From Crystallibacter permensis (GTDB taxonomy: Bacteria; Actinomycetota; Actinomycetes; Actinomycetales; Micrococcaceae), in contig NZ_JAODLR010000008.1 in NCBI RefSeq assembly GCF_025960875.1, forward strand, positions 1 to 64,000: a DNA stretch of 64,000 nt, written 5' to 3'. Each line of letters starts with the position of its first letter. Positions within the stretch are counted from its first letter, which is position 1. Made by a program: the position numbers and the translations under genes. Below are positions 1 to 64,000 of this stretch, in pieces. Below the pieces are notes generated by a model, which saw nothing but the letters and a program-made list of their open reading frames with translations, did no database searches and had not been told where the DNA came from.

Positions 1-34
1 CACACCACAATTTAGTGGCTACAAACGGTGGTAC

Positions 35-83
35 AAAAGAGGGCTGATCACCCGGAACCACAAGGAACCAGGGCGATCAGCCC
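35..83 (-). terminator. Intrinsic terminator of the aromatic hydroxylase gene
   Basis: A 9-bp inverted repeat GGGCTGATC (41-49) / GATCAGCCC (75-83) lies 14 bp past the stop codon of the leftward hydroxylase gene. Read on the minus strand, the stem is followed by TCTTTTGT, a short U tract. The 25-nt loop is long, so efficiency is uncertain. Confidence 0.55.
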
Positions 84-96
84 ACGTAACTTCGGC

Positions 97-1998
97 CTAA
101 GCCTTCTTGAGCTGGCGGGCCCGCAGGAGCGGGGCGAAGAATTCGGCCAGCTCCGCAGTCGCCGTCAGCGGCAGGATGTTGGCCACGTACTGGTCCGGCC
201 GGACCACCACGACGACGCCGCCGCGGTCGAGACCGCGCGCTTCGAAGATGTCCTCATCCTTGCCAACGCCGAAGACCTTCTCAAGGTTGGTCAGCTGGAA
301 CGGCCCAACGTTGGGCTTGAACACGTCGGGCACCGCATTGATGTCGACGTTTTCGTGCTTCTGCTGGTAGATGACCTTCACATCGAACCAGGCGTCGAGG
401 TCCGCGCCTTCCGGGGTGGCCGCGAGCGGCGAGTCAGGGGCGTTCTTCAGCCATTCGGCAAAGTCGGCGACCGGCGAGGCTGCCCCGGCCTTCGCCTGGT
501 CAGCGAAGACGTAGATGCGCCAGCGGCCGTCGGCGGTGGCCAGGTGTCCGAGGTGGAGCGGGTTCGTGTCGCAGACGCGCGAGACCTTGGCGGACTTGAA
601 ACGCTTGCCGAGGGGGAACCCGGTGGCGAGGTCCTGGTGCGCGTTCTCGCCGGTCAGGATCGAGGGGGCATACTCGGTCATGAAGCCCGCGGGGAACTCG
701 GCGGTGCGGACGTAGAAGTCCTCAAGCTCGGAGGGGGAGCTGAACTCTTCGGGCTTCTTCGCCATCAGCGTCGACCATTCCTTGTCGAAGTCGATGAGGT
801 TCTTGGCCACAACCTGGCGCTCGGCCGAGTAGGTGGACAGCAGGCTCTCCGGAGCGCGGCCTTCCAGCACATGCCCGAGCTTCCATGCGAGGTTGAAGCC
901 GTCCTGCATGGAGACGTTCATGCCCTGGCCGGCCTTGGCGCTGTGGGTGTGGCAGGCGTCGCCGGTGATGAAGACGCGCGGGGTCCGGGTGCCGAGGTCC
1001 TCAAGGTGCACGTCGTCAAACCTGTCGGTGAGGCGGTGGCCCACCTCGTAGACACTGTGCCAGGCAACGTTCTTCACATCGAGGGTGTAGGGAGCCAGGA
1101 TCTCGTTGGCCTTGGCGATGATCTGCTCGATGGAGGTCTTGCGGACCGCACCCTTGTCATTCTCGGGCACGACGCCGAGATCGACGTACATGCGGAAGAG
1201 GTATCCGCCTTCGCGGGGGATCAGCAGGATGGAACCGCCGTCATGCGACTGAATGGCGCACTTGGTGCGGATGTCCGGGAAGTCGGTGTTCGCGAGGACG
1301 TCCATGACGCCCCATGCATGGTTGGCCGCGTCTCCCGCGAGGGTGCAACCGATGGAGGCGCGCACCTTGCTGCGGGCGCCGTCGCAGCCGACAACGTACT
1401 TGGCGTGCACCACGCGCTGCTGGCCTTCGTCCGGTCCGGCGCTGCGTACCAAGGTGACCTTAACGGGGTAATCGCCCTCGTCGGTGACCTCCAGGCTGCT
1501 GAACTCCCAGCCGAAATCGGGCTTCAGGCGTGCCGGGGAGTTGTGGGCAAACTCGGCGAAGTAGTCCAGCACGCGGGCCTGGTTGACGATCAGGTGCCGG
1601 AATTCGCTGACGCCGTGCTCGTCATCGAGGGCGCGGCCGCCGCGGACGATGTGCTTGGGGTTGTCCGTGTCCGGGCGCCAGAAGTTCATTTCCGTGAGCC
1701 AGAAAGCCTCGGCAGTGATCTCCTCGGCGAAGCCGAAGGCCTGGAAAGTCTCGACGCTGCGGGCCTGGATGCCGTCCGCCTGGCCGAGCTCCAACCGTCC
1801 GCCGCGGCGTTCGACCAGGCGCGTGTTGATGTTCGGGAACTGGGCGAGCTGGGCGGCAGCAAGCATGCCTGCCGGCCCGGAGCCCACGATGAGGACGTCG
1901 ACCTCGTCGGGGAGTTCCGAGGGGCGGTCGATGCCGACACCGGCAGCCGGCTGGACTTTCGGGTCACCTGAAACGTAACCGTGGTGATGAAACTGCAC
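97..1998 (-). CDS. FAD-dependent aromatic-ring hydroxylase, 3-hydroxybenzoate 4-monooxygenase / phenol 2-monooxygenase type
   Basis: A 633-residue cytosolic group A flavoprotein monooxygenase that would use NAD(P)H and O2 to hydroxylate a phenolic acid. Visible motifs are the N-terminal FAD fold GSGPAG (39-44), the CDG segment at 205-207 of the DG motif, and GDACH (346-350) followed by a glycine-rich FAD-binding stretch to about 370. The C-terminal ~200 residues fit the thioredoxin-like domain of the phenol hydroxylase/MobA group, and the length matches MobA (about 640). The start is GTG at 1998, preceded by GAGGAAAG. The exact substrate cannot be read from sequence; 3-hydroxybenzoate is my best guess. 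It is monocistronic here, with a terminator behind it and a striking double operator in front. No ring-cleavage gene lies next to it in the window. Confidence 0.85.
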   Translation of the reverse strand: MQFHHHGYVSGDPKVQPAAGVGIDRPSELPDEVDVLIVGSGPAGMLAAAQLAQFPNINTRLVERRGGRLELGQADGIQARSVETFQAFGFAEEITAEAFWLTEMNFWRPDTDNPKHIVRGGRALDDEHGVSEFRHLIVNQARVLDYFAEFAHNSPARLKPDFGWEFSSLEVTDEGDYPVKVTLVRSAGPDEGQQRVVHAKYVVGCDGARSKVRASIGCTLAGDAANHAWGVMDVLANTDFPDIRTKCAIQSHDGGSILLIPREGGYLFRMYVDLGVVPENDKGAVRKTSIEQIIAKANEILAPYTLDVKNVAWHSVYEVGHRLTDRFDDVHLEDLGTRTPRVFITGDACHTHSAKAGQGMNVSMQDGFNLAWKLGHVLEGRAPESLLSTYSAERQVVAKNLIDFDKEWSTLMAKKPEEFSSPSELEDFYVRTAEFPAGFMTEYAPSILTGENAHQDLATGFPLGKRFKSAKVSRVCDTNPLHLGHLATADGRWRIYVFADQAKAGAASPVADFAEWLKNAPDSPLAATPEGADLDAWFDVKVIYQQKHENVDINAVPDVFKPNVGPFQLTNLEKVFGVGKDEDIFEARGLDRGGVVVVVRPDQYVANILPLTATAELAEFFAPLLRARQLKKA

Positions 1999-2039
1999 GG
2001 GCTTTCCTCACTTCGTTGTGCCGTTGTCGGCTGGTTCGG

Positions 2040-2074
2040 TGTTCAATAATAGAACATGACGCTCGATAATCGAA
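2040..2074 (-). promoter_or_regulatory. Promoter with tandem palindromic operators for the aromatic hydroxylase
   Basis: On the minus strand TTCGAT (2074-2069), 17 nt and TATTAT (2051-2046) form a good -35/-10 pair about 50 bp ahead of the GTG start. Two 13-bp near-palindromes of one type, TTCAATAATAGAA (2042-2054) and CTCGATAATCGAA (2062-2074), share the pattern YTCNATAATNGAA. They are spaced exactly 20 bp apart, about two helical turns. One covers the -10 and the other the -35. This is the expected layout for a dimeric regulator bound on one DNA face. The regulator is not identifiable in this window. Confidence 0.6.
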
Positions 2075-2288
2075 TAGCTTTCGGTGTAAATACTGTAAGG
2101 CAAACATGACGCACGTAACAACTACTGTTTCGGCGAAAGGGGGAATGTGGGGTATATCGGTGCCTGGCCCGCTCAGCGAGTAGGGCGCACCAGGAATTGG
2201 CGTCCTTCTTCGCTGGTGTACTGCAGGCCTAGCCGAGTCAAAGTAAGACGATGACGGCAGCGGATGCGTACCGAGTGGCGTGCGTCCG

Positions 2289-2468
2289 CTAGGGCGCGGG
2301 ATTTCCGACGATGTTAACGCCGAGAGCTTGGAACCGCAGTGTCAGCCAGTCGAGCTGATTCGGGAAGGCGAACGCGCGTTTGCCATCCTCTCGCGGTACC
2401 AGATCGCTGCTGACGACGCGATCACCGAAGAGAACATAGGTGCGCGAGGTGTCGTGCCGGTTGCTCAT
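2289..2468 (-). CDS. Small hypothetical protein or gene remnant (59 aa)
   Basis: This minus-strand frame starts MSNRHDTSRTYVLFGDRV and ends GNPAP. An alternative GTG start lies six bases upstream, at 2474. It has no recognised domain, signal peptide or membrane segment. The composition is protein-like, but third-position GC is lower than in neighbouring genes and no clear ribosome binding site precedes it. It lies in a decayed stretch, so it may be a fragment rather than a functional gene. Confidence 0.25.
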   Translation of the reverse strand: MSNRHDTSRTYVLFGDRVVSSDLVPREDGKRAFAFPNQLDWLTLRFQALGVNIVGNPAP

Positions 2469-2476
2469 CCACACAA

Positions 2477-2605
2477 GCCCGCTACGTGTGGCTGCGGCGC
2501 CGCGACAAGCGCAGGCTCGAACACAAAGTTATGCATGCGGTGCTGTCCCTGCCGTTCCTCGGCATGTCCGCGCTCATGGTGATGGGCGCGCTTGCGTCGC
2601 AATAG
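2477..2605 (+). pseudogene. 3' fragment of a small membrane-protein gene
   Basis: The frame ending at TAG 2603-2605 reads as a basic segment (VWLRRRDKRRLEHK) followed by one hydrophobic helix ending VMGALASQ. Nearly every codon ends in G or C, as in real genes of this genome, yet no start with a ribosome binding site is visible and the coding signal stops abruptly near 2475. I read this as the truncated 3' end of a lost gene. A short functional peptide starting at GTG 2486 or ATG 2531 is the alternative. Confidence 0.35.
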
Positions 2606-2613
2606 GCTCTCGA

Positions 2614-3552
2614 CTACTCGAAGAAGTCCTCATCAATTTCTGCGACAGTGTAAGTCTTGGCGACCTGAACGCCGACGCCATGTCGGATCATGAGATCTGT
2701 GAGTTGTTTTCCATCGATAAGGATGACCCTAGTTGGAATCGATTTAGCGTATTCCAGCGCCCCGTTAGAAAACCTGCTGGTCGTAATGAAGACTCCACGT
2801 GTTGCTCCCCGACCAGCAAGTGCGCCGACGAATCCCTGGATCGCTTCGCGTCCGACCGTGACCTCTGGAGCGTAGCGTTTGGCTTGGATATAGATCTGGT
2901 CGAGACCGAGGGCATCCTGGTCAATGACACCATCCACGCCACCGTCTCCTGATCCCCCGATCCGCCGGCCACGGTTCTCTGCGCCGCCATATCCCATGGC
3001 GAGCATGAGCTTGACCACGGCCTCTTCAAAGAAATCGGGGTGCCTTTCCTGTAGCCGCTTCAAGAGATCAGTGGCAAGGTCCGCCCGAAGCAACTCAATT
3101 CCCCGGTCGATCTGTTCCGTCGGGTCAAGCTCGGAGTCTTCGTCAAAAGTGTCAGCCGGATCTGCTTTCGAGACGTTCTGCCTTCGCGGTTCGTAGTCTC
3201 GATATGCTGGGATTTCCTTCAGCTCATTCTGACTAAAGCCGTGAGGATATTTAGCGAGCAGTTGCTTACCGAGATCCGTAATAACAAACCGGCCTCGCTC
3301 CGGCTTGGCTACTGCAGTAGCCCGAGTTAGATCGGACATCGCCCATCCAATACGGTTTTCTGCCTTCGACTGACCTGAAGCCAGCATAATGGCCCGCTGC
3401 TCAGGAGTTATCCCCGCCTCATCCAGAACTTCAGCAACGAGGTCACGGCGAACTCTCGGTTTGCCATCAGCGAGAACCTGGAGGACAGGATGCAGGAACT
3501 CGCCCCACTTCGGAATCGGTTCATCGGCGGTTGCAGCGAAGTCGTCGATCAT
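2614..3552 (-). CDS. mrr: Mrr-family type IV restriction endonuclease
   Basis: A 312-residue protein with a winged-helix Mrr_N domain in roughly the first 100 residues and an Mrr catalytic domain at about 165-300. The PD-(D/E)XK nuclease core is visible as GGVDG (Asp207) followed by the strand YIQAK (Gln223, Lys225). Mrr enzymes cut modified DNA and act alone, so the absence of a methylase is normal. The length matches E. coli Mrr (about 304). Base composition is clearly less GC-rich than in flanking genes, with many A/T third positions, suggesting acquisition. It starts at ATG 3552. It probably restricts incoming methylated DNA. Confidence 0.88.
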   Translation of the reverse strand: MIDDFAATADEPIPKWGEFLHPVLQVLADGKPRVRRDLVAEVLDEAGITPEQRAIMLASGQSKAENRIGWAMSDLTRATAVAKPERGRFVITDLGKQLLAKYPHGFSQNELKEIPAYRDYEPRRQNVSKADPADTFDEDSELDPTEQIDRGIELLRADLATDLLKRLQERHPDFFEEAVVKLMLAMGYGGAENRGRRIGGSGDGGVDGVIDQDALGLDQIYIQAKRYAPEVTVGREAIQGFVGALAGRGATRGVFITTSRFSNGALEYAKSIPTRVILIDGKQLTDLMIRHGVGVQVAKTYTVAEIDEDFFE

Positions 3553-3705
3553 TGTTCTCCTGAGAGATCTCGATTTTGCGCTTACGACGTGATGGATAGC
3601 TATATCGGAGTCTAGGCGAAGTTCCCGACTTTCTGCCGGTTATGGAAGAAAGCTGATGAGGCAGATGGATCCCCTGGCGTTGGGAATCAAATCGTCATGT
3701 TTTTT

Positions 3706-4503
3706 TCACTTCGGCTTGAGGTGCCGCTGTCCATCCCGATACTTCCGCTTGGATAAGAGCAGATCGCCGAGCGGGCCGCTGGGCAGATGGATCCATCCTT
3801 CCTGACGGGCAGCTTCGAGGTGTTCGTCGCCCGGCAGCAGTGTTGCTCCCATGAGGGCGGCGCGGGTTGTCAGAGATGCGATGAGGGAATCCAGCAGGTC
3901 ATCCGATGCAATCAGGGCATTCCGATGTGGTCCGAGGTCCAGCCACGGTGCCAGCTCTTCCAGCTGTTTCAGAATGAGGTTGCGGACCTCCGATTCAGGT
4001 GTTCCCTTGCCCTTGTATTTCCGCGCTTCGATGTTCCACAACTTGAGGGAAGCCGCCGGGTAGACCTCTATGAGCAGGCCAGATCCATCAAGGGGTTGGT
4101 ATCCGTGTTCCTTGGCAATTTTGGCTTGGATGACCGCGCAGCGCATGGCAGGGTGGGCCAGTCGGTCCGCCGAAACGCTCAGCGGAATCAAGCCGGTGAT
4201 GCTCGTGACGAACCGGTCGCAGTCCCGGTAAGCGAGGAGACGGCGGCCAGCAATTCCGTCGTGCTGGAGCACTGAACTCGCGTCGCGGTTCAGGTGGCCC
4301 GTGAGAAATGGCAGCAGCGCTTGCGGCCAGCCGACAGGGCAGTCAACGCCGGTTGCATCCGCGCGCGCGAAGAGGCCGACGATGTCTTCGTCGGTGACGC
4401 CGAGCTGCAAATGGGTCAACCGCGCGGCATCAGGTGCCCAATCGAGGACGGCCGCAGCGGTTTTCTTCGGATCTGCGGCAAGATCGATGCCGAGGGTCTT
4501 CAT
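3706..4503 (-). CDS. DUF429 domain protein
   Basis: A 265-residue cytosolic protein matching the DUF429 family. It starts with MKTLGIDLAADPKKTAAAVL, a strand carrying an acidic residue as in RNase H-like folds, followed by DCPVGWPQALLPFL, typical of this family. A later segment (LIEVYPAASLKLW) is another family hallmark. The biochemical role of DUF429 is not established; a nuclease-like fold is predicted. It starts at ATG 4503 and is divergent from the AlkD-like gene 79 bp away. Between it and mrr (3553-3705) I see no gene. Confidence 0.75.
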   Translation of the reverse strand: MKTLGIDLAADPKKTAAAVLDWAPDAARLTHLQLGVTDEDIVGLFARADATGVDCPVGWPQALLPFLTGHLNRDASSVLQHDGIAGRRLLAYRDCDRFVTSITGLIPLSVSADRLAHPAMRCAVIQAKIAKEHGYQPLDGSGLLIEVYPAASLKLWNIEARKYKGKGTPESEVRNLILKQLEELAPWLDLGPHRNALIASDDLLDSLIASLTTRAALMGATLLPGDEHLEAARQEGWIHLPSGPLGDLLLSKRKYRDGQRHLKPK

Positions 4504-4582
4504 GCGCCTACTCTATTTGTGGCCGGTGAACATGTACGTGCTGGCGGATGAGGAATCAACAACCCGACGAGAGGACTCTTGA

Positions 4583-5230
4583 GTGAGTGACGCCGGTGAG
4601 TTCGTGGACGCCGCGCTCCAGCATGAATCGTCTTGGGAACGTGCCGAGGCCTGGGAAGCGCAGCTGGGTGACGGCCTGAGTTACTACGGTGCGTCGGTAG
4701 GCGCTGTCCGCGGAACAGTGCGCGACGCCGGCAGGCGCTACCCTAGGCTGTCGCACGACGAGATCACGGCGCTGAGCTCCGAGCTGTGGGCGGTGCCGGT
4801 GTTTGAGCGCCGCCTCGCCGCCGTCGTTCTGCTGCAATCCAACCTCCGTCTGCTGGACAATTCGGACCTCACGCGGCTGGAGGGCTTTGTGCGCTCGGCC
4901 CGCATGCCATCCCTGGTCGATCCGCTGGCCGTGGACGTCGTCGGCCCCATGGTCGAGGGGCTGGGTGTACCGCAGCGTGTCCGCGCGGATGCGGTGTTGG
5001 ACCGCTGGGCGGAGGACGACGACGTGTGGCTGCGTCGCGCCGTCGTACTCTCGCCGTTGCGGGCTCTTCGGAAGGGCGGAGGGGACTGGGACAGGTTTGC
5101 CCGGCGCGCGAAGATCCTGCTCGAACAGTCCCAAGACGCCGGCACGGAGGGCGAAGTGGTTCGCGAAGCGGTTGCCCTGGTGCTCGCAGAAGTGGCGAAA
5201 ACCAGGCCGGAACTTCAGCTGCCGCCGTAG
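4583..5230 (+). CDS. AlkD-like DNA alkylation repair protein
   Basis: A 215-residue all-helical protein of the DNA alkylation repair (HEAT-like repeat) family. The diagnostic segment is WAEDDDVWLRRAVVLSPL at about residues 142-159, which in AlkD glycosylases forms the DNA-binding concave face with the catalytic aspartate and tryptophan. It is predicted to remove N3/N7-alkylated purines. It starts at GTG 4583. Divergent from DUF429 and followed by a terminator, so probably transcribed alone. Confidence 0.75.
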   Translation: MSDAGEFVDAALQHESSWERAEAWEAQLGDGLSYYGASVGAVRGTVRDAGRRYPRLSHDEITALSSELWAVPVFERRLAAVVLLQSNLRLLDNSDLTRLEGFVRSARMPSLVDPLAVDVVGPMVEGLGVPQRVRADAVLDRWAEDDDVWLRRAVVLSPLRALRKGGGDWDRFARRAKILLEQSQDAGTEGEVVREAVALVLAEVAKTRPELQLPP

Positions 5231-5273
5231 GCCTCCGGGACAGGCCCTCTCCAAGTCCGGGAGGCAGATTTTT
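5231..5273 (+). terminator. Intrinsic terminator after the AlkD-like gene
   Basis: The 11-bp arms GCCTCCGGGAC (5231-5241) and GTCCGGGAGGC (5255-5265) pair with one mismatch and are followed by TTTTT at 5269-5273. It begins immediately after the stop codon and separates this gene from the P450. Confidence 0.8.
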
Positions 5274-5394
5274 GATGGAACCGAAGCGGCAGCGGGTATA
5301 AGATCAGGCCTCATCGGGCCGGAAGGCCGGCCCGTCCTGGCGCTTCGGCCGGGAGCAGGCCGAAATATTGCCGGGCTGAGCAGGAAGGCCAGCC

Positions 5395-6558
5395 ATGGAG
5401 CACATTCGGGCCCTCGAGCAGTCGATGAATCCCTACCCCCACTACGAAGCGATGCGCGAAACCGCGCCGGTTTTCCACGATGAGCAAACCGGCATCTGGC
5501 ACGTTTTCAAGTACGACGACGTTCACCGCGTCCTGTCCGAGCACGCCACGTTTTCCTCCCAGATGCCGCCCGGTGATCAGTCGGAGACGGGCCAGCTGTT
5601 CGCGGCCAGCCTGATCAACACCGATCCGCCGCGGCACCGGCAGCTGCGCTCGCTGGTCAGTCAAGCGTTCACGCCAAGGGCAGTTGAGGCACTTGGCCCG
5701 CGCATCTCGGAGCTGACTGGGGAACTGCTGGGCCGGTTCGCCTCGGCAGGAACGGCCGACCTGGTCAAGGAACTCGCCTATCCGCTGCCGGTGATCGTGA
5801 TCGCGGAACTGATGGGTATACCGCCCGAAGACCGCGACCGTTTCAAGCTCTGGTCCGATTCCATCGTCAGCCAGACCACGGGCGGTGACGGCGAAGCCGA
5901 CCATGCGCTCTACGGTGAGATGGTCGAGTATTTCCTGGCCATGATCGAACAGCGACGGCGAACCCCGGGAAACGACCTGATCAGCGCATTGCTGGCGGCG
6001 GAGATCGACGGGCAGCAGTTGACCGTCCCCGAACTGCTGGGCTTCTGTGCCCTGCTGCTGGTGGCCGGCAACGAAACGACTACCAACTTGATCGGCAACG
6101 CCGTGCTGACCTTTACCGAACATCCCGACACCGTCGAGCGACTGCTGGCCGAGCCGGAACTGCTGCCGCACGCTATCGAGGAGGTGCTGCGCTATCGGTC
6201 CCCGGTCCAGGCCATGTACCGGACAACTGCCGTCGATGCCGTGTTGGGGGACCAGCGCATTCCGGCTGGCTCCGTACTCATCGCCTGGATCGGTTCGGCC
6301 AACCGCGACCCGCAGCAGTTCGAACGGGCGGAAGAGTACGACGTCGACCGCCCGCCATTCCACCACCTCGCCTTCGGCCAGGGGGTCCACTTCTGCCTCG
6401 GGGCCCCGCTGGCCCGGCTGGAGGCCAGGATCGCGCTGCAGTCCGTGCTCTCCCGTTTGCCCGGAATCTCGGTGGTGCCGGATCAGCCGCTGGAACGAGT
6501 GGACAGCACGATCATCTACGGCCCCAAGCGGCTCCCGGTCACTTGGCAGCAGGAGTGA
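5395..6558 (+). CDS. Cytochrome P450
   Basis: A 387-residue soluble class I bacterial P450. The I-helix oxygen-activation motif is AGNETTT (224-230), the K-helix ExxR is Glu263-Arg266, and the heme loop is FGQGVHFCLG with the axial cysteine at 334. Length and motifs fit the CYP107/CYP109-like soluble enzymes of actinobacteria. It needs a ferredoxin and reductase for electrons; neither is encoded beside it. The ATG at 5395 follows AGGAAGG. It is flanked by a terminator upstream and converges on the HxlR gene. Its substrate is unknown. Confidence 0.92.
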   Translation: MEHIRALEQSMNPYPHYEAMRETAPVFHDEQTGIWHVFKYDDVHRVLSEHATFSSQMPPGDQSETGQLFAASLINTDPPRHRQLRSLVSQAFTPRAVEALGPRISELTGELLGRFASAGTADLVKELAYPLPVIVIAELMGIPPEDRDRFKLWSDSIVSQTTGGDGEADHALYGEMVEYFLAMIEQRRRTPGNDLISALLAAEIDGQQLTVPELLGFCALLLVAGNETTTNLIGNAVLTFTEHPDTVERLLAEPELLPHAIEEVLRYRSPVQAMYRTTAVDAVLGDQRIPAGSVLIAWIGSANRDPQQFERAEEYDVDRPPFHHLAFGQGVHFCLGAPLARLEARIALQSVLSRLPGISVVPDQPLERVDSTIIYGPKRLPVTWQQE

Positions 6559-6604
6559 GCGCACCCCGACCGTCTGCCCGGCAGGAATTTCGGCTCCCGC
6601 TGGC

Positions 6605-7105
6605 TCAGGCTGGTCGCCGGGGCCGCCGGTTCTTGAGGTACTCGGCTGGCATTCCTGGCCCGATCCGCACCTTCACCTCGGCGGGATCTATCGGTCCGCA
6701 TTTGGCACATACAGTTGCCTGCCTGACCTCCCCGCCGCATGCCGAGTGGTCGTAGAGGATAGGTGGCTCTCCGGGAGCGGCCCAGCGGTCTCCCCATTGC
6801 GTGAGTGCGATCAACGCCGGGGCAAGGTCGCGGCCCTTGGCGGTCAGCAGGTATTCGTGCTGCGTCGGCTGCTCTGAGACCTGACGTCGCTCCATGATGC
6901 CAGCCGCGAGAAAGGCATCGAGGCGGGCCTTGAGGATGTTGGTCGCGATGCCCAGGTTGTGCTGGAAATCGTTGAAGCGGGTCACCCCTGCAAAGAGGGC
7001 ATCGCGGACGATCAACAAGCTCCAGCGTTCACCTACCACTTCGAGAGCGCGAGCGATGGAACACACTTGGGATTCATACGTCTTGCCGAGCATATAAAAG
7101 AGCAT
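6605..7105 (-). CDS. HxlR-family transcriptional regulator
   Basis: About 166 residues with the HxlR winged helix near the N-terminus: the core starts SQVCSIARALEVVGERWSLL, followed by the recognition segment TRFNDFQHNLGIATNILKARL. The frame is open further upstream, but the domain begins directly after the two in-frame ATGs at 7105 and 7093, so I use 7105. A tail after about residue 110 contains spaced Cys residues (CGGEVRQATVCAKCG), a possible small zinc-binding motif. It is divergent from the SRPBCC gene, which is its most likely target together with itself. Confidence 0.85.
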   Translation of the reverse strand: MLFYMLGKTYESQVCSIARALEVVGERWSLLIVRDALFAGVTRFNDFQHNLGIATNILKARLDAFLAAGIMERRQVSEQPTQHEYLLTAKGRDLAPALIALTQWGDRWAAPGEPPILYDHSACGGEVRQATVCAKCGPIDPAEVKVRIGPGMPAEYLKNRRPRRPA

Positions 7106-7115
7106 ACCCACAACG

Positions 7116-7155
7116 CTTGCATGATGAAAGTGTCGCGGAGTAGTATGACTTGCAT
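7116..7155 (+). promoter_or_regulatory. Divergent promoter with a direct repeat, candidate HxlR operator
   Basis: The heptamer CTTGCAT occurs twice on the plus strand, at 7116-7122 and 7149-7155, 33 bp apart (about three helical turns). TTGCAT (7117-7122), 18 nt and TAGTAT (7141-7146) form a plausible promoter for the rightward SRPBCC gene, so the two repeats bracket it. HxlR proteins bind as dimers near divergent promoters. Confidence 0.35.
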
Positions 7156-7221
7156 CACACAAGTAGCGCGTCGATCCGTTGGCGCAACCCATGGTCGGCG
7201 CGAAGATGATTGGAAGTCGTC

Positions 7222-7707
7222 ATGAACAGCCTCACCAAGACCTTTTCGGTCGATCAGACTCCCGAAGAAGCCTTCCGTGCGATAACGAATGTGCGCGGGT
7301 GGTGGTCAGGAGAGATTGAAGGAGGAACCGAGACTCTCGGCGACGAATTCACCTACCGCGTCCAGGGCATCCACTACTCAAAATTCAGGATCACCGAGCT
7401 GGTCCCAGCGAAGAAGGTCGCTTGGCTGGTCCTGGACAGCTATCTCAGCTTCATACACGACAAGGAAGAATGGACCGGAACGACGGTCAACTTCGAGCTC
7501 TTCGAACGGGACGGCCTCACGCAGCTGAGGTTCACCCACGAGGGCCTGCTGCCCGCGCACGAATGCTTCGATGTCTGTTCGGACGCGTGGGGCGAGTACA
7601 TCAACGGGAGCCTGCGGCATCTGATCACAACCGGCTCTGGCTTGCCCAACTCGTATGAGCGCGATGAAGTGATCGAGGGGGTACGCGCAAGAGAAGGCAG
7701 GCTTTAA
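7222..7707 (+). CDS. SRPBCC (AHSA1/START-like) domain protein
   Basis: A 161-residue protein with the activator-of-Hsp90 homology 1 / SRPBCC fold: an N-terminal beta strand with TFSVDQTPEEAFRAITNVRGWWSG and a C-terminal helix GWGEYINGSLRHLI-like segment (DAWGEYINGSLRHL). Such proteins bind hydrophobic ligands in a deep cavity; the ligand is unknown. The ATG at 7222 has GGAAG at the right distance and is preferred over the in-frame TTG at 7210. It is divergent from the HxlR gene, a common pairing. Confidence 0.8.
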   Translation: MNSLTKTFSVDQTPEEAFRAITNVRGWWSGEIEGGTETLGDEFTYRVQGIHYSKFRITELVPAKKVAWLVLDSYLSFIHDKEEWTGTTVNFELFERDGLTQLRFTHEGLLPAHECFDVCSDAWGEYINGSLRHLITTGSGLPNSYERDEVIEGVRAREGRL

Positions 7708-7722
7708 GCCAGTGATTCCACG

Positions 7723-7761
7723 ACGACAGCGGGGCGCACCGAGGCGAGCCCCCGCCGTCGT
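7723..7761 (+). terminator. Terminator-like hairpin containing the dispersed GACGGCGG motif
   Basis: ACGACAGCGGGG (7723-7734) pairs with CCCCGCCGTCGT (7750-7761) with one mismatch, 16 bp after the SRPBCC stop. There is no real U tract (TGTTGG follows). A second copy of CCGCCGTCGTT lies at 7831-7841. The remaining DNA up to the VOC gene end at 7883 shows no gene. Confidence 0.45.
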
Positions 7762-7882
7762 TGTTGGTGCTATTCGGAGCGGAGGGCTGCTGCAACAGTG
7801 CCCGCCGCTGAGCGCTTATGCTCATCGGCGCCGCCGTCGTTGTTTGACGGCAAACGGTGCCCGGCTGCTTGGGTTCTGAGCG

Positions 7883-8662
7883 CTACTGCTGCGGCAGTTC
7901 CTGGACGATGAGGAACATGGCACCGGTGGGATCGGTCAGGGTGGCGACGCGGCCGAACGGGGTATCTTCTGCCGGCTGCACCACCTGCCCGCCGAGCGAG
8001 GTGGTCTTCTCGATCGCGGCGTTGGTGTTTTCGACGGCGAAGTAGATGCGCCAATGGGCAGGGATGCTTTCGGGCAGGAAGGAGCTGACGTCCATGATGC
8101 CGGCCTTGGCATTCTCGCCCGCGCCGAGGGTGGTGTACTTGAACTCATCGGTGTCGCTCAAGACGTCCGTGTCCCAGCCGAACACGTCCTGATAGAACTT
8201 CACTGTGGAGGGATAGTCGCGCGTGAAGATTTCGTGCCAGGCTGGCGAACCCGGTTCGGCAGCGAGCTGGAAGCCGGTATGGCCGCCGAATTCCCAAACG
8301 CCGACGGCGGCCCCTCCGGCGTCGCCGATCATCGCCATTTTGCCCTGCTCGGGAACCTCCATCGGCGGCATGAAAACCTGACCGCCACTGCTGGCCGCGG
8401 CCTGGGTGGTGGCGTCGATGTCATCCACGCGCAGGTAGGTGGTCCAGACGTCCGGGTAGCCGGACTGGCCGTCGTTTTTCATCAGGCCGGCGACGGACTG
8501 GCCGTTCTTGAAGGCCATGATGTAGCCGCCGTACTTTTCCTCATCGCCGGTCTCGTAGGTCCAGCCGAATAGTTCGGTGTAGAAGTTCTTGGCCTTTTCC
8601 GGATCCGAGGTCATCAGATCGATCCAGCACGGCGCTCCGGGGGTGATGTCGGGCTTGGGCAT
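7883..8662 (-). CDS. VOC (glyoxalase/dioxygenase superfamily) protein with two domains
   Basis: A 259-residue protein made of two vicinal-oxygen-chelate units, roughly 8-125 and 138-257. Each begins with a similar element (PCWIDLMTSDPEKAKNFYTE and PAWHEIFTRDYPSTVKFYQD), showing an internal duplication. Proteins like this in actinobacteria are usually annotated as glyoxalase or bleomycin-resistance-like, without proven activity. The frame is open far upstream, but ATG 8662 is preceded by AGGAGAAC and is the clear start. It probably lies alone, convergent with the SRPBCC gene and divergent from the MBL gene. Confidence 0.85.
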   Translation of the reverse strand: MPKPDITPGAPCWIDLMTSDPEKAKNFYTELFGWTYETGDEEKYGGYIMAFKNGQSVAGLMKNDGQSGYPDVWTTYLRVDDIDATTQAAASSGGQVFMPPMEVPEQGKMAMIGDAGGAAVGVWEFGGHTGFQLAAEPGSPAWHEIFTRDYPSTVKFYQDVFGWDTDVLSDTDEFKYTTLGAGENAKAGIMDVSSFLPESIPAHWRIYFAVENTNAAIEKTTSLGGQVVQPAEDTPFGRVATLTDPTGAMFLIVQELPQQ

Positions 8663-8813
8663 AGCGGTTCTCCTATCGATGGTGTGGAGATGGCAACAGG
8701 GGGAGTCTATGCCGGGCACCGGTGGGCGGCAATGGTAGCTAATGTTTATTGGGTTGAGCATGTACACGGGACTACGCTTTGAGGTGTACCTCACATCGAT
8801 TTTGGAGTTCGTC

Positions 8814-9959
8814 ATGCCATCATCAGAAAAACCAGCTCTGTCCCGACGTGCCATGCTCGGAGGGGTAGCAGCCGCGGGTGCGCTGCCCCTGCTCGTGCCT
8901 GCAACCGCCGCCGCTTCTACGAGACGGGCGCCGTTGCGTGCGGCTACCCGGACCAAAGCCGTTCTCCTGGGCACGAATGGCGGGCCGGGATGGGGCCTCA
9001 CGGAGCCGCCGCGGATGGGCATTGCCTCCGCGTTGGTCGTGGGGGACCGCTACTACCTGATCGACGCCGGTGAAGGCGTCGGCTTCCGGCTCATGGAAGC
9101 GAAGCTGGGCAACTGGGAGGCCCGGGCTGCGCTGAGCGGACTTCGCGCCATCTTCGTAACGCACCTGCACTCGGACCACATCAGCGACCTCTCCAACATC
9201 CTGAGCCTGGGCCTTTATAACGGACTGTCGGCCGCGGACAGGCCTGTGCCGATCTGGGGTCCCGGCAACCGCGGCGACCTTCCGCCGGTGGCCGGTGACC
9301 GGCCCGCGCCGCCGGTTGTATCGCCGGAGAGCCCGACGCCGGGAACCAAGGAGACGGTGGAATCGATAGTCCGCACGTTTGCCACGGACTTTAACGACCG
9401 AGCGCGTGACGGCGGGACACCGGTACCGCAGCAGCTGTTTGCAGGCCAAGACATTCCGATCCCCGAACAGTACCTGGCGGACCCGAACGGCAACCCCCAT
9501 CCGCGGATGAGCCCGGTGCCCTTCTATGAAGACGACCGGGTGAAAGTATCGACAACGCTAGTCCAACACGCCCCGGTCTTTCCTGCCCTAGCATTCCGCT
9601 TCGAGACCGACGACGGCGTTGTGGTTTTCTCCGGTGACACCGGTCCCAGCGAGAACCTTGTGGAGCTGGCCCAGGACGCGGACATCCTGGTCCACGAAGT
9701 CATCGCGGAGGAGTGGGCAGCCGAGCGCTATCCGGAACCGCGCAGTCCTGAAGCGGAAGCGGCCTACCAGCATCTGATCCAGTCCCACACCGCAGTGGAG
9801 GAAGTAGGCGCCATTGCCGAAGAGGCGGGCGTCTCCACCCTGGTCCTGAACCACTTTGTGCCCGGCGACTGGCCTGTAGGCAAGTGGCAGCGTGCCGCCC
9901 AAAAGGGCTTCAGCGGGAAGTTGATCATTGGGTCAGACCTGGACGAGATCGGGCTCTGA
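8814..9959 (+). CDS. Tat-exported MBL-fold metallohydrolase
   Basis: A 381-residue protein. Residues 10-15 (SRRAML) followed by a hydrophobic stretch to about 35 ending ATAAAS form a twin-arginine signal, so the enzyme should be folded with its metals and exported. The metal motif HLHSDH (117-122) is the HxHxDH signature. Later acidic and histidine ligands are visible in FSGDTGPS and LNHF. The architecture resembles the arylsulfatase/RNase Z-like MBL group. GGAG at 8804-8807 sets the start at ATG 8814. A cytosolic relative is encoded at 51968. The substrate is unknown. Confidence 0.85.
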   Translation: MPSSEKPALSRRAMLGGVAAAGALPLLVPATAAASTRRAPLRAATRTKAVLLGTNGGPGWGLTEPPRMGIASALVVGDRYYLIDAGEGVGFRLMEAKLGNWEARAALSGLRAIFVTHLHSDHISDLSNILSLGLYNGLSAADRPVPIWGPGNRGDLPPVAGDRPAPPVVSPESPTPGTKETVESIVRTFATDFNDRARDGGTPVPQQLFAGQDIPIPEQYLADPNGNPHPRMSPVPFYEDDRVKVSTTLVQHAPVFPALAFRFETDDGVVVFSGDTGPSENLVELAQDADILVHEVIAEEWAAERYPEPRSPEAEAAYQHLIQSHTAVEEVGAIAEEAGVSTLVLNHFVPGDWPVGKWQRAAQKGFSGKLIIGSDLDEIGL

Positions 9960-9970
9960 CCATCGAAGAG

Positions 9971-10005
9971 GCAGGAGCCACCGCCGGATAGGCGGTGGCT
10001 CCTGC
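9971..10005. terminator. Bidirectional terminator hairpin
   Basis: A perfect 15-bp stem, GCAGGAGCCACCGCC (9971-9985) and its complement (9991-10005), with loop GGATA sits between two convergent genes. U tracts are weak on both sides, usual for high-GC actinobacteria. Confidence 0.75.
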
Positions 10006-10027
10006 TCGAGTTCAGCGAAGCTTGTAC

Positions 10028-11269
10028 TCAGTCCGCCGTCTGGTCCCAGCCATAGTCGGGGTAGTCGAAGAAGTCGCCGCCGTCGAGCGAATCGACTTGG
10101 CCGGTGGCCATTGAATCAACCAGCGACTCCAGTCCGGTCTGGACGGTCTGGACAAGCATGCCCTTCATCTTTTGGCCGAAGTCGTCGGACTGGCCCCGCA
10201 CCTCGAAAAGCACGGTCGCCGAGCCGTTCAGCGCAAACGCTGAGCGGCCCTGCCCCGCATACTCCCGCTCCTCTGGATGGAAATAACGTCCGACGGCGGC
10301 AAGCGGGGATTGCGAGCCGTAGCTGTCCTTAATCCCATCGGCCACTGCCAGCGCATACCGGCGGGACTTGTCCTGGTCCAGTAACGGCCAGTCCTCCTGA
10401 TACGCAGCGCCGTCGTTGACACCCAGCGGCGGGTAGTCCAGGGCGACGGAAATGTGCTTGCCGTCCTGTTCGCCTCCCGTCTGCTGGTCGCACGGTCCCA
10501 TATGGTGCAGATCGACGACGGCGTCCACCTCGCCGAATTCTTCCTGCAGGTCCACGTAAACATCCCTGATGGTCCGGGACTCCGGCGCGAGGAAGAATCC
10601 TGCATCCTCCTGCAGGCCCGGTAGATCTCCGGGCTGAGGCACGTAGTCCAGGTTTGCGTTGAAATCGCGGTTCAAGTCGAACCCGGGCAGGTCGATGCCG
10701 CCGTTGCTCAATCGGTGGTACCAAGCCGGCTGGGATCCTTCGAGTTGCGGATGCAGACTTTCGACGTCGTCCCAGGACATGACATTGGTGCGGCGGTTGA
10801 GTTCGCCGCCGTCGGGATTCACCATAGGCATGGCGACCAACGTGACGCCTTCGAGCGCTTGCCGGGTTTCCTCATCGTTACTGGAGGCCAGCTTCTGGAG
10901 GATCCCCAGGAGGGCCTCGGTGCCGGTCCGTTCATTGCCGTGGATGGCGCTTTGGACGAGCAGCACGCGGTCACCCGTTCCGACCCGGGCCGTGTAGAGG
11001 TCACGGCCGAGCGCAGATTGGCCCACCACTTCGACTTCTACACGGCCGCTGCTGTTCTCTTCAATGCGCTCGAGCCGTGGACCGAGCTCCGCATAACTGG
11101 TCCAGCCACTGAACTGAGGATCATCGGAAGTCTTGCAGATACCTGCCCCTGGCGCGTTGGATTCCCCTGGGGCGGCTCCGGCGGGGACAGCGGTAACCAT
11201 CGTGCACAGCATCGTTGCTGCACCAATGGCGCCGAGTAATCTGCGGGGACTTCTGGCGAAATTGCTCAC
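10028..11269 (-). CDS. Secreted M14-family zinc carboxypeptidase
   Basis: A 413-residue protein. A Sec signal peptide occupies about residues 1-33: basic ARSPRR, a hydrophobic core, and an ATAVPAGAA-like cleavage region. The M14 zinc site is visible as HGNE (His110, Glu113) and the later histidine in DLHHM (255-256). The catalytic glutamate is likely in TVLFEVRG. DLNRDF (199-204) supplies the conserved substrate-binding Asn/Arg. It would release C-terminal residues from external peptides. The GTG at 11269 is chosen because AGGAGAAACC precedes it and the signal peptide starts there. Confidence 0.85.
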   Translation of the reverse strand: MSNFARSPRRLLGAIGAATMLCTMVTAVPAGAAPGESNAPGAGICKTSDDPQFSGWTSYAELGPRLERIEENSSGRVEVEVVGQSALGRDLYTARVGTGDRVLLVQSAIHGNERTGTEALLGILQKLASSNDEETRQALEGVTLVAMPMVNPDGGELNRRTNVMSWDDVESLHPQLEGSQPAWYHRLSNGGIDLPGFDLNRDFNANLDYVPQPGDLPGLQEDAGFFLAPESRTIRDVYVDLQEEFGEVDAVVDLHHMGPCDQQTGGEQDGKHISVALDYPPLGVNDGAAYQEDWPLLDQDKSRRYALAVADGIKDSYGSQSPLAAVGRYFHPEEREYAGQGRSAFALNGSATVLFEVRGQSDDFGQKMKGMLVQTVQTGLESLVDSMATGQVDSLDGGDFFDYPDYGWDQTAD

Positions 11270-11336
11270 TGGTTTCTCCTCATGCGAGTGATTGGGACAA
11301 ACCAAGCGTTGCCAGAGCATCCTCTAGGGTCAATAG

Positions 11337-12329
11337 TCATTGATGGTATTGGGCTTGCAAACTACGAAGTAAATGTTTGTGGACGCGCTGCCCGGCCGCA
11401 TGCATTGCTACTTCCTCGGTGGCGACAATGATGCCAGTGAACTTGTCCGCGTATTCACCGAGCTCAGGGTCAACGCTTCCGACGACGGCGAAAACCGGTT
11501 TGCGGGCGGTGCGGACGAGAATCGCCGAGATGATTTTGCCTTGGCCTGTTTGTGAGTCGAGGCGGCCTTCCCCGACGACGACGGCGTCGGCCTCTGCTAC
11601 GTGCCGGTCAAAGTCCACTGTGTCGAGAATGAAGTCGGCGCCGGAGACCAGTTCAGCTCCGTAATGGGCCCACATGCCGCCGCTGAAACCTCCTGCAGCA
11701 CCGGTTCGTGCCAGACCGCGGGGATCGTTCGGGTAGCCGGCAGCCTGCTGGTGTAATCGTTCGGTCAGGTGCTGAACTTGGGCCGGGTCGGCCCCTTTTT
11801 GCGGGCCGAATACTATTGCGGCGTCCTCGAATACGGTGGTCACGTCGCTCAAGACCACCACCTTCGCCCCGTGCAGGCCGCCATGGTCTTCGATGGCCGT
11901 CACAGCGCCGGTGCCGCCGTCCGTCGTCGCGCTCCCTCCGGCCGCGACGATGATCCGGGTGGCTCCGCGGCGCGCAGCGTCGGCCATGAGGAGCCCGGTG
12001 CCGTACGTGTCGGCGGTGAGGGCACTGCGCTCGCCGGAGCAGGGGAGGGTGATTCCGCTGGCAGCGGCCAGACCAATCACCGCCGTTCCGTCCGAAGCCA
12101 GTGCGTAGGAAGTGCGCAGTGGATCGCGCCATGGCCCCACGGTGTCTGCATCAACCTGTTCGGCACCGAGGGCGTCGCGAAGGATCTCGTAGGTTCCCTC
12201 GCCGCCGTCGGCCACGGGGAGTTCGACGGCGGTGCCTCCTGCCGCGCGCACGCCGCTGGCGATGTGGGCGGCCACTTCGTTTGCCGGGTAGGTGCCTTTG
12301 AAGCTGTCCGGCGCGATCAGGATTTTCAT
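11337..12329 (-). CDS. Glycerate 2-kinase (GlxK/GarK family)
   Basis: A 330-residue cytosolic kinase starting MKILIAPDSFKGTYPANEVA and containing PVADGGEGTYEIL, both hallmarks of the glycerate kinase type 1 family; glycine-rich VAAGGSATTDGGTG lies at mid-protein. It phosphorylates glycerate, or possibly a related short hydroxy acid, to feed glycolysis. It is the third gene of an SDR-BKACE-kinase run with only 8 bp to the BKACE gene, so it probably serves the same sugar-acid-like pathway rather than general metabolism. Family length is normal. Confidence 0.88.
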   Translation of the reverse strand: MKILIAPDSFKGTYPANEVAAHIASGVRAAGGTAVELPVADGGEGTYEILRDALGAEQVDADTVGPWRDPLRTSYALASDGTAVIGLAAASGITLPCSGERSALTADTYGTGLLMADAARRGATRIIVAAGGSATTDGGTGAVTAIEDHGGLHGAKVVVLSDVTTVFEDAAIVFGPQKGADPAQVQHLTERLHQQAAGYPNDPRGLARTGAAGGFSGGMWAHYGAELVSGADFILDTVDFDRHVAEADAVVVGEGRLDSQTGQGKIISAILVRTARKPVFAVVGSVDPELGEYADKFTGIIVATEEVAMHAAGQRVHKHLLRSLQAQYHQ

Positions 12330-12337
12330 GGTGGTGA

Positions 12338-13270
12338 TCAGAATCCGACGTTTTCGCGGCCCTTGAGGTTCAGCATCTCGCGGGCTTCGTCCGGGGTTGC
12401 GACTTCGAAGTTCAACGCCTCAAGGATCGTGCGGATACGCGTGACCTGTTCCGCATTGGAGGCGGCGAGTTGGCCGGGGCCGATCCAGAGCGAGTCCTCC
12501 AGGCCAACGCGCACATGTGAGCCCATGGCGGCGCCGATGGTGGCCAGCGGCATTTGGTTCTTGCCCGCACCGAGGATGGACCACTGGTAGTCTTCGCCGA
12601 GCAGCCGGTCTGCTGTGCGGCGCATGTGCATTAGGTCCTCTGGGTGGGCGCCGATGCCGCCGAGCAGCCCGAAGACTGACTGGACAAACAGCGGCCCCTT
12701 GGCCAGGCCTCGGCCGTGGAAGTGGGCCAGGTTGTTCAGGTGAGAGATGTCGTAGCACTCGAACTCGAAGCGCGTCCCGTTGCCATTGCCGATGTTCAGG
12801 ATGGCTTCGATGTCGGCAAAGGTGTTTTTGAAGACCAGATCGCGGGACTTCTCCAGGCCTTCGCGCTCCCATTCGTGCTGGAACTCAGGGTAACGGTCCA
12901 GCATCGGGTAAAGCCCGAAGTTCATGGATCCCATGTTCAGCGAAGCGAGTTCCGGCTTGAACGTAGCCACTGGGAGCATCCGCTCTTCCACGCTCATGTG
13001 CGGCGAGCCGCCAGTGGTGATGTTGATGACGGCATCCGTGTTGGCTTTGAGCTTGTCCAGAATGGGCTGGAAGTGCTTCGGCTTCTGTGAAGGGCGCCCG
13101 TCCTTCGGATCGCGGGCGTGCATGTGCACGATCGCCGCGCCGGCTTCCGCAGCTCCAATGGCTGCATCGGCGATTTCCTCTGCGGTAACCGGCAGATGCG
13201 GGGACATGGTGGGAGTGTGGATGGCACCGGTGACGGCGCTGGTGATGATGACTTTACGTTTGCTGGCCAT
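12338..13270 (-). CDS. Beta-keto acid cleavage enzyme (BKACE, DUF849)
   Basis: A 310-residue TIM-barrel, zinc-dependent enzyme of the 3-keto-5-aminohexanoate cleavage family. The N-terminal segment ITSAVTGAIHTPTMSPHLPVT is diagnostic and the zinc histidines lie in HMHAR (His49, His51). The family condenses a beta-keto acid with acetyl-CoA to give acetoacetate and a new CoA ester. The particular keto acid here is unknown. Gene order (SDR upstream, glycerate kinase downstream) suggests the SDR makes the keto acid by oxidising a 3-hydroxy acid. The rest of lysine fermentation is absent, so that role is unlikely. Confidence 0.88.
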   Translation of the reverse strand: MASKRKVIITSAVTGAIHTPTMSPHLPVTAEEIADAAIGAAEAGAAIVHMHARDPKDGRPSQKPKHFQPILDKLKANTDAVINITTGGSPHMSVEERMLPVATFKPELASLNMGSMNFGLYPMLDRYPEFQHEWEREGLEKSRDLVFKNTFADIEAILNIGNGNGTRFEFECYDISHLNNLAHFHGRGLAKGPLFVQSVFGLLGGIGAHPEDLMHMRRTADRLLGEDYQWSILGAGKNQMPLATIGAAMGSHVRVGLEDSLWIGPGQLAASNAEQVTRIRTILEALNFEVATPDEAREMLNLKGRENVGF

Positions 13271-13299
13271 GGTGAATCTGTCCTTAGTACGGAGGGAGG

Positions 13300-14064
13300 T
13301 TAGTAGAGCTTTTCGGTGTTTCCATCGACCGCCATCGCCTGACCGTTGACGTTGCGGGCAAGGTCGCTGGCGAGGAAGGCAGCCATGTTTGCGATATCGT
13401 CCGCCTCGACCAGGCGCTCCAGCGAGGACTGCTTGTGGTACAGGTCCGAGACCTCTTCGACAGGCTGTCCCAGCATCGTGGCCTTGGCCTCGATCACGGC
13501 GTCGATGCGCGGGCCGTTCACCGCCCCGGGGCAGATGGCGTTGGCGCGGATACCCTCGGGCCCTAGCTCAATCGCCAAGGTCTTCGTCAACCCGATGACG
13601 GCCCATTTCGACGCCGAATAAGGGCTGCGCCCTGCCATGCCGAGCCGGCCCGCGGCGGACGAGAGATTGACGATCGAGGCATCCTGCGCCTCGCGGAGCA
13701 GCGGCAGGGCGTGCTTGATGCAGAAGAACTGGCCGTGAATGTTCACATCAAACGTGGTCTTCCACGCCTCCGCGTCCAAGGTCTCTATGGGGCCGGTTGG
13801 TCCAGCGATGCCGGCATTGTTGACCAGCACGTCCAGTCCCCCGAGCCGGTTGCGGACGTCCTCCATAAGTTCGCGGACCTGTGTTTCGTCAGAGACATCG
13901 CTGATTGCGGCGGTAAACCCATCCTGCTTGGCTGCGTCGACCGCCGCCGGGTTGATGTCGGTGACCATGACCTCTGCGCCAAGGTCACGGAAACGGTTGG
14001 CGATGGCCCGGCCAATGCCTGCTGCGCCTGCGGTGACGAGGACCTTGCGTCCGGTGAAATCCAT
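13300..14064 (-). CDS. Short-chain dehydrogenase/reductase (classical SDR)
   Basis: A 254-residue NAD(P)-dependent oxidoreductase. The cofactor motif is TAGAAGIG (11-18), where the first glycine of TGxxxGIG is replaced by Ala. NNAG is at 82-85, the catalytic Ser at 135-136, and YSASK gives Tyr149/Lys153. Asp36 after the second strand (VTDIN) predicts NAD preference. It lies 29 bp ahead of the BKACE gene and probably oxidises a 3-hydroxy acid to the beta-keto acid substrate of that enzyme. The upstream MFS gene is separated by a strong hairpin. Confidence 0.88.
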   Translation of the reverse strand: MDFTGRKVLVTAGAAGIGRAIANRFRDLGAEVMVTDINPAAVDAAKQDGFTAAISDVSDETQVRELMEDVRNRLGGLDVLVNNAGIAGPTGPIETLDAEAWKTTFDVNIHGQFFCIKHALPLLREAQDASIVNLSSAAGRLGMAGRSPYSASKWAVIGLTKTLAIELGPEGIRANAICPGAVNGPRIDAVIEAKATMLGQPVEEVSDLYHKQSSLERLVEADDIANMAAFLASDLARNVNGQAMAVDGNTEKLY

Positions 14065-14115
14065 GAGGTTTGTGCTCCTGTAAAAGGTTGGGGTAGGCGG
14101 GTGAAGCGTTAGGAT

Positions 14116-14149
14116 GCGTACGACGGCGGCGAGTACCGCCGTCGTACGC
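14116..14149 (-). terminator. Strong hairpin between the MFS and SDR genes
   Basis: A perfect 14-bp stem GCGTACGACGGCGG (14116-14129) / CCGCCGTCGTACGC (14136-14149) with a 6-nt loop lies only 10 bp past the MFS stop. It contains the GACGGCGG element found elsewhere in the window. It may end the MFS transcript or only dampen expression of SDR-BKACE-kinase. Confidence 0.65.
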
Positions 14150-14158
14150 TTGCGTTGC

Positions 14159-15481
14159 TCAGTGGCCGCCGACGGCGGCCTTGCTCGGGTCTTCCGTGCC
14201 GCGCTTGAGGCGCAGGGTGAGCAGCGCGCCGATGACGCACATGGCCACGATGAACCAGAGGCCGGCGAACTTGCTGCCGGTGGTCTCTTCCATCAGGCCC
14301 ATGACGTACGGGCCTAGGAAGCCGCCGAACAGGCCCACGGTGTTCACGAAGGCGATGCCGCCGGCCAGTGCCGCGCCGGAGAGGCGGGTGGCCGGGTAGG
14401 TGAAGAGGATCGGCTGCAGGGCGAAGAAGTTGAACGCGGCCAGGCAGAAGCCGATGAGGCCGAGTACGGGTCCGCCGAGGGCGCCGAGCGTGAAGCCGGC
14501 GACAATGCCGACCATGGTGCAGGTGGCGATCGTCCGGGAGCGGGTGGCATTGGTGGCCAGGCGGGGCAGCAGCAGGGCGCCGGCAGCGGAGAAGATCCAG
14601 GGCACCGAGGTCAGCAGGCCGATCTGGATACTGCTCAGTTCCCCGTAGGTGCCGATGATCGAAGGCAGGAAGAAGCTCAGTGCATAGACGGCGATCTGGT
14701 GGGTGAAGTAGATGCCGACCACCAGCAGGATCTGCTTGTCCTTCAGAACGTGGCGCAGTTTAGAGTTGCCGGAAGCCTCGGCACCGGCCTTCTCCTCCGC
14801 CGCGATGCGGGATTCCAGGTCCTCTGCCTCGGCGCGGCTGAGGAACTTCGCATCTGTCGGCTTGTTCGGCAGGTACTTCCAGACGATGAACGCCAGGGCG
14901 CAGGCCGGCAGGCCCTCGATGATGAACATCCACTGCCAGCCGTGCAGGCCACCAACACCGTCCATGGTCAGCAGCAGGCCGCCAAGCGGGGCGCCGACGA
15001 TGTTCGCGATGGAAACACCGAGCAGGAACATTCCGTTGGCTTTGGCCCGGTCCTGGACAACGAACCACTGGGTGAGGAAGTAAATCACACCCGGGAACAG
15101 GCCGGCCTCGGCGACACCGAGGAGCATGCGCAGAATGTAGAAAGACCATTCCCCCTGAACGAAAGCCATGCAGGCGGAAATGATGCCCCACGTGATCATG
15201 ATACGCATGATCCAGAAGCGGGCACCCACCTTGTGCATGATCAGGTTGGAGGGGATTTCAGAAAGTGCGTAAGTCAGGAAGAACAGGCCGGCACCAATGC
15301 CATAGGCCGTGGCGGAGATGCCCAGGTCGATCTCCATCCGGTCCTTGGCCATACCGATGTTGGTGCGGTCCAGAAATGCCATGACATAGGCGGCGATCAG
15401 CAGCGGCATGATGCGCCGGAAGATGAGCTTGTTGATAACGTGCGGTGGCCTCTTTGCCGTCGCATTCGTGGTGGTCGACAT
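14159..15481 (-). CDS. MFS transporter of the anion:cation symporter (ACS) family
   Basis: A 440-residue inner-membrane protein with about 12 predicted helices. The N-terminus contains FLDRTNIGMAKDRMEIDLGIS, the usual ACS-family opening, and the loop after helix 2 follows SEIPSNLIMHKVGARFWIMRIM. Members of this family import organic anions such as hexuronates, tartrate, phthalate or other carboxylates with protons. It is downstream of the LacI gene and upstream of SDR-BKACE-glycerate kinase, so it most likely imports the carboxylate degraded by those enzymes. Confidence 0.9.
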   Translation of the reverse strand: MSTTTNATAKRPPHVINKLIFRRIMPLLIAAYVMAFLDRTNIGMAKDRMEIDLGISATAYGIGAGLFFLTYALSEIPSNLIMHKVGARFWIMRIMITWGIISACMAFVQGEWSFYILRMLLGVAEAGLFPGVIYFLTQWFVVQDRAKANGMFLLGVSIANIVGAPLGGLLLTMDGVGGLHGWQWMFIIEGLPACALAFIVWKYLPNKPTDAKFLSRAEAEDLESRIAAEEKAGAEASGNSKLRHVLKDKQILLVVGIYFTHQIAVYALSFFLPSIIGTYGELSSIQIGLLTSVPWIFSAAGALLLPRLATNATRSRTIATCTMVGIVAGFTLGALGGPVLGLIGFCLAAFNFFALQPILFTYPATRLSGAALAGGIAFVNTVGLFGGFLGPYVMGLMEETTGSKFAGLWFIVAMCVIGALLTLRLKRGTEDPSKAAVGGH

Positions 15482-15556
15482 GATCAGGACTTCCTGTTGG
15501 AGGGCGTAGTCAGGTAGGGCCGGGTGGATGCCGGTCCTTGCAGAGTGCTTGCTGTT

Positions 15557-16630
15557 CTAGTTATTTCTCGTGGCGCCTGGTGGGCAGCCACAGGTCCGGC
15601 CCAAGTGCAGCCGGTGTTCACACAGGATGTGCGTGAAAGTGTTGCGCGGATGGGTGATCTGACCCAGCAGCAGGCTGAACGCGTTGTTAGCCATTTCCTG
15701 GACCGGCTGGACAATGGTCGTCAGGCCAACAAGCTCGGATCGGCTGTGGGGCAGGCCGTCACTGCCAACCACTGCGAGGTCTTCGGGGATGCGCAGCCCC
15801 ATCGAGAGGGCATGCTCCATAATTCCGATGGCGATCTCGTCCGCCCCACAGACGATTGCCCGCGGCGGGTTCGCTGAGGCGAGCAGCTTTTCCGCAGCGA
15901 CCCGTCCACCGTCGCGGTTCAGCCGGGTGCTGATCTTCCGCTCGCCGGTGATCGTGACGCCCGCGGCTGCGGCAGTGCGCACGAAGGCCTGTTCGCGGGC
16001 GAGAGAGGCAGTGGAAAAACGCGGACCACTGACGGTGGCGATCTCGCGGTAGCCGTGGTCGAGGACATGCTGCATGAGTTGGGTGGCCGCAGCGTCGTCG
16101 TCAATGCCGACGAAGTCCCCGGGGAGGTGGTCCGAGCGGCGGGAAAGACAGATGTAGGGGACGCGCCGCTGGCGTAGGGTGCGAAGTGCCCGTGAATCCT
16201 CGCGCAGGGCCGCTGCGATGATGATGCCGTCCACATTGCGCGCTGCAAAGGTCGCGGCAACCTGCGCGAGTGTATCGGGGTTGTCCTGCGTAGTGGCGAC
16301 GAAGACTTCGAAACCGTCCCGGCCGGTGGCCGTGATGATGTTCTCGGCCCAGCCTGTATACATCGGGTTGACGATGTTCGGCAGGATCAAGCCGATGACC
16401 CGGTTGAGACGCGGGTCGAGGTGAATGCCATCCTGCCCGGTATTTCGGTTAGGTCGGAAACCCAATTCGTTGGCGACTTTGATGATGTGGCGGCGGGTTT
16501 CTGTCGAGACACCCGGCTTGCCGTTCATAACGTAGCTGACCGTTGCGGGTGAAACCCCACAAGCGCGGGCGATAGCGGCTGCGGACATCTTGGGAGGACG
16601 CAGGGCCGGCTCCGTTTGAATGTCGGTCAT
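15557..16630 (-). CDS. LacI/GalR-family transcriptional regulator
   Basis: A 357-residue regulator. The N-terminal HTH and hinge helix are visible in KMSAAAIARACGVSPATVSYVMNGKPGVSTETRRHI, followed by a periplasmic-binding-protein-like ligand domain. It starts at ATG 16630, preceded by GGAGAATCCC; a longer frame to 16669 lacks this signal. It is the first gene of the leftward LacI-MFS-SDR-BKACE-kinase block and probably represses it until a carboxylate inducer is present. The 75 bp between it and the MFS gene hold no obvious LacI palindrome. Confidence 0.9.
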   Translation of the reverse strand: MTDIQTEPALRPPKMSAAAIARACGVSPATVSYVMNGKPGVSTETRRHIIKVANELGFRPNRNTGQDGIHLDPRLNRVIGLILPNIVNPMYTGWAENIITATGRDGFEVFVATTQDNPDTLAQVAATFAARNVDGIIIAAALREDSRALRTLRQRRVPYICLSRRSDHLPGDFVGIDDDAAATQLMQHVLDHGYREIATVSGPRFSTASLAREQAFVRTAAAAGVTITGERKISTRLNRDGGRVAAEKLLASANPPRAIVCGADEIAIGIMEHALSMGLRIPEDLAVVGSDGLPHSRSELVGLTTIVQPVQEMANNAFSLLLGQITHPRNTFTHILCEHRLHLGRTCGCPPGATRNN

Positions 16631-16749
16631 GGGATTCTCCTTCCTGCTGATGTCCTGGATTCGCTTCATAGTGTCTGTGCATCGATGGTCACCTTTAGTG
16701 ACGTGAATTGCGCCTTGCTGTGATGACTATTACAGACCGGGCTTACGCA

Positions 16750-16764
16750 TTAAGCAACGTTAAG
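16750..16764 (-). promoter_or_regulatory. Possible LacI-type operator
   Basis: TTAAGCAACGTTAAG contains the central AACGTT (16756-16761) with the CG centre typical of LacI-family sites and lies about 120 bp ahead of the LacI start. The outer arms are not symmetrical, so this is weak. The rest of 16631-16854 shows no convincing gene or hairpin. Confidence 0.2.
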
Positions 16765-16854
16765 TAGAGTCGCTCAACGCTTCTGAAGGCACACATCAGC
16801 ATGTCCCGCGCCATGTCACCAATCCCGAACCGACCCCGGCTGCGAATACAGAGC

Positions 16855-17052
16855 ATGAGCACAACACCAGTTGTCGGAATAAGGCCGGAAGAGTCGGCGG
16901 TGGCGGCGTCTGCCCGCCATGCCGCCGCCGGATCGCTTTCAGAACTAGAGCAGGCGTGGAGAAATCCGCAACCGGACGCCGTCGTCACTGCGGCACGAAG
17001 GCATCTGGCCGCCGCCGAGAACTGGGCCGATGCGCGCCGGGAAGGCGCCTGA
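16855..17052 (+). CDS. Small hypothetical protein (65 aa)
   Basis: This frame reads MSTTPVVGIRPEESAVAASA and continues as an alanine-rich, probably helical protein ending NWADARREGA. Codon usage is typical of real genes here from about residue 8 on. An in-frame ATG at 16801 would add 18 residues; neither start has a clear ribosome binding site. No domain is recognised. The opposite strand also has an open frame of 107 codons, but it is less protein-like. It lies between LacI and IclR genes, convergent with IclR. Confidence 0.35.
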   Translation: MSTTPVVGIRPEESAVAASARHAAAGSLSELEQAWRNPQPDAVVTAARRHLAAAENWADARREGA

Positions 17053-17089
17053 GTATTCTCACGCAAACCCTTTGCCGGCAGGGCGCCTT

Positions 17090-17881
17090 CTACGGCTCCC
17101 AGCCCAACCGGCGGCTTAGTTCCCGCGTGACGCGCTCCAAGGCGGCCAGAATTACGTCTTGGGAAGGCGCGTCACCTAGCCCGGCGGGCAAGGCCAGCGG
17201 TTGCGTGTTGTAGGAATGGGTGACGGCGATGGAGGCGACTATGCGGCCGGTGCGGTCGCGGACGGGTTTGGCAATAGAAGCCAGGCCTTCGGTGACTTCC
17301 CCGAATTCACGGGCGAATCCCTGCCTTCTCGTGGCGGCCAGCTGCTGCAGAAACTCCGCGTGCGTCGTCGGGCCCTTGCCGGTCCTGAGGATAAAGGCGT
17401 AGTCAGGCGGGAAGAGTGCCTTGAGCTGGTCTTGTTCGAGGCCCGCGAGAATGACCCGGCCGGACGCAGTGAGGTGCGCCGGCAACCGGACGTTCTTGGC
17501 CGTCACCAGCGCGGGCCGAAATGGCGAAGCCTCCTCGTGGATGTAGAGCGTTTCGTGTCCGTGCAGGACGGCCAGATGCGCCGTTTCCCCGAGCCGCTGC
17601 ACGAGTCGTTCCAGCACTGGACGCCCGAATCTCGCCAACGGAACCTGGATGCCGAATGCCTGGCCGATCTCAAGTGCGGCGATGCCCAATGCGTAGGCCT
17701 GCAGTTCCGGGAGGTGGGTCACGAACCCCAGCGACTGCATTCCCCGCAGCAGCCGGAAGGTTGAAGACCTCGGAGCGTCAATGGCATCCGCTATGCGTAC
17801 CGCGGAGACCGGGTTGGCCTGGGTGGCGAGAAAGCTCAAGATCCGCAGCGCCCGTAGGGAACTGGCCGGGTCCTCTGCCAT
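17090..17881 (-). CDS. IclR-family transcriptional regulator
   Basis: A 263-residue regulator with an N-terminal winged helix (SSLRALRILSFLATQANPVSAVRIADAI ... RSSTFRLLRGMQSLGF) and a C-terminal IclR effector domain containing the usual TASGRVILAGL and REFGEVTEGLASIAKPV segments. GAGGGGAGCGCC sets the start at ATG 17881. It is divergent from the YjiH-type membrane protein and a perfect palindrome lies between them, so it most likely controls that gene and itself. Confidence 0.9.
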   Translation of the reverse strand: MAEDPASSLRALRILSFLATQANPVSAVRIADAIDAPRSSTFRLLRGMQSLGFVTHLPELQAYALGIAALEIGQAFGIQVPLARFGRPVLERLVQRLGETAHLAVLHGHETLYIHEEASPFRPALVTAKNVRLPAHLTASGRVILAGLEQDQLKALFPPDYAFILRTGKGPTTHAEFLQQLAATRRQGFAREFGEVTEGLASIAKPVRDRTGRIVASIAVTHSYNTQPLALPAGLGDAPSQDVILAALERVTRELSRRLGWEP

Positions 17882-17907
17882 GGCGCTCCCCTCGGATGTA
17901 ATCAGGA

Positions 17908-17921
17908 TCTCATATATGAGA
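17908..17921. promoter_or_regulatory. 14-bp palindrome, candidate IclR operator
   Basis: TCTCATATATGAGA is a perfect palindrome 27 bp upstream of the IclR start and about 105 bp upstream of the membrane protein start. AT-rich palindromes of this length in an IclR divergent promoter are the usual operator form. Confidence 0.5.
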
Positions 17922-18026
17922 CAGCTTCTGCCGGTATTCCATTGTCCCCGCAACCGGTCAAAGGGTCCCATGGTTCTAACAGAAAACGAGTCGCATGATC
18001 CCGCGGCCCAGCGTTAGGAGTCCATC

Positions 18027-19343
18027 ATGGCCATCACGTCGACGGCCCCGCAGACTAAACAGCGCCAGATGTGGAAGCTGTTCGTGTACAGCGGCATCGG
18101 CGCATTCATGTTCTTTGTTCCGCTCACCATCGGCGGCAAGAACACGATCATGCTCGACCATATCGTCACCTTCCTTCAATCCACCATCGGGCCGGCACTG
18201 CCGTACTATGCGCTGGCGGTCATCGTTGCGGGCGCGGTGTACCCCTTCGTCACGGGGACCTGGAAAAACTCCGTCGTCGAGACAGTGTTCTCGTTCTTCA
18301 AAGTCGCGGGCATGGTCGTCGGCTTCATGATGGTCTTCAAGGTTGGTCCCGCCTGGCTGTTCGCGAAGGACATGGGTCCGTTCCTGTTCGACAAACTGGT
18401 GATCCCGGTCAGCCTGCTGGTTCCCATCGGAGCCGTGTTCCTGGCGCTGCTGGTCAGTTACGGGCTGCTGGAGTTCGTAGGGGTCATGGTCCAGCGGGTC
18501 ATGCGGCCCATCTGGAAGACGCCGGGCCGTTCCGCGATTGATGCCGTGGCTTCCTTCGTCGGCAGCTACTCGCTCGGCCTGCTGATTACCAACCGGGTCT
18601 ACAAGGAAGGCAAGTACACGGCCCGGGAGGCCGCCATCATCGCCACCGGCTTCTCCACGGTTTCGGCGACGTTTATGGTCGTCGTCGCCAAGACGCTGGA
18701 CCTGATGGGCCAGTGGAACACGTATTTCTGGGTTACCTTCCTCGTCACGTTCCTGGTCACGGCCATCACCGTCCGGATCTGGCCGTTGAATGCGGTGCCG
18801 GACACCTACCACCCGGACGCGAAGCCGCAGCCGGAGGAAGAAGTCAGCGGCAGCCGCCTGTCCTTCGCCTGGCGCGAGGCGCAGGAAACGGTGGCAGCGG
18901 CACCCTCGCTGGGCACGAACATCTGGATCAACGTCCGCGATGGCGTCCTCATGACCATGGCCATCCTGCCCTCGATCCTCTCGATCGGGCTGCTGGGACT
19001 GGTGCTTGCCACCTACACGCCCGTCTTTGACTGGCTTGGCTACGTGTTCTACCCCTTCACCTGGGCGCTGCAGATTCCGGAGCCGATGCTCGTGGCGAAA
19101 GCCAGCGCCGTCGGTATTGCCGAGATGTTCCTGCCGGCGTTGATCGTCGCGAAGTCCGCAATTGTGGCGAAGTTCGTCATCGGCGTCGTTTCCGTTTCCG
19201 GCATCATCTTCTTCTCGGCCCTGGTGCCCTGCATCATGGCCACAGACATCCCGATTCCCCTGTGGAAGCTGGTGGTCATCTGGTTCCAGCGGGTCGTGTT
19301 GACACTAATCCTGGTTACGCCGATCGCGTTTCTCCTGTTCTGA
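18027..19343 (+). CDS. YjiH-family membrane protein with nucleoside-recognition (Gate) domains
   Basis: A 438-residue integral membrane protein with about 10 hydrophobic segments. It resembles YjiH: an opening such as WKLFVYSGIGAFMFFVPLTIGGKNTIMLDHI and a gate-like segment SFVGSYSLGLLITNRVYKEGKYTAREAAIIATGFSTVSATFMVVVAK. A central hydrophilic loop (about 258-295) separates two halves. Its transported substrate is not known. The ATG at 18027 follows TAGGAG. Expression is probably set by the divergent IclR regulator. Confidence 0.8.
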   Translation: MAITSTAPQTKQRQMWKLFVYSGIGAFMFFVPLTIGGKNTIMLDHIVTFLQSTIGPALPYYALAVIVAGAVYPFVTGTWKNSVVETVFSFFKVAGMVVGFMMVFKVGPAWLFAKDMGPFLFDKLVIPVSLLVPIGAVFLALLVSYGLLEFVGVMVQRVMRPIWKTPGRSAIDAVASFVGSYSLGLLITNRVYKEGKYTAREAAIIATGFSTVSATFMVVVAKTLDLMGQWNTYFWVTFLVTFLVTAITVRIWPLNAVPDTYHPDAKPQPEEEVSGSRLSFAWREAQETVAAAPSLGTNIWINVRDGVLMTMAILPSILSIGLLGLVLATYTPVFDWLGYVFYPFTWALQIPEPMLVAKASAVGIAEMFLPALIVAKSAIVAKFVIGVVSVSGIIFFSALVPCIMATDIPIPLWKLVVIWFQRVVLTLILVTPIAFLLF

Positions 19344-19378
19344 TGTGAGCCGGCGCTCGGCTGCGGCACAATGGAGCC

Positions 19379-20095
19379 ATGTGCGGACGCTACGTAATGG
19401 CCAAGGCCACGGCCGACCTGGTTGCCTCGTTCCGGACCGACGAGACGGTGGGGGATGATGTGCCGCCGTCGTGGAACGTCGCGCCGACCGACGGGGTTCG
19501 GATCGTGACCGAGCGGCTGAACCACGACGGCGAGTTGTCCCGGCGGCTCGCCACGGCGAAATGGGGTTTGGTTCCCGTGTGGGCCAAGGACCCCAAATCC
19601 GGCGCCAAGCTGATCAACGCGCGGATGGAGACGGTCACCGAGAAGCCGTCGTTCCGCAAGGCCGCCGTCAAGCGCAGGGCGTTGGTCCCGGCCGCCGGTT
19701 ACTACGAATGGGAGAAGAAGGACGACGGCGGGAAAATCCCCACGTACCTGTTCTCCGAATCGGAGCCGCTGATCGCGTTCGCCGGCCTGTACGAATGGTG
19801 GCCCGACCCGGCCCTCCCCGAGGACCATCCGGAAAAGTGGCTGATGTCCTGCACCATCATCACCACTGCTGCCGCGGATGCCCTCGGGCACATCCACGAC
19901 CGGACGCCGCTTATTGTGCCGCGGGACCTGCAGGAGGATTGGCTGAACCCGCAGCTGACGGACAAGGCGGAGGTGCAGGGACTGCTCGACGCCATTCCGG
20001 AACCGCACCTGATCCCGCGCCGCGTCAGCAGCAAGGTCAACAGCGTCCGCAACAACGGCCCCGACCTCATCGAGGAAGATCCCGACGCCGGTTAA
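19379..20095 (+). CDS. yedK: SRAP-domain protein (SOS response-associated peptidase, HMCES/YedK family)
   Basis: A 238-residue protein starting MCGRYVMAK. After methionine removal the conserved Cys2 becomes the N-terminal residue that links covalently to abasic sites in single-stranded DNA. The conserved core WNVAPTDGVRIV, the ARMETVTEKPSFRKA segment and PAAGYYEW are all present. It shields abasic sites and forms DNA-protein crosslinks. It lies 35 bp after the membrane protein without a visible terminator. Its last four bases overlap the convergent regulator gene. Confidence 0.92.
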   Translation: MCGRYVMAKATADLVASFRTDETVGDDVPPSWNVAPTDGVRIVTERLNHDGELSRRLATAKWGLVPVWAKDPKSGAKLINARMETVTEKPSFRKAAVKRRALVPAAGYYEWEKKDDGGKIPTYLFSESEPLIAFAGLYEWWPDPALPEDHPEKWLMSCTIITTAAADALGHIHDRTPLIVPRDLQEDWLNPQLTDKAEVQGLLDAIPEPHLIPRRVSSKVNSVRNNGPDLIEEDPDAG

Positions 20096-20679
20096 GTTGC
20101 GCGCTTGGGGCGGGCCCGGAGATGTGCCCGTTCTCCCTGCGGTCCGAAGAGCGCGAGGAACTCGACAGGTTCTTTATCGGCGTTGCCCATCCAATGGGGG
20201 AGCCGGGTATCGAACTCGGCTGCCTCGCCGGGCACCAGTACCAGCTCCTTGTCACCCAGCACCAGGCGCAGCCGCCCGCTCAAAATGTAGAGCCACTCGT
20301 AGCCCTCGTGCGACCGCGGATCAGGCTGGGCCGGGTGGTCGACGGCGGGCAGGATGTACTTGTAGGCCTGCAGTCCGCCGGGCCGCTGGGTGAGCGGCAA
20401 GACCGTGGCGCCGTGATGTTTGATGGGGCGAAGGTGGACCCGCGGATCTCCGGTCGGCGGGGCGCCGACCAGTTCGTCGATCGGCACCGCGTAGGTCTGC
20501 GCCAGCGGCAGCAGCAACTCCAGCGTGGGCCGCCGCTGCCCGGCCTCCAGCCGGGACAGCGTGCTGACGGAAATTCCGGTTGCCGCGGACAGCTCAGCCA
20601 GCGTGGTCTCCCTTTCCTGCCGCAGGGACTTCAGCCGGGGGCCAACGGCGTCGAGCATTGGGCCCAAGTCTTCGTTCAT
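20092..20679 (-). CDS. XRE-cupin transcriptional regulator
   Basis: A 195-residue regulator: HTH_XRE at about residues 13-70 (LKSLRQERETTLAELSAATG, ISVSTLSRLEAGQRRPTLELLLPLA) and a C-terminal cupin at about 115-180 (SHEGYEWLYILSGRLRLVLG and EFDTRLPHWMGN). The cupin half probably binds a small molecule or metal. It is divergent from the thioredoxin-reductase-like gene with an inverted repeat in between, and this pairing is common in actinobacteria, so it most likely represses that enzyme. Confidence 0.88.
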   Translation of the reverse strand: MNEDLGPMLDAVGPRLKSLRQERETTLAELSAATGISVSTLSRLEAGQRRPTLELLLPLAQTYAVPIDELVGAPPTGDPRVHLRPIKHHGATVLPLTQRPGGLQAYKYILPAVDHPAQPDPRSHEGYEWLYILSGRLRLVLGDKELVLVPGEAAEFDTRLPHWMGNADKEPVEFLALFGPQGERAHLRARPKRAT

Positions 20680-20688
20680 GGACTCTAT

Positions 20689-20705
20689 TTTGCCATTCCA
20701 GCAAA
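20689..20705. promoter_or_regulatory. Inverted repeat, candidate XRE-cupin operator
   Basis: TTTGC-N7-GCAAA (20689-20705) lies just ahead of the regulator start. An overlapping GCAA-N6-TTGC (20701-20714) extends it. It sits between two divergent genes. Confidence 0.4.
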
Positions 20706-20798
20706 CTTACTTGCCACTTTTCGTCCCCAGAGCGAACACTTAAGAGACCGCCGGATCTCCAGGATCGGCGGGACGGTTTGAACATGGAGGACAAAGAC

Positions 20799-21788
20799 AT
20801 GACTGAAACAACGGAAACTGTGCCGGCCAAGGAGCTGTACGACGTCGTTATCGTGGGTGGTGGTGCTGCCGGGCTGGGTGCCGCGCTGACGCTCGCGCGG
20901 GCTCGCCGCTCGGTGCTGATCATCGACTCGGGCGAGGCGCGGAATGCCCCGGCCGGACACGTGCATAATTACCTCGGCCGCGAGGGCACGCCGCCGGGCG
21001 AGCTGTACGCCATCGGCCGTGAAGAAGTTCTCGGCTACGGCGCGGAGATTGTCTCGGGAACGGTGACTACCGCAAGCAAGGAGAACGACGGCGGGTTCCG
21101 GGTCGGGATCGACGGCGGACGTTCCGTGCGGAGCCGGCGCCTGCTGGTGACGACCGGTCTGGTTGACAGGCTGCCTCCCATCGAGGGGTTGGCGGAGCGG
21201 TGGGGACGCGACGTAGTGCACTGCCCGTACTGCCACGGCTGGGAAGTTCGCGACCAGGCCATTGGCGTCATCGCTGTGAACATCGGGTTGGCCATGCACC
21301 AAGCGCTGCTGTGGCGCCAGTGGACCGATGACGTGACACTGTTCCTGCACACCGCCGAGGAGCCTTCGCCGGAGCAGGCAGAGCAGCTGGAAGCACGCGG
21401 CATCACAGTGGTTACGGGCGAGGTTGCTGCCGTGGAGACGGAGTCGGATGTGCTGGCAGGTGTCCGCCTGACAAGCGGGGAAGTCTTTGCCCGGCAGGCG
21501 GTTGCGGTCGCGACGCGGATGGATGCGCGGGCGGGTTTCCTCGACGATCTGGGACTGGAAGTGGCAGAGCAGAAATTCGGCGACTTCGTCATGGGAACCT
21601 TTGTCCCGTCCGAACCGACCGGTGCTACTTCCGTGCCAGGAGTCTACGTTGCCGGCAACGTCACAAACCTGTCGGCCCAGGTGATCGTGGCCGCTGCCGC
21701 GGGCGTCAACACGGGTGCCATGATCAACGCCGACCTGATGGTCGAAGATACGCAGCTAGCTGTCGAGGCTCGGGCTGTGTCTGTCTAG
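20799..21788 (+). CDS. Thioredoxin-reductase-like NAD(P)/FAD-dependent oxidoreductase
   Basis: A 329-residue two-dinucleotide-binding-domain flavoprotein. The FAD motif is VGGGAAGLGAAL (19-30) and the redox pair is CPYC (142-145), matching the disulfide site of thioredoxin reductase-like and HcpR-type enzymes. The NADPH-binding glycine motif is degenerate (IGVIAVNIG in place of GxGxxA), so electron donor and partner may differ from true TrxB. GGAGG at 20786-20790 supports ATG 20799 over ATG 20784. It is divergent from its likely XRE-cupin regulator. Confidence 0.85.
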   Translation: MTETTETVPAKELYDVVIVGGGAAGLGAALTLARARRSVLIIDSGEARNAPAGHVHNYLGREGTPPGELYAIGREEVLGYGAEIVSGTVTTASKENDGGFRVGIDGGRSVRSRRLLVTTGLVDRLPPIEGLAERWGRDVVHCPYCHGWEVRDQAIGVIAVNIGLAMHQALLWRQWTDDVTLFLHTAEEPSPEQAEQLEARGITVVTGEVAAVETESDVLAGVRLTSGEVFARQAVAVATRMDARAGFLDDLGLEVAEQKFGDFVMGTFVPSEPTGATSVPGVYVAGNVTNLSAQVIVAAAAGVNTGAMINADLMVEDTQLAVEARAVSV

Positions 21789-21798
21789 TTCGGGCCGG

Positions 21799-22605
21799 TT
21801 ATCCTGCGCGGCTTTCGTGCTGCGGTAGTAGGCGCCGCTGGCGGGACACGGGAAATTCGTTCCGGACGGTCGTGACGGCATCCAGCGGAATGTCCGCGAC
21901 GATCAGCGCAGGATCCATACCGAGCTCCTCGATGACGGCACCCATGGGGTCCAGCAACACGCTGTGCCCAATGGACACGGGCGGAGCCTGGCATGCTCCG
22001 GCCAAGTAGACACCGTTCTCTATTGCGCGGGCGGCGGTGAGTGAGCGCCACTGGTTGGTTTTATGCTTGCCGGGAACCCAAGCGGCGCAGGTGAGCAGGA
22101 CCTCAGCGCCGGCGTCGGACAATGATCTTGCCAGCTCCGGGAACCGCAGGTCGTAGCAGGTCATCAGGCCAAACCGGACGCCGTCGAAATCGAAGAACGT
22201 GGGCTCGGCCAGGGGCGCCGGCTTGATGTACGTGGACTCGGCATAGCCCTGCGCATCGAAGAGATGGATCTTCCGGTACGCGGCCAGCCGCCCGCCGTCC
22301 GGCCCGAAGGCCACCAGCGTGTTGTAGGCGCGGCGGCTCTCGTCGCTGGTTTCGACCACACCGGCGACGAGAGCGATGCCATGCGCCTGGGCAATGCGCG
22401 ACAATTCGGAGCAAACCGGCCCGTCCAGCGGCTCGGCTACTTCCGGGAAGGAGGCGTCCAGTACCTTCTTCTCGTACGTTGCGTACTCCGGCAGAACCAG
22501 GATCCGGGCGCCGCCGTCGGCAGCTTGCCGGGCAAAGCCTGCGATGGCCGCGAGATTGCCATGGATGTCCGTTCCGGATGCCAGCTGGCCTAGAGCGATG
22601 CGCAC
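21799..22605 (-). CDS. Carbon-nitrogen hydrolase (nitrilase superfamily)
   Basis: A 268-residue amidase/nitrilase-fold hydrolase. The catalytic triad is readable: Glu40 in VLPEYA, Lys112 in YRKIHLFD, and Cys150 in TCYDLRFPE. The YRKIHLFD and CYDLRFPE context fits the Nit/omega-amidase or carbamoyl-hydrolase branches rather than true nitrilases. It is the third gene of a leftward run (CN hydrolase, permease, CN hydrolase), 37 bp after the permease, so it probably acts on an imported amide or amino compound or its product. Confidence 0.88.
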   Translation of the reverse strand: MRIALGQLASGTDIHGNLAAIAGFARQAADGGARILVLPEYATYEKKVLDASFPEVAEPLDGPVCSELSRIAQAHGIALVAGVVETSDESRRAYNTLVAFGPDGGRLAAYRKIHLFDAQGYAESTYIKPAPLAEPTFFDFDGVRFGLMTCYDLRFPELARSLSDAGAEVLLTCAAWVPGKHKTNQWRSLTAARAIENGVYLAGACQAPPVSIGHSVLLDPMGAVIEELGMDPALIVADIPLDAVTTVRNEFPVSRQRRLLPQHESRAG

Positions 22606-22642
22606 GGTCCGCGTTCCTTCCGTCGTGGTAACAGGTGCAGGC

Positions 22643-24001
22643 TCAGGCGGCGACTTCTTCGGTCGCCTTCATCTCCGGCGGCGCCTTGCGGAAGCCGCGG
22701 GTGATCACGGCCAGGACGATGACGCCGACCGCCAGCCAGTACAGGCCCAGCGTAATGGCGTTGCTGTCCAGCCGCGAGAGCAGGTACGCGCAGACAATAG
22801 CGCCGACGGCCGGAATCACCACGTAGCTGAGCGGGTTCAGCATATTCCCGGCACGACGCTGCCTGACAAAGTGGAAGACCACCGAAAGGTTGACCAGGGT
22901 AAATGCCGTGAAGGCGCCGAAGTTGATGAACGACGTCGAGGTCGCGACATCGAGGAAGATCGCGATGAGGCCCACCGTGCCGGTGATAATCAGGTTCAGT
23001 ACCGGCGTGTGGAAGCGCGGGTTGAGCCGACCGAACACGGCCTTGGGGAGCACCGAGTCCCGGCCCATGGCGTAGAGCAGCCGGGAGGCGCTGGCCTGTG
23101 CCGCCAGCCCGGAGGCGAACTGGGCAACCACCAAGCCGGCGAGGAAGACGGCACCGAAGAGTTGGCCGCCGATCTGCACCGCGATCTCGCTCGCCGCGGA
23201 GGCAGAGTCTTCGAAAACACCGCCCGGGTGGACCAGTTGGGTGAAGTACGAGACGACGACGAAAATGCCGCCGCCGATCAGCGCGATCAACATGATGGCG
23301 CGGGGCATGTTCTTGCGCGGCTCAACGGTCTCCTCGGTCAGGGTGGTGACTGCGTCGAAGCCGAGGAAGGAATAGGCGGCGATCGCTGCGCCGGCGGTGA
23401 TCGCCCCGAAGCCGGAGTCCGGATTCATGAACGGCTCCGGGCTGACGAGGGCGCCAGCGCCGGAATTGCCGACTACGTGCCCGATGGACAGCGCCACGAA
23501 GAAGACGATGACCAGCAGCTGGAACGCCATCAGCAGGTAGTTCGCCTTGTCCGCCACTTTGATGCCGAGGACGTTCAACGCCGTCGTAATCAGGATGAAC
23601 CCGACGATCCATAACGCAAACGGCACGCCGGGGAACTGGGCAGACAGGTACGCACCGCCGATAAGCCAGATCACCATCGGCAGGAACAGGTAGTCCAGCA
23701 GGATGGCCCAGCCGACCAGGAAGCCTGCCCGCGAATCGATCGACTTGCGGACGTAAGTGTAGGCGGAACCGGCCACGGGGTAGGTGATGGCCATGCGGCC
23801 GTAGCTGTGCGCCGTGAAGAGCATGGCGATCAGGGCGACGAGGTAGGCCGACGGTGAGGCGCCGCCTGTGGCCTCGGCGATGACGCCGAAAATGCCCAGC
23901 ACGATGAGCGGGGTGAGGTACGCCAGTCCGAAGAGCACCAGTGAGGGAAGCTTCAGGGTGCGGGTCAGCGTGGTCGATGAGGTTGAGGTTGGAGTGCTCA
24001 C
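22643..24001 (-). CDS. APC-superfamily amino acid permease
   Basis: A 452-residue inner-membrane protein with about 12 hydrophobic helices. The opening LKLPSLVLFGLAYLTPLIVLGIFG and YPVAGSAYTYVRKSI are typical of APC cation-coupled amino acid or polyamine importers. The GTG at 24001 overlaps the stop of the upstream CN hydrolase (GTGA) and is preceded by GAGGAACAATCC, indicating translational coupling. The substrate is probably the amine or amide compound handled by the two flanking hydrolases. Confidence 0.88.
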   Translation of the reverse strand: MSTPTSTSSTTLTRTLKLPSLVLFGLAYLTPLIVLGIFGVIAEATGGASPSAYLVALIAMLFTAHSYGRMAITYPVAGSAYTYVRKSIDSRAGFLVGWAILLDYLFLPMVIWLIGGAYLSAQFPGVPFALWIVGFILITTALNVLGIKVADKANYLLMAFQLLVIVFFVALSIGHVVGNSGAGALVSPEPFMNPDSGFGAITAGAAIAAYSFLGFDAVTTLTEETVEPRKNMPRAIMLIALIGGGIFVVVSYFTQLVHPGGVFEDSASAASEIAVQIGGQLFGAVFLAGLVVAQFASGLAAQASASRLLYAMGRDSVLPKAVFGRLNPRFHTPVLNLIITGTVGLIAIFLDVATSTSFINFGAFTAFTLVNLSVVFHFVRQRRAGNMLNPLSYVVIPAVGAIVCAYLLSRLDSNAITLGLYWLAVGVIVLAVITRGFRKAPPEMKATEEVAA

Positions 24002-24888
24002 GGATTGTTCCTCAAGTCGGGGGACTGCGGGGTCCAGGTGGCTGGATCGATGCGGCCTTGATAGACGGGGAAGTCGATAGCGGGCTCGCCGGAGTTGAAC
24101 TGCGACCACATCCGGTTGACGCCCTCGGTGCCGTGCGTCCTGACACGGTCGACGGCGGCCAAGTCCAGGTCAGCTGCCAGCAGGACTGGTTCAGCGTCGG
24201 CGGCCTCGACGATTGCGTTGCCCTCCGGGTCGACAATTAGGCTTCGCCCTTGGCCGGTGGGGCCAGCGCAGTTGACGCTCACCACAAAGACCTGGTTCAC
24301 GATGGCATTGGCGCGTGCGAGGACTACTTCCTGCTTGCGGTCCGGCGAAGTGGTCTTCACGACGTTCAGAATCACTTCTGCCCCCATCCAAGCCAATTGG
24401 CGGGTGGTTTCCGGGAACCAGGCGTCGTAGCAGATGTTCAGGCCGACCCGCGTAGTGCCGCCCACATCGACGACGGCGAAGCGGTCGCCCGGATCGTATG
24501 GCTCGTGGGGACGCCACGGAAAGATCTTGCGGTAGTAGCCAGCCAACTGGCCCTCGGGCGAGAGGACCAGTTGGGTGTTGAACAGCTGGCCTTGGGGTCC
24601 GCGCTCGCAGACGCTGCCGGGGACGAGCCAGATGCCGAGGTCCCCGGCAATCTGCCTGAGCTCCGAGATGCGGGGTCCGTCCAGCGGCTCGGCACTTTCC
24701 TGTAATGCCTCGGTGCGCTGCAGATCGGGGTTGCCGTCGCCGAACAGGTGCAGTTCGGGGAAGACCACAAGCTTTGCGGACGGGTGATGCGCGAGGGCTT
24801 TGCTGGTTTCCTCTGCGAATGCGGAGATCGATTCACCGATGAGGCGGGGCGGTGCCTGCGCGGCGACCAGGGGGAGGATGCGTTGCAT
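23998..24888 (-). CDS. Carbon-nitrogen hydrolase (nitrilase superfamily), second paralogue
   Basis: A 296-residue nitrilase-fold hydrolase with Glu45 (FPELH), Lys121 (YYRKIFPW) and Cys153 (NICYDAWFPE) as the triad. The FPWRP and AWFPE context resembles the aliphatic amidase / formamidase-like groups. AGGAAG ahead of ATG 24888 defines the start; upstream in-frame ATGs lack a ribosome site. It is the first gene of the operon, coupled to the permease by a 4-bp overlap, and divergent from the GntR regulator. Confidence 0.87.
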   Translation of the reverse strand: MQRILPLVAAQAPPRLIGESISAFAEETSKALAHHPSAKLVVFPELHLFGDGNPDLQRTEALQESAEPLDGPRISELRQIAGDLGIWLVPGSVCERGPQGQLFNTQLVLSPEGQLAGYYRKIFPWRPHEPYDPGDRFAVVDVGGTTRVGLNICYDAWFPETTRQLAWMGAEVILNVVKTTSPDRKQEVVLARANAIVNQVFVVSVNCAGPTGQGRSLIVDPEGNAIVEAADAEPVLLAADLDLAAVDRVRTHGTEGVNRMWSQFNSGEPAIDFPVYQGRIDPATWTPQSPDLRNNP

Positions 24889-24986
24889 GGTGCGGGCTTC
24901 CTGTTGGTTGTTGTGACTCATGACATAATAGATCAAGTTGAACCAATAAAGGAAGTGGTGCAAGTGCAGCTCGTAAGGTGGTGTCT

Positions 24987-25742
24987 ATGAGCAGCACAGT
25001 TGACTTGGTTGCGTCCCCTATCGAGGAGGGCCCGCTGGCCGGTATTGATCGCAGGAGTGCGATCGATGCCGTCAGGTTGCGGATCGGTATGGCGATCCTG
25101 CTTGGGTTGCTCAAGCCCGGGGAACGATTGCCGGACCAGAAGGATGTAGCACTCGGCCTCTCAGTCAGCCCGATCACGGCCCGCCGTGCGCTGACTTCCT
25201 TGGCCGAACAGGGCATTGTGGTGCGGCGTCGGGGACGAGGCGGCGGCACCTTTGTGGCGGACGAGCCCCCGCGGGAGATTCTGCAGGAGATCGCCGCTGC
25301 ACCCAGTGAGCTCGCGGCCATCCATAAGTTGGTGGACAAGCGACTGCTGTTCGAATGCTCGATCTCCCACTTTGCCGCTCTCAATGCGAGTTCCAGGCAG
25401 CTGGATGAGTTGGAGAGGCTGACCGCAACGATGGCTGAGGCAACAGGGTGGTCCGAGTACCACCAGGCCGACGACGAGTTCCACCGCCTGGTTGCGAGTG
25501 CATCGGGGCTAGGCAGCGCAGTCGACGAGTACAACCATGCGCTGGCAGAGCTGTACGCCTACTTTTTGCCTTATCCCATCGAGCATTTGCACGCTTCAAA
25601 CCGCGACCATATCCGCCTTGTCGAAGCATTGCGGGGGAAGGACGTTTGCTCCGCCGTCGAGGTTTCGCGACAGCATGTGGGCATCCTGCATCGGACCATG
25701 TTCATGGGGCTGTTGGAGGAGCGGCACCAGACGGCTACCTAA
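24987..25742 (+). CDS. GntR-family regulator with FCD-type ligand domain
   Basis: A 251-residue regulator. A GntR winged helix occupies about residues 15-85 (AIDAVRLRIGMAILLGLLKPGERLPDQ and VSPITARRALTSLAEQGIVVRRRGRGGGTFV) and an all-helical FCD effector domain follows, with DDEFHRLVASASG and a late histidine-rich helix as metal/ligand positions. The ATG at 24987 is preceded by AAGGTGG. It is divergent from the CN hydrolase/permease operon and most likely controls it. The 98-bp divergent region holds TTGGTT and AACCAA arms but no compact palindrome. Confidence 0.88.
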   Translation: MSSTVDLVASPIEEGPLAGIDRRSAIDAVRLRIGMAILLGLLKPGERLPDQKDVALGLSVSPITARRALTSLAEQGIVVRRRGRGGGTFVADEPPREILQEIAAAPSELAAIHKLVDKRLLFECSISHFAALNASSRQLDELERLTATMAEATGWSEYHQADDEFHRLVASASGLGSAVDEYNHALAELYAYFLPYPIEHLHASNRDHIRLVEALRGKDVCSAVEVSRQHVGILHRTMFMGLLEERHQTAT

Positions 25743-25785
25743 CGTTCCTACAACGCATCCTTTAACCCGGCATTTTTGTGGGCAG

Positions 25786-25802
25786 TCCCAACTAGGTTGG
25801 GA
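25786..25802. promoter_or_regulatory. Palindrome CCCAAC-TAG-GTTGGG
   Basis: TCCCAAC (25786-25792) and GTTGGGA (25796-25802) flank a 3-nt centre, 44 bp after the GntR stop and 35 bp ahead of the HsdR-N start. There is no U tract, so it could be an operator of the nuclease gene or part of a weak terminator. Confidence 0.3.
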
Positions 25803-25836
25803 GGGTCATCGAGGTCACAACTTCTCTGGGGGAATC

Positions 25837-26940
25837 ATGCAGTTGTCAGAACGGCTTGCAGCTTTGGCGGCAAAGATAAAGCAGCAGCGCGGAATCATTG
25901 AGACGGAGGAAGCCACGAAAAACGCCTTCGTGATGCCTTTCATCTCGACGGTCCTCGGATACGACGTGTTCAACCCTCTCGAAGTTGTTCCCGAGTTCAC
26001 TGCCGACGTTGGGATAAAGAAGGGGGAGAAGATCGACTATGCCATCGTCCGCGATGGGGAAGTCCAGATTCTGATCGAGTGCAAGCGATCGCTCGGCGAC
26101 CTGCGTATTGAACATGCCTCCCAACTGTTCCGCTACTTTGCCGCAACCAATGCTCGCATCGCCATCCTGACTAACGGCGAGGTCTACCAGTTCTACACTG
26201 ACCTCGATGCGCCAAACCGGATGGACGCAAAGCCCTTCTTGATTTTGGATCTCAATGACGTCGACGAAACCCTGATTCCAGAGATCATGAAGCTCTCGAA
26301 GGATGTCTTCGATCTGGATTCAATTATTAGCGCCGCAGAGGAGCTCAAGTACATCGGCCAGCTGAAGCGAGCGATCGCCGCACAGTTCCAGTCTCCAGAG
26401 GATGACTGGGTCAAATTCCTGACGGCGAAGGTCTATGAGGGAGCCTTCACTCAGCGAGTACGCGAGCAGTTCACGGGCCTTGTCGTGAAGGCGACGCGGC
26501 AGTTCCTCAGTGATCAAGTGAATGACCGGCTCAAAGCTGCGTTGGGTGAATCGTCGATTCCGGCAGTTACTGACGCTACGCTCGCGGCAACTGTCACCAG
26601 CGAGAAGCCAGTGGAAGACGACCTGGCCCAAGACGGTGTCGACACGACCATAGAGGAGTTGGAAGGCTTTCAGATTGTCCGCGCCATTGTCTGCAGCGAC
26701 GTGAAGCCGAACCGGATTGTTCATCGGGATGCGAAGTCCTACTTCGCGGTTCTGCTCGATGACAACAATCGAAAGCCGATTGCAAGGCTGCACTTCAACC
26801 GGAGCCAGAAATACCTGGGCGTTTTCGGGTCTGACAAGACCGAAACGCGTCATCCCATCAGCTCCCTTGATGAGATTTACGAATACGCCGACCAGTTGCG
26901 AGAAACAGTCCGCCAGCATGAGGGTCAGGCCGCAGCTTAG
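25837..26940 (+). CDS. Orphan type I restriction HsdR-N domain protein
   Basis: A 367-residue protein whose first ~150 residues match the type I restriction R-subunit N-terminal nuclease domain. Catalytic elements are readable as KKGEKIDYAIV (Asp) and VQILIECKRS (Glu-x-Lys), the PD-(D/E)XK core. No helicase domain follows, and no HsdM or HsdS gene is adjacent. The C-terminal ~100 residues (IVRAIVCSDVKPNRIVHRDAKS onward) form a separate conserved-looking domain. The ATG at 25837 follows TGGGGGAATC. Codon use is less GC-rich than in neighbours. It may be a stand-alone defence nuclease; the function is unproven. Confidence 0.8.
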   Translation: MQLSERLAALAAKIKQQRGIIETEEATKNAFVMPFISTVLGYDVFNPLEVVPEFTADVGIKKGEKIDYAIVRDGEVQILIECKRSLGDLRIEHASQLFRYFAATNARIAILTNGEVYQFYTDLDAPNRMDAKPFLILDLNDVDETLIPEIMKLSKDVFDLDSIISAAEELKYIGQLKRAIAAQFQSPEDDWVKFLTAKVYEGAFTQRVREQFTGLVVKATRQFLSDQVNDRLKAALGESSIPAVTDATLAATVTSEKPVEDDLAQDGVDTTIEELEGFQIVRAIVCSDVKPNRIVHRDAKSYFAVLLDDNNRKPIARLHFNRSQKYLGVFGSDKTETRHPISSLDEIYEYADQLRETVRQHEGQAAA

Positions 26941-27097
26941 CGTCTGGTCTTTTTTCCAAGCCCAGCAGAACTTCGGCGCTGGTAGACAAGGGGCCTGCCG
27001 GGAAACACAAGACGGTGCACTGTGGTCCAAGGCACAGTAGGGAGTGAGTGACTACTACGCCGGAGTCAGACCGGCGCCGGATGAACAGGAGACGTCG

Positions 27098-28537
27098 ATG
27101 TCGGCACAGACCGAGACCCAGAGCACCGCCTTCCAGACTTACCAGGACCTGCTGGTCGCAATCGCGCCGGCAGGGGAGTCCCGGCCGATCAAGGATCCGG
27201 CCACGGGCGAAGTCGTCGCCGAAGCCCCCGTCCACACCACCGCTGATCTGGAGGCAGCCGTTGCTGCCGCCCGTGCCGCGCAGCCGGAGTGGGCTGCGCT
27301 GGGCCACGAGAAGCGCAGCGAGTACCTGAACAAGGCCGCGGACGCCATCGAGGCTTCAGCCGAAGCGCTCGCGGAGCTGCTCTCGCGCGAGCAGGGCAAG
27401 CCGCTGAACGGCCCGAACGCGCGCTTCGAGGTCGGTGCCTGCGCGGCCTGGCTGCGCGCCACGGCGTCGTTCGTCCTGGAGCCCGAGGTCGTGGTGGACG
27501 ACGGCGAAAGCCATGCCGAGGTGCACTACCGCCCGCTAGGCGTCGTCGGTGCCATCGGCCCGTGGAACTGGCCGATGATGATCAGCGTCTGGCAGATCGC
27601 GCCCTCGCTGCGCATGGGTAACACCGTGGTGGTGAAGCCGTCCGAATACACGCCGCTGAGCGTGCTGGCGCTCGCCGCGGTGATCAACCAGGCGCTGCCG
27701 GCGGACCTGCTGCACGTGGTCTCCGGCGGCCGCGAGGTCGGCGAGGCACTGGCCTCGCACCCGGAGATCGACAAGGTGATGTTCACCGGCTCCACCGCCA
27801 CGGGCAAGGCCATCATCCGCTCCTCCGCGGACACCGTGAAGCGGCTGACCCTGGAGCTCGGCGGCAACGACGCGGGCATCGTGCTCGAGGACGCCGACCC
27901 CAAGGCCATCGCGCAGGACCTGTTCTGGGGCGCATTCATCAACACCGGCCAGACCTGCGCCGCGCTCAAGCGCCTCTACGTCCACGACTCGCTCTACGAC
28001 CAGGTCTGCGAGGAGTTGGTGGAGGTCGCCAAGGCCATGCCGATGGGTGTGGGGCTGGACGAGAACAACGTGCTGGGCCCGCTGCAGAACAAGGCCCAGT
28101 TCGACATCGTCGCGGACCTGGTCCAGAAGGCGAAGGACGGCGGGGCCAAGGTTCTTACCGGCGGCAACCCGGAGGCCGGCCAGCCCGGCTACTTCTACCC
28201 GACCACCCTGGTCGCGGAAATCGACAACGACAACCCGCTGGTGGCCCAGGAACAGTTCGGCCCGGCCCTGCCGATCATCCGCTACAACAGCGTCGACGAG
28301 GCAGTCAGCATGGCCAACGGGCTCGACGTCGGCCTCGGCGCCTCGGTCTGGTCCTCCGACCCGGCCAAGGCCCGCGAAGTCGCCGCCCGGATCGAGGCCG
28401 GCACGGTCTGGATCAACAAGCACGGCGCCGTTGACCCGCGCGTCCCGTTCGGCGGCGCCAAGCAGTCCGGCTACGGCCTCGAATTCGGCATCGCCGGCCT
28501 CAAGGCCCTGGGCACTCCGCAGGTGATCAGCCAGTGA
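27098..28537 (+). CDS. NAD(P)-dependent aldehyde dehydrogenase
   Basis: A 479-residue ALDH-superfamily enzyme. The catalytic cysteine is in NTGQTCAALKR and the general-base glutamate in LTLELGGND. PWNWPMM and KPSEYTPLS supply the cofactor pocket. The ATG at 27098 follows CAGGAGACG; an upstream in-frame GTG at 27044 is unlikely. Its stop overlaps the next start (GTGA), so it is translationally coupled to a GMC alcohol dehydrogenase. Together they could oxidise an alcohol to an acid through the aldehyde, in the style of choline to betaine, but the aldehyde is not known. Confidence 0.92.
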   Translation: MSAQTETQSTAFQTYQDLLVAIAPAGESRPIKDPATGEVVAEAPVHTTADLEAAVAAARAAQPEWAALGHEKRSEYLNKAADAIEASAEALAELLSREQGKPLNGPNARFEVGACAAWLRATASFVLEPEVVVDDGESHAEVHYRPLGVVGAIGPWNWPMMISVWQIAPSLRMGNTVVVKPSEYTPLSVLALAAVINQALPADLLHVVSGGREVGEALASHPEIDKVMFTGSTATGKAIIRSSADTVKRLTLELGGNDAGIVLEDADPKAIAQDLFWGAFINTGQTCAALKRLYVHDSLYDQVCEELVEVAKAMPMGVGLDENNVLGPLQNKAQFDIVADLVQKAKDGGAKVLTGGNPEAGQPGYFYPTTLVAEIDNDNPLVAQEQFGPALPIIRYNSVDEAVSMANGLDVGLGASVWSSDPAKAREVAARIEAGTVWINKHGAVDPRVPFGGAKQSGYGLEFGIAGLKALGTPQVISQ

Positions 28538-30108
28538 ACGCGCAGGAGTTCGACTACATCGTTGTCGGTGCAGGCTCGGCGGGCAATGTCATCGCCCGTC
28601 GCCTGCTCGACGCGGGCAAGCGCATCGCCGTCCTCGAGGCTGGCGATGATGACACCAATCCCAACATCGCGCACCTCTACAACCTCGGCGCCCTCTGGCA
28701 CAGCCCGCAGGACTGGGACTACCAGACCACCGAGCAGCAGGGATGTTCCGGGCGGCAGCTCCACCTGCCACGCGGGAAGGTGATGGGCGGCTCACACGCC
28801 CTGAACGCCACCATCTGGGTCCGCGGCGCCAAGCAGGACTACGACACGTGGGCCTACCTGGGCTGCCCCGGCTGGTCCTGGGAGGACGTGCTGCCGGTGT
28901 TCAAAACCATTGAAAAGTACGACGGCGGGGCCTCCGAAACGCGTGGCGACTCGGGTCTGCTTGATGTCACCCAGGATTTCCCGCGCAATCCCATCCAGGA
29001 AGCAATGCTGGAAGGAGCGGTGGAAACGGGCATCAAGCTCAACGAGGACTACAACTCCGGCGACGTCGAGGGTGTGTCCCGGATGCAGCTCAACGTCCGC
29101 GCCGGGAAGCGCTTCAACACTTGGCATGCCTACCTCAAGCCCGTGGTCGACAACGCCAACCTCACGCTGCTCACCGGCGCGCACGTCCGCCGGCTGATCG
29201 TCGAGGACGGCACGGTTGCCGGCGTCGAGTTCGAGCATGACGGCGAAACCAAGACGCTGCGGGCACCGGAGACCATCCTGTCCGCCGGTGCCATCAACTC
29301 GGCCGAATTGCTGCTGCGCTCGGGGATCGGACCGGCCGACGAACTGCGCGAAGCCGGCGTCCGCCCGGTGCACGATCTGCCCGGCGTGGGGAAGAACCTG
29401 CAGGACCATCTGCTCTCCCCGGTGGTCTTCACCACGAGCAAGCCGGTGCCGGCTTCGGAAGTGGCCCCGGCGGAGGTGCACTTCTTCGCGAAGAGCAGCC
29501 CGGATCTGGCCGTGCCCGATACCCAGCCGATCTTCTTCTCGGTGCCCATGTACTCGCAGGGCTACGGGAAGGGCGAGATGACCGGGCCGGAGAACGGCTT
29601 CTCGATGCTCGGCGGGCTCGTGCGGCCGCAGAGCCGTGGCGAAATCCGGCTCACCGGGCCGAAAGCCAGCGATCCGATCACCATCGACCTCGGCGCCCTG
29701 TCGGAACAGGCCGACGTCGACGCCCTGGTTGCATCGGTCCGGCAGTGCCGGGAGATCGGACGCAGTTCGGCGCTGGCAGACTGGGGCGCGGAGGAACTCC
29801 ATCCCGGCCCGGAGGTCTCAGACAGCGACGAGGACCTGGAGCAGTACGTGCGCGATTCCGTGGTGACCTACCACCACCAGGTCGGTACTTGCCGGATGGG
29901 GCTGGACCAGGACGCGGTGGTGGATCCGCGCACGCTCAAGGTGCATGGACTCAACGGCTTGCGGATCGCGGATGCGTCCATCATGCCGCTGGTGCCCACC
30001 GGCAATACCAACGCCCCGACGATCATGATCGGCGAACGCGCCGCGGCACTGCTGGTGAGCGAGGCAGCCACCGTGACCGATGAGGCCGCAACAGTCCCTG
30101 CCGGATAG
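28534..30108 (+). CDS. GMC-family FAD-dependent alcohol/choline dehydrogenase
   Basis: A 524-residue glucose-methanol-choline oxidoreductase. The N-terminal FAD motif is VVGAGSAGNVIA (residues 9-20). GMC signature 1 appears as HLPRGKVMGGSHALNATIWVRG, signature 2 as GAINSAELLLRSGIGP, and the C-terminal catalytic histidine lies in YHHQVGTCRMG. The start is GTG 28534, overlapping the aldehyde dehydrogenase stop by four bases. Choline dehydrogenase (BetA-like) is the commonest label, but plant-alcohol or polyol dehydrogenases of this family cannot be excluded. Confidence 0.9.
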   Translation: MNAQEFDYIVVGAGSAGNVIARRLLDAGKRIAVLEAGDDDTNPNIAHLYNLGALWHSPQDWDYQTTEQQGCSGRQLHLPRGKVMGGSHALNATIWVRGAKQDYDTWAYLGCPGWSWEDVLPVFKTIEKYDGGASETRGDSGLLDVTQDFPRNPIQEAMLEGAVETGIKLNEDYNSGDVEGVSRMQLNVRAGKRFNTWHAYLKPVVDNANLTLLTGAHVRRLIVEDGTVAGVEFEHDGETKTLRAPETILSAGAINSAELLLRSGIGPADELREAGVRPVHDLPGVGKNLQDHLLSPVVFTTSKPVPASEVAPAEVHFFAKSSPDLAVPDTQPIFFSVPMYSQGYGKGEMTGPENGFSMLGGLVRPQSRGEIRLTGPKASDPITIDLGALSEQADVDALVASVRQCREIGRSSALADWGAEELHPGPEVSDSDEDLEQYVRDSVVTYHHQVGTCRMGLDQDAVVDPRTLKVHGLNGLRIADASIMPLVPTGNTNAPTIMIGERAAALLVSEAATVTDEAATVPAG

Positions 30109-30115
30109 GTGCACC

Positions 30116-30151
30116 GCAACCCTCCGCCGTCGTTAGCCAGCGGAGGGTTGC
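30116..30151. terminator. Bidirectional terminator hairpin
   Basis: A perfect 12-bp stem GCAACCCTCCGC (30116-30127) / GCGGAGGGTTGC (30140-30151) lies between two convergent genes. The dispersed CCGCCGTCGTT motif (30124-30134) forms the loop side. A short TTGCG follows on the plus strand. Confidence 0.75.
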
Positions 30152-30184
30152 TTGCGTCCGGCCGCACACCGGCGACCGTGGTGA

Positions 30185-31246
30185 TCATTCGTTTGGGTTC
30201 ACCAGGATCTTCACGTGTTCCTCGTTGTTGTTGATGAGCTGCTCGAAGCCGCCGGTGATGAGTTCGTCCAGCGGAATCTTGGCGGTGATGAACGGGGCCA
30301 GGTCGAGCTTGCCCTCCTGCACCAACTTGATGGTGCTGGAGTGGTCATTGGCATAGCCGATCGTGCCGCGCAGGTCGATCTCCTTGAGCACCAGGGAAGG
30401 CATGTCCACCTCGGGCTTGTGGCCCCAGATCGAGACGTTGACGATGACGCCGCCGGGCCGAACGGCGTCCATCAGCATGTCCAGGACCACCGGAACGGAA
30501 CTGCACTCGAAGCCGACATCCGCGCCCTTGCCGCCGGTCAGCTCCCGGACCTTCGCCGCGACGTCGCCTTCCCGCGGGTCGAACACCTGATCCGCCACAC
30601 CGGTGTCCCGGGCCATCTTCTTGCGGGCCTCGCTGAGTTCCGAGATGTAGACGGTCAGGCCGGAGGCTTTGAGCACGCCGGCGGTCAGCAAACCGATGGG
30701 ACCCGCACCGCCGACAATGGCGATGTCGCCGGACTTCGCCTGGCTGCGGACAAAGGCATGATGTCCCACAGACAGCGGTTCGATCAGGGCAGCCTGATCC
30801 AAGGGAATGTCCCCGATCGGGTGGACCCAGCGCCGCTCGACCACGATCTTCTCGGACAGCCCGCCGCCCCGGCCGCCCAGCCCGATGAAGTTCATGTCCT
30901 TGGACAGCTGGTACTCCTCCCCGGGACCGGTGTCGACGTCGTCGTGGATGATGTAGGGCTCGACGACGACGTTCTGGCCCACTTCCAGGTCACTCACACC
31001 GTCCCCGAGGGCGGTGATGGTGCCGGAGAATTCGTGTCCCATGGTCACCGGCGCCTCTTCACCGGAGATGGGATGCGGAGAGCCCTTGGGCGGAATGAAG
31101 ATCGGCCCCTCGAGATACTCGTGCAGGTCGGTGCCGCAGATGCCACACCAGGCCACGTCAATGGCGACGGTTCCGGGCTTGAGCTCCGGTTCCGGAATGT
31201 CCTCGATCCGGATATCCCTCTGATCGTAGTAGCGTGCAGCCTTCAT
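30185..31246 (-). CDS. Zinc-dependent medium-chain dehydrogenase, 2,3-butanediol / sorbitol dehydrogenase type
   Basis: A 353-residue MDR enzyme. The catalytic zinc site is CGICGTDLHEY with GHEFSG (Cys, His, Glu), and VGGAGPIG is the NAD Rossmann motif. An insert between the zinc motifs (PPKGSPHPISGEEAP) is typical of (R,R)-butanediol dehydrogenase-like proteins. The usual four-cysteine structural-zinc loop is missing; the region reads VEPYIIHDDVDTGPGEEYQLSKDMNF, so only the catalytic zinc is expected. The start is ATG 31246. It is a single gene, convergent with the GMC dehydrogenase. Confidence 0.85.
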   Translation of the reverse strand: MKAARYYDQRDIRIEDIPEPELKPGTVAIDVAWCGICGTDLHEYLEGPIFIPPKGSPHPISGEEAPVTMGHEFSGTITALGDGVSDLEVGQNVVVEPYIIHDDVDTGPGEEYQLSKDMNFIGLGGRGGGLSEKIVVERRWVHPIGDIPLDQAALIEPLSVGHHAFVRSQAKSGDIAIVGGAGPIGLLTAGVLKASGLTVYISELSEARKKMARDTGVADQVFDPREGDVAAKVRELTGGKGADVGFECSSVPVVLDMLMDAVRPGGVIVNVSIWGHKPEVDMPSLVLKEIDLRGTIGYANDHSSTIKLVQEGKLDLAPFITAKIPLDELITGGFEQLINNNEEHVKILVNPNE

Positions 31247-31305
31247 GGCAGACCTCTTTCTCACGACGTCGGAAACCTCAGCCTACTGATGATCAGGGAC
31301 ATTTT

Positions 31306-31345
31306 GAATGGCCGGCCGAAGGGGGGAATGGCCGGCCGAAGGGGG
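31306..31345. repeat. Tandem duplication of a 20-bp unit
   Basis: GAATGGCCGGCCGAAGGGGG occurs twice in perfect tandem (31306-31325, 31326-31345). The unit contains the palindrome GGCCGGCC followed by a G run. It lies between the alcohol dehydrogenase promoter side and the end of the TRIC gene. Confidence 0.9.
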
Positions 31346-31373
31346 GAAGCGCGGCGCCGCTGGACGAGGCTGC

Positions 31374-32009
31374 TTAGTCCATGGCGGGCCCGACGTCTTT
31401 GGCCCCGCCCGCGAGCGGAACCCGCCAATCGAACCTCAGCGACAGCACCCGCAATCCGAAAACGAGGGCAGCGATAGCGGTCCCCGTGTAGGCGTTGAAC
31501 CAGCCCAGGTGGGAGAACAGGGTGACCAGTGAAGCGCCGAGCATGGCCGGCACGGCGTACACACCGTGGGGGTTGAAGATCTGGGGCACTTCGTTGGCCA
31601 CCACGTCGCGCAGCACGCCGCCGCCCACCGCCGTCGTAATTCCGAGCACTGCGGAAGTCACCGGACCCATGCCGGATTCCAGGGCCTTCAGCGTGCCGGT
31701 GACGCAGAACAGGGCCAGCCCGCCGGCGTCGAAAATAAGCAGTGTCCGTCGGAACCGTTGCACACCGAGCACATGGAAGTACACCACGACGGCGGCCAGG
31801 ACGGGGGCGAGCAGGTAGATCGGTTCGACGAAGGCTGTCGGCACGGACTGGGAGATGATCAGGTCGCGGATGACGCCGCCGCCGAGCCCCACCAGGGATC
31901 CGAGCAGCAGGGAACCGACAATGTCGAAGTTCCGGCGGGCGGCCAAGAGGCAGCCGGACATGGCAAAGAAGAACGTGCCGAAAAGATCCAGTATCAGCAG
32001 GATGTCCAC
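31374..32009 (-). CDS. Trimeric intracellular cation channel (TRIC/UPF0126) family protein
   Basis: A 211-residue membrane protein with about seven hydrophobic helices arranged as an internal repeat. The two glycine-rich hallmarks GLGGGVIRD and AVGGGVLRD mark equivalent positions in each half and are diagnostic for the YadS/TRIC fold. Prokaryotic members form homotrimeric monovalent-cation channels. It lies 18 bp after the M20 amidohydrolase and is probably cotranscribed with it. Confidence 0.9.
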   Translation of the reverse strand: MDILLILDLFGTFFFAMSGCLLAARRNFDIVGSLLLGSLVGLGGGVIRDLIISQSVPTAFVEPIYLLAPVLAAVVVYFHVLGVQRFRRTLLIFDAGGLALFCVTGTLKALESGMGPVTSAVLGITTAVGGGVLRDVVANEVPQIFNPHGVYAVPAMLGASLVTLFSHLGWFNAYTGTAIAALVFGLRVLSLRFDWRVPLAGGAKDVGPAMD

Positions 32010-32027
32010 GGCTGCACCCCTTGCTGC

Positions 32028-33251
32028 CTAACGTTCAAGACCGACCTTGGACAGGATTGCCGCAACGGCGGCGCGGGCACCGGTCGAGAGCGTCGGTTCC
32101 ATTACCGGGGCGAAGAGCGGCGAATGGTTGACCGGGACGCGCTCGGCGGCCAGGGTTTCCGCCGGATGGCCGCCGAAGAACCAGTAGACGGAAGGAACAG
32201 CGATGGGTTCAACCAGGTTGCCGAAGTCTTCCGAGGCCATCACGGGTTCGCCCTCGATGACGTTTTCCTCGCCGAGTTCCTGCCGCAGCGCCTTGACGAC
32301 GTCGTCGGTTGCCTCTTGGTCATTGGAGTTCGGCGGGAAGGAGTAGAGCTCCTCGATGGTTGGTTCGGGCGCGTTGGACGCATCGGCCTCCGCTTTGATG
32401 ATGCGCCGCAGCGCGCCGAGCACAGTGGCGCGCACCGTCTCGTCGAAGGTGCGGACGTTGAGGGTGAATTCGGCGCTGGCGGGAATGATGTTTTCCTTCA
32501 GCCCGCCGTGGAAGGTGCCGACGGTGACCACGGCCGGGCGGCGGGGATCCACCTCGCGGGACACGATCGTCTGGATGCGGGTGATGATGTGGGCGCCGAG
32601 CACGATGGGGTCGATGGAGTCCTGCGGCTGGGAGCCGTGGGACTGCCGGCCATGCAGGGTGACCTTCCAGGAATCCGCCTGAGTCATGGGGTGGCCGTGC
32701 ACGTACTGGACGGTGCCCGCCAGCCCCGGCATGACATGCTGGCCGAAGATGACCTCCGGCTTCGGCGCCTTCGCCCACAGGCTGTCCTCGACCATCGCCT
32801 TGGCGCCGGCCGCGGTTTCCTCGCCGGGCTGGAAAATGAACACGATGGTTCCTGCCCAACGGTCCTTGGCGCCAGCGAGCAACTGCGCGGCCGTCAACAG
32901 GGCGGCGGCGTGGGCGTCGTGGCCGCAGCCGTGCATGACGGGAACTTCTGTGCCGTCGGCCAGGGTGCCGGTAGCGGTGCTGGCATAGGGCAGGCCGGTG
33001 TCTTCCTTGATCGGCAGCGCGTCGATGTCGGCGCGGAACGCGACCACCGGTCCTTCGCCGTTGCGCAACACACCGACCACTCCCGTGCCGCCGCAGCTGA
33101 AAGTGTCGAGCCCGCATTGCTTCAACTCGGCCTGTACCAGCGCGGCGGTCCGGTGCTCCTGCATGGAGAGTTCGGGATTGGCATGCAGCTGGCGGTAGAG
33201 GTCATGCATGCGGGCGCGCTGCTCGTCGGTCAGCAGGACGGGTGCTGGCAT
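32028..33251 (-). CDS. M20-family metal-dependent amidohydrolase
   Basis: A 407-residue cytosolic di-metal hydrolase related to IAA-amino acid hydrolase, hippuricase and N-acyl amino acid amidohydrolase. It shows AFRADIDALPI, the metal-binding VMHGCGHDAH, and EETAAGAKAM with the catalytic Glu. A dimerisation insert follows. GAGGAAACA ahead of ATG 33251 fixes the start. It would release free acids or amino acids from N-acyl conjugates. It is followed by the TRIC gene. Confidence 0.9.
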   Translation of the reverse strand: MPAPVLLTDEQRARMHDLYRQLHANPELSMQEHRTAALVQAELKQCGLDTFSCGGTGVVGVLRNGEGPVVAFRADIDALPIKEDTGLPYASTATGTLADGTEVPVMHGCGHDAHAAALLTAAQLLAGAKDRWAGTIVFIFQPGEETAAGAKAMVEDSLWAKAPKPEVIFGQHVMPGLAGTVQYVHGHPMTQADSWKVTLHGRQSHGSQPQDSIDPIVLGAHIITRIQTIVSREVDPRRPAVVTVGTFHGGLKENIIPASAEFTLNVRTFDETVRATVLGALRRIIKAEADASNAPEPTIEELYSFPPNSNDQEATDDVVKALRQELGEENVIEGEPVMASEDFGNLVEPIAVPSVYWFFGGHPAETLAAERVPVNHSPLFAPVMEPTLSTGARAAVAAILSKVGLER

Positions 33252-33440
33252 TGTTTCCTCGTTTTCTTCAGGCGTTTCCACGGCAGTTGGCGGCTGCGCA
33301 AGATGCCTGCACCCAAGCGGAGGGCGCAATTCGTCTCATCGTAACAACGGCCCGGAAGGTGACGGCACCATTACTGGCCAGTTCGCGTTCAGGGCGCTCG
33401 GCCGTGGCCAAGAGCTGTCCCGGAAGGGGGCTGCGCCGGA

Positions 33441-33854
33441 TCACGCTTGCCGCGTGCGCCACGCCCAAACCACGAGTGGAACTTGCAGCGGCAGCCGGAG
33501 GCTGTGGATGATGCGTGCCTGCTTGGTGCCCTCAGTTCCGAACGCGCGCTTTAAGGCGCTGAGATGTCCGGCGGTGAAACCGGCGAACATCACTGCCGTG
33601 CAGATGCCGGCGGCGCGCCTGGTCTGCGGGAGCAACAGCCCGGCGGCGGCTGCGAATTCCAGCGCTCCGCTGATTTGCACCCAGCCATCGCGGGTGAGCG
33701 GCCCCGAGGCAGTGGTGATGGCCGCCGGAACGACGGGATAGTAGAAAGCAGGCCTGGCGAAGTGGTTGGCGGCGCTGGTGGCAAGCAGTGCGGCCAGGCC
33801 GACCGCCCCGGCTGGGAGCTTGGCGGCCGCCATGGAGTTCGACGTTGGCGTCAT
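33441..33854 (-). CDS. DoxX-like membrane protein
   Basis: A 137-residue small membrane protein with four hydrophobic helices, including [24 protein letters not shown] and a C-terminal basic end. It resembles the DoxX/DUF4267 type of proteins. Such proteins are linked to redox or thiol stress in some bacteria; no function can be assigned here. The start is ATG 33854, with an alternative at 33833. It is divergent from the GH13 enzyme. Confidence 0.7.
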
Positions 33855-33883
33855 CTCCACACTGTACGTTGAGCCCGGCCGGG

Positions 33884-33922
33884 CGCCGCCGTCGTTATTT
33901 CCTCACAACGACGACGGCGGCG
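33884..33922. repeat. Inverted copies of the GACGGCGG element in a divergent intergenic region
   Basis: CGCCGCCGTCGTT (33884-33896) faces AACGACGACGGCGGCG (33907-33922), nearly perfect complements except for one extra ACG, with a 10-nt spacer. It lies between two divergent genes (DoxX and GH13), so it is not simply a terminator. The rest of 33855-34084 contains no gene that I can support. Confidence 0.6.
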
Positions 33923-34084
33923 GGTGGGTTTGTGTCAGTACCTGCGGACATTACGCAGCCACGCCGCCGTTTTGTCCGTTGCACGCCCTATTGCGGAGGT
34001 GCACTGGTCTGGTTTCCCTGCGTCTGGCAGTGTGGAAGGAGTCAGTACTGGCCGGTGCCTGCAGATGATCAAGGAGATATCTCG

Positions 34085-36436
34085 ATGGTCGATTCGCTTT
34101 CTTCGACGGAACACCTTGACGACGGCTCTGGCGGTGGCCCCGAAGCTGCCGAACCTGATGCCGTGCAGGAGGAAGTTCTCGAGGCGCCCATCCCGGAGAT
34201 CAACTTCGATGAGCAGTTCTATCCGGCGCGTCCGCGGGCGTTGCGTCCCAAGGCCCGGCGGCGCCACTTCAATCCCGGGCAGCCGCCGTTCGAGCCGGAC
34301 GCCCGCAACAATGTCTACGTGGAGTGGCTGCGCAACCAGTCCATGCTGGGTGACGCCAAGGTGCTGGCCCGCCAGCTCTCGGGTCAGGCCAGCATGTGGC
34401 AGAACCCCTTCGCCTGGCCGAATCCGCGGGCCGCGGTGGAGCGGGCTTCGGTGTGGTTCACGGCGTACCCGCTCTCCTTCATGACCAAGCCCGGGCAGTC
34501 CTTCCTCGGGGCTTTGGGGGACGCGGACCTGTGGGAGGCGTTTGAGAAGATCGGCATCAATGCCATCCATACCGGGCCGGTGAAACTTGCCGGTGGGCTC
34601 ACCGGCTGGGAGCAGACACCCAGCGTGGACGGCCACTTCGACCGGATCAGCATGGCCATCGATCCGATGTTCGGGACCGAGGACGAGTTCCGCGAGATGT
34701 GCCAAGTTGCCAACGACCACGGCGGAACGGTCGTGGATGACATCGTGCCCGGGCACACCGGGAAGGGCGCTGACTTCCGGCTGGCCGAGATGAACTTCAA
34801 GGACTATCCGGGCATTTACCACATGATCGACATCCCCGAATCGGACTGGCACCTGCTGCCGGACGTGCCCGAGGGCGAAGATGCGGTCAACATCGACGCC
34901 GAAACCGAACGCGCTCTCCAGAAGGCCGGTTACATCATCGGCGAACTGCAGCGGGTCATTTTCTACGAGCCCGGCGTCAAGGAAACAAACTGGAGCGCCA
35001 CCGGCCCGGTCCTGGACACCACCGGCCAACTGCGGCGGTGGGTGTACCTGCACTATTTCAAGGCGGGCCAGCCGTCGATCAACTGGCTGGATCCCACCTT
35101 CTCCGGTATGCGCCTGGTGATGGGCGACGCCCTGCACTCGCTGGTGGACCTGGGTACCGGCGCGCTGCGGCTGGATGCCAATGGTTTCCTGGGGGTGGAG
35201 AAGAGTGCCGAGGAGACGCCGGGCTGGTCAGAGGGCCATCCGATTTCCGAGGCTGCGAACCAGATCATCGGCAGCATGGTCCGCAAGGTCGGCGGGTTCA
35301 CGTTCCAGGAACTGAACCTGAGCATCGACGACATCAAGTCCACCTCCGCCAACGGCCCCGACCTGTCCTACGACTTCGTCACCCGTCCCGGCTACCACCA
35401 CGCCTTGGTCACCGCGGATACCGAATTCCTCCGGCTGACCCTGCGCCTGGCCATGGAGATCGGCGTGGACCAGGCCTCCCTGGTCCACGCGCTGCAGAAC
35501 CATGACGAACTGACCTATGAGCTGGTGCACTTCACCACCAAGCACAAAGACGATATTTATGAGCTCGACGGCGAGGAGCTGACCGGCGCCGAACTCGCCT
35601 TCAAGGTGCAGCAGACCTTGCGTGACGGCATCACCGGTGAGGCCGCTCCTTATAACTTGGTCTTTACCGTCAACGGTATTGCGTGTACGACGGCGAGCGT
35701 AATCACCGCGGTACTGGGCATCAAGGACCTGAGCACTATCACCCCGGAACAGACCATCGAGGTCCGTAAGGTGCACCTGCTGCTGGCCATGTACAACGCG
35801 CTGCAGCCGGGAGTCTTCGCGCTGTCCGGGTGGGACCTGTGCGGCATGCTGACGCTGGACCGATCGCAGGTTGCCCCGCTGCTGTCCCGCGGCGATACAC
35901 GCTGGATCAACCGGGGCGCCCATGACCTGATGGGCATCAACAACACCGGACAGGCCCCGACCTCCGGCATGCCCAGGGCGGTCAGTCTGTACGGGACGCT
36001 GCCGGACCAGCTCGCGGACGAGTCCTCTTTCGCCCGGCAGTTGGCTAAAATCCTGGCCGTCCGCGAACAGTACGGCATTGCCAAGAGCGCGCTGCTCGAT
36101 GTTCCGGATGTCTCGCACCGGGGCATGCTCGTCATGGTGCACCAGCTCGAATCGGGCCACTGCGAAGTCACGGTCCTGAACTTCTCGGACCAGGAGATGG
36201 CCGGCACGGTGCGCTCGGAACAGTTGGAAACCGGAGCCCTCGTGACCGACTTGTTCAGCGGCGAAGAGGTGGGCAGCGTGGATGACCTGCACAGTTTCTA
36301 CATCCAGCTGGAGCCATACCAGGGGACCGCACTGCTGGTGACCCTGCCCGAAGAAGAGGAACCGGACACTGAGGCAGAGGCAGAGGCAGAGGCAGGGCCG
36401 GGTGCGGACAAGGACGCAGGCGCGGCTGCGGACTAA
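34085..36436 (+). CDS. GH13 alpha-amylase-family enzyme, trehalose synthase (maltose glucosyltransferase)-like
   Basis: A 783-residue cytosolic protein. An acidic N-terminal extension (about 1-45) precedes the (beta/alpha)8 barrel. Catalytic residues are readable: nucleophile Asp364 in ALRLDANGF, acid/base Glu409 in FTFQELNLS, and transition-state Asp474 in [18 protein letters not shown] is conserved region I. The arrangement fits TreS-like enzymes interconverting maltose and trehalose, but it lacks a fused maltokinase and family assignment is tentative. The C-terminus is a Glu/Ala-rich low-complexity tail ([17 protein letters not shown]). AAGGAG sets the start at 34085. Confidence 0.7.
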
Positions 36437-36603
36437 AGCTGCCGCCGCAGCACGGAGGCCGCTGCCACGTCCTGATCTGGCCTAATGGTGAAGATGATCA
36501 GAATGTGATGAGCATCTCAGGAAGAATCGCGGCAGGCGGGGAACTGGTTCGGGAGGGCTGGCGTTACCCTTCCGTAACACTGCCTACCTGAAGTGTGTGT
36601 GAA

Positions 36604-37503
36604 ATGGCCGAAGACTCCTCTGCCGACGACAAGCCGAAACTCCTCGGCCTCAACGGCGCCCAAACTATTGCCTCCGCCCTGGCCGCTGTAACCTCGGCCT
36701 TCGCTGGTTCCTTCCTCGGTGTCGCGGGAACGCTGATCGGTGCTGCCCTTGGTTCGATCGTCGCCACCGTGGCCGCCGCGATCTACGTCAGGACGCTGAG
36801 TTCGGCCGCGATCGCGGCCAAGAAGACACTTCCCGTGCCGCGGCTGCGCGGCCTGCGCAACGGCGGCCTTCCGGCGAGCGACGATGGAACCGAGCGCGCC
36901 GGTGTTCCCCGCGCCGTCGCGGATTTCAAGGCGAAGCTCGCCAGCCGCCGCTTTACACCCAGGACCTGGGCCAAGATCGGAGTAGTCAGCGCTGCCTCCT
37001 TCCTGATCGCCATGGCCGGCATCACGATGGTCGAACTGGGAACCAGCAAGCCAATTTCGGCACTGGTTGCATCGTCGTCCAGCAGCGCCCCGGCCGCGGA
37101 GCAGCAGACAACCCTGGGCCGCGTCCTGACCGGGACAGCCGCCCCAGCCGAGGATGACGGCGGAACCACGGAACCCGGCGAGGCCGAGCCCGGGCAGGTC
37201 GACGACGGCGCCGGCCAGACCGGGACCACCGGCGAAACCTCCGGCGGTACAGACGGTTCGACGGGAGTCGAGGACCCCGCCACCGGACAGACCGACGACA
37301 CTGCGCCGGTGGAGACCGTGCCCGAGCCGGTTCCAGCGCCCGACTCTGGCAACGTTTCTGAGCCAGACGTCATCACCGACCCGGGCACCGGCCAGCAGGA
37401 CACGGGACAACAAGAGACCGTGCCTGAAGACAGCGGCGCCGTCGATCCGGCACCGCTGGACGGCGGTCAAGCGGAGACCGGACAGACCGAAACCGGGCAA
37501 TAG
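36604..37503 (+). CDS. Membrane-anchored protein with acidic low-complexity tail
   Basis: A 299-residue protein of unknown function. The N-terminal third contains a glycine/alanine-rich hydrophobic stretch (about 17-65, GAQTIASALAAVTSAFAGSF) that resembles a two-helix membrane hairpin. A basic segment follows, then a second membrane helix near 125-145 (IGVVSAASFLIAMAGITMVEL). Residues from about 160 on are low-complexity, rich in Glu, Asp, Thr, Gly, Gln and Pro with repeated GQ/TGQ/ETG units, as expected for a cell-wall-spanning or extracellular spacer. It starts at ATG 36604; ATG 36595... is not in keeping with spacing. It is followed by a long hairpin. Confidence 0.6.
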   Translation: MAEDSSADDKPKLLGLNGAQTIASALAAVTSAFAGSFLGVAGTLIGAALGSIVATVAAAIYVRTLSSAAIAAKKTLPVPRLRGLRNGGLPASDDGTERAGVPRAVADFKAKLASRRFTPRTWAKIGVVSAASFLIAMAGITMVELGTSKPISALVASSSSSAPAAEQQTTLGRVLTGTAAPAEDDGGTTEPGEAEPGQVDDGAGQTGTTGETSGGTDGSTGVEDPATGQTDDTAPVETVPEPVPAPDSGNVSEPDVITDPGTGQQDTGQQETVPEDSGAVDPAPLDGGQAETGQTETGQ

Positions 37504-37540
37504 CGTTTGCCCATCCTCCCCGCCTTTCTGAACCCTCAAG

Positions 37541-37578
37541 GTTCGACGCCGGCACTCAGGTGAGTGCCGGCGTCGAAC
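37541..37578 (+). terminator. Strong terminator hairpin
   Basis: An 18-bp perfect stem with arms 37541-37558 and 37561-37578, starting GTTCGACGCCGGCACTCA and with only GG between them. ATTTCC follows. It isolates the membrane-protein gene from the glycine riboswitch transcript. Confidence 0.75.
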
Positions 37579-37697
37579 ATTTCCTGCAGGGGGATCTGCC
37601 GCTGACTAGGCGGTTAGGAAATGATGTTGCGTTCCCTCCCGCCCTGCCGCTAATGTGTGTGAGGCGGGTCACGAAGCTGTGGCCCAACGCTTATGAT

Positions 37698-37890
37698 CTG
37701 CGGCGGGAGAGTCCTGCCGGTACGTTCGTCAGGCGCCGTAGGAGCAACTCCTCCCCAGGAATCTCTCAGGCCCACGTACCGCCGCGGCTAGGCAACTCTG
37801 GAAAGCAGCCGGGCAACCGGCTCACCGACGGTGCAAGCGGCCCCCACGGGCGGCGGAAACTCTCAGGTCCCAGACAGAGCGGGGAGGAAC
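37698..37890 (+). promoter_or_regulatory. Tandem glycine riboswitch controlling glyA
   Basis: Two consecutive glycine aptamers can be recognised. The first runs about 37700-37772 with GCGGGAGAGTCC at its start and the conserved ATCTCTCAGGC near its end. The second runs about 37797-37880, with CTCTGGAAAGC, the CACCGACGGTGCAAGCGG element and AACTCTCAGGTCCCAGACAG. The pair sits in the 5' leader of serine hydroxymethyltransferase with about 50 nt to the start codon, the standard genetic context in actinobacteria. Glycine binding would change expression of glyA and probably the downstream permease. I cannot tell ON from OFF from this reading. Confidence 0.93.
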
Positions 37891-37939
37891 CCGAAATCAT
37901 CGTGGCGTGCTGTGCGCTGCCTGAAACATGGAGTTCCTT

Positions 37940-39304
<1,365 letters not shown>

Positions 39305-39449
39305 CCCGGAAACAGGGACCGCGGGGCCCCTGTGCGGGGTGCCGGTCACCGACCTGGGGGAGGCAGCCGGCACCCTGATCACCCTGCATGCAACCCGAAA
39401 CCCGGGCCATGCAGCCATGCGAAATACCCTCGCTTTGAAGGAGTAGTAA

Positions 39450-40910
39450 ATGAAAGAGGCACCAGTGCAGTCATCCGGCGCACCCCATCTGGAAAGACAA
39501 CTGAGCAACCGCCACATCCAGCTGATCGCGATCGGCGGTGCCATCGGCACGGGCCTCTTCATGGGCTCTGGGAAAACCATTTCGGCAGCCGGTCCGTCGG
39601 TGATCTTCGTCTACATGATCATCGGCTTCATGCTGTTCTTCGTGATGCGGGCGATGGGCGAACTGCTGCTGTCCAACCTGCACTACAAGTCCTTCAGCGA
39701 CTTCGCCGGCGACCTGCTGGGTCCCTGGGCCGGGTTCTTTACCGGCTGGACCTACTGGTTCTGCTGGGTGGTGACCGGCATTGCCGACGTCATCGCCATC
39801 GCCGGCTACGCCAACGAACTGGTTCCGGGCATTCCGCTGTGGATTCCGGGCGTGGTCACCATTGGCATCCTGCTGGTGCTGAACCTGGTCACGGTCAAGG
39901 CCTTCGGCGAGACGGAGTTCTGGTTCGCGCTGATCAAGATCGTCGCCATTGTGGCCTTGATCCTCACCGGTCTGTTCATGATCCTTTCGGGCTTCAAGTC
40001 CGAGGCCGGACCGGCCACTGTCGAAAACCTATGGATCCACGGCGGCTTCTTCCCCAACGAGTTCATGGGCTTTGTGGCGGGCTTCCAGATCGCCGTGTTC
40101 GCCTTCGTGGGCATCGAGCTTGTGGGTACCACCGCTGCCGAAACCAAGGATCCCGAGAAGAACCTGCCCAAGGCCATCAACTCGATTCCTGTCCGCATCC
40201 TGCTCTTCTATGTAGGCGCACTCATCATCCTCATGGCCGTGACCCCCTGGACCCAATTCGAGGCCGGACACAGCCCCTTCATCGGCATGTTCTCGCTGGC
40301 CGGGCTGGGCATGGCAGCAACGGTGATCAACCTGGTGGTCCTGACCTCCGCCATGTCGAGCGCCAACTCCGGCATCTACTCAACTTCGCGCATGGTCTTC
40401 GGCCTGGCGCAGGACGGCGACGCTCCGTCACTCTTCGGCAAGCTGTCCTTGCAGAAGGTGCCGCGCAACGCGCTGTTCCTGACCTGCGTGCTGCTGTTCG
40501 CATCCGTGGCTCTGCTCTACGCAGGCGACGACGTCGGCAAGGCCTTTGGCATGGTGACCACGGTTTCCGCCGTGTGCTTCATGTTCGTCTGGTCCATCAT
40601 CCTGGCCAGCTACCTTGCCTTCCGCAAACGCCGGCCCGGCCTTCACCAGGCTTCCAAATTCAAGATGCCCGGTGGCCCCGTCATGGTGTGGGTGGTCTTC
40701 GCCTTCTTCGCCTTCGTGCTGTGGGCGCTGACCACACAACCGGATACGTTGCTGGCCCTGCTGATCACGCCCATCTGGTTCGCGGTGCTGGGAGCCGCGT
40801 GGGCTATCCTGCGGCGCAACCCGCTCCATGCAGCCCGCTACGAAACGTTCAAGGCAGGCGTCATCGCAGACCATGCCGAGGTGAAGGAAACCGCGTCCGT
40901 TTCCAGCTAA
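39450..40910 (+). CDS. D-serine/D-alanine/glycine-type amino acid permease (CycA-like)
   Basis: A 486-residue APC-superfamily transporter with about 12 helices. The opening LSNRHIQLIAIGGAIGTGLFMGSGKTIS and the segment SSANSGIYSTSRMVFGLAQDG are shared with CycA and related amino acid transporters. AAGGAG precedes ATG 39450. It lies 145 bp after glyA; that gap contains a 9-bp hairpin (39337-39345 / 39367-39375) but probably does not fully block read-through. Being downstream of the glycine riboswitch, import of glycine, alanine or serine is the likely role. A 17-bp tandem repeat runs across its stop codon. Confidence 0.88.
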   Translation: MKEAPVQSSGAPHLERQLSNRHIQLIAIGGAIGTGLFMGSGKTISAAGPSVIFVYMIIGFMLFFVMRAMGELLLSNLHYKSFSDFAGDLLGPWAGFFTGWTYWFCWVVTGIADVIAIAGYANELVPGIPLWIPGVVTIGILLVLNLVTVKAFGETEFWFALIKIVAIVALILTGLFMILSGFKSEAGPATVENLWIHGGFFPNEFMGFVAGFQIAVFAFVGIELVGTTAAETKDPEKNLPKAINSIPVRILLFYVGALIILMAVTPWTQFEAGHSPFIGMFSLAGLGMAATVINLVVLTSAMSSANSGIYSTSRMVFGLAQDGDAPSLFGKLSLQKVPRNALFLTCVLLFASVALLYAGDDVGKAFGMVTTVSAVCFMFVWSIILASYLAFRKRRPGLHQASKFKMPGGPVMVWVVFAFFAFVLWALTTQPDTLLALLITPIWFAVLGAAWAILRRNPLHAARYETFKAGVIADHAEVKETASVSS

Positions 40911-40955
40911 CGACGGCGGATAGCTAACGACGGCGGATAGCTAACGACCGCGGAA
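40905..40955. repeat. Three tandem copies of a 17-bp unit spanning the permease stop codon
   Basis: AGCTAACGACGGCGGAT occurs at 40905-40921 and 40922-40938, and a diverged third copy at 40939-40955. The first copy contains the last serine codon and TAA stop of the permease. Each perfect unit carries the dispersed AACGACGGCGG motif. Confidence 0.85.
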
Positions 40956-40968
40956 AGCGGCTACCTGA

Positions 40969-41007
40969 CGGCGGCCGGGCAGGGGGAATCCACCTGCCCG
41001 GCCGCCG
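40969..41007. terminator. Terminator hairpin after the permease
   Basis: A perfect 15-bp stem CGGCGGCCGGGCAGG (40969-40983) / CCTGCCCGGCCGCCG (40993-41007), loop of 9 nt, between the rightward permease and the leftward DUF6221 gene. Confidence 0.75.
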
Positions 41008-41059
41008 CTCCGGCTTAAGTCCAGGGTTGCGCCCAGCCCAAGGTGCCGGAAACCGGCCG

Positions 41060-41344
41060 TTAGAGTCGCCAGGCGGACTGGTAGCCGGCGTGAGTCTGGT
41101 AGGGGAGCGCCATATGCTGCAGGAAGGCCAGCATGTAGTCGTAGTCGCTGGCCGGTTCGTGGTCCCAGTCAACGTCCTTCACATGCGCGATCATCCGCCG
41201 CTTGGCGTCGCACTCGGCCAGGTTCTGTGTCAGGTGGTGCCGCAGGACGGTTTGTCCCACCATGCCGACGTCGGTCATCAACGCCCTTGTCCGAGCTTCG
41301 TCCTGCTGGATTTTGGCTAGCAGGAAATCGATAAGATCGCCCAT
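41060..41344 (-). CDS. DUF6221 family protein
   Basis: A 94-residue protein starting MGDLIDFLLAKIQQDEART, continuing NLAECDAKRRMI and ending MALPYQTHAGYQSAW. This match to the DUF6221 pattern (start with a helical DLxxFLLARIxxDE, then LAECxAKRR, and a closing ALPYxxHxxYxxxW) is close. The function is unknown; members are common in actinobacterial genomes and phages. An alternative start is ATG 41362. It is divergent from the deaminase 54 bp away and might be regulated jointly. Confidence 0.75.
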   Translation of the reverse strand: MGDLIDFLLAKIQQDEARTRALMTDVGMVGQTVLRHHLTQNLAECDAKRRMIAHVKDVDWDHEPASDYDYMLAFLQHMALPYQTHAGYQSAWRL

Positions 41345-41398
41345 GTGGCCATCTTGGACCATTACGTAGGTAAAAGGCCATGGGCCATAATCGAGACC

Positions 41399-41890
41399 AT
41401 GGGTATCACCGAGACTGACCTTGAACACCTGCGCCGATGCGTTGATCTGGCGCGCGAAGCACTCGAAGATGGCGACGAGCCGTTCGGATCGGTCCTCGTC
41501 GACGCAGGAGGCCGCGTGCTTTTCGAGGACAGGAACCGGGTCAAGGACGGCGACCAGACGCGGCACCCGGAGTTCGAGATAGCGCGTTGGGCCGCCAACA
41601 ACCTGAGCCCGGTGGATCGTGCAGCGGCCACCGTCTACACCTCCGGCGAGCACTGCCCTATGTGCTCTGCCGCGCACGCCTGGGTCCGGCTGGGACGGAT
41701 TGTCTACGCGACATCGTCGGAGCAGCTGGGCAACTGGCTGAAGGAGTGGGAAGTCGCTCCGGGACCGGTCAACCCGCTGCCCGTCCAGGCCGTGGCGCCC
41801 GGAGTGGAGGTCGATGGTCCGGCAATGGAGCTGGCCGGCGACGTCCAGGCGCTGCACCGGAAGTTCCACTTCCCGCAAGAATCCGCTTAG
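41399..41890 (+). CDS. Cytidine/deoxycytidylate deaminase-fold nucleoside deaminase
   Basis: A 163-residue zinc deaminase. The metal site is HPEFE (His and catalytic Glu) and HCPMCSAA (the PCxxC-like pair of cysteines, with the Pro in its place). It resembles guanine deaminase and tRNA-specific adenosine deaminase-like proteins, but the loop sequences are generic, so the base specificity remains unresolved. ATG 41399 is used because the conserved first helix starts there; frames upstream of this lack a ribosome site. Confidence 0.82.
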   Translation: MGITETDLEHLRRCVDLAREALEDGDEPFGSVLVDAGGRVLFEDRNRVKDGDQTRHPEFEIARWAANNLSPVDRAAATVYTSGEHCPMCSAAHAWVRLGRIVYATSSEQLGNWLKEWEVAPGPVNPLPVQAVAPGVEVDGPAMELAGDVQALHRKFHFPQESA

Positions 41891-41917
41891 CTCCGGCATC
41901 GCCCCTTAATATGGCGT

Positions 41918-43165
41918 GTGGCGAATTGCCCGGTTCCCATTGACCGGCACTGTCCGGTGCTGTGCACTGTTGAGGTGGACACCCATCACAATGTGCTGAT
42001 TATTGGCGGCGGCAATGCCGGCATCTCGCTGGCCGCCCGGCTCCGGCGCTACAAGGTCGAGGATATCGGGCTGGTTGAACCGAGCCCGTGGCACTACTTC
42101 CAGCCGTTGTTTTCCCACATCGGTGCCGGAGCCGCCCAGATGAAGGAAGCCGTCCGTGAACAGCGGAAGGTGATGCCCCGCGGGGTCAACTGGATCCGTG
42201 GTGCGGCCGCGGACATCCAACCTGATGAGAACGCGGTGGTGCTCGCTGACGGCCAGCGGGTGCGTTACAACCATCTGGTGGTTTGTCCGGGACTGCAACT
42301 GGACTGGGATACCGTTCCTGGAATGGCCGATGCCATCGAGTCTCCTTTCGGAACGTCGAATTATGAGTCGCGGATGCCAACCAAGACCTGGGAGCTGATC
42401 CGCCGCCTGCGCTCGGGCACTGCGGTTTTCACCCAGCCTCCGGCCCCGGCCAAGTGCGCCGGGGCGGCACAGAAGATCGCCTACATGGCGTGCGACTTCT
42501 GGCGTGAGCAGGGCGTGCTCGGAGACATCAGGGTGGTCCTGGTGGTGCCAACGCCCACCGTTTACGGAGTCGACGGCGTTGATGCGGTGCTGGAGCGCAA
42601 AATCGCCGAGTACGGGATTGAGCTGCGGACCTCCACTACCGTTGCCTCCATAGAGGCAGCGGACCGTATCATCCGGCTGCAAGGACCGGGAGGCGGGGAA
42701 GACCTCGGCTATGACTTGCTCCATGTGGTGCCCCCGCAATCAGCGCCGGACTGGCTGAAGGCCACCACGTTGCCGGCCCCGGACGACCAAAGCGGTTGTG
42801 TGGAAGTGGACCCGGAACTGCTGCGGCACCGCCGCTACCCAAATGTCTGGTCCCTGGGAGATGCCGCCGCAACCCTGAACTCAAAGTGCGGAGGTGCCCT
42901 GCGCAAGCAAACCAAAATGCTGGCACTAAATCTTAAGGCGGTACTGGACGGGAACGAGCCGGAGAGCCGGTACAACCACTACGGCGTCTGCCCCTTCACG
43001 CTCACCCGCCACACCGTTCTTTTCGCCGAGTTCGACCACCAATACCGCCCAATGCCAAGTATCCCGTGGCTGAACCCAGCCAAGGAGCGGCGCTGGGCAT
43101 GGGCGCTGGACAGGCGGATCTTCCCTCAGATCTACTGGCATTTGATTCTAAAAGGCCGCGCTTAA
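41918..43165 (+). CDS. Sulfide:quinone reductase-like FAD-dependent oxidoreductase
   Basis: A 415-residue flavoprotein with VLIIGGGNAGISLAARL near the N-terminus as FAD motif, followed by PSPWHYFQPLFSHIGAGA, a pattern of the SQR/flavocytochrome c sulfide dehydrogenase family. Conserved Cys residues lie in PAKCAGAAQKIAYM and LNSKCGGALRKQT, as in the redox-active cysteines of SQR type II. It may oxidise sulfide or another thiol at the membrane; C-terminal aromatic/hydrophobic residues (IYWHLILKGRA) would support membrane attachment. The start is GTG 41918 (or GTG 41972). It is 7 bp upstream of the next reductase gene. Confidence 0.85.
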   Translation: MANCPVPIDRHCPVLCTVEVDTHHNVLIIGGGNAGISLAARLRRYKVEDIGLVEPSPWHYFQPLFSHIGAGAAQMKEAVREQRKVMPRGVNWIRGAAADIQPDENAVVLADGQRVRYNHLVVCPGLQLDWDTVPGMADAIESPFGTSNYESRMPTKTWELIRRLRSGTAVFTQPPAPAKCAGAAQKIAYMACDFWREQGVLGDIRVVLVVPTPTVYGVDGVDAVLERKIAEYGIELRTSTTVASIEAADRIIRLQGPGGGEDLGYDLLHVVPPQSAPDWLKATTLPAPDDQSGCVEVDPELLRHRRYPNVWSLGDAAATLNSKCGGALRKQTKMLALNLKAVLDGNEPESRYNHYGVCPFTLTRHTVLFAEFDHQYRPMPSIPWLNPAKERRWAWALDRRIFPQIYWHLILKGRA

Positions 43166-43172
43166 GGAGAAC

Positions 43173-44201
43173 ATGACAACGACGACGGCAAACCACACCA
43201 CCCGCATCGTGCTGGCCGAGCGGCCACATGGTGTACCGACGGATCAGACCTTCCGGACGGAAACGGCAGAGCTTCCCACGCTCTCAGACGGGCAACTGCT
43301 GGTGCGCAACCGGTACATTTCGCTGGACCCCTACATGCGCGGGCGGATGAGCGCGGCGAAGTCCTACGCCACGCCGACGCCGGTGGGCGACGTCCTTCCG
43401 GCCGAGACGGTTGCCGAGGTCGTCGAGAGCCGCGACCCCGACTTTAAGCCGGGCCAGCTGGTGGCGACGTACGGCGGTTGGCAGAGCGCCGCCGTCGTTC
43501 CTGGTAAGTACTCGCGTCCGGTCAGCGACAACGGACTGCGGGAATCGACCGCGCTGGGTGTGCTGGGCATGCCGGGCTTTACCGCATATTCGGGCATGGC
43601 GGAGATCGGACGCATCCGGGCAGGGGAGACCCTTGTGGTCGCAGCGGCAGCCGGACCGGTGGGTTCCGCCGTCGGGCAGTTGGCTCGTGCGGCGGGAGCG
43701 CGGGCGGTCGGCATCGCCGGCGGGCCGGAGAAGTGCGCCTACCTGGTTGATGAGCTGGGGTTCGACGCCGCCGTGGACCACCGCTCCGAGTCTTTCGCAG
43801 ACGAGCTGAAGGCTGCCTGCCCGGACGGGATCGACGTGTACTGGGAGAATGTCGGCGGCAAGGTGCTCCAAGCGGTTCTGCCGCTGCTGAACCTGTACGG
43901 GCGGATGCCGGTGTGCGGGATGGTCGCCCAGTACAACGCGACCGGCGCTCCGGAGGGGCCGGACCGGCTGCCCGGTTTCATGCGCACCGTCCTGAACCAA
44001 AGCCTGACCGTGCGCGGTTTTATCCAGACGGAATTCCGGGCCAAGCACTGGAACAACTTTCAGCGGGACATGGCTGAGCTGGTCGCCGACGGCAGGATGA
44101 AGTACCGCGAGGACATTGTCGACGGGCTGGAGAACGCGCCGTCGGCCTTTGCCGGACTGCTGGAGGGACGCAACTTCGGCAAGCTGCTGATCCGAGTCTG
44201 A
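43173..44201 (+). CDS. NADP-dependent MDR oxidoreductase (leukotriene B4 dehydrogenase / CurA-like)
   Basis: A 342-residue medium-chain reductase without zinc. It shows RNRYISLDPYMRGRMS, VLGMPGFTAYSGMAEIG and the cofactor loop AAAAGPVGSAVGQLA, all typical of the prostaglandin reductase / curcumin reductase group acting on enones. AAGGAGAAC precedes ATG 43173, 7 bp after the SQR-like gene, so the two are cotranscribed. A short copy of its own 3' end lies just downstream. Confidence 0.9.
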   Translation: MTTTTANHTTRIVLAERPHGVPTDQTFRTETAELPTLSDGQLLVRNRYISLDPYMRGRMSAAKSYATPTPVGDVLPAETVAEVVESRDPDFKPGQLVATYGGWQSAAVVPGKYSRPVSDNGLRESTALGVLGMPGFTAYSGMAEIGRIRAGETLVVAAAAGPVGSAVGQLARAAGARAVGIAGGPEKCAYLVDELGFDAAVDHRSESFADELKAACPDGIDVYWENVGGKVLQAVLPLLNLYGRMPVCGMVAQYNATGAPEGPDRLPGFMRTVLNQSLTVRGFIQTEFRAKHWNNFQRDMAELVADGRMKYREDIVDGLENAPSAFAGLLEGRNFGKLLIRV

Positions 44202-44270
44202 CCTACACTGGCGTTGAAGCCGGTGATTTTGCACCAAGCAAGCTGCTTCATCCGAGCCTGACCTACTCTG
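44180..44270. repeat. Duplicated 3' end of the MDR reductase gene
   Basis: The end of the gene and 9 bp beyond (44180-44210, starting CAAGCTGCTGATCCGAG) recur at 44239-44270 (starting CAAGCTGCTTCATCCGAG) with three substitutions and one inserted base. The copy includes the stop region TGACCTAC. It is a small, partly diverged tandem duplication in front of the PanE-like gene. Confidence 0.8.
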
Positions 44271-44281
44271 ACGGGAGCGTC

Positions 44282-45196
44282 ATGAAAATTCTGGTCGCAG
44301 GAGCCGGTTCAACTGGTGGCTACTTCGGCGGGCGCCTGGTACAGGCAGACCGCGACGTGACGTTCCTCGTCCGTCCGCGCCGGGCCGGAGAGCTGACCGG
44401 CGGACTCAGGATCTTTGGAGTGGGCAACGATGACACCATTCCGGTCAAGACCGTAACCGCTAACGACCTGGATTCGGTGTATGACCTGGTCATCGTTGCG
44501 GTCAAGGCACAAGCGCTGGAAACCGTGGCACAGGATATCGCTCCCGCCGTCGGTCCTGGCACCATGATCCTGCCGATCCTCAACGGGATGTCGCACCTCG
44601 GCGATCTGACGGACCGCTACGGCGCGGACCGCGTCCTCGGCGGACTGGTGAAGGTCGTGACCACAGTGACGGAGGACGGCCACATCCTGCATATGAAACC
44701 GATGGCGATGATGTCCATCGGAGAACAATCCGGTGAACGCACGCAGCGAATCGAGGAACTGTATCGGGAGCTCTCTGTGCCCGGCTTCGAGTTGTCGCTG
44801 GCCCCGGAAATCGTCGCCTCAATGTGGCATAAATGGGCCTTCATAGCTGCCGCCGGGGTCATCACCTGCCTTATGCGTGGTTCGATCGGGGACATCATGG
44901 CGTGTCCCGGCGGCAAGGACTTCGCCCTCGCCGCCCTCTCGGAGGCGGAAGCTGTGGCAACCGCAGCGGGCTACCCCGTCCCGGAGAGCGAACATGCGAT
45001 GGGCGTAGCCATACTGACCGAGGCCGGATCGGTGTTTACTTCCTCCCTGTACCGCGATGTAACCGCCGGCCATCCACACGAGGGCGAACACATTCTGGGG
45101 CAGTTCGTTGCCCGGGCAGAGGCCCTTGAAGCCGCGGTCCCGTTGGCGAGGCTGGCGCTGCTTCAGCTTCGGGTGCACGACAGGCAAGGCTCGTAA
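44282..45196 (+). CDS. 2-dehydropantoate 2-reductase-like protein (PanE/ApbA)
   Basis: A 304-residue NADP-dependent ketopantoate reductase-family protein. It begins MKILVAGAGSTGGYFGGRL with the dinucleotide-binding motif, followed by the family segments VIVAVKAQALETVAQ and ILPILNGMSHLGDL. The C-terminal half is helical as in the family (WHKWAFIAAAGVITCLMRG with the catalytic Lys). Catabolic genomes contain several such paralogues, so it may act on another 2-keto acid. The start is ATG 44282, without strong ribosome site. Confidence 0.85.
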   Translation: MKILVAGAGSTGGYFGGRLVQADRDVTFLVRPRRAGELTGGLRIFGVGNDDTIPVKTVTANDLDSVYDLVIVAVKAQALETVAQDIAPAVGPGTMILPILNGMSHLGDLTDRYGADRVLGGLVKVVTTVTEDGHILHMKPMAMMSIGEQSGERTQRIEELYRELSVPGFELSLAPEIVASMWHKWAFIAAAGVITCLMRGSIGDIMACPGGKDFALAALSEAEAVATAAGYPVPESEHAMGVAILTEAGSVFTSSLYRDVTAGHPHEGEHILGQFVARAEALEAAVPLARLALLQLRVHDRQGS

Positions 45197-45263
45197 CGAT
45201 TGTCGACGGCGCAAGGGAAACGTATGATCGGCATCACTTGCCGGAGGAAACGAAGGAGTCTTC

Positions 45264-46643
45264 GTGGGAATGGATGTTGCACCCGAGGTCCTGGGAGCGT
45301 CAGCCGCCGTCCTGGATGCTGCCCGCAGCTCATCGGCTGACTACGCGGATCGCGCGGCTGTGAATACGGACCGCTCGGGCTTCGTCCCGCAGTCCTTGCC
45401 GGACGGGGTGGTGTTCGCCGAATCGATGGCGGATGTGGTGCAGGCGGTGAAGCTGGCTGCCGCGCACAAGGTTCCGCTGGTGCCGCGGGGCGCCGGAACC
45501 GGACTGGCAGGTGCATCCTCAGCGTCGGCGGGGGAGGTAGTGCTGGATCTGTCCCGGATGAACCGCATCCTCAGCATCGATCCGGTCGAGCAGGTCGCCG
45601 TCGTCGAACCCGGCGTACTGAATGCTCACCTTAACCAGGCGGTGGCCGAACACGGGCTGTTCTACGCGCCGGACCCGGCCAGTACGGCCATCTGTTCGAT
45701 CGGCGGCAATATCGCCACCAACGCGGGTGGCATGCGCTGCGCTAAGTATGGCGTGACCCGCGAATCGGTACTGGGGCTGCGTGTGGTGCTGGCCGACGGG
45801 CGGGAACTGCGCACGGGCCGCGGCACCATCAAGGGCGTCACCGGCTATGACCTGAACGCATTGATGATCGGGTCGGAAGGGACTCTGGGCGTGGTGGTTG
45901 AAGCGACGCTCCGCTTGCGCCCACTACCAACAACGACGGCGACCGTGGCCGCCTTTTTCCCCGACGTGGCCACCGCAGCCGCGGCAGCTTCGGCTGTGAT
46001 AGCCGCACGGCTCCAGCCTTCGGTGCTGGAACTGGTGGACGGCCCGACCCTCGCCGCCATCGACGCCGCGCTGGGAACCAACTACCGCAGTCGCGGCGGT
46101 GCTTTCCTGCTCGCGCAGACCGACGGCTTTGGCGCCCACCTCGAGATGGACGTGCTGGTCAACGCCGTCGAGCCGTTCGCCGCCGAACTGGAGCGTGCGG
46201 CAGATGCAGCGGAGGCAGAGGCGCTCCTGACGGCCAGGCGCGAAGCTATTCCTTCGCTCGAAATGGTGGGGCGGGTATCCATCGGGGACATCGGCGTGCC
46301 GCGCGGCCGGTTGGCCGAAGCAGTCACCGGGCTGGCGGACATCTCCCGGCGGACCGGGGTGCGCATCTTCACGATTGCCCACGCCGCAGACGGCAACCTG
46401 CACCCCATTATCGTGGTGGATCCGGACGAATCAGTGACTGAAGGGCCAGCCAAAGCGGCACTGGGCGAAATGTTCCGCCTGGCCCAGAGCCTGGGCGGAA
46501 CGCTGACCGGCGAGCACGGCGTGGGACTGCTGAAGCGCGACTGGCTCCGGGACGAACTCGGCGATGTCTCGCTTGAGGTCCAGCACGCCATCCGCCGCGC
46601 GCTGGACCCGCAGGGCATCCTTAACCCCGGCAAGGCGATCTAG
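45264..46643 (+). CDS. FAD-binding oxidase, D-lactate dehydrogenase/glycolate oxidase (GlcD) type
   Basis: A 459-residue VAO/PCMH-family flavoenzyme. The PCMH FAD domain occupies about 36-215 (VPLVPRGAGTGLAGASSASAGEVVLDLSRMNRI, GNIATNAGGMRCAKYGVTRESVLGL), followed by the FAD-oxidase C-terminal domain with HAADGNLHPII and TGEHGVGLLK, which bear substrate-binding histidines. It oxidises 2-hydroxy acids. AAGGAG precedes GTG 45264. It is not linked to GlcE/GlcF subunit genes here, so it likely acts alone. Confidence 0.9.
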   Translation: MGMDVAPEVLGASAAVLDAARSSSADYADRAAVNTDRSGFVPQSLPDGVVFAESMADVVQAVKLAAAHKVPLVPRGAGTGLAGASSASAGEVVLDLSRMNRILSIDPVEQVAVVEPGVLNAHLNQAVAEHGLFYAPDPASTAICSIGGNIATNAGGMRCAKYGVTRESVLGLRVVLADGRELRTGRGTIKGVTGYDLNALMIGSEGTLGVVVEATLRLRPLPTTTATVAAFFPDVATAAAAASAVIAARLQPSVLELVDGPTLAAIDAALGTNYRSRGGAFLLAQTDGFGAHLEMDVLVNAVEPFAAELERAADAAEAEALLTARREAIPSLEMVGRVSIGDIGVPRGRLAEAVTGLADISRRTGVRIFTIAHAADGNLHPIIVVDPDESVTEGPAKAALGEMFRLAQSLGGTLTGEHGVGLLKRDWLRDELGDVSLEVQHAIRRALDPQGILNPGKAI

Positions 46644-46687
46644 GTAACTCCATTCGACGGCGCGGCGGGACGGCGGGCTAGACGGGA

Positions 46688-47290
46688 TTACTTGCGCGAT
46701 TCAGCATCCTCGTCACCGATGTGCCCGGCCGCGTTGGCGTCGAGGACACGCTGGACGAAGGCGCAGTACTCGTCCATGTAGTGCCGCAGGAATTTCTGCG
46801 TGGACTCGTCCTTGACCTCGCCGTCGTCGCCGTAGGCTTCCGGCTTGAAGCTGATGTAGGCCTCGGGGGTGTTGAGCTGTGGGGCGTCGAGGAAGCTCAG
46901 CACGCTGCGCATGTTCGACTGCATGACCGCCGTGCCGATGCCGCCCGGGGAAGCGCCAATGATGCCGGTGGGCTTGTGGGCGAAGGAATTGGTTCCCCAC
47001 GGACGCGAGCCCCAATCGATCGCATTCTTCAAAGCACCGGGGATGGACCGGTTGTATTCGGGCGAGATGAACAGGATTCCGTCTGCGGCTTCAACCGCTT
47101 CCTTCAGCGCCCGGCCTTCGGCGGGGAAGTCGGCGTCGTAATCCGAACTGTAAAGGGGGAGGTCCTTGATGGGAATCTCGTTGAATTCCAGGTCCTTTGG
47201 AGCCAGCTTGATCAGAGCCTTCGAGAGAGTGCGGTTGATGGAGCCGCTGGCGAGGCTCCCGACGAAATAACCGATCTGGTAGGTGGGCAT
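46688..47290 (-). CDS. NAD(P)H-dependent FMN reductase
   Basis: A 200-residue flavodoxin-fold protein. The FMN phosphate loop is GSLASGSINRTLSKAL and the conserved EYNRSIPGALKNAIDW motif identifies the NADPH-dependent FMN reductase/azoreductase-like group. The start is ATG 47290, preceded by GGAAGGAA. It is transcribed leftward 89 bp behind the ECF41 sigma gene and might be part of the same stress transcript. Confidence 0.9.
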   Translation of the reverse strand: MPTYQIGYFVGSLASGSINRTLSKALIKLAPKDLEFNEIPIKDLPLYSSDYDADFPAEGRALKEAVEAADGILFISPEYNRSIPGALKNAIDWGSRPWGTNSFAHKPTGIIGASPGGIGTAVMQSNMRSVLSFLDAPQLNTPEAYISFKPEAYGDDGEVKDESTQKFLRHYMDEYCAFVQRVLDANAAGHIGDEDAESRK

Positions 47291-47379
47291 AAGTACATTC
47301 CTTCCACGGCGGCCGGCCGGAGCCGGCCTGTTGCGGCTGATGGACAATCCCGGCGCGGCGGCAAAGCGGAGCGCCAGCC

Positions 47380-48258
47380 TCAGCCCAACACACCGCGTGT
47401 GCCGCGGGCCAGCAGCACCAGCTTGTCCGGGTTGCGGACAACGTAGACGCCGGTGACCTGTCCGCCGTGGACTTCCACCATGGCCGCCACATCCAGCCGA
47501 CCGCCGCTGAACACCAGCAGGCCGGGCATGTTGTTGAGGGTGGAAAACTCCACCCGCATGTCGGGCAGCGGGCGGGAGTGGACACCCACGAGGAAGCGGG
47601 CAATCTTCTCCGGGCCGTGCACGGGCCTGCGTGCAGTGGAGACCTTGCCGCCGCCGTCGGCGAGCAGAACGGCGCCCGGGGCCAGGACATCCATCAGGGA
47701 CTGCAGGTCGCCGCCGAGGGTTGCCGCCATAAACCGGTCCGCCACCTCGCGCTGCTGCCGCGTGCCAACTTCGAAACGTGGTTGCCGGGCGCTTACATGC
47801 TCTTTTGCCCTGTGCGCCAGCTGGCGGACTGCCGCTTGGGACTTACCGGTAACCTCGGCGATCTCGGTGTAGGGGAAGTCGAAGACCTCGCGCAGCACAA
47901 AGACGGCCCGCTCGTCCGGCGTCAGGGACTCGAGCACCACCAGCATAGCCACGGAGAGCGCCTCGCCCAGCACCGCATCTTCGGCCACATCCGGCCCGGT
48001 CAGGATCGGCTCGGGCAGCCACGGACCCACGTATTCTTCCCGACGGCGCTGCGAGGACCTCAGCGCATTCAGCGCGGTGCGCGTGGCGATCTTGGCGAGG
48101 TAGGCGCGGGGATTGCCCACGCCGTCGTCGTTCACCTCGGCCCATTTCAGGTAGCTGTCCTGCACCACATCCTCCGCGTCCGCGGCGGCGCCGGTGATCT
48201 CGTAGGCAATGGCGAAGAGCAGGGAGCGGTGCTGCTCGAAGACCTCCGGCGATCCCAT
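47380..48258 (-). CDS. ECF41-family RNA polymerase sigma factor (SigJ-like)
   Basis: A 292-residue extracytoplasmic-function sigma factor. Region 2 is at about 5-70, region 4 at about 105-158, and a SnoaL-like C-terminal extension at about 170-292. Three ECF41 signatures are readable: WLPEP (80-84) in the linker, DGGGK (201-205), and NPDKL (277-281). In this group the extension replaces an anti-sigma factor and tunes activity directly. It starts at ATG 48258, immediately after the stop of the upstream oxidoreductase, so the two genes form one transcription unit with an ECF41-type promoter. Confidence 0.92.
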   Translation of the reverse strand: MGSPEVFEQHRSLLFAIAYEITGAAADAEDVVQDSYLKWAEVNDDGVGNPRAYLAKIATRTALNALRSSQRRREEYVGPWLPEPILTGPDVAEDAVLGEALSVAMLVVLESLTPDERAVFVLREVFDFPYTEIAEVTGKSQAAVRQLAHRAKEHVSARQPRFEVGTRQQREVADRFMAATLGGDLQSLMDVLAPGAVLLADGGGKVSTARRPVHGPEKIARFLVGVHSRPLPDMRVEFSTLNNMPGLLVFSGGRLDVAAMVEVHGGQVTGVYVVRNPDKLVLLARGTRGVLG

Positions 48259-49443
48259 CTACCGTGCCTCCGCCAGTTGTGGCTGCGCTGCCCGAGGGCC
48301 CTTCGGCCAGCTGTAGGACCCGCTGCGGCGAAGCTCGTTCCGCATCCACCTCAGAGCCAGGCGGCACACCTGCTCCTTCAGGAAAGCGCCGGGCTGCCGG
48401 CCGATGGCCAAGGGGCGCGGCCGGTCGTCGGCATGCACAAACTGGATGAGGCCGGCCGTACGTCCAAGGCTGATGCACCGCGCCAGAAACCCGTTGGAGA
48501 ACACTTGGGGAGCGCGCCGCTCCAGCCGGGCGATGATATTGTCCGCCGCATGCGCTCCCATCGGCATGGCGGCGGCGCAGGACATCCGCAGGTGCGCGGC
48601 CACCGAATCCGGCGGGCGGACGGCGTCGCCAGCGCCGAAGATTTCCGGAAACTCCGGGACGGACAGGGTTTCATCCACCAGCAAGCGGCCGTCCGGATCG
48701 ATGGGCAGTCCGCTGGCGCGGGCGAGGTCCGGCGTGCTGAATCCCGCGGTCCAAACCGTGCAGTCCGACTCGAGCCTTGCTCCGGACGACGTCGTTAGTT
48801 GGCCTTCGCCCGAATTTTCCACTTCGGTGTTTTCCACGAGTTCGACGCCGAGCGCACGCAGCGTCCGCTGCAGTTCCCGCCGCCCGGTTGTGGACAGATC
48901 CGCGCCGATGCCACCCTTGGAAACCAGCCGCACACGTAGCCGCGGATGCCGCTCCGCGATTTCGGAAGCAGTCTCGATCCCGGTCAAGCCGCCGCCCACC
49001 ACGGTGACCACGGCGCCGGCATTAAGCTGCTCCAGCCTGATCCGCAGCCGTGCAGCTTCTTGCGCAGACTGCACTCCGTAGCCCTCCGAGCCGGCCCCGG
49101 CGGTTGCGCTGGCGCTGCCCACCGCGTAAACCAGCAGATCGTACGCCAGCGGGTCGCGGCCGTCCGCGAACTGCACCAGCCGGGCGTGCGGATCGATCCG
49201 CGCTGCAGTTCCAACAACGACGGCGGCGGCCGGATTGAGCAAAGAAGCCATCGGCACCGCTGCCGACTCGCGGCTTCCGGCGGCCACCTCGTGCAGCCGG
49301 ATCCGTTCAATAAACTCCGCGTGCGGATTGACCACGGTCACCTGGACTTGGCCGGCTAGGCTCTTGCTGCCGGCCAGGCGATTGGCCGCCATAACCCCCG
49401 CATAACCGGCTCCGATAATGACTACTCGCTGATATGCAGACAC
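48259..49443 (-). CDS. NAD(P)/FAD-dependent oxidoreductase (NDH-2-like), ECF41 partner
   Basis: A 394-residue pyridine nucleotide-disulfide oxidoreductase. FAD motif IGAGYAGVMAANRL is at the N-terminus, the NAD motif VVGGGLTGIETASEIAER mid-protein, and GAGDAVRPPDS near the end. It resembles type II NADH dehydrogenases and related small oxidoreductases but lacks an obvious membrane tail. GGAGAGAACG precedes GTG 49443. ECF41 sigma genes are typically linked to such oxidoreductases (COMD group), and here the sigma factor follows with zero spacing. Confidence 0.88.
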   Translation of the reverse strand: MSAYQRVVIIGAGYAGVMAANRLAGSKSLAGQVQVTVVNPHAEFIERIRLHEVAAGSRESAAVPMASLLNPAAAVVVGTAARIDPHARLVQFADGRDPLAYDLLVYAVGSASATAGAGSEGYGVQSAQEAARLRIRLEQLNAGAVVTVVGGGLTGIETASEIAERHPRLRVRLVSKGGIGADLSTTGRRELQRTLRALGVELVENTEVENSGEGQLTTSSGARLESDCTVWTAGFSTPDLARASGLPIDPDGRLLVDETLSVPEFPEIFGAGDAVRPPDSVAAHLRMSCAAAMPMGAHAADNIIARLERRAPQVFSNGFLARCISLGRTAGLIQFVHADDRPRPLAIGRQPGAFLKEQVCRLALRWMRNELRRSGSYSWPKGPRAAQPQLAEAR

Positions 49444-49478
49444 CGTTCTCTCCTTTGCTGTTGCCGATGTACACATAG

Positions 49479-49505
49479 GACACCGGTAGGTCCCGATTTG
49501 TGACA
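49479..49505 (-). promoter_or_regulatory. ECF41-type promoter of the oxidoreductase-sigma operon
   Basis: On the minus strand TGTCACA (49505-49499), 16 nt and TGTC (49482-49479) match the known ECF41 consensus TGTCACA-N16-CGTC with one mismatch. The site is 35 bp ahead of the GTG start of the oxidoreductase, the right place for autoregulation. Confidence 0.7.
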
Positions 49506-49601
49506 CCCGCGGCGAGCCTATTGGAGATGCACAGGACCTTGCGTGCAGTACTCATAGGATGGGGTACATCCCCGATCGTCAGTGAATAGAGCAGACCCTC
49601 C

Positions 49602-50459
49602 ATGGCACCGCCCCGCACCCATCGCATGCAACACCAGCAGCTCATCGTGACGTTGTACGGGCTTTATGCTGAAGGTACCGGCGGTTCGCTGCGTGTCTCC
49701 ACCTTGATCTCTATGCTCGCCGCGCTGGGGATTGACCAACAGGCAGCCCGGTCTACGGTCTCCCGACTCAAGTCCAAGGGCATCCTGCTCAGCCAGAAAG
49801 AGGATGGCGTAGCTCGATATGCGCTGTCTAGGGACATCCTTGACATCTTTAACGCATACGACCAGCGGATCTTCGCGCCGGAGCGCTCCAAACCGGGCGA
49901 TCCCTGGGCGCTTGTGGTCTTTTCGGTTCCTGAGGCGGAACGCAACCGGCGCTATGAACTACGGGCTGAACTGACCAGTCTGGGATTCGGATTTGTCGCT
50001 GCGGGAGTAGCGATTGCGCCCAGTACGGGGCTGGAGCAGGCAGTGGAGCGGTTGGCGTCCCGAAAGCTGGATGGCTACGCCGAATACTTCTCCGGTGACT
50101 ACCTCAAGGGCGGAGAGATCCGGCAGCACGTTTCACAGTGGTGGGACCTGCAAACGCTGGATCAGGAGTATTCAGAGTTCATCGACCGTTATGAGGGTCT
50201 CGTCCAAGAATGGCAGCACCGTGCGAGTCTCGCGGCAGGGTTCTCTGTCGAGGACCGGCTGGATGCCTTCCACACCTACGTTCCCATGCTGACGATGTGG
50301 CGGAAGTTTCCGTACCAGGACCCGAATCTTCCCCTGGAGTACCTTCCCGAAGGTTGGAAAGCGCCGCGCGCCAAGAAGGCGTTCCTGACACTGCACGGAA
50401 TTCTTGAAGAACCGGCAGCGGCTTACGCCAAAGAGTTGGTCCGTACGCGAGGTGACTGA
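49602..50459 (+). CDS. PaaX-family transcriptional repressor, copy 1
   Basis: A 285-residue regulator. An N-terminal PaaX winged helix (about 8-80: HQQLIVTLYGLYAEGTGGSLRVSTLISMLAALGIDQQAARSTVSRLKSKG) is followed by a PaaX central Cas2-like domain with WALVVFSVPEAERNRRYELRAELTSLGFG and a C-terminal domain ending with PNLPLEYLPEGWKAPRA. PaaX proteins repress aromatic acid genes and are released by aryl-CoA. It starts at ATG 49602. Its last 37 bp overlap the convergent hydrolase gene. CGATCG at 49573-49578, ahead of its start, could be an autoregulatory half-site. Confidence 0.92.
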   Translation: MAPPRTHRMQHQQLIVTLYGLYAEGTGGSLRVSTLISMLAALGIDQQAARSTVSRLKSKGILLSQKEDGVARYALSRDILDIFNAYDQRIFAPERSKPGDPWALVVFSVPEAERNRRYELRAELTSLGFGFVAAGVAIAPSTGLEQAVERLASRKLDGYAEYFSGDYLKGGEIRQHVSQWWDLQTLDQEYSEFIDRYEGLVQEWQHRASLAAGFSVEDRLDAFHTYVPMLTMWRKFPYQDPNLPLEYLPEGWKAPRAKKAFLTLHGILEEPAAAYAKELVRTRGD

Positions 50460-51196
50460 GAACCGATGTGCGCCATCCAGTTGCGTACGGACGACCATGA
50501 GCGGGTGGAAGGATCGATCGCGGCCAAATGGTCCAAGTCATGCGGCGATTCAAAATCGATGTGACTTCCGGCGGTGCGGGCACGCGCGACGAAGTCCATC
50601 GAGTGGTCTACAGGAACCCGCTGGTCCACCGCCCCATGCACTACCAGCGTCGGAGCAGATAGCGGGAGCCGGCTGAGCGGCGACGCCGATTCATAAACAG
50701 CCGGGTCCTCTTCCGGGGAAACGCCGAAGAATTCTGCAGCGGCACCTTCGCCCAACCGCTCGCGGTAAGTGCGGGCGACGTCTGTAACCGGGGCCAGAGC
50801 GACGACGGCGTCCAGCAGGTCCACCGCCAGCAACGCCAATTGTCCGCCTACAGAGTGGCCGACGCCGATTACCGGCCCCTCATGTTGTTCGCGCCAAGGC
50901 GTTGCGGCGACGGCAGCAACGGCAGCCCTGACGTCATCCCCAGTCGTCGGCCAGCCGCCGCCGTTGCCGTTACGGCGGTACTCGACATTGGCAACGGCCC
51001 AGCCGCTCTGCGTCAGGTCATGGGCCAGAGGGGCCATGAGGGAAGCGTCGAACGCAGCACGCCAATAGCCGCCGTGGATGAGGACGGCTACACCCTGGGG
51101 AGGCCCGCCACCGGCGGGATCCCAGCACTCAACGGTCTGTTGCGTGTGGGGACCATAGGCCAGCTGTAATGCAGGCGCGACAAGTCCTGATGACAT
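50423..51196 (-). CDS. Alpha/beta hydrolase, kynurenine formamidase-like
   Basis: A 257-residue serine hydrolase. The oxyanion-hole motif HGGYW matches HGGxW, typical of bacterial kynurenine formamidase-type arylformamidases. The nucleophile elbow is GHSVGG, and Asp and His candidates lie in HGAVDQRVPV and SPHDLDHL. It starts at ATG 51196, preceded by AAGGAAACTTCC. It is 80 bp downstream of the cupin gene and probably cotranscribed. A role in releasing anthranilate precursors would fit the neighbourhood, but other acyl substrates are possible. Confidence 0.78.
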   Translation of the reverse strand: MSSGLVAPALQLAYGPHTQQTVECWDPAGGGPPQGVAVLIHGGYWRAAFDASLMAPLAHDLTQSGWAVANVEYRRNGNGGGWPTTGDDVRAAVAAVAATPWREQHEGPVIGVGHSVGGQLALLAVDLLDAVVALAPVTDVARTYRERLGEGAAAEFFGVSPEEDPAVYESASPLSRLPLSAPTLVVHGAVDQRVPVDHSMDFVARARTAGSHIDFESPHDLDHLAAIDPSTRSWSSVRNWMAHIGSQSPRVRTNSLA

Positions 51197-51276
51197 GGAA
51201 GTTTCCTTATCGTAGGGCTGGCGCCGGGAGAACGAGACTCCCTGCGCCAGCACACTGTCAGCGATTCGTCCGGCTA

Positions 51277-51762
51277 TCAGGCGCCAGGAACTGAACCCGG
51301 CGGAAGGAAGTTCACGTCATGGAGGGCGGAACGACGGACTACTTCTTCCGGATCCGTCAGATCATGCAACTGGTCGAAGAGCTCGGACAGCTTTCCGGCC
51401 GGACTGACCCAGAATAGCGACTTGCCCGGAGTTTCGCCCTTGTTGTAGTAGGCATGCGGCAGTCCCATCGGCATGCGAACGGTGTCGCCGGGACCAGCCG
51501 TGGTCCACTCTCCGTCGAGGTACAGCGTGTAGACGCCTTCCATGATGAAAATGTGCTCATCCTGCGTGGGATGGACATGCGGGGGAACTCCAGTGCCCGA
51601 GGGGTCGAGAGACAGCCAAGCAAAGCTTGATGAGCTTTCGACCTTGGCGAGGTAGGTGTGGCCGAGCACGTTCCACGTCTTATTTCCCATGGCCTCGCTG
51701 GCCAGCGTGATGCCCTTGGGCAGATCACCGAGAATAATTTCCTGGTCTTGCTGCAGTTCCAT
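51277..51762 (-). CDS. Cupin-domain protein
   Basis: A 161-residue single-cupin protein. Metal-binding motif 1 reads PPHVHPTQDEHIFIMEGVYTLYLDG (His, His, Glu), and motif 2 PGDTVRMPMGLPHAYYN (His). Single cupins of this type can be dioxygenases, isomerases or sensors; none can be chosen. The start is ATG 51762, with GGA upstream; ATG 51777 lacks a ribosome site. It is divergent from the MBL/MFS operon and shares its regulatory region. Confidence 0.8.
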   Translation of the reverse strand: MELQQDQEIILGDLPKGITLASEAMGNKTWNVLGHTYLAKVESSSSFAWLSLDPSGTGVPPHVHPTQDEHIFIMEGVYTLYLDGEWTTAGPGDTVRMPMGLPHAYYNKGETPGKSLFWVSPAGKLSELFDQLHDLTDPEEVVRRSALHDVNFLPPGSVPGA

Positions 51763-51830
51763 AACTGGTCCTTTCATCGAATATGAGGTGCCGTCAGCAT
51801 GGCAGACGAAAAATCAATATGCAATAGGTA

Positions 51831-51859
51831 TTGCGATCGCAAAAAACGCTACATATGAT
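51831..51859 (+). promoter_or_regulatory. Shared catabolic promoter/operator, site 1 (CGATCG-N12-CATATG)
   Basis: TTGCGATCGCAA (51831-51842) is a perfect 12-bp palindrome with CGATCG at 51834-51839, and CATATG starts exactly 18 bp later at 51852. TTGCGA (51831-51836), 17 nt and TATGAT (51854-51859) make a good -35/-10 pair for the MBL-MFS operon, so a repressor on the palindrome would block the -35. Confidence 0.65.
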
Positions 51860-51967
51860 TTGAGTCACGCTCTTGTCGGCGAGTCCGACGTCAAAGCATC
51901 CGCCAAGCCACAGCATTTCTTCGACCAGCTGTGGCGCCGCCCGCCATCGAGGAAACGAGGGGCAAAT

Positions 51968-53023
51968 ATGAGCAAATCAGTACAAGGAATGACCGTCCAC
52001 ACTTTGGGAACCGGAGGCGGTCCCATTGTCTCGGGCAGTCGCGCCGGCACCAGCACTGTCGTCAAGGTAGACGACGCGGCCTACGTCATCGACTGTGGCA
52101 TGGGCAGCATACGCAATTATCGCTCCAGTTGTGCGTGGCCGGACCTGAGGGGGATTTTCCTCACACATCACCATTCAGACCATATCTACGACCTGGGTTC
52201 GTTCCTGGTGACGGGGTGGCAGGTGCCGGGCGAGTCGTTCAGCCGCCCAATCGAAGTCTTTGGTCCCGGACGTCCGTCGCGGGTTCCTGCCTTGGATGCT
52301 GAGCACGCGGTTCAGATTGACGCTCGGGTTGCTGGGCGGGCAATGACCGCAACAACCGAGGTGGTTGATGCCTTGTTGGATAAGGTGTTTGCTTCCGACA
52401 TCTGCATTCGGATGGCGGACGAAGGGCGCGAGGAACCTCACAACTGGGTCATTGCGCACGATATCGAGATCCCGGCGGCCGCCAATGCGGATCCGGTAGA
52501 GGCGCGGCATCCGCAGATGGAGCCGTTCGAGGTGTACCGGGACGAACTGGTGACCGTGACGGCAATCCTCGTGGACCACCGGCTGTGCTTTCCCGCCTTC
52601 GCCTTCAGGATCGATTCCGCTTACGGATCGGTGGTGGTGTCTGGCGATACGGCATACTCCGAAAACTGCATCCGGCTGGCGCGCGGCGCGGACCTTCTGC
52701 TGCATGAAGTCATGGATCTGCAGGCGATCCTGGCCACGTTCCCGGATGGTCCCACGCGCGACGGGATCGAGATCCATCTGCGTGAATCGCATACGTCGTT
52801 TGATGAGGTTGGCAAGGTGGCCCAGGCTGCCGGCGTTGGGCAGCTGGTGCTGCATCATATTGTGCCGAATACGCCGGGTGCGGCAGATGTCCAGAAGATG
52901 CAGCAGGTGGCCAGCCTGGACTTTGACGGACCTGTCCAGGTGGCCGAAGATAATGACTGCTTTGTGGTTCCGGTCGTGCCTGAACACGAAACCCAACTGG
53001 AGAAAGCAGAGGCAACGGCATGA
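51968..53023 (+). CDS. MBL-fold metallohydrolase (cytosolic)
   Basis: A 351-residue metallo-beta-lactamase-fold enzyme. The metal motif HHHSDH (67-72) is HxHxDH, and VVSGDTAYSENC and LHHI carry further ligands. GTGGGPIVSGSRAGTS near the N-terminus resembles the lactonase/arylsulfatase-like subgroup. GAGGGG ahead of ATG 51968 is the start; in-frame sequence upstream of it is not coding. No signal peptide, unlike the Tat-exported relative at 8814. The stop overlaps the MFS start (ATGA). In this catabolic region a lactone, ester or thioester hydrolysis is likely. Confidence 0.85.
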   Translation: MSKSVQGMTVHTLGTGGGPIVSGSRAGTSTVVKVDDAAYVIDCGMGSIRNYRSSCAWPDLRGIFLTHHHSDHIYDLGSFLVTGWQVPGESFSRPIEVFGPGRPSRVPALDAEHAVQIDARVAGRAMTATTEVVDALLDKVFASDICIRMADEGREEPHNWVIAHDIEIPAAANADPVEARHPQMEPFEVYRDELVTVTAILVDHRLCFPAFAFRIDSAYGSVVVSGDTAYSENCIRLARGADLLLHEVMDLQAILATFPDGPTRDGIEIHLRESHTSFDEVGKVAQAAGVGQLVLHHIVPNTPGAADVQKMQQVASLDFDGPVQVAEDNDCFVVPVVPEHETQLEKAEATA

Positions 53024-54480
53024 CCACACAGAGCCAGATCCCGCCGCATACCCTTCGCGCCGCGGTCAAGTACGGAAAAATGAACCGTCGTGCCTGGCTG
53101 GTGACCGGTGCCCTAGTGGTCTTCCAGATCATCAACTTCGCCGACAAAGCCGTCATCGGGCTGGTGGCTGACCCGGCCATGCGCGATCTGGGACTCACCG
53201 CCGGTGAGTTCGGTTTCATCGGTAGTGCGTTTTTCTTCCTGTTCGCCGTCGCCGCCATCGCTGTCGGATTCCTTGCCGGGAAGGTTCCCACCCGGTGGAT
53301 CCTCCTGGTCATGGGCATTTCCTGGGCAGTACTGCAGTTTCCCATGCTGTTTGGCGGCGGCGCCGCGGTATTGCTGGTCACCCGCATTCTGCTCGGGGCC
53401 GCCGAGGGGCCGGCGACCCCGATCAGCCTGCAGCACGTACACGGCTGGTTCTCCGCCAAAGAGCGAGGCCTTCCCAGCAGTATGGTCGCCGTCGGCTCGA
53501 CGCTGGGGCCGATCGTCGCGGCGCCTGTCCTCGCCTGGATTATTGCCAACCCCGCTCTTGGGTGGCGCTGGGCATTTGGGTTCCTGGGCATAGTCGGACT
53601 CCTGTGGTCGCTGTGCTGGCTGTTCATCGGGCGCGAGGGGCCTTATAGCCACACCTCCCGTTCAACCCCGGAATCCGAAACGGGCGATTCGGTCGAAGAA
53701 ACACAGCAGGAAGAAGCCGGCACAACAGCCGGGCGGCCCCGCAACGGGGAAAGCATCGCAGACACGGCGGATCTGCTTAAGATCGTGCCGATCCGCCGTG
53801 TCCTTGGAACACGCATGTTCGTGGCTGCCGTCCTGGCCGGAGCCGGCTGCTTCTGGGCGCAAGGCTTCCTGACAACTTGGTCTCCGAAGTATCTGGCGTC
53901 GGTCGTCTCGCTGTCGCCCGAGATGATCGGTCTCGTCTCAACGTTCCCTTGGGTCTTTGGCGCAGTAGCGCTCCTGGTGGTCGGTTACGGATCGCGCTTC
54001 CTGATGCGGAAGGGTGTGACGGTTCGCTGGGCTCTCGGAGCGCTCTTCGGCGCCACTCTGCTGTGTTCCGGAGCGTGCTTCCTGCTGCTGCCACATCTTG
54101 GCGGTGTGGCTGCGGTTGTCGCCGTGACTGTCGGTGCCGGCCTTGCCATGACTTACCCGCTGGCCCCAACTGCGTTGGCCTTCTCCGTATGTTCAAAGCA
54201 GCGGGCAGCCGTCATGGCGACGCTGACGGGTTTTGCCTCCATGGGCGGAGTCGTGGCGCCGGCCATGGTGGGCATGCTCATGGACAATGCCGGCTACCTT
54301 CCGGCGGCCAAGGGGGTCGCGGATACAGCAGAGATGGCTGCCCGCCTGGCCGAGGGGATGAATTCGTCGTTCTGGATGATCGGCATCTACCTGGTGGTGG
54401 TCGGTGCCATCAGCATCCTGTTGCTGAACCCCGACCGTACTGCTGCACGCCTCCAGGAACGTTTTGCCTACAACGGCTAA
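53020..54480 (+). CDS. MFS transporter, aromatic-acid or organic-anion importer type
   Basis: A 486-residue inner-membrane protein with 12 predicted helices. It opens with a short cytosolic part, then WLVTGALVVFQIINFADKAVIGLVADPAMRDLGLTAGEFGFIGSAFF, as in ACS/AAHS importers. The central loop (about 210-255) is acidic and Gln/Glu/Thr-rich. It is translationally coupled to the MBL gene and lies behind operator site 1. Probably imports the substrate of this pathway. A hairpin terminator follows. Confidence 0.9.
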   Translation: MTTQSQIPPHTLRAAVKYGKMNRRAWLVTGALVVFQIINFADKAVIGLVADPAMRDLGLTAGEFGFIGSAFFFLFAVAAIAVGFLAGKVPTRWILLVMGISWAVLQFPMLFGGGAAVLLVTRILLGAAEGPATPISLQHVHGWFSAKERGLPSSMVAVGSTLGPIVAAPVLAWIIANPALGWRWAFGFLGIVGLLWSLCWLFIGREGPYSHTSRSTPESETGDSVEETQQEEAGTTAGRPRNGESIADTADLLKIVPIRRVLGTRMFVAAVLAGAGCFWAQGFLTTWSPKYLASVVSLSPEMIGLVSTFPWVFGAVALLVVGYGSRFLMRKGVTVRWALGALFGATLLCSGACFLLLPHLGGVAAVVAVTVGAGLAMTYPLAPTALAFSVCSKQRAAVMATLTGFASMGGVVAPAMVGMLMDNAGYLPAAKGVADTAEMAARLAEGMNSSFWMIGIYLVVVGAISILLLNPDRTAARLQERFAYNG

Positions 54481-54495
54481 TGGTCATTGGATTGT

Positions 54496-54530
54496 CGCTG
54501 CCCATCGGCTCCGTTGTCTGATGGGCAGCG
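54496..54530 (+). terminator. Terminator after the MFS gene
   Basis: A perfect 11-bp stem CGCTGCCCATC (54496-54506) / GATGGGCAGCG (54520-54530) with a 13-nt loop, 16 bp past the MFS stop and ahead of the next promoter. Confidence 0.7.
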
Positions 54531-54572
54531 ATGCCTTGTCCGGAGTCTTTTCCGATCCCGCTATTTCTCGAT

Positions 54573-54607
54573 TAAATTGTACGATCGTAAAATTTACACC
54601 ATATGAT
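54573..54607 (+). promoter_or_regulatory. Shared catabolic promoter/operator, site 2 (CGATCG-N12-CATATG)
   Basis: TACGATCGTA (54580-54589) is the core of a 24-bp palindrome (54573-54596) with arms TAAATT and AATTTA and one mismatched pair. CGATCG starts at 54582 and CATATG at 54600, 18 bp apart. TATGAT (54602-54607) is a good -10. The extended symmetry makes this the clearest of the three sites. Confidence 0.7.
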
Positions 54608-54645
54608 GGATGGAAAGAGAGAAACGCCGGTCAGGAGAGGGAGCC

Positions 54646-55143
54646 GTGGTTCACGAAGAAGTCACGCCAATAGTGAGCGCGGGTATCGACCGAACAGTGG
54701 AGTGGGTCGACACGGATGCCGCTGGGCACCAGCATAACTCTGCAGTGATGCGCTGGGTTGAGGCCGCCGAGGCGGAATTGTTTCGTCAACTCGCTCTTCC
54801 GGACTACTTTCCCAGTGCGCCACGCGTGCAGCAGATTATTAACTACCGGTCCAAACTCTGGTTCGGCCAGCGCATTACTGCGACTTTAGCTTTGGAAGAG
54901 ATTGGATGTACATCGATGACGTTCGTATTCGAGGTGCACGGCCATCCTCACGAGAAGTCCGACGGCGGTCTTGCGGCTTATGGAACGTTCACCACCGTTT
55001 TCGTCCCTCAGGGGGCGGAGCGGGCGCAGCCGTGGCCGGAACACATGCGTGCCGCCTTGTCGGACTCCGACCGTACCCAGTTGATCGCACCAACTAATTC
55101 GTCGCCTCAGAGGCGCCTAGTGCTTCAGAAAGAGACCAAATGA
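54646..55143 (+). CDS. Hotdog-fold acyl-CoA thioesterase (4HBT type)
   Basis: A 165-residue thioesterase. The catalytic region DTDAAGHQHNSAVMRWVEAAEAELF matches the 4-hydroxybenzoyl-CoA thioesterase pattern (Asp near a GHxxN). ATG 54610 would lie at or before the transcript start predicted from the -10 at 54602, so GTG 54646 with GGAGAGGGAG is chosen. The stop overlaps the ThDP gene (ATGA). It probably releases an aromatic acid or intermediates from CoA. Confidence 0.85.
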   Translation: MVHEEVTPIVSAGIDRTVEWVDTDAAGHQHNSAVMRWVEAAEAELFRQLALPDYFPSAPRVQQIINYRSKLWFGQRITATLALEEIGCTSMTFVFEVHGHPHEKSDGGLAAYGTFTTVFVPQGAERAQPWPEHMRAALSDSDRTQLIAPTNSSPQRRLVLQKETK

Positions 55144-56879
55144 CTGTCCATACGCAGGAAAATTTTGGTGGCACGGTAACGCGCAGTATGCCGGGACGTC
55201 TCGAGGGGCAGGTGGGGGTGCGCCAGCCGGAAAATGTGGCCGAACTAGTCGGTTCCACACTGGCCCGGCTCGGTGTCGGGCATGTCTTCGGGGTGGTGGG
55301 CAGTGGCAATTTCGTCGTCACCAATGCGTTGCGCCGTTCAGGAGTTCCCTTCACCGCGGCGAGGCATGAAGGTGGTGCCGCGACTATGGCCGATGCGTAT
55401 GGACGGATGTCAGGCAAGGTCGGGATTGTTTCCACACACCAGGGGTGCGGATTGACCAACGCGGTGACAGGTATCGGGGAAGCGGCCAAAAGCCGCACTC
55501 CGATGATCGTGCTTACAGCCGACACCGCGGCTCCGGCGATCCGGTCAAATTTCAACATCGATCAGGATGCTCTGGCACGTAGCGTGGGCGCCGTGCCTGA
55601 GCGGATACACTCGCCGCAGAGCGCGGTCGCAGACACGGTGCGGGCATACCGTACGGCCGTGAATGAGCGGCGCACTGTAGTTCTGTCGCTGCCTACCGAT
55701 ATCCAAGCCATTCCAATAGATGCAACTGCGGGCGGGCAAGTATCCCCGCTCGATCCGCCGCAACCGGTCCGGCCGAATGCGACGGCCGTTTCAAGGCTGG
55801 CCGAACTGATCCGCGGCGCGCGGAGACCGGTCTTCGTGGCCGGTCGAGGCGGCCGGGGCGCAGCCCAGGAGATTGCAGCACTGGCTGAGATTTCCGGTGC
55901 GCTCGTGGCGACCTCGGCCGTCGCTCACGGCCTGTTCAAGGGCGATCCGTTCAACCTTGGCATCTCCGGTGGCTTCTCCTCGCCGTTTACGGCCGAAACC
56001 ATTTCAGGTGCTGACCTGATTGTCGGCTGGGGGTGCGCCTTAAACATGTGGACAATGCGGCACGGCTCGTTGATTTCAGCGGACACGAAGGTTGTCCAGG
56101 TGGATGTGGAAGACAGTGCCCTTGGAGCTAATCGCCCTATCGATCTGGGCGTGCTCGGCGACTGCGCAGAAACAGCGGCAGCAGTGCAGGCAGAGTTGCA
56201 GGCAGCGGGATACAGCGCTCCCGGTCAACGTAACCACGAGATGGCTCAACGAATTGCCGCTGAAGCGCGTTGGACCTCTGTCGTGACCGAAGACCTGTCC
56301 GCCCCGGAGGCCATCGACCCGCGGGTCCTGAGTCGGGAGCTGGACAAGCTGCTGCCCGCAGAACGCATCGTAGCCATCGATTCCGGCAATTTCATGGGAT
56401 ACCCCAGCACCTACCTGGACGTCCCCGACGAATTCGGTTTTTGCTTTACCCAGGCGTTCCAATCCATTGGCCTGGGGCTGTACACGGCTATCGGGGCTGC
56501 CGCCGCGAGGCCGGATCGGCTGCCGGTGCTCGGGACCGGAGACGGCGGATTCCTGATGTCCATTGCCGAATTGGAAACGGCAGTCAGGGAACACATTCCA
56601 CTCTTGATCATTGTTTACAATGACTCCGCTTACGGGGCTGAAGTCCACCACTTTGATGCCAGCGACGAGGATCTCGACGTGGTGCGGTTCCCCTTGACAG
56701 ACATTGCGTCGATCGCCCGTGGCTATGGCGCCGAAGGAATCGTAGTGGAGGGTACCGACGATCTGGAGGCTGTCTCCGGCTGGCTGGCCGGACGGCGGGA
56801 CACTCCGCTGGTCATCGACGCCCGCATTGCTTCCGACGGCGGTGCGTGGTGGCTTGCCGAAGCGTTTAAAGGCCACTGA
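55140..56879 (+). CDS. Thiamine diphosphate-dependent enzyme (acetolactate synthase/benzoylformate decarboxylase superfamily)
   Basis: A 579-residue ThDP enzyme. The N-terminal pyrimidine-binding domain carries the conserved Glu77 (ARHEGGAATMADAYGR), a central domain follows, and the C-terminal pyrophosphate domain has GDG (467-469) and Asn494 (YND) in the GDGxN metal motif. It resembles acetolactate synthase-like and 2-keto acid decarboxylases; the substrate is not clear. It is coupled to the thioesterase by a 4-bp overlap, behind operator site 2. It could decarboxylate or ligate a keto acid derived from the ring. Confidence 0.87.
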   Translation: MTVHTQENFGGTVTRSMPGRLEGQVGVRQPENVAELVGSTLARLGVGHVFGVVGSGNFVVTNALRRSGVPFTAARHEGGAATMADAYGRMSGKVGIVSTHQGCGLTNAVTGIGEAAKSRTPMIVLTADTAAPAIRSNFNIDQDALARSVGAVPERIHSPQSAVADTVRAYRTAVNERRTVVLSLPTDIQAIPIDATAGGQVSPLDPPQPVRPNATAVSRLAELIRGARRPVFVAGRGGRGAAQEIAALAEISGALVATSAVAHGLFKGDPFNLGISGGFSSPFTAETISGADLIVGWGCALNMWTMRHGSLISADTKVVQVDVEDSALGANRPIDLGVLGDCAETAAAVQAELQAAGYSAPGQRNHEMAQRIAAEARWTSVVTEDLSAPEAIDPRVLSRELDKLLPAERIVAIDSGNFMGYPSTYLDVPDEFGFCFTQAFQSIGLGLYTAIGAAAARPDRLPVLGTGDGGFLMSIAELETAVREHIPLLIIVYNDSAYGAEVHHFDASDEDLDVVRFPLTDIASIARGYGAEGIVVEGTDDLEAVSGWLAGRRDTPLVIDARIASDGGAWWLAEAFKGH

Positions 56880-56915
56880 CACTTAGCTGTCGTCAACCCT
56901 TTAAGATAGGCCCAG

Positions 56916-57827
56916 ATGCAGTCAACCAGGCAAGAAACGAGAACACAGGACATGATTGCCGTTCCGGCGCCACCGCTCCGGCACCAGCAGCTTATCCTCA
57001 CCATTTACGGCCTCTACGGGAGGGGCGGTGGAGCCGCTCTGCCCATCTCGGTGCTGATCGACATGCTCGGGGATTTAGGTCATGACGCTCCAGGGGTGCG
57101 TTCGGCCGTGTCGCGCCTAAAGGCCAAGGGTGTGTTGAACAGCGTCAAAGACGGCGGCATGGCTAAGTACGAGTTGTCACCACGCTCGCTGGAAATGGTG
57201 AATGAGGGCGACGAACGCATTTTCGAGCCCTACAGGGGGACGCCCGACGGCGACTGGGTACTCGCGATCTTCTCCGTCCCTGAATCGATGCGCGATCGCC
57301 GGCACCAGCTGCGCACGGAGCTGACCCGGCTGGGCTTTGGCGCGATGGCTCCTGGCGTGTGGATTGCCCCCTCGGGTGTATGCGAAGGCGCCAAGCGTCG
57401 GCTGGCCGCCCGGGACTTGGCCGAGTACGTGGAGTTCTTTACCGGGAACTATTCCGCGGAGGGAGATATGCGAAGCAAGGTAGCCAAATGGTGGGATCTG
57501 GAGGCTCTGGGCGTCCAGATTTCCGAGTTTATGGAGTACTACCGAAATTCGCTCGCGGACTGGACGAGATATGTGGGAGAGGATCCGGCAACGGCGCTGC
57601 CCAATTCCTCCGAAGAACTTCGCCGCGATGCCTTCCGGTACTACGTTCCCATGCTGACGTTGTGGCGCCGTCTCCCGTACCGGGACCCAGGCCTGCCGCT
57701 CGCATACCTGCCGGAGGGATGGCAAGGCCCGGAAGTCCGGAGGATTTTCTTCGGGGTGCACAGGTTGATCGCCCCCATGGCCGAGGCCTACGCAATGTCC
57801 CTCGTGAACAAAGCCGAGGCCACTTAG
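56916..57827 (+). CDS. PaaX-family transcriptional repressor, copy 2
   Basis: A 303-residue paralogue of the first PaaX. The winged-helix part HQQLILTIYGLYGRGGGAALPISVLIDMLGDLGHDAPGVRSAVSRLKAKGVL aligns directly, and the ends share DPGLPLAYLPEGWQGPEVR. A promoter-like TAAGAT at 56902 lies so close to ATG 56916 that a leaderless start is possible; ATG 56952 is an alternative. It may respond to a different aryl-CoA or the same one with its paralogue. A strong hairpin follows. Confidence 0.92.
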   Translation: MQSTRQETRTQDMIAVPAPPLRHQQLILTIYGLYGRGGGAALPISVLIDMLGDLGHDAPGVRSAVSRLKAKGVLNSVKDGGMAKYELSPRSLEMVNEGDERIFEPYRGTPDGDWVLAIFSVPESMRDRRHQLRTELTRLGFGAMAPGVWIAPSGVCEGAKRRLAARDLAEYVEFFTGNYSAEGDMRSKVAKWWDLEALGVQISEFMEYYRNSLADWTRYVGEDPATALPNSSEELRRDAFRYYVPMLTLWRRLPYRDPGLPLAYLPEGWQGPEVRRIFFGVHRLIAPMAEAYAMSLVNKAEAT

Positions 57828-57850
57828 GGGCCTCGCGAAGGCGGCCTTAA

Positions 57851-57894
57851 ACAGGTGTTGCCCGGCCGGTTTCAGCTGGCCGGGCAACACCTGT
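57851..57894. terminator. Bidirectional terminator, 17-bp stem
   Basis: Perfect 17-bp stem ACAGGTGTTGCCCGGCC (57851-57867) and its complement (57878-57894), loop GGTTTCAGCT, between convergent paaX copy 2 and the Rid gene. Confidence 0.8.
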
Positions 57895-57899
57895 ATGAG

Positions 57900-58316
57900 T
57901 CAGCGCTCTGGAATTACTGCGATTCCCTGGATCTCAATCAGCGCCTCTTTCTGCCACAAACGGCTGACCCCGATGCCGGCCATGGCCGGGTATTCCGTAC
58001 CAGCCATTTCGCGCCACAGCTTGCCGATTTCCCGGCCGTTGGCCATGTAGTCATCCACGTCTGTCAGGTAGATGGTCACGCTGACGAGGTCCTCAGGGCG
58101 CCCTCCTGCCTCGGTCAGAGTAGCCAGAACGTTGGAGAACGCCTGGCGGAATTGCTCAAGAATGCCACCAGGGACGATTTTCATGTCCTTGTCCAGGGCG
58201 GTCTGGCCGCCGAGGAAAACTGTATTGCCGGCCAGAATCCCATGGGCGTAGCCGGAAGGCTTGGGCAGCGATTCCGGGTTGATGGTGCGGTTACCGACTG
58301 CGGTCTGGTTGCTCAT
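57900..58316 (-). CDS. RidA/YjgF-family protein without the archetypal catalytic arginine
   Basis: A 138-residue Rid-superfamily protein. The family body is present: AGNTVFLGGQTALDKD, EQFRQAFSNVLATLTEAGGRPEDLVSVTIYLTDVDDY, and ALIEIQGIAVIPER. True RidA enamine/imine deaminases carry a conserved Arg in a PAR(S/T) segment; here it reads PAMAG (Met112), so the canonical salt bridge to substrate is missing. It belongs to another Rid subgroup with a modified role. AAGGAGGCACAG precedes ATG 58316. It is divergent from the FAH operon with operator site 3 between. Confidence 0.85.
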   Translation of the reverse strand: MSNQTAVGNRTINPESLPKPSGYAHGILAGNTVFLGGQTALDKDMKIVPGGILEQFRQAFSNVLATLTEAGGRPEDLVSVTIYLTDVDDYMANGREIGKLWREMAGTEYPAMAGIGVSRLWQKEALIEIQGIAVIPER

Positions 58317-58382
58317 CTGTGCCTCCTTGGCATCGCGTTATCCGTCTCAAAGATTTTCAGAAAAACCTCTAGTGCAGATCCT

Positions 58383-58410
58383 TTCGATCGTGCTACGTTG
58401 AGCATATGTG
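58383..58410 (+). promoter_or_regulatory. Shared catabolic promoter/operator, site 3 (CGATCG-N12-CATATG)
   Basis: CGATCG at 58385-58390 and CATATG at 58403-58408, 18 bp apart as in the other two sites. TTTCGA (58383-58388), 16 nt and TATGTG (58405-58410) form a weaker promoter. It faces the five-gene FAH-to-monooxygenase operon and lies about 70 bp ahead of the Rid start on the other strand. Confidence 0.6.
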
Positions 58411-58456
58411 ACGGCCGTAAAAAAGTCGATACATCAGAATCAAAGGAGATCCAGAG

Positions 58457-59311
58457 ATGAAACTGGCCACGGTCCGCACCGGCCCAGCAACGACGACGGC
58501 AGCGATCCAGTTGCGTTCGGACGCTTATCTGCCGCTCCCTGCCGACGACGTTGGCGCCTTGCTTGGCGATCCGGGCTGGCGGGCGAAGGCTGAAGAGGCT
58601 CTGGCGGCGGCGACTGATTCCGCCGGTGTTACTTATGCAAGTGCTGACGTGGCGCCCCTGCTGCCGCAAGCCGGCAAGGTCATCTGCTGCGGCTTGAACT
58701 ACGGCGACCACATACAGGAAATGGGCCGGGAATTGCCGGAATACCCCACCCTCTTCGCTAAGTTTGCTGACACGCTTGCCGGTCCTGCCGATGAACTGGT
58801 GGTGGAAGGCAGCAGCCGGGTGGACTGGGAAGCGGAGCTTGCCGTGGTGGTCGGTGCAACTTTGACCCGGGCTAACGAGGCAGAAGCCGAAGCCGCCATC
58901 GCGGGTTACACAGTGGCCAATGATGTTTCCATGCGTGACTGGCAGAACCGCACGCTGCAGTGGTTCCAGGGCAAGGCCTTTGACCGGACCACACCGGTCG
59001 GGCCGGTCATGGTGACCCCCGACGAAGTCGACGGCGGCGGCTTCGAGGTCCGCGGCTACGTCAACGGTGAACTCGTTCAGCAGGGCCATACCCGGACCTT
59101 GGTGTTCGGTCCGGCACGCCTGCTTTCCTACATCTCCCAATTCACAACACTGCGCCCGGGAGACCTCGTGCTGACCGGGACCCCCGGGGGAGTGGGGATG
59201 GGGATGACCCCGCCACGCTTCCTCGCCGACGGCGACGTCATTACTACTGAGATCGACGGCATCGGACGCCTGGAGAACCGCGTTCTGATCCGCCAACCTG
59301 CATTCCACTAA
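58457..59311 (+). CDS. Fumarylacetoacetate hydrolase (FAH)-family protein
   Basis: A 284-residue hydrolase. The FAH core starts with GKVICCGLNYGDHIQEMG, then the metal site DWEAELAVVVG and NDVSMRDWQ, and the usual LLSYISQFTTLRPGDLVLTGTPGGVG. Members split C-C bonds of fumarylacetoacetate, fumarylpyruvate, acylpyruvates or oxaloacetate. It is the first gene of the operon with AAAGGAGATCC before ATG 58457. A ring-fission product or a late keto acid of the aryl-CoA route would be the substrate. Confidence 0.9.
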   Translation: MKLATVRTGPATTTAAIQLRSDAYLPLPADDVGALLGDPGWRAKAEEALAAATDSAGVTYASADVAPLLPQAGKVICCGLNYGDHIQEMGRELPEYPTLFAKFADTLAGPADELVVEGSSRVDWEAELAVVVGATLTRANEAEAEAAIAGYTVANDVSMRDWQNRTLQWFQGKAFDRTTPVGPVMVTPDEVDGGGFEVRGYVNGELVQQGHTRTLVFGPARLLSYISQFTTLRPGDLVLTGTPGGVGMGMTPPRFLADGDVITTEIDGIGRLENRVLIRQPAFH

Positions 59312-59323
59312 GAAGGAGAAGAC

Positions 59324-59806
59324 ATGACTGAGACAGCTACCGAGTACCGCCTCGAGGGCGATAACTCCATCTACGCCGGCAGCGACGGCAAGGTGGTACC
59401 CGTGGTAACCCGCGGTGGCAGCGAAGACACCAACACCGCCCAGTCAGGCGACTGCGTCCGTGTTTCCGGCGTCAGCATCCAGCACACCCCGGCCACCAAG
59501 ATCTGGTTCGGCCAGGTCTCCAACGTCCCCGGCTACCGATCCCTGCCGCATCATCATGCCGAAGCCGAGACCGGCGGCTACGTGCTCCGCGGCCGCGGCC
59601 GCATCTACTTCGGCGAGAACTACTCCGAGTTCATCGATATGAAGGCAGGCGACTGGGTCTTCGTGCCACCCTTCATGCCGCACGTGGAAGCGAACATGTC
59701 CGTCACCGAGGAGCTGGTTTGGCTGACAGCCCGCACGCCGGAAAACCTCGTGGTCAACCTGGATGATGTAGCCGACGAAACGCTGGAAGGATACCGCCGG
59801 GCATGA
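59324..59806 (+). CDS. Single-domain cupin in the aryl-CoA operon
   Basis: A 160-residue protein with cupin motif 1 PHHHAEAETGGYVLRGRGRIYFG (His, His, Glu) and motif 2 GDWVFVPPFMPHVEAN (His). Gentisate dioxygenases are bicupins of about 340-380 residues, so this is not one of them. It may be a small dioxygenase, isomerase or a binding subunit acting in the pathway. AAGGAGAAGAC precedes ATG 59324, and its stop overlaps the TesB start. Confidence 0.82.
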   Translation: MTETATEYRLEGDNSIYAGSDGKVVPVVTRGGSEDTNTAQSGDCVRVSGVSIQHTPATKIWFGQVSNVPGYRSLPHHHAEAETGGYVLRGRGRIYFGENYSEFIDMKAGDWVFVPPFMPHVEANMSVTEELVWLTARTPENLVVNLDDVADETLEGYRRA

Positions 59807-60699
59807 ACACGTTAACCGGATCCCTGACCGCCGAGACCTTCCTCCGCGCCATCGAGCTCGACGCCGTGGTGCCGCAGGTCTTCGACGAGGCCTACGAGGC
59901 CACCACCCAGTATGTGCCGTGGCCCAAGGCCTACGGCGGAGATATGGTGGCCCAGTCCGCGGCAGCGATGATGCGCTCGGTCGGCGCGGACCGCCAGCTG
60001 CATTCGATGCACAGCTACTTCATGCGACCCGTCGACATCGGCGCCGTAGTCCGCTACGAGGTGGAGAACCTGCGCGACGGCCGGGGCTATTCAACCCGCA
60101 GCGTCCGCGCTTACCAAGGCGGCAAGACCGTGTTCGCCGCTATGGGGTCGTTCCAGGTCCCTGAGGACGGACCGGACTTCCAAGCCGAAATGCCGGCAGC
60201 AGTGGAGCCCGAGTCGCTGCGCAGTGCAGCCGAGGTACTGGATGGCGTCGACGGCGACGCCGCCGCCTACTGGTCAGCTGGCCGCAGCTTCGACATGCGC
60301 CACGTACCGGGACCGGTGTACGTGCAGATCGAGGGCGAACAGACGCCGCAGCAAGCAGTGTGGGTCAAGGCCTTCGACCGCCTGCCCGACGGACCGGATG
60401 CGCAGAGCACTGCAAACCTGCACAGAGCCGCACTGGCCTATGTCTGCGACTACACGATCCTGGAACCGATCCTGCGCGCCAAGGGCCTGCACTGGTCCAC
60501 ACCCGGCCTGGCAACCGCCAGCTTGGACCACTCCATGTGGTTCCACCGCGAAGGGCGCGCCGATGAGTGGGTCCTCTACGCTCAGGAAGCCGTGACTGGC
60601 CAGCGCAACCGCGGTCTCGCAACCGGCCGGTTCTTCGACCGCTCGGGGCGTCTCCTGGCCACTGTTGCCCAGGAAGGCATGATCCGCGCCGGCAACTGA
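59803..60699 (+). CDS. TesB-type acyl-CoA thioesterase II
   Basis: A 298-residue double-hotdog thioesterase. The N-terminal half has YVPWPKAYGGDMVAQSAAAMMRSVGADRQLHSMHSYFMRP and the C-terminal half DYTILEPILRAKGLHW, TASLDHSMWFHRE, with the catalytic Asp and the GLATGRFFDRSGRLLATVAQEG tail typical of TesB. It is translationally coupled (ATGA) to the cupin. It is the second thioesterase of the regulon, besides the small hotdog enzyme, and could free CoA from aryl or ring-opened acyl-CoA. Confidence 0.9.
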   Translation: MNTLTGSLTAETFLRAIELDAVVPQVFDEAYEATTQYVPWPKAYGGDMVAQSAAAMMRSVGADRQLHSMHSYFMRPVDIGAVVRYEVENLRDGRGYSTRSVRAYQGGKTVFAAMGSFQVPEDGPDFQAEMPAAVEPESLRSAAEVLDGVDGDAAAYWSAGRSFDMRHVPGPVYVQIEGEQTPQQAVWVKAFDRLPDGPDAQSTANLHRAALAYVCDYTILEPILRAKGLHWSTPGLATASLDHSMWFHREGRADEWVLYAQEAVTGQRNRGLATGRFFDRSGRLLATVAQEGMIRAGN

Positions 60700-60745
60700 T
60701 ACCGGACGCATCCCTCCGCTTCATCCAGCATTCGAAAGGAACGCC

Positions 60746-62401
60746 ATGGAACTATCACCATCGGCGCACGTGGACACCTTCACACGCGATAACCTGCCGC
60801 CGGCAGAGCAGTGGCCGGTACTTGAATTCACCTTGCCGGAACTTCAGTACCCGGAACGCCTCAATGCCGCGACGGTCCTTATCGACGACGCCGTCGAGGC
60901 CTTCGGCGCAGACCGGCCCGTATTGCACACCCCGGACGGGGAAACCTGGAGTTACGGCCAGTTGAAGCAGCACGCCAACCAAGTAGCGCAGGTTCTGACT
61001 GAGGACTTCGGTGTGGTGCCGGGCAACCGCGTCCTGCTGCGCGGCCCGAACAATCCGTGGCTGGTGGCTGCCTGGCTCGGCGTGCTCAAGGCCGGGGCCG
61101 TGGTTGTGACCACCATGCCGGTACTGCGTGCCAGCGAAGTTGCCAAGATCTGCGAACTTACCGCGCCTGTAGTGGCAATTTCGGACCACCGCTTCTCGGC
61201 GGATATGCAGGACGCCGTAGGGGCGGGCACCGCCGTCGTTACTTACGGCGCTAGCGACGATAGCGACCTTACCGTCCGTTGCGCCGCGAAGAACGGGACC
61301 TTCCAGGATGTGCCGACGGCGGCGGACGACGTGGCGTTGCTGGGGCCGACATCAGGCACCACGGGCACCCCGAAAATCACCATGCACTTCCATCGGGACA
61401 TCCTCGCCAACGCCGACACGTTCGCACGACACATCCTCAAACCCACGGCCGACGACGTCTTCGCCGGTTCGCCGCCGCTGGCCTTCACCTTCGGGCTGGG
61501 CGGGCTGGTAGTCTTCCCGCTGCGCTTCGGCGCCTCGGCCTTGCTGACCGAACGGGCCACACCGCTGGATTTGGCCCGGCAGTCCGCTGCCGCCGGTGCC
61601 ACCGTGCTCTTCACGGCGCCGACGGCGTACCGGGCCATCCTGAAAGAAGGCCGGGGTGACCTGCTCAAGAACCTGCGCGTCGCGGTCTCGGCCGGAGAAC
61701 ATCTGCCCAAGGAAACCTGGGAAGCGGTTCACGAGGCCACGGGACTGTCGCTGGTCAACGGCATCGGCGCCACGGAAATGCTCCACGTGTTCATTTCCGC
61801 CGTCGGAGACGACATACGTCCGGGAGCGACGGGCGTCGCCATCCCGGGGTTCCGCGCAACGATCTTCGACGAGGACGGCAACGAGGCCGCCCCGAACGAG
61901 CCCGGCCGCCTGGCCGTGATCGGCCCGACCGGCTGCCGCTACCTGAACGACGAGCGCCAGCTGAACTACGTCCACAACGGCTGGAACGTCACCGGCGACA
62001 CGTTCGTGCGCGATGAGGAAGGGTATTTCTACTACCAGGCGCGCTCCGACAACATGATCATCTCCTCTGGCTACAACATCGGCGCCCCCGAAGTCGAAGC
62101 CGCGATCGACCAGCACCCGGACGTGGTGGAGAACGCCGTAATAGGCCGGCCCGACCCGGAACGCGGCAGCGTGGTCTGCGCCTTCATCGTGCTGCGTGAA
62201 GGTGTCGCAGCTGACGCCGCCAAGCGCAAAGAAATCCAGGACTTCGTCAAGGCGACCATCGCTCCGTACAAGTATCCGCGGGACGTGCGGTTCGTGACCG
62301 AGCTGCCCCGCAATCCCAGCGGCAAGCTGCAGCACTTCAAATTGCGCGCTGCCGTCTCGGAAGAAACCACAGAATTAGCCGGCGCAGGCCAAGGCCGCTG
62401 A
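60746..62401 (+). CDS. Aryl-CoA ligase, 2-aminobenzoate/benzoate-CoA ligase type
   Basis: A 551-residue ANL-superfamily AMP-forming ligase. It starts with SAHVDTFTRDNLPPAEQWP, as in 2-aminobenzoate-CoA ligases. The ATP loop is TSGTTGTPK (202-210), A5 reads INGIGATEMLHVF-like NGIGATEMLHVF, then GDTFVRDEEGYFYYQARSDNMIISSGYNIG and the C-terminal Lys in RNPSGKLQHFKLR. It would activate anthranilate or a similar benzoate as the first step. AAAGGAACGCC precedes ATG 60746. It is 13 bp upstream of the fused monooxygenase. Confidence 0.88.
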   Translation: MELSPSAHVDTFTRDNLPPAEQWPVLEFTLPELQYPERLNAATVLIDDAVEAFGADRPVLHTPDGETWSYGQLKQHANQVAQVLTEDFGVVPGNRVLLRGPNNPWLVAAWLGVLKAGAVVVTTMPVLRASEVAKICELTAPVVAISDHRFSADMQDAVGAGTAVVTYGASDDSDLTVRCAAKNGTFQDVPTAADDVALLGPTSGTTGTPKITMHFHRDILANADTFARHILKPTADDVFAGSPPLAFTFGLGGLVVFPLRFGASALLTERATPLDLARQSAAAGATVLFTAPTAYRAILKEGRGDLLKNLRVAVSAGEHLPKETWEAVHEATGLSLVNGIGATEMLHVFISAVGDDIRPGATGVAIPGFRATIFDEDGNEAAPNEPGRLAVIGPTGCRYLNDERQLNYVHNGWNVTGDTFVRDEEGYFYYQARSDNMIISSGYNIGAPEVEAAIDQHPDVVENAVIGRPDPERGSVVCAFIVLREGVAADAAKRKEIQDFVKATIAPYKYPRDVRFVTELPRNPSGKLQHFKLRAAVSEETTELAGAGQGR

Positions 62402-62414
62402 AAGGACAATGAAA

Positions 62415-64000
62415 ATGAAAATCGCAATCGTCGGAGGCGGCCCGGGCGGCCTGTACTTCGGGGCACTGATGAAGCAGCTGGATCCGGCACATGAGGTGAC
62501 GGTGTGGGAACGTAACGCCGCCAGCGATACGTTCGGTTTCGGCGTCGTCTTTTCGGATGAAACCTTGGGCGGGATCGGAAACGCCGATCCCGTGGTGGCT
62601 GACTACATGAGCCGCCGGTTCGCCCGCTGGTCCGATATCGACATCCACTTCAAGGACGAGACCATTACGGTCGGCGGCCAGGGCTTCGCCGCGATGAGCC
62701 GCAAGGAACTGCTGGAACTGCTGCAGCGCCGCAGTATTGAACTCGGCGTGGACGTGCGTTTCTCCACAATGGCCCCGCCAGTGGAAGAACTGGAAGCCGA
62801 ATACGACCTGGTGCTTGCCGCCGACGGCGTGAACTCCCAGATCCGTGCGAAGTACGCCGATTCCTTCGGACCCAGCCTGGACCCGCGGCCCAACAAGTTC
62901 ATGTGGCTGGGCACGGACCAGGTGTTCGAGGCCTTCAAGTTCTTCGTCAAGGAGACCGAGTTCGGGACCATGCAGATCCACGGTTACCCGTACTCGGACG
63001 CCGGCTCCACCTTCATCGTCGAGATGCACGAGGACGTCTGGCATGCCGCCGGCTTCGACGAAACCGCCGATGACGTCTTCCCTCCCGGGGTCTCGGACGA
63101 GAAGGCGATCGCCAAAATCCAGGAAATCTTCGCTGAGGAACTCGCCGGCCACGAGGTGCTGGCCAACAACTCCAAGTGGATCAACTTCACCACCGTCCGG
63201 AACCGCAGCTGGCGGCACAACAACGTCGTCCTGCTCGGCGACGCCGCGCACACCGCCCACTTCTCCATCGGCTCCGGTACCAAGCTGGCCATGGAGGACT
63301 CCCTCGCACTGGCCGCCTGCCTGCATGAGCACGCCGACCTTGAATCAGCACTCGCCGCGTACGAGACCGAGCGCCGGCCGGTCGTCGAATCCACCCAGCG
63401 TGCCGCCCAGGCCTCGCTCGAATGGTTCGAGCGCATCGGCCAGTACAAGGACCAGGAACCGACCCAGTTCGCGTTCAACCTGCTCACCCGCAGCCGCCGC
63501 ATCACTCAGGACAACCTGCGGCTGCGTGATCCGGAATTTGCCGACAGGGTGGACCGGCAGTTCGCCGAGTCCCAGGGCCTGACGCAGGTAGCCCCTGCCA
63601 TGTTCCAGCCCTACCGCATCGGCGGGCTGGAACTGAAGAACCGCATCGTGGTCTCACCGATGGACATGTACTCGGCTACTGACGGCGTGCCTGGAGATTT
63701 CCACAAGGTGCATCTGGGCAGCAAGGCCCTCGGCGGCGCAGGGCTCGTCATGACCGAAATGGTCTGCGTTTCGGCAGAAGGACGCATCACTCCCGGCTGC
63801 ACCGGTCTGTACAACGATGTTCAGCGGGACAGCTGGAAGGAAATAGCAGGCTTCGTCCACGGCAACTCTTCGGCCAAGATCGGCGCCCAGATCGGGCATG
63901 CCGGACGCAAGGCGTCCACCCGGCTGATGTGGGAAGGCATCGACGAGCCGCTCAAGTCCGGCAACTGGGAAGCGGCGGGCCCCTCGGCATTGCCATACGG
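62415..64000 (+). CDS. Salicylyl-/2-aminobenzoyl-CoA hydroxylase fused to an old-yellow-enzyme reductase (partial)
   Basis: An open frame of 528 codons running off the window. Residues 1 to about 385 form a flavoprotein monooxygenase like salicylyl-CoA 5-hydroxylase: FAD motif GGGPGG (7-12) and GDAAHTAHFSIGSGTK from 275. From about 396 (MFQPYRIGGLELKNRIVVSPMDMYSA) an OYE/NADH:flavin oxidoreductase begins, with QIGHAGRKAST carrying the usual histidine. This fusion is that of 2-aminobenzoyl-CoA monooxygenase/reductase, which hydroxylates and then reduces the ring. ATG 62415 with AAAGGA at 62401-62406 is preferred over ATG 62409. The 3' end lies outside the window. Confidence 0.9.
   Translation, partial: MKIAIVGGGPGGLYFGALMKQLDPAHEVTVWERNAASDTFGFGVVFSDETLGGIGNADPVVADYMSRRFARWSDIDIHFKDETITVGGQGFAAMSRKELLELLQRRSIELGVDVRFSTMAPPVEELEAEYDLVLAADGVNSQIRAKYADSFGPSLDPRPNKFMWLGTDQVFEAFKFFVKETEFGTMQIHGYPYSDAGSTFIVEMHEDVWHAAGFDETADDVFPPGVSDEKAIAKIQEIFAEELAGHEVLANNSKWINFTTVRNRSWRHNNVVLLGDAAHTAHFSIGSGTKLAMEDSLALAACLHEHADLESALAAYETERRPVVESTQRAAQASLEWFERIGQYKDQEPTQFAFNLLTRSRRITQDNLRLRDPEFADRVDRQFAESQGLTQVAPAMFQPYRIGGLELKNRIVVSPMDMYSATDGVPGDFHKVHLGSKALGGAGLVMTEMVCVSAEGRITPGCTGLYNDVQRDSWKEIAGFVHGNSSAKIGAQIGHAGRKASTRLMWEGIDEPLKSGNWEAAGPSALPY

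Follow-up and report, generated by a model that had tools for sequence, protein, structure and literature searches.

A conserved 28-bp element as probable PaaX-type operator at three promoters of a predicted anthranilate-CoA gene cluster in Crystallibacter permensis

Gene content of the cluster

The window, i.e. the whole stretch of DNA analysed (positions 1 to 64,000 of contig NZ_JAODLR010000008.1, assembly GCF_025960875.1), harbors the following genes and predicted regulatory features:

49602..50459, plus strand: PaaX1, PaaX-family regulator (PF07848, PF20803 and PF08223 above cut-off)
50423..51253, minus strand: alpha/beta hydrolase (PF20434, PF00326)
51277..51777, minus strand: cupin cupA, divergent from the MBL gene (PF07883)
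51814..51842, minus strand: predicted mirror-image cupin promoter (-35 TTGCGA 51842-51837, 17 bp, -10 TATTGA 51819-51814)
51828..51855, plus strand: putative operator site 1, core palindrome TTGCGATCGCAA at 51831-51842, between the cupin/alpha-beta hydrolase genes (minus) and the MBL/MFS genes (plus)
51831..51859, plus strand: predicted MBL promoter (-35 TTGCGA 51831-51836, 17 bp, -10 TATGAT 51854-51859)
51968..53023, plus strand: metallo-beta-lactamase (MBL)-fold protein (PF00753, PF12706)
53020..54480, plus strand: MFS transporter (PF07690)
54576..54603, plus strand: putative operator site 2, upstream of the thioesterase, ThDP enzyme and PaaX2 genes
54646..55143, plus strand: 4HBT-type thioesterase (PF13279; GTG taken as start codon on the strength of AGGAGAGG upstream)
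55140..56879, plus strand: ThDP-dependent enzyme (PF02776, PF00205, PF02775)
56916..57827, plus strand: PaaX2, PaaX-family regulator (PF07848, PF20803 and PF08223 above cut-off)
57900..58316, minus strand: RidA-family protein, divergent from the FAH operon (PF01042)
58385..58408, plus strand: site 3 as first marked, not an operator; holds the conserved -10-like TGCTACGTT at 58391-58399
58406..58433, plus strand: putative operator site 3 at its true position, core TGACGGCCGTAA at 58409-58420, between RidA (minus) and the FAH operon (plus)
58457..59311, plus strand: fumarylacetoacetate hydrolase (FAH)-family protein (PF01557)
59324..59806, plus strand: cupin cupB (PF07883; 79-87% identity in eight relatives)
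59803..60699, plus strand: TesB-type acyl-CoA thioesterase (PF02551, PF13622)
60746..62401, plus strand: aryl-CoA ligase
62409..64000, plus strand, running past the window end (contig 62409-64805): 2-aminobenzoyl-CoA monooxygenase/reductase-like flavoprotein (NF006101 above cut-off)

The same RidA/FAH-cupin-TesB-ligase-monooxygenase operon, with RidA divergent and a PaaX gene nearby, is found on plasmid pAL1 of Arthrobacter sp. Rue61a. This match to the anthranilate-CoA operon of pAL1, with 78% identity for the ligase and 83% for the monooxygenase, supports the aryl-CoA regulon proposed in the initial annotation. PMC3534580 reports that ARUE_113p00220 has anthranilate-CoA ligase activity; gene order identifies it as the pAL1 counterpart of the window ligase, and the latter is thus probably an anthranilate-CoA ligase too. 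The same paper names the 2-aminobenzoyl-CoA pathway of Azoarcus evansii, which the cluster resembles in that anthranilate would be broken down via a 2-aminobenzoyl-CoA monooxygenase/reductase.

In PaaX1 and PaaX2, the N-terminal, central Cas2-like and C-terminal PaaX domains all exceeded their gathering scores, and neither protein reached the cut-off of TIGR02277, the equivalog model of the phenylacetate-operon PaaX (138 and 135.8 bits, against 264.55). PaaX2, probably co-transcribed from site 2, shares 49% identity with PaaX1 and 45 and 44% with the pAL1 pair, the 45% match being the PaaX encoded at 29264-30130.

Occurrence of the CGATCG-N12-CATATG motif

The three promoters had initially been linked by CGATCG-N12-CATATG, and a pattern scan of the window indeed placed CATATG 18 bp after the first base of CGATCG at 51834, 54582 and 58385. 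These three matches compare with 0.02 expected, and at least three were obtained in 0 of 100 shuffled sequences. The proposed whole-genome scan (4,947,726 bases, 66 contigs) returned exactly these three, and the reversed control pattern gave no match in the same 4.95-Mb genome; among matches with exactly one mismatch, seven were listed, one of which, at 51816-51839 of the minus strand, mirrors site 1. The count of a single further CATATG was too low, the window having six and not four in all (10499 and 41111 had been missed). The palindromes were correctly described for site 1 (12 bp, perfect) and site 2 (24 bp, one mismatched pair); at site 3, as first marked, the palindromic part is CGATCG alone.

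Exact copies of the motif occur at nine places in the genus (10 genomes, 6 with a match), every one inside this cluster: six at site 1, two at site 2 and one, unique to the genome of the window, at site 3. Site 1 was exact in 9/13, and in the 19 aligned rows (18 distinct loci) across which it is conserved, CGATCG is kept in 17 and CATATG in 11. The expected conservation upstream of orthologous operons did not hold for site 3, whose CGATCG (58385) recurs in 2 of 68 loci and, by eye, in just 1 of 23 aligned loci. Conservation across orthologous promoters thus argues strongly against the motif itself as the operator. As defined it is partly coincidental, and its site 3 is a coincidence. Of the suggestion that CATATG provides the -10, the overlap with TATGAT at sites 1 and 2 stands; at site 3, the conserved TACGTT lies upstream of CATATG, which falls on the presumed transcription start.

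A conserved 28-bp element

What was right in the idea of a shared operator is that one kind of element stands at all three promoters, CGATCG-N12-CATATG being the shadow of a 28-bp element with the consensus ATGTGACGRCCGTAAAAAAGTCGACAYA. In named actinobacterial records, 76 of 78 loci carry this element where the catabolic operon begins, namely 68 of the 73 loci with FAH before cupB and eight further loci in which another gene comes first and is itself preceded by the element. At site 3 it was aligned in 23 loci, in all of which TG.TA..TTGA is invariant, and its conserved centre CGGCCG (58412) lies 27 bp beyond the CGATCG first marked. A wide dyad, TGTGACGAC-N9-GTCGACACA (centre 15), took second place behind the core palindrome (centre 9.5) among the site-3 sequences and was absent from the five best centres at sites 1 or 2; ranking below the core, it is retained only as a possible extra half-site.

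At site 1, the core palindrome is formed by two face-to-face -35 boxes of predicted promoters, the MBL promoter being mostly kept among orthologues and the ATGCAATA block of the mirror-image cupin promoter being conserved for the most part. A search with the MBL protein in 396 genomes of the order found five with a match at E<=1e-90, two of them new. Counterparts of site 2 were seen by eye upstream of the 4HBT gene in six of seven genus loci, the window included (absent from L044), and between PaaX and 4HBT in L177, L178 and L190.

A matrix built from 18 site-3 element copies of other genera ranked site 1 second and site 2 third among 155,946 positions, with scores of 14.9 and 9.8 against -2.4 for the next position; in 300 Markov sequences, the best score reached at least 14.9 in 3 and at least 9.8 in 17, and the second-best reached 9.8 in none. 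Sites 1 and 2 are therefore probably divergent forms of the site-3 operator. The same matrix placed site 1 first to seventh within its locus in 19/19 rows, its scores at other loci being often below 0, inside the noise of random sequence. When the columns that define CGATCG-N12-CATATG were dropped, sites 1 and 2 sank to ranks 40 and 182 of 155,946, and with a matrix that included this genus they scored 11.1 and 5.4 (random sequence: best 9.7, second best 5.5). Profile model R1, which itself contains the three sites, recovered these places alone at E<=10 when run on the genome, with 150 of its 856 first-look candidates scored; model R2, made without site-1 sequences and without any of this genus, matched at site 3 only (E<=10, 150 of 1277 first-look candidates scored).

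Under strict filters (E<=0.01), R2 found the element one to two times per genome in 30 of 149 genomes and in none of the rest. It was present in 29 of the 34 genomes of this sample with PaaX (five lacked it) and in 1 of the 115 others; this co-occurrence is not independent of that with the whole cluster. The distance from the element to the end of the PaaX2-type gene was 494-696 bp in 25 of 30 places. Upstream of paaX1 itself (about 220 bp, in the window and 12 relatives), no element indicating autoregulation was seen by eye. The earlier choice of PaaX proteins as binders still appears the best, a PaaX-type repressor being the leading candidate.

Relation to known PaaX systems

The PaaX-type repressor MeqR2 of pAL1 reportedly binds TGACGNNCGTCA and is freed by anthraniloyl-CoA; its operator is said to be a TGACGNNCGTcA palindrome in catabolic promoters, located at -35 or just after +1. 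In the pAL1 operon, the 28-bp element occupies the corresponding promoter (matrix score 46.6), where the core reads TGACGATCGTAA, the same form as TGACGGCCGTAA at site 3, and further pAL1 copies of TGACGNNCGTCA lie upstream of the monooxygenase gene before meqE, of a xanthine-dehydrogenase-type gene and of the second paaX gene. The window shares with pAL1 the core palindrome at site 3 and, by the placements reported for MeqR2, the same two predicted positions relative to the promoter; it differs in the cores of site 1 (TTGCGATCGCAA) and site 2 (GTACGATCGTAA), and in its further units, MBL-MFS/cupin-hydrolase in place of the quinaldine genes. Site 3 alone agrees with TGACGNNCGTMA; even with one mismatch allowed, neither site 1 nor site 2 matches it, and in the window this palindrome by itself occurs no more often than expected by chance. 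Sites 1 and 2 depart from TGACGNNCGTcA by more than one base, yet rank second and third with the site-3 matrix. In the mostly open-access literature covered on PaaX and aryl-CoA repressors, no operator of this form was met. Since the palindrome reported for MeqR2, with its copies in pAL1, is the same kind of site and the element stands at the same pAL1 promoter, the initial proposal that these sites are PaaX operators and the regulon an aryl-CoA one is probably correct, and the belief that no such operator was published probably wrong.

Escherichia coli PaaX is similar in that it responds to an aryl-CoA and represses both divergent catabolic promoters and its own promoter; it is unlike the present case in its phenylacetyl-CoA pathway and its operator, given as TGATTC(N27)GAATCA in PMC9493321. 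No TGATTC/GAATCA inverted repeat was found in the window at spacings of 12-30.

A putative PaaX regulon and its alternatives

The element, its conservation, its location in the cluster and its presence at the same pAL1 promoter were computed here; we infer that a repressor binds and represses, which effector it answers to, and where promoter elements and transcription starts lie. Very probably, a PaaX-type repressor governing an anthranilate-CoA degradation regulon has its operators at the three sites. PaaX2 and/or PaaX1, probably as a dimer, would occupy an imperfect palindrome of 12 bp (approximately TKRCG-NN-CGYMA), to which an A/T tract and a CGACAYA half-site are appended. The repressor would cover the -35 region at sites 1 and 2 and block polymerase binding, at site 1 over both face-to-face -35 boxes, so that both divergent units would be controlled; at site 3 it would cover about +1 to +28 and block initiation. 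Transcription is predicted to start near 51866, 54614 and 58406. Site 2 would also govern paaX2 itself. Anthranilate activated by the ligase would yield anthraniloyl-CoA, whose binding to PaaX would free all three promoters. The cluster would then be a chromosomal counterpart of the pAL1 MeqR2 system.

Two separate regulons, with PaaX1 acting alone on site 1 (the TTGCGATCGCAA form, for MBL/MFS and cupin/hydrolase) and PaaX2 alone on sites 2 and 3, seem unlikely, though less so than the other alternatives; the operators would be alike only because the paralogues are. The PaaX1-type gene adjoins the site-1 unit in 13/13 mapped loci (window, L041-L052), TTGCG is kept at site 1 against mostly TGACG at site 3, and sites 1 and 2 are missed by R2. 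Against this division, Pseudarthrobacter sulfonivorans ALL has one PaaX (E<=1e-15) and both site-1 and site-3 elements, hybrid cores occur (TTGCGATCGTCA at site 1 of L146 and L163, TTGCGACCGCAA at site 3 of L090 and L092), and RS-x-V-SRLK is common to PaaX1, PaaX2 and both pAL1 proteins. That the inducer is salicylyl-CoA or another aryl-CoA, as the NCBIfam name of the monooxygenase (salicylyl-CoA 5-hydroxylase) could suggest, is improbable: the ligase closely resembles one reported active on anthranilate, PMC3534580 describes growth of Rue61a on anthranilate and not on salicylate or gentisate, and the presence of a RidA gene would be in keeping with an enamine intermediate. It is still less probable that the blocks are only promoter or 5'-leader elements (sigma recognition, start site, leader RNA) with no repressor site; conservation is expected of a promoter as well, and at site 1 CGATCG and CATATG overlap a -35 and a -10 box with a 17-bp spacer, but at site 3 the -10-like TACGTT lies upstream of the conserved block, the same element takes differing positions relative to the promoter, and, unlike sigma sites, it is confined to one or two copies in a minority of genomes. 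CGATCG-N12-CATATG itself as operator is hardly credible, its three exact copies, unique in the genome, being outweighed by orthologous promoters that retain the element centred 27 bp further on.

Within the preferred reading of one PaaX regulon, three points are new: the extension of the operator to 28 bp, how widely this form is conserved, and the MBL-MFS/cupin-hydrolase branch. More tentatively, and with somewhat less than even confidence, the operator may be a composite of palindrome, A-tract and third half-site CGACAYA, so that PaaX proteins of this clade would bind an asymmetric 28 bp and not just the 12-bp palindrome, with an undescribed branch at site 1.

Implications

A motif caught by eye can get a regulon right and one of its sites wrong. 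What was reportedly a single-plasmid observation is here widened to a broadly conserved, sequence-defined regulon, whose 28-bp sequences define exactly where a repressor predicted to respond to anthraniloyl-CoA would bind. If true, the face-to-face -35 switch would add to the anthraniloyl-CoA regulon of Micrococcaceae and their relatives an undescribed anthranilate-releasing or -transporting branch, consisting of the MBL-fold protein, MFS carrier, cupin and alpha/beta hydrolase, and would link this unstudied conserved unit to anthranilate metabolism.

Distribution of the motif in the genome

The pattern CGATCG-N12-CATATG, which the initial annotation had proposed as an operator at three promoters, is present there (starts 51834, 54582 and 58385), and a scan of the whole 4.95-Mb genome recovered no other copies and no exact match to a reversed control pattern. 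Three exact copies, all inside 6.6 kb, against none for the control are far from chance. Allowing up to two mismatches gives 144 genomic matches versus 84 for the control; seven have exactly one mismatch, among them site 1's mirror image on the opposite strand. CATATG itself had been undercounted, the window having six. A search of ten genus genomes found the exact motif nine times, in six of them, with every copy inside this cluster; at site 3 it was found in the window's own genome only. The three sites, with the starts of the 28-bp operator-like element described below, are:

51828 (motif at 51834): site 1, divergent promoter of the cupin-hydrolase (-) and MBL-MFS (+) units
54576 (motif at 54582): site 2, before thioesterase-ThDP-PaaX2
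58406-58433 (motif at 58385): site 3, divergent promoter of RidA (57900-58316, -) and the FAH operon (+)

Conservation of the site 3 and site 1 promoters

Promoters of all three kinds were aligned. For the RidA/FAH divergent region, 23 loci revealed an invariant TG.TA..TTGA followed by the element, with consensus ATGTGACGRCCGTAAAAAAGTCGACAYA; the CGATCG of site 3 is one among many sequences in that position. A wider set was collected by searching named records with the neighbouring cupin; of 406 relatives, the best 80 were kept. They represent 78 distinct loci, by title almost all from Micrococcaceae, and several coincide with loci of the matrix used below. FAH precedes the cupin in 73 of these, and the element lies 47-141 bp upstream of FAH in 68 of the 73. 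In eight more loci, the element is located between RidA and whatever gene is first; these are the five loci without FAH before the cupin and three of the five exceptions, in which FAH is internal. Of the two remaining loci, L208 ends at a contig edge, and L215 has a matrix score below zero, yet TGACGGGCGTCA is present between RidA and the cupin. The RidA-family gene is found on the opposite strand in 77 of the 78 loci. In Nesterenkonia natronophila, FAH lies apart from the operon and is preceded, at a distance of 88 bp, by an operator-like element of its own (L212:6204-6231 (-), score 7.7).

At site 1, the exact motif occurs in 9 of 13 loci, with one or two mismatches in the other four. A block around TATTGCGATCG is kept in 19 aligned rows (18 distinct loci, L191 and L052 being the same place), including two genomes of another family, with CGATCG retained in 17 and CATATG in 11 of the 19. 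At site 3, CGATCG stands in the proposed register in 2 of 68 loci. The predicted promoter on the MBL side consists of TTGCGA, 17 bp and TATGAT, and a mirror promoter on the opposite strand of TTGCGA, 17 bp and TATTGA. Within 51755-51880 and its orthologous regions are two further blocks that could be protein sites. One, CAGCATGGCA, is largely conserved and lies upstream of the mirror promoter, in what is presumed to be the leader of the divergent cupin gene; the other resembles GTCAC and comes after the MBL -10.

Comparison of the three sites

A 28-column matrix, built from the site 3 elements of 18 loci, all outside the genus, was run over both strands of 78 kb of the contig, and ranked site 3 (43.8), site 1 (14.9) and site 2 (9.8) first, the fourth hit scoring -2.4. 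In 300 equally long Markov sequences, the best score reached at least 14.9 in three and the second-best reached 9.8 in none. With the same matrix, site 1 ranks first to seventh within its own locus in each of the 19 rows, often with a score below zero. A matrix also holding this genus scored sites 1 and 2 lower (11.1 and 5.4), and with the motif-defining columns removed they ranked 40 and 182 of 155,946 positions, high yet no longer unique. A profile of all three classes, which includes the sites themselves, found three places in the genome, namely sites 1-3 (150 of 856 candidates scored), and 19 places in the ten genus genomes, 18 of them in the cluster and the other in G008 (E 0.77); a second profile, lacking this genus and all site 1 sequences, found site 3 only in the genome (150 of 1277 candidates scored). 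In all three classes the strongest dyad is centred at column 9.5, approximately TKRCG-NN-CGYMA, after which come an A/T tract and CGACAYA. One genus genome, G006, has two cluster copies (G006:C26, G006:C27; L042, L053), each with its own site 2 and site 3 elements; in the second, the MBL-MFS unit was not seen within the 20-kb stretch.

The MeqR2 system of pAL1 and the pathway

The initial annotation knew of no published operator of this form, which probably has to be revised: MeqR2, the PaaX-type repressor of pAL1, a plasmid of Arthrobacter sp. Rue61a, reportedly has one of the same kind, and pAL1 contains matching sequences. MeqR2 is reported (Niewerth et al. 2013) to bind TGACGNNCGTcA and to be released by anthraniloyl-CoA, its reported sites spanning -35 to -24 at two upper-pathway promoters, +53 to +64 at meqR2 and, at the lower-pathway promoter, +4 to +15. 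In pAL1, TGACGNNCGTCA occurs upstream of three genes, namely the monooxygenase gene that precedes meqE, the xanthine-dehydrogenase-type gene and the second paaX gene, and the RidA/FAH promoter carries TGACGATCGTAA (site 3 matrix score 46.6), in agreement with the reported binding sites. Site 3 appears to share the geometry reported for the lower-pathway promoter, just past the start point; should the first T of the palindrome be +4, the start point in the window would be 58406, seven bases past the last base of the conserved TACGTT. On its predicted promoter, site 1 has the -35 geometry reported for the upper-pathway promoters. Sites 1 and 2 are probably variants of the MeqR2-kind operator. 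Beyond the four reported MeqR2 sites, pAL1 has two operator-like elements (L216:9714-9741 (-) and L216:11743-11770 (-); scores 13.6 and 39.9), one between moaA and moaE and one upstream of a superoxide dismutase gene.

The window ligase and flavoprotein are 78 and 83% identical to those of pAL1, whose cluster has the same gene order and a PaaX gene at each end. According to PMC3534580, ARUE_113p00220, by gene order the ligase compared here, makes anthraniloyl-CoA, Rue61a grows on anthranilate and not on salicylate or gentisate, and two PaaX relatives take part in the control of quinaldine degradation. On these grounds the window cluster is read as one for anthranilate-CoA degradation, and the NCBIfam name salicylyl-CoA 5-hydroxylase for the flavoprotein is probably generic. 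The RidA-family protein might hydrolyse the enamine 2-amino-5-oxocyclohexenecarboxyl-CoA, consistent with the cyclohexanedione-carboxyl-CoA proposed in PMC3534580.

Candidate repressor

Between 49.6 kb and the monooxygenase, PaaX1 and PaaX2 are the sole regulators that Pfam identifies in the window. They share 49% identity and RS-x-V-SRLK, presumed to sit in the recognition helix, whose placement is assumed. A sigma-70-family factor (47380-48258, -), whose C-terminal end gives a weak SnoaL-like match, is encoded next to a flavoprotein gene. In a family sample of 149 genomes, a PaaX2 relative (E<=1e-40) was found in 34 and the element (E<=0.01) in 30, with both in 29, PaaX alone in five and the element alone in one; as they belong to one cluster, this co-occurrence supports, and does not prove, binding. 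Pseudarthrobacter sulfonivorans ALL (L163) has a single PaaX in its genome at E<=1e-15 together with both site 1 and site 3 elements, which argues that one PaaX could serve both.

The aryl-CoA regulon of the initial annotation is thus very probably real, and its motif partly mistaken, site 3 being defined by other bases. We consider it highly likely that the three sites, predicted from sequence, are operators of a PaaX-type repressor over an anthranilate-CoA degradation regulon. The predicted operator is very probably a new member of the MeqR2 kind, chromosomal and widely conserved.
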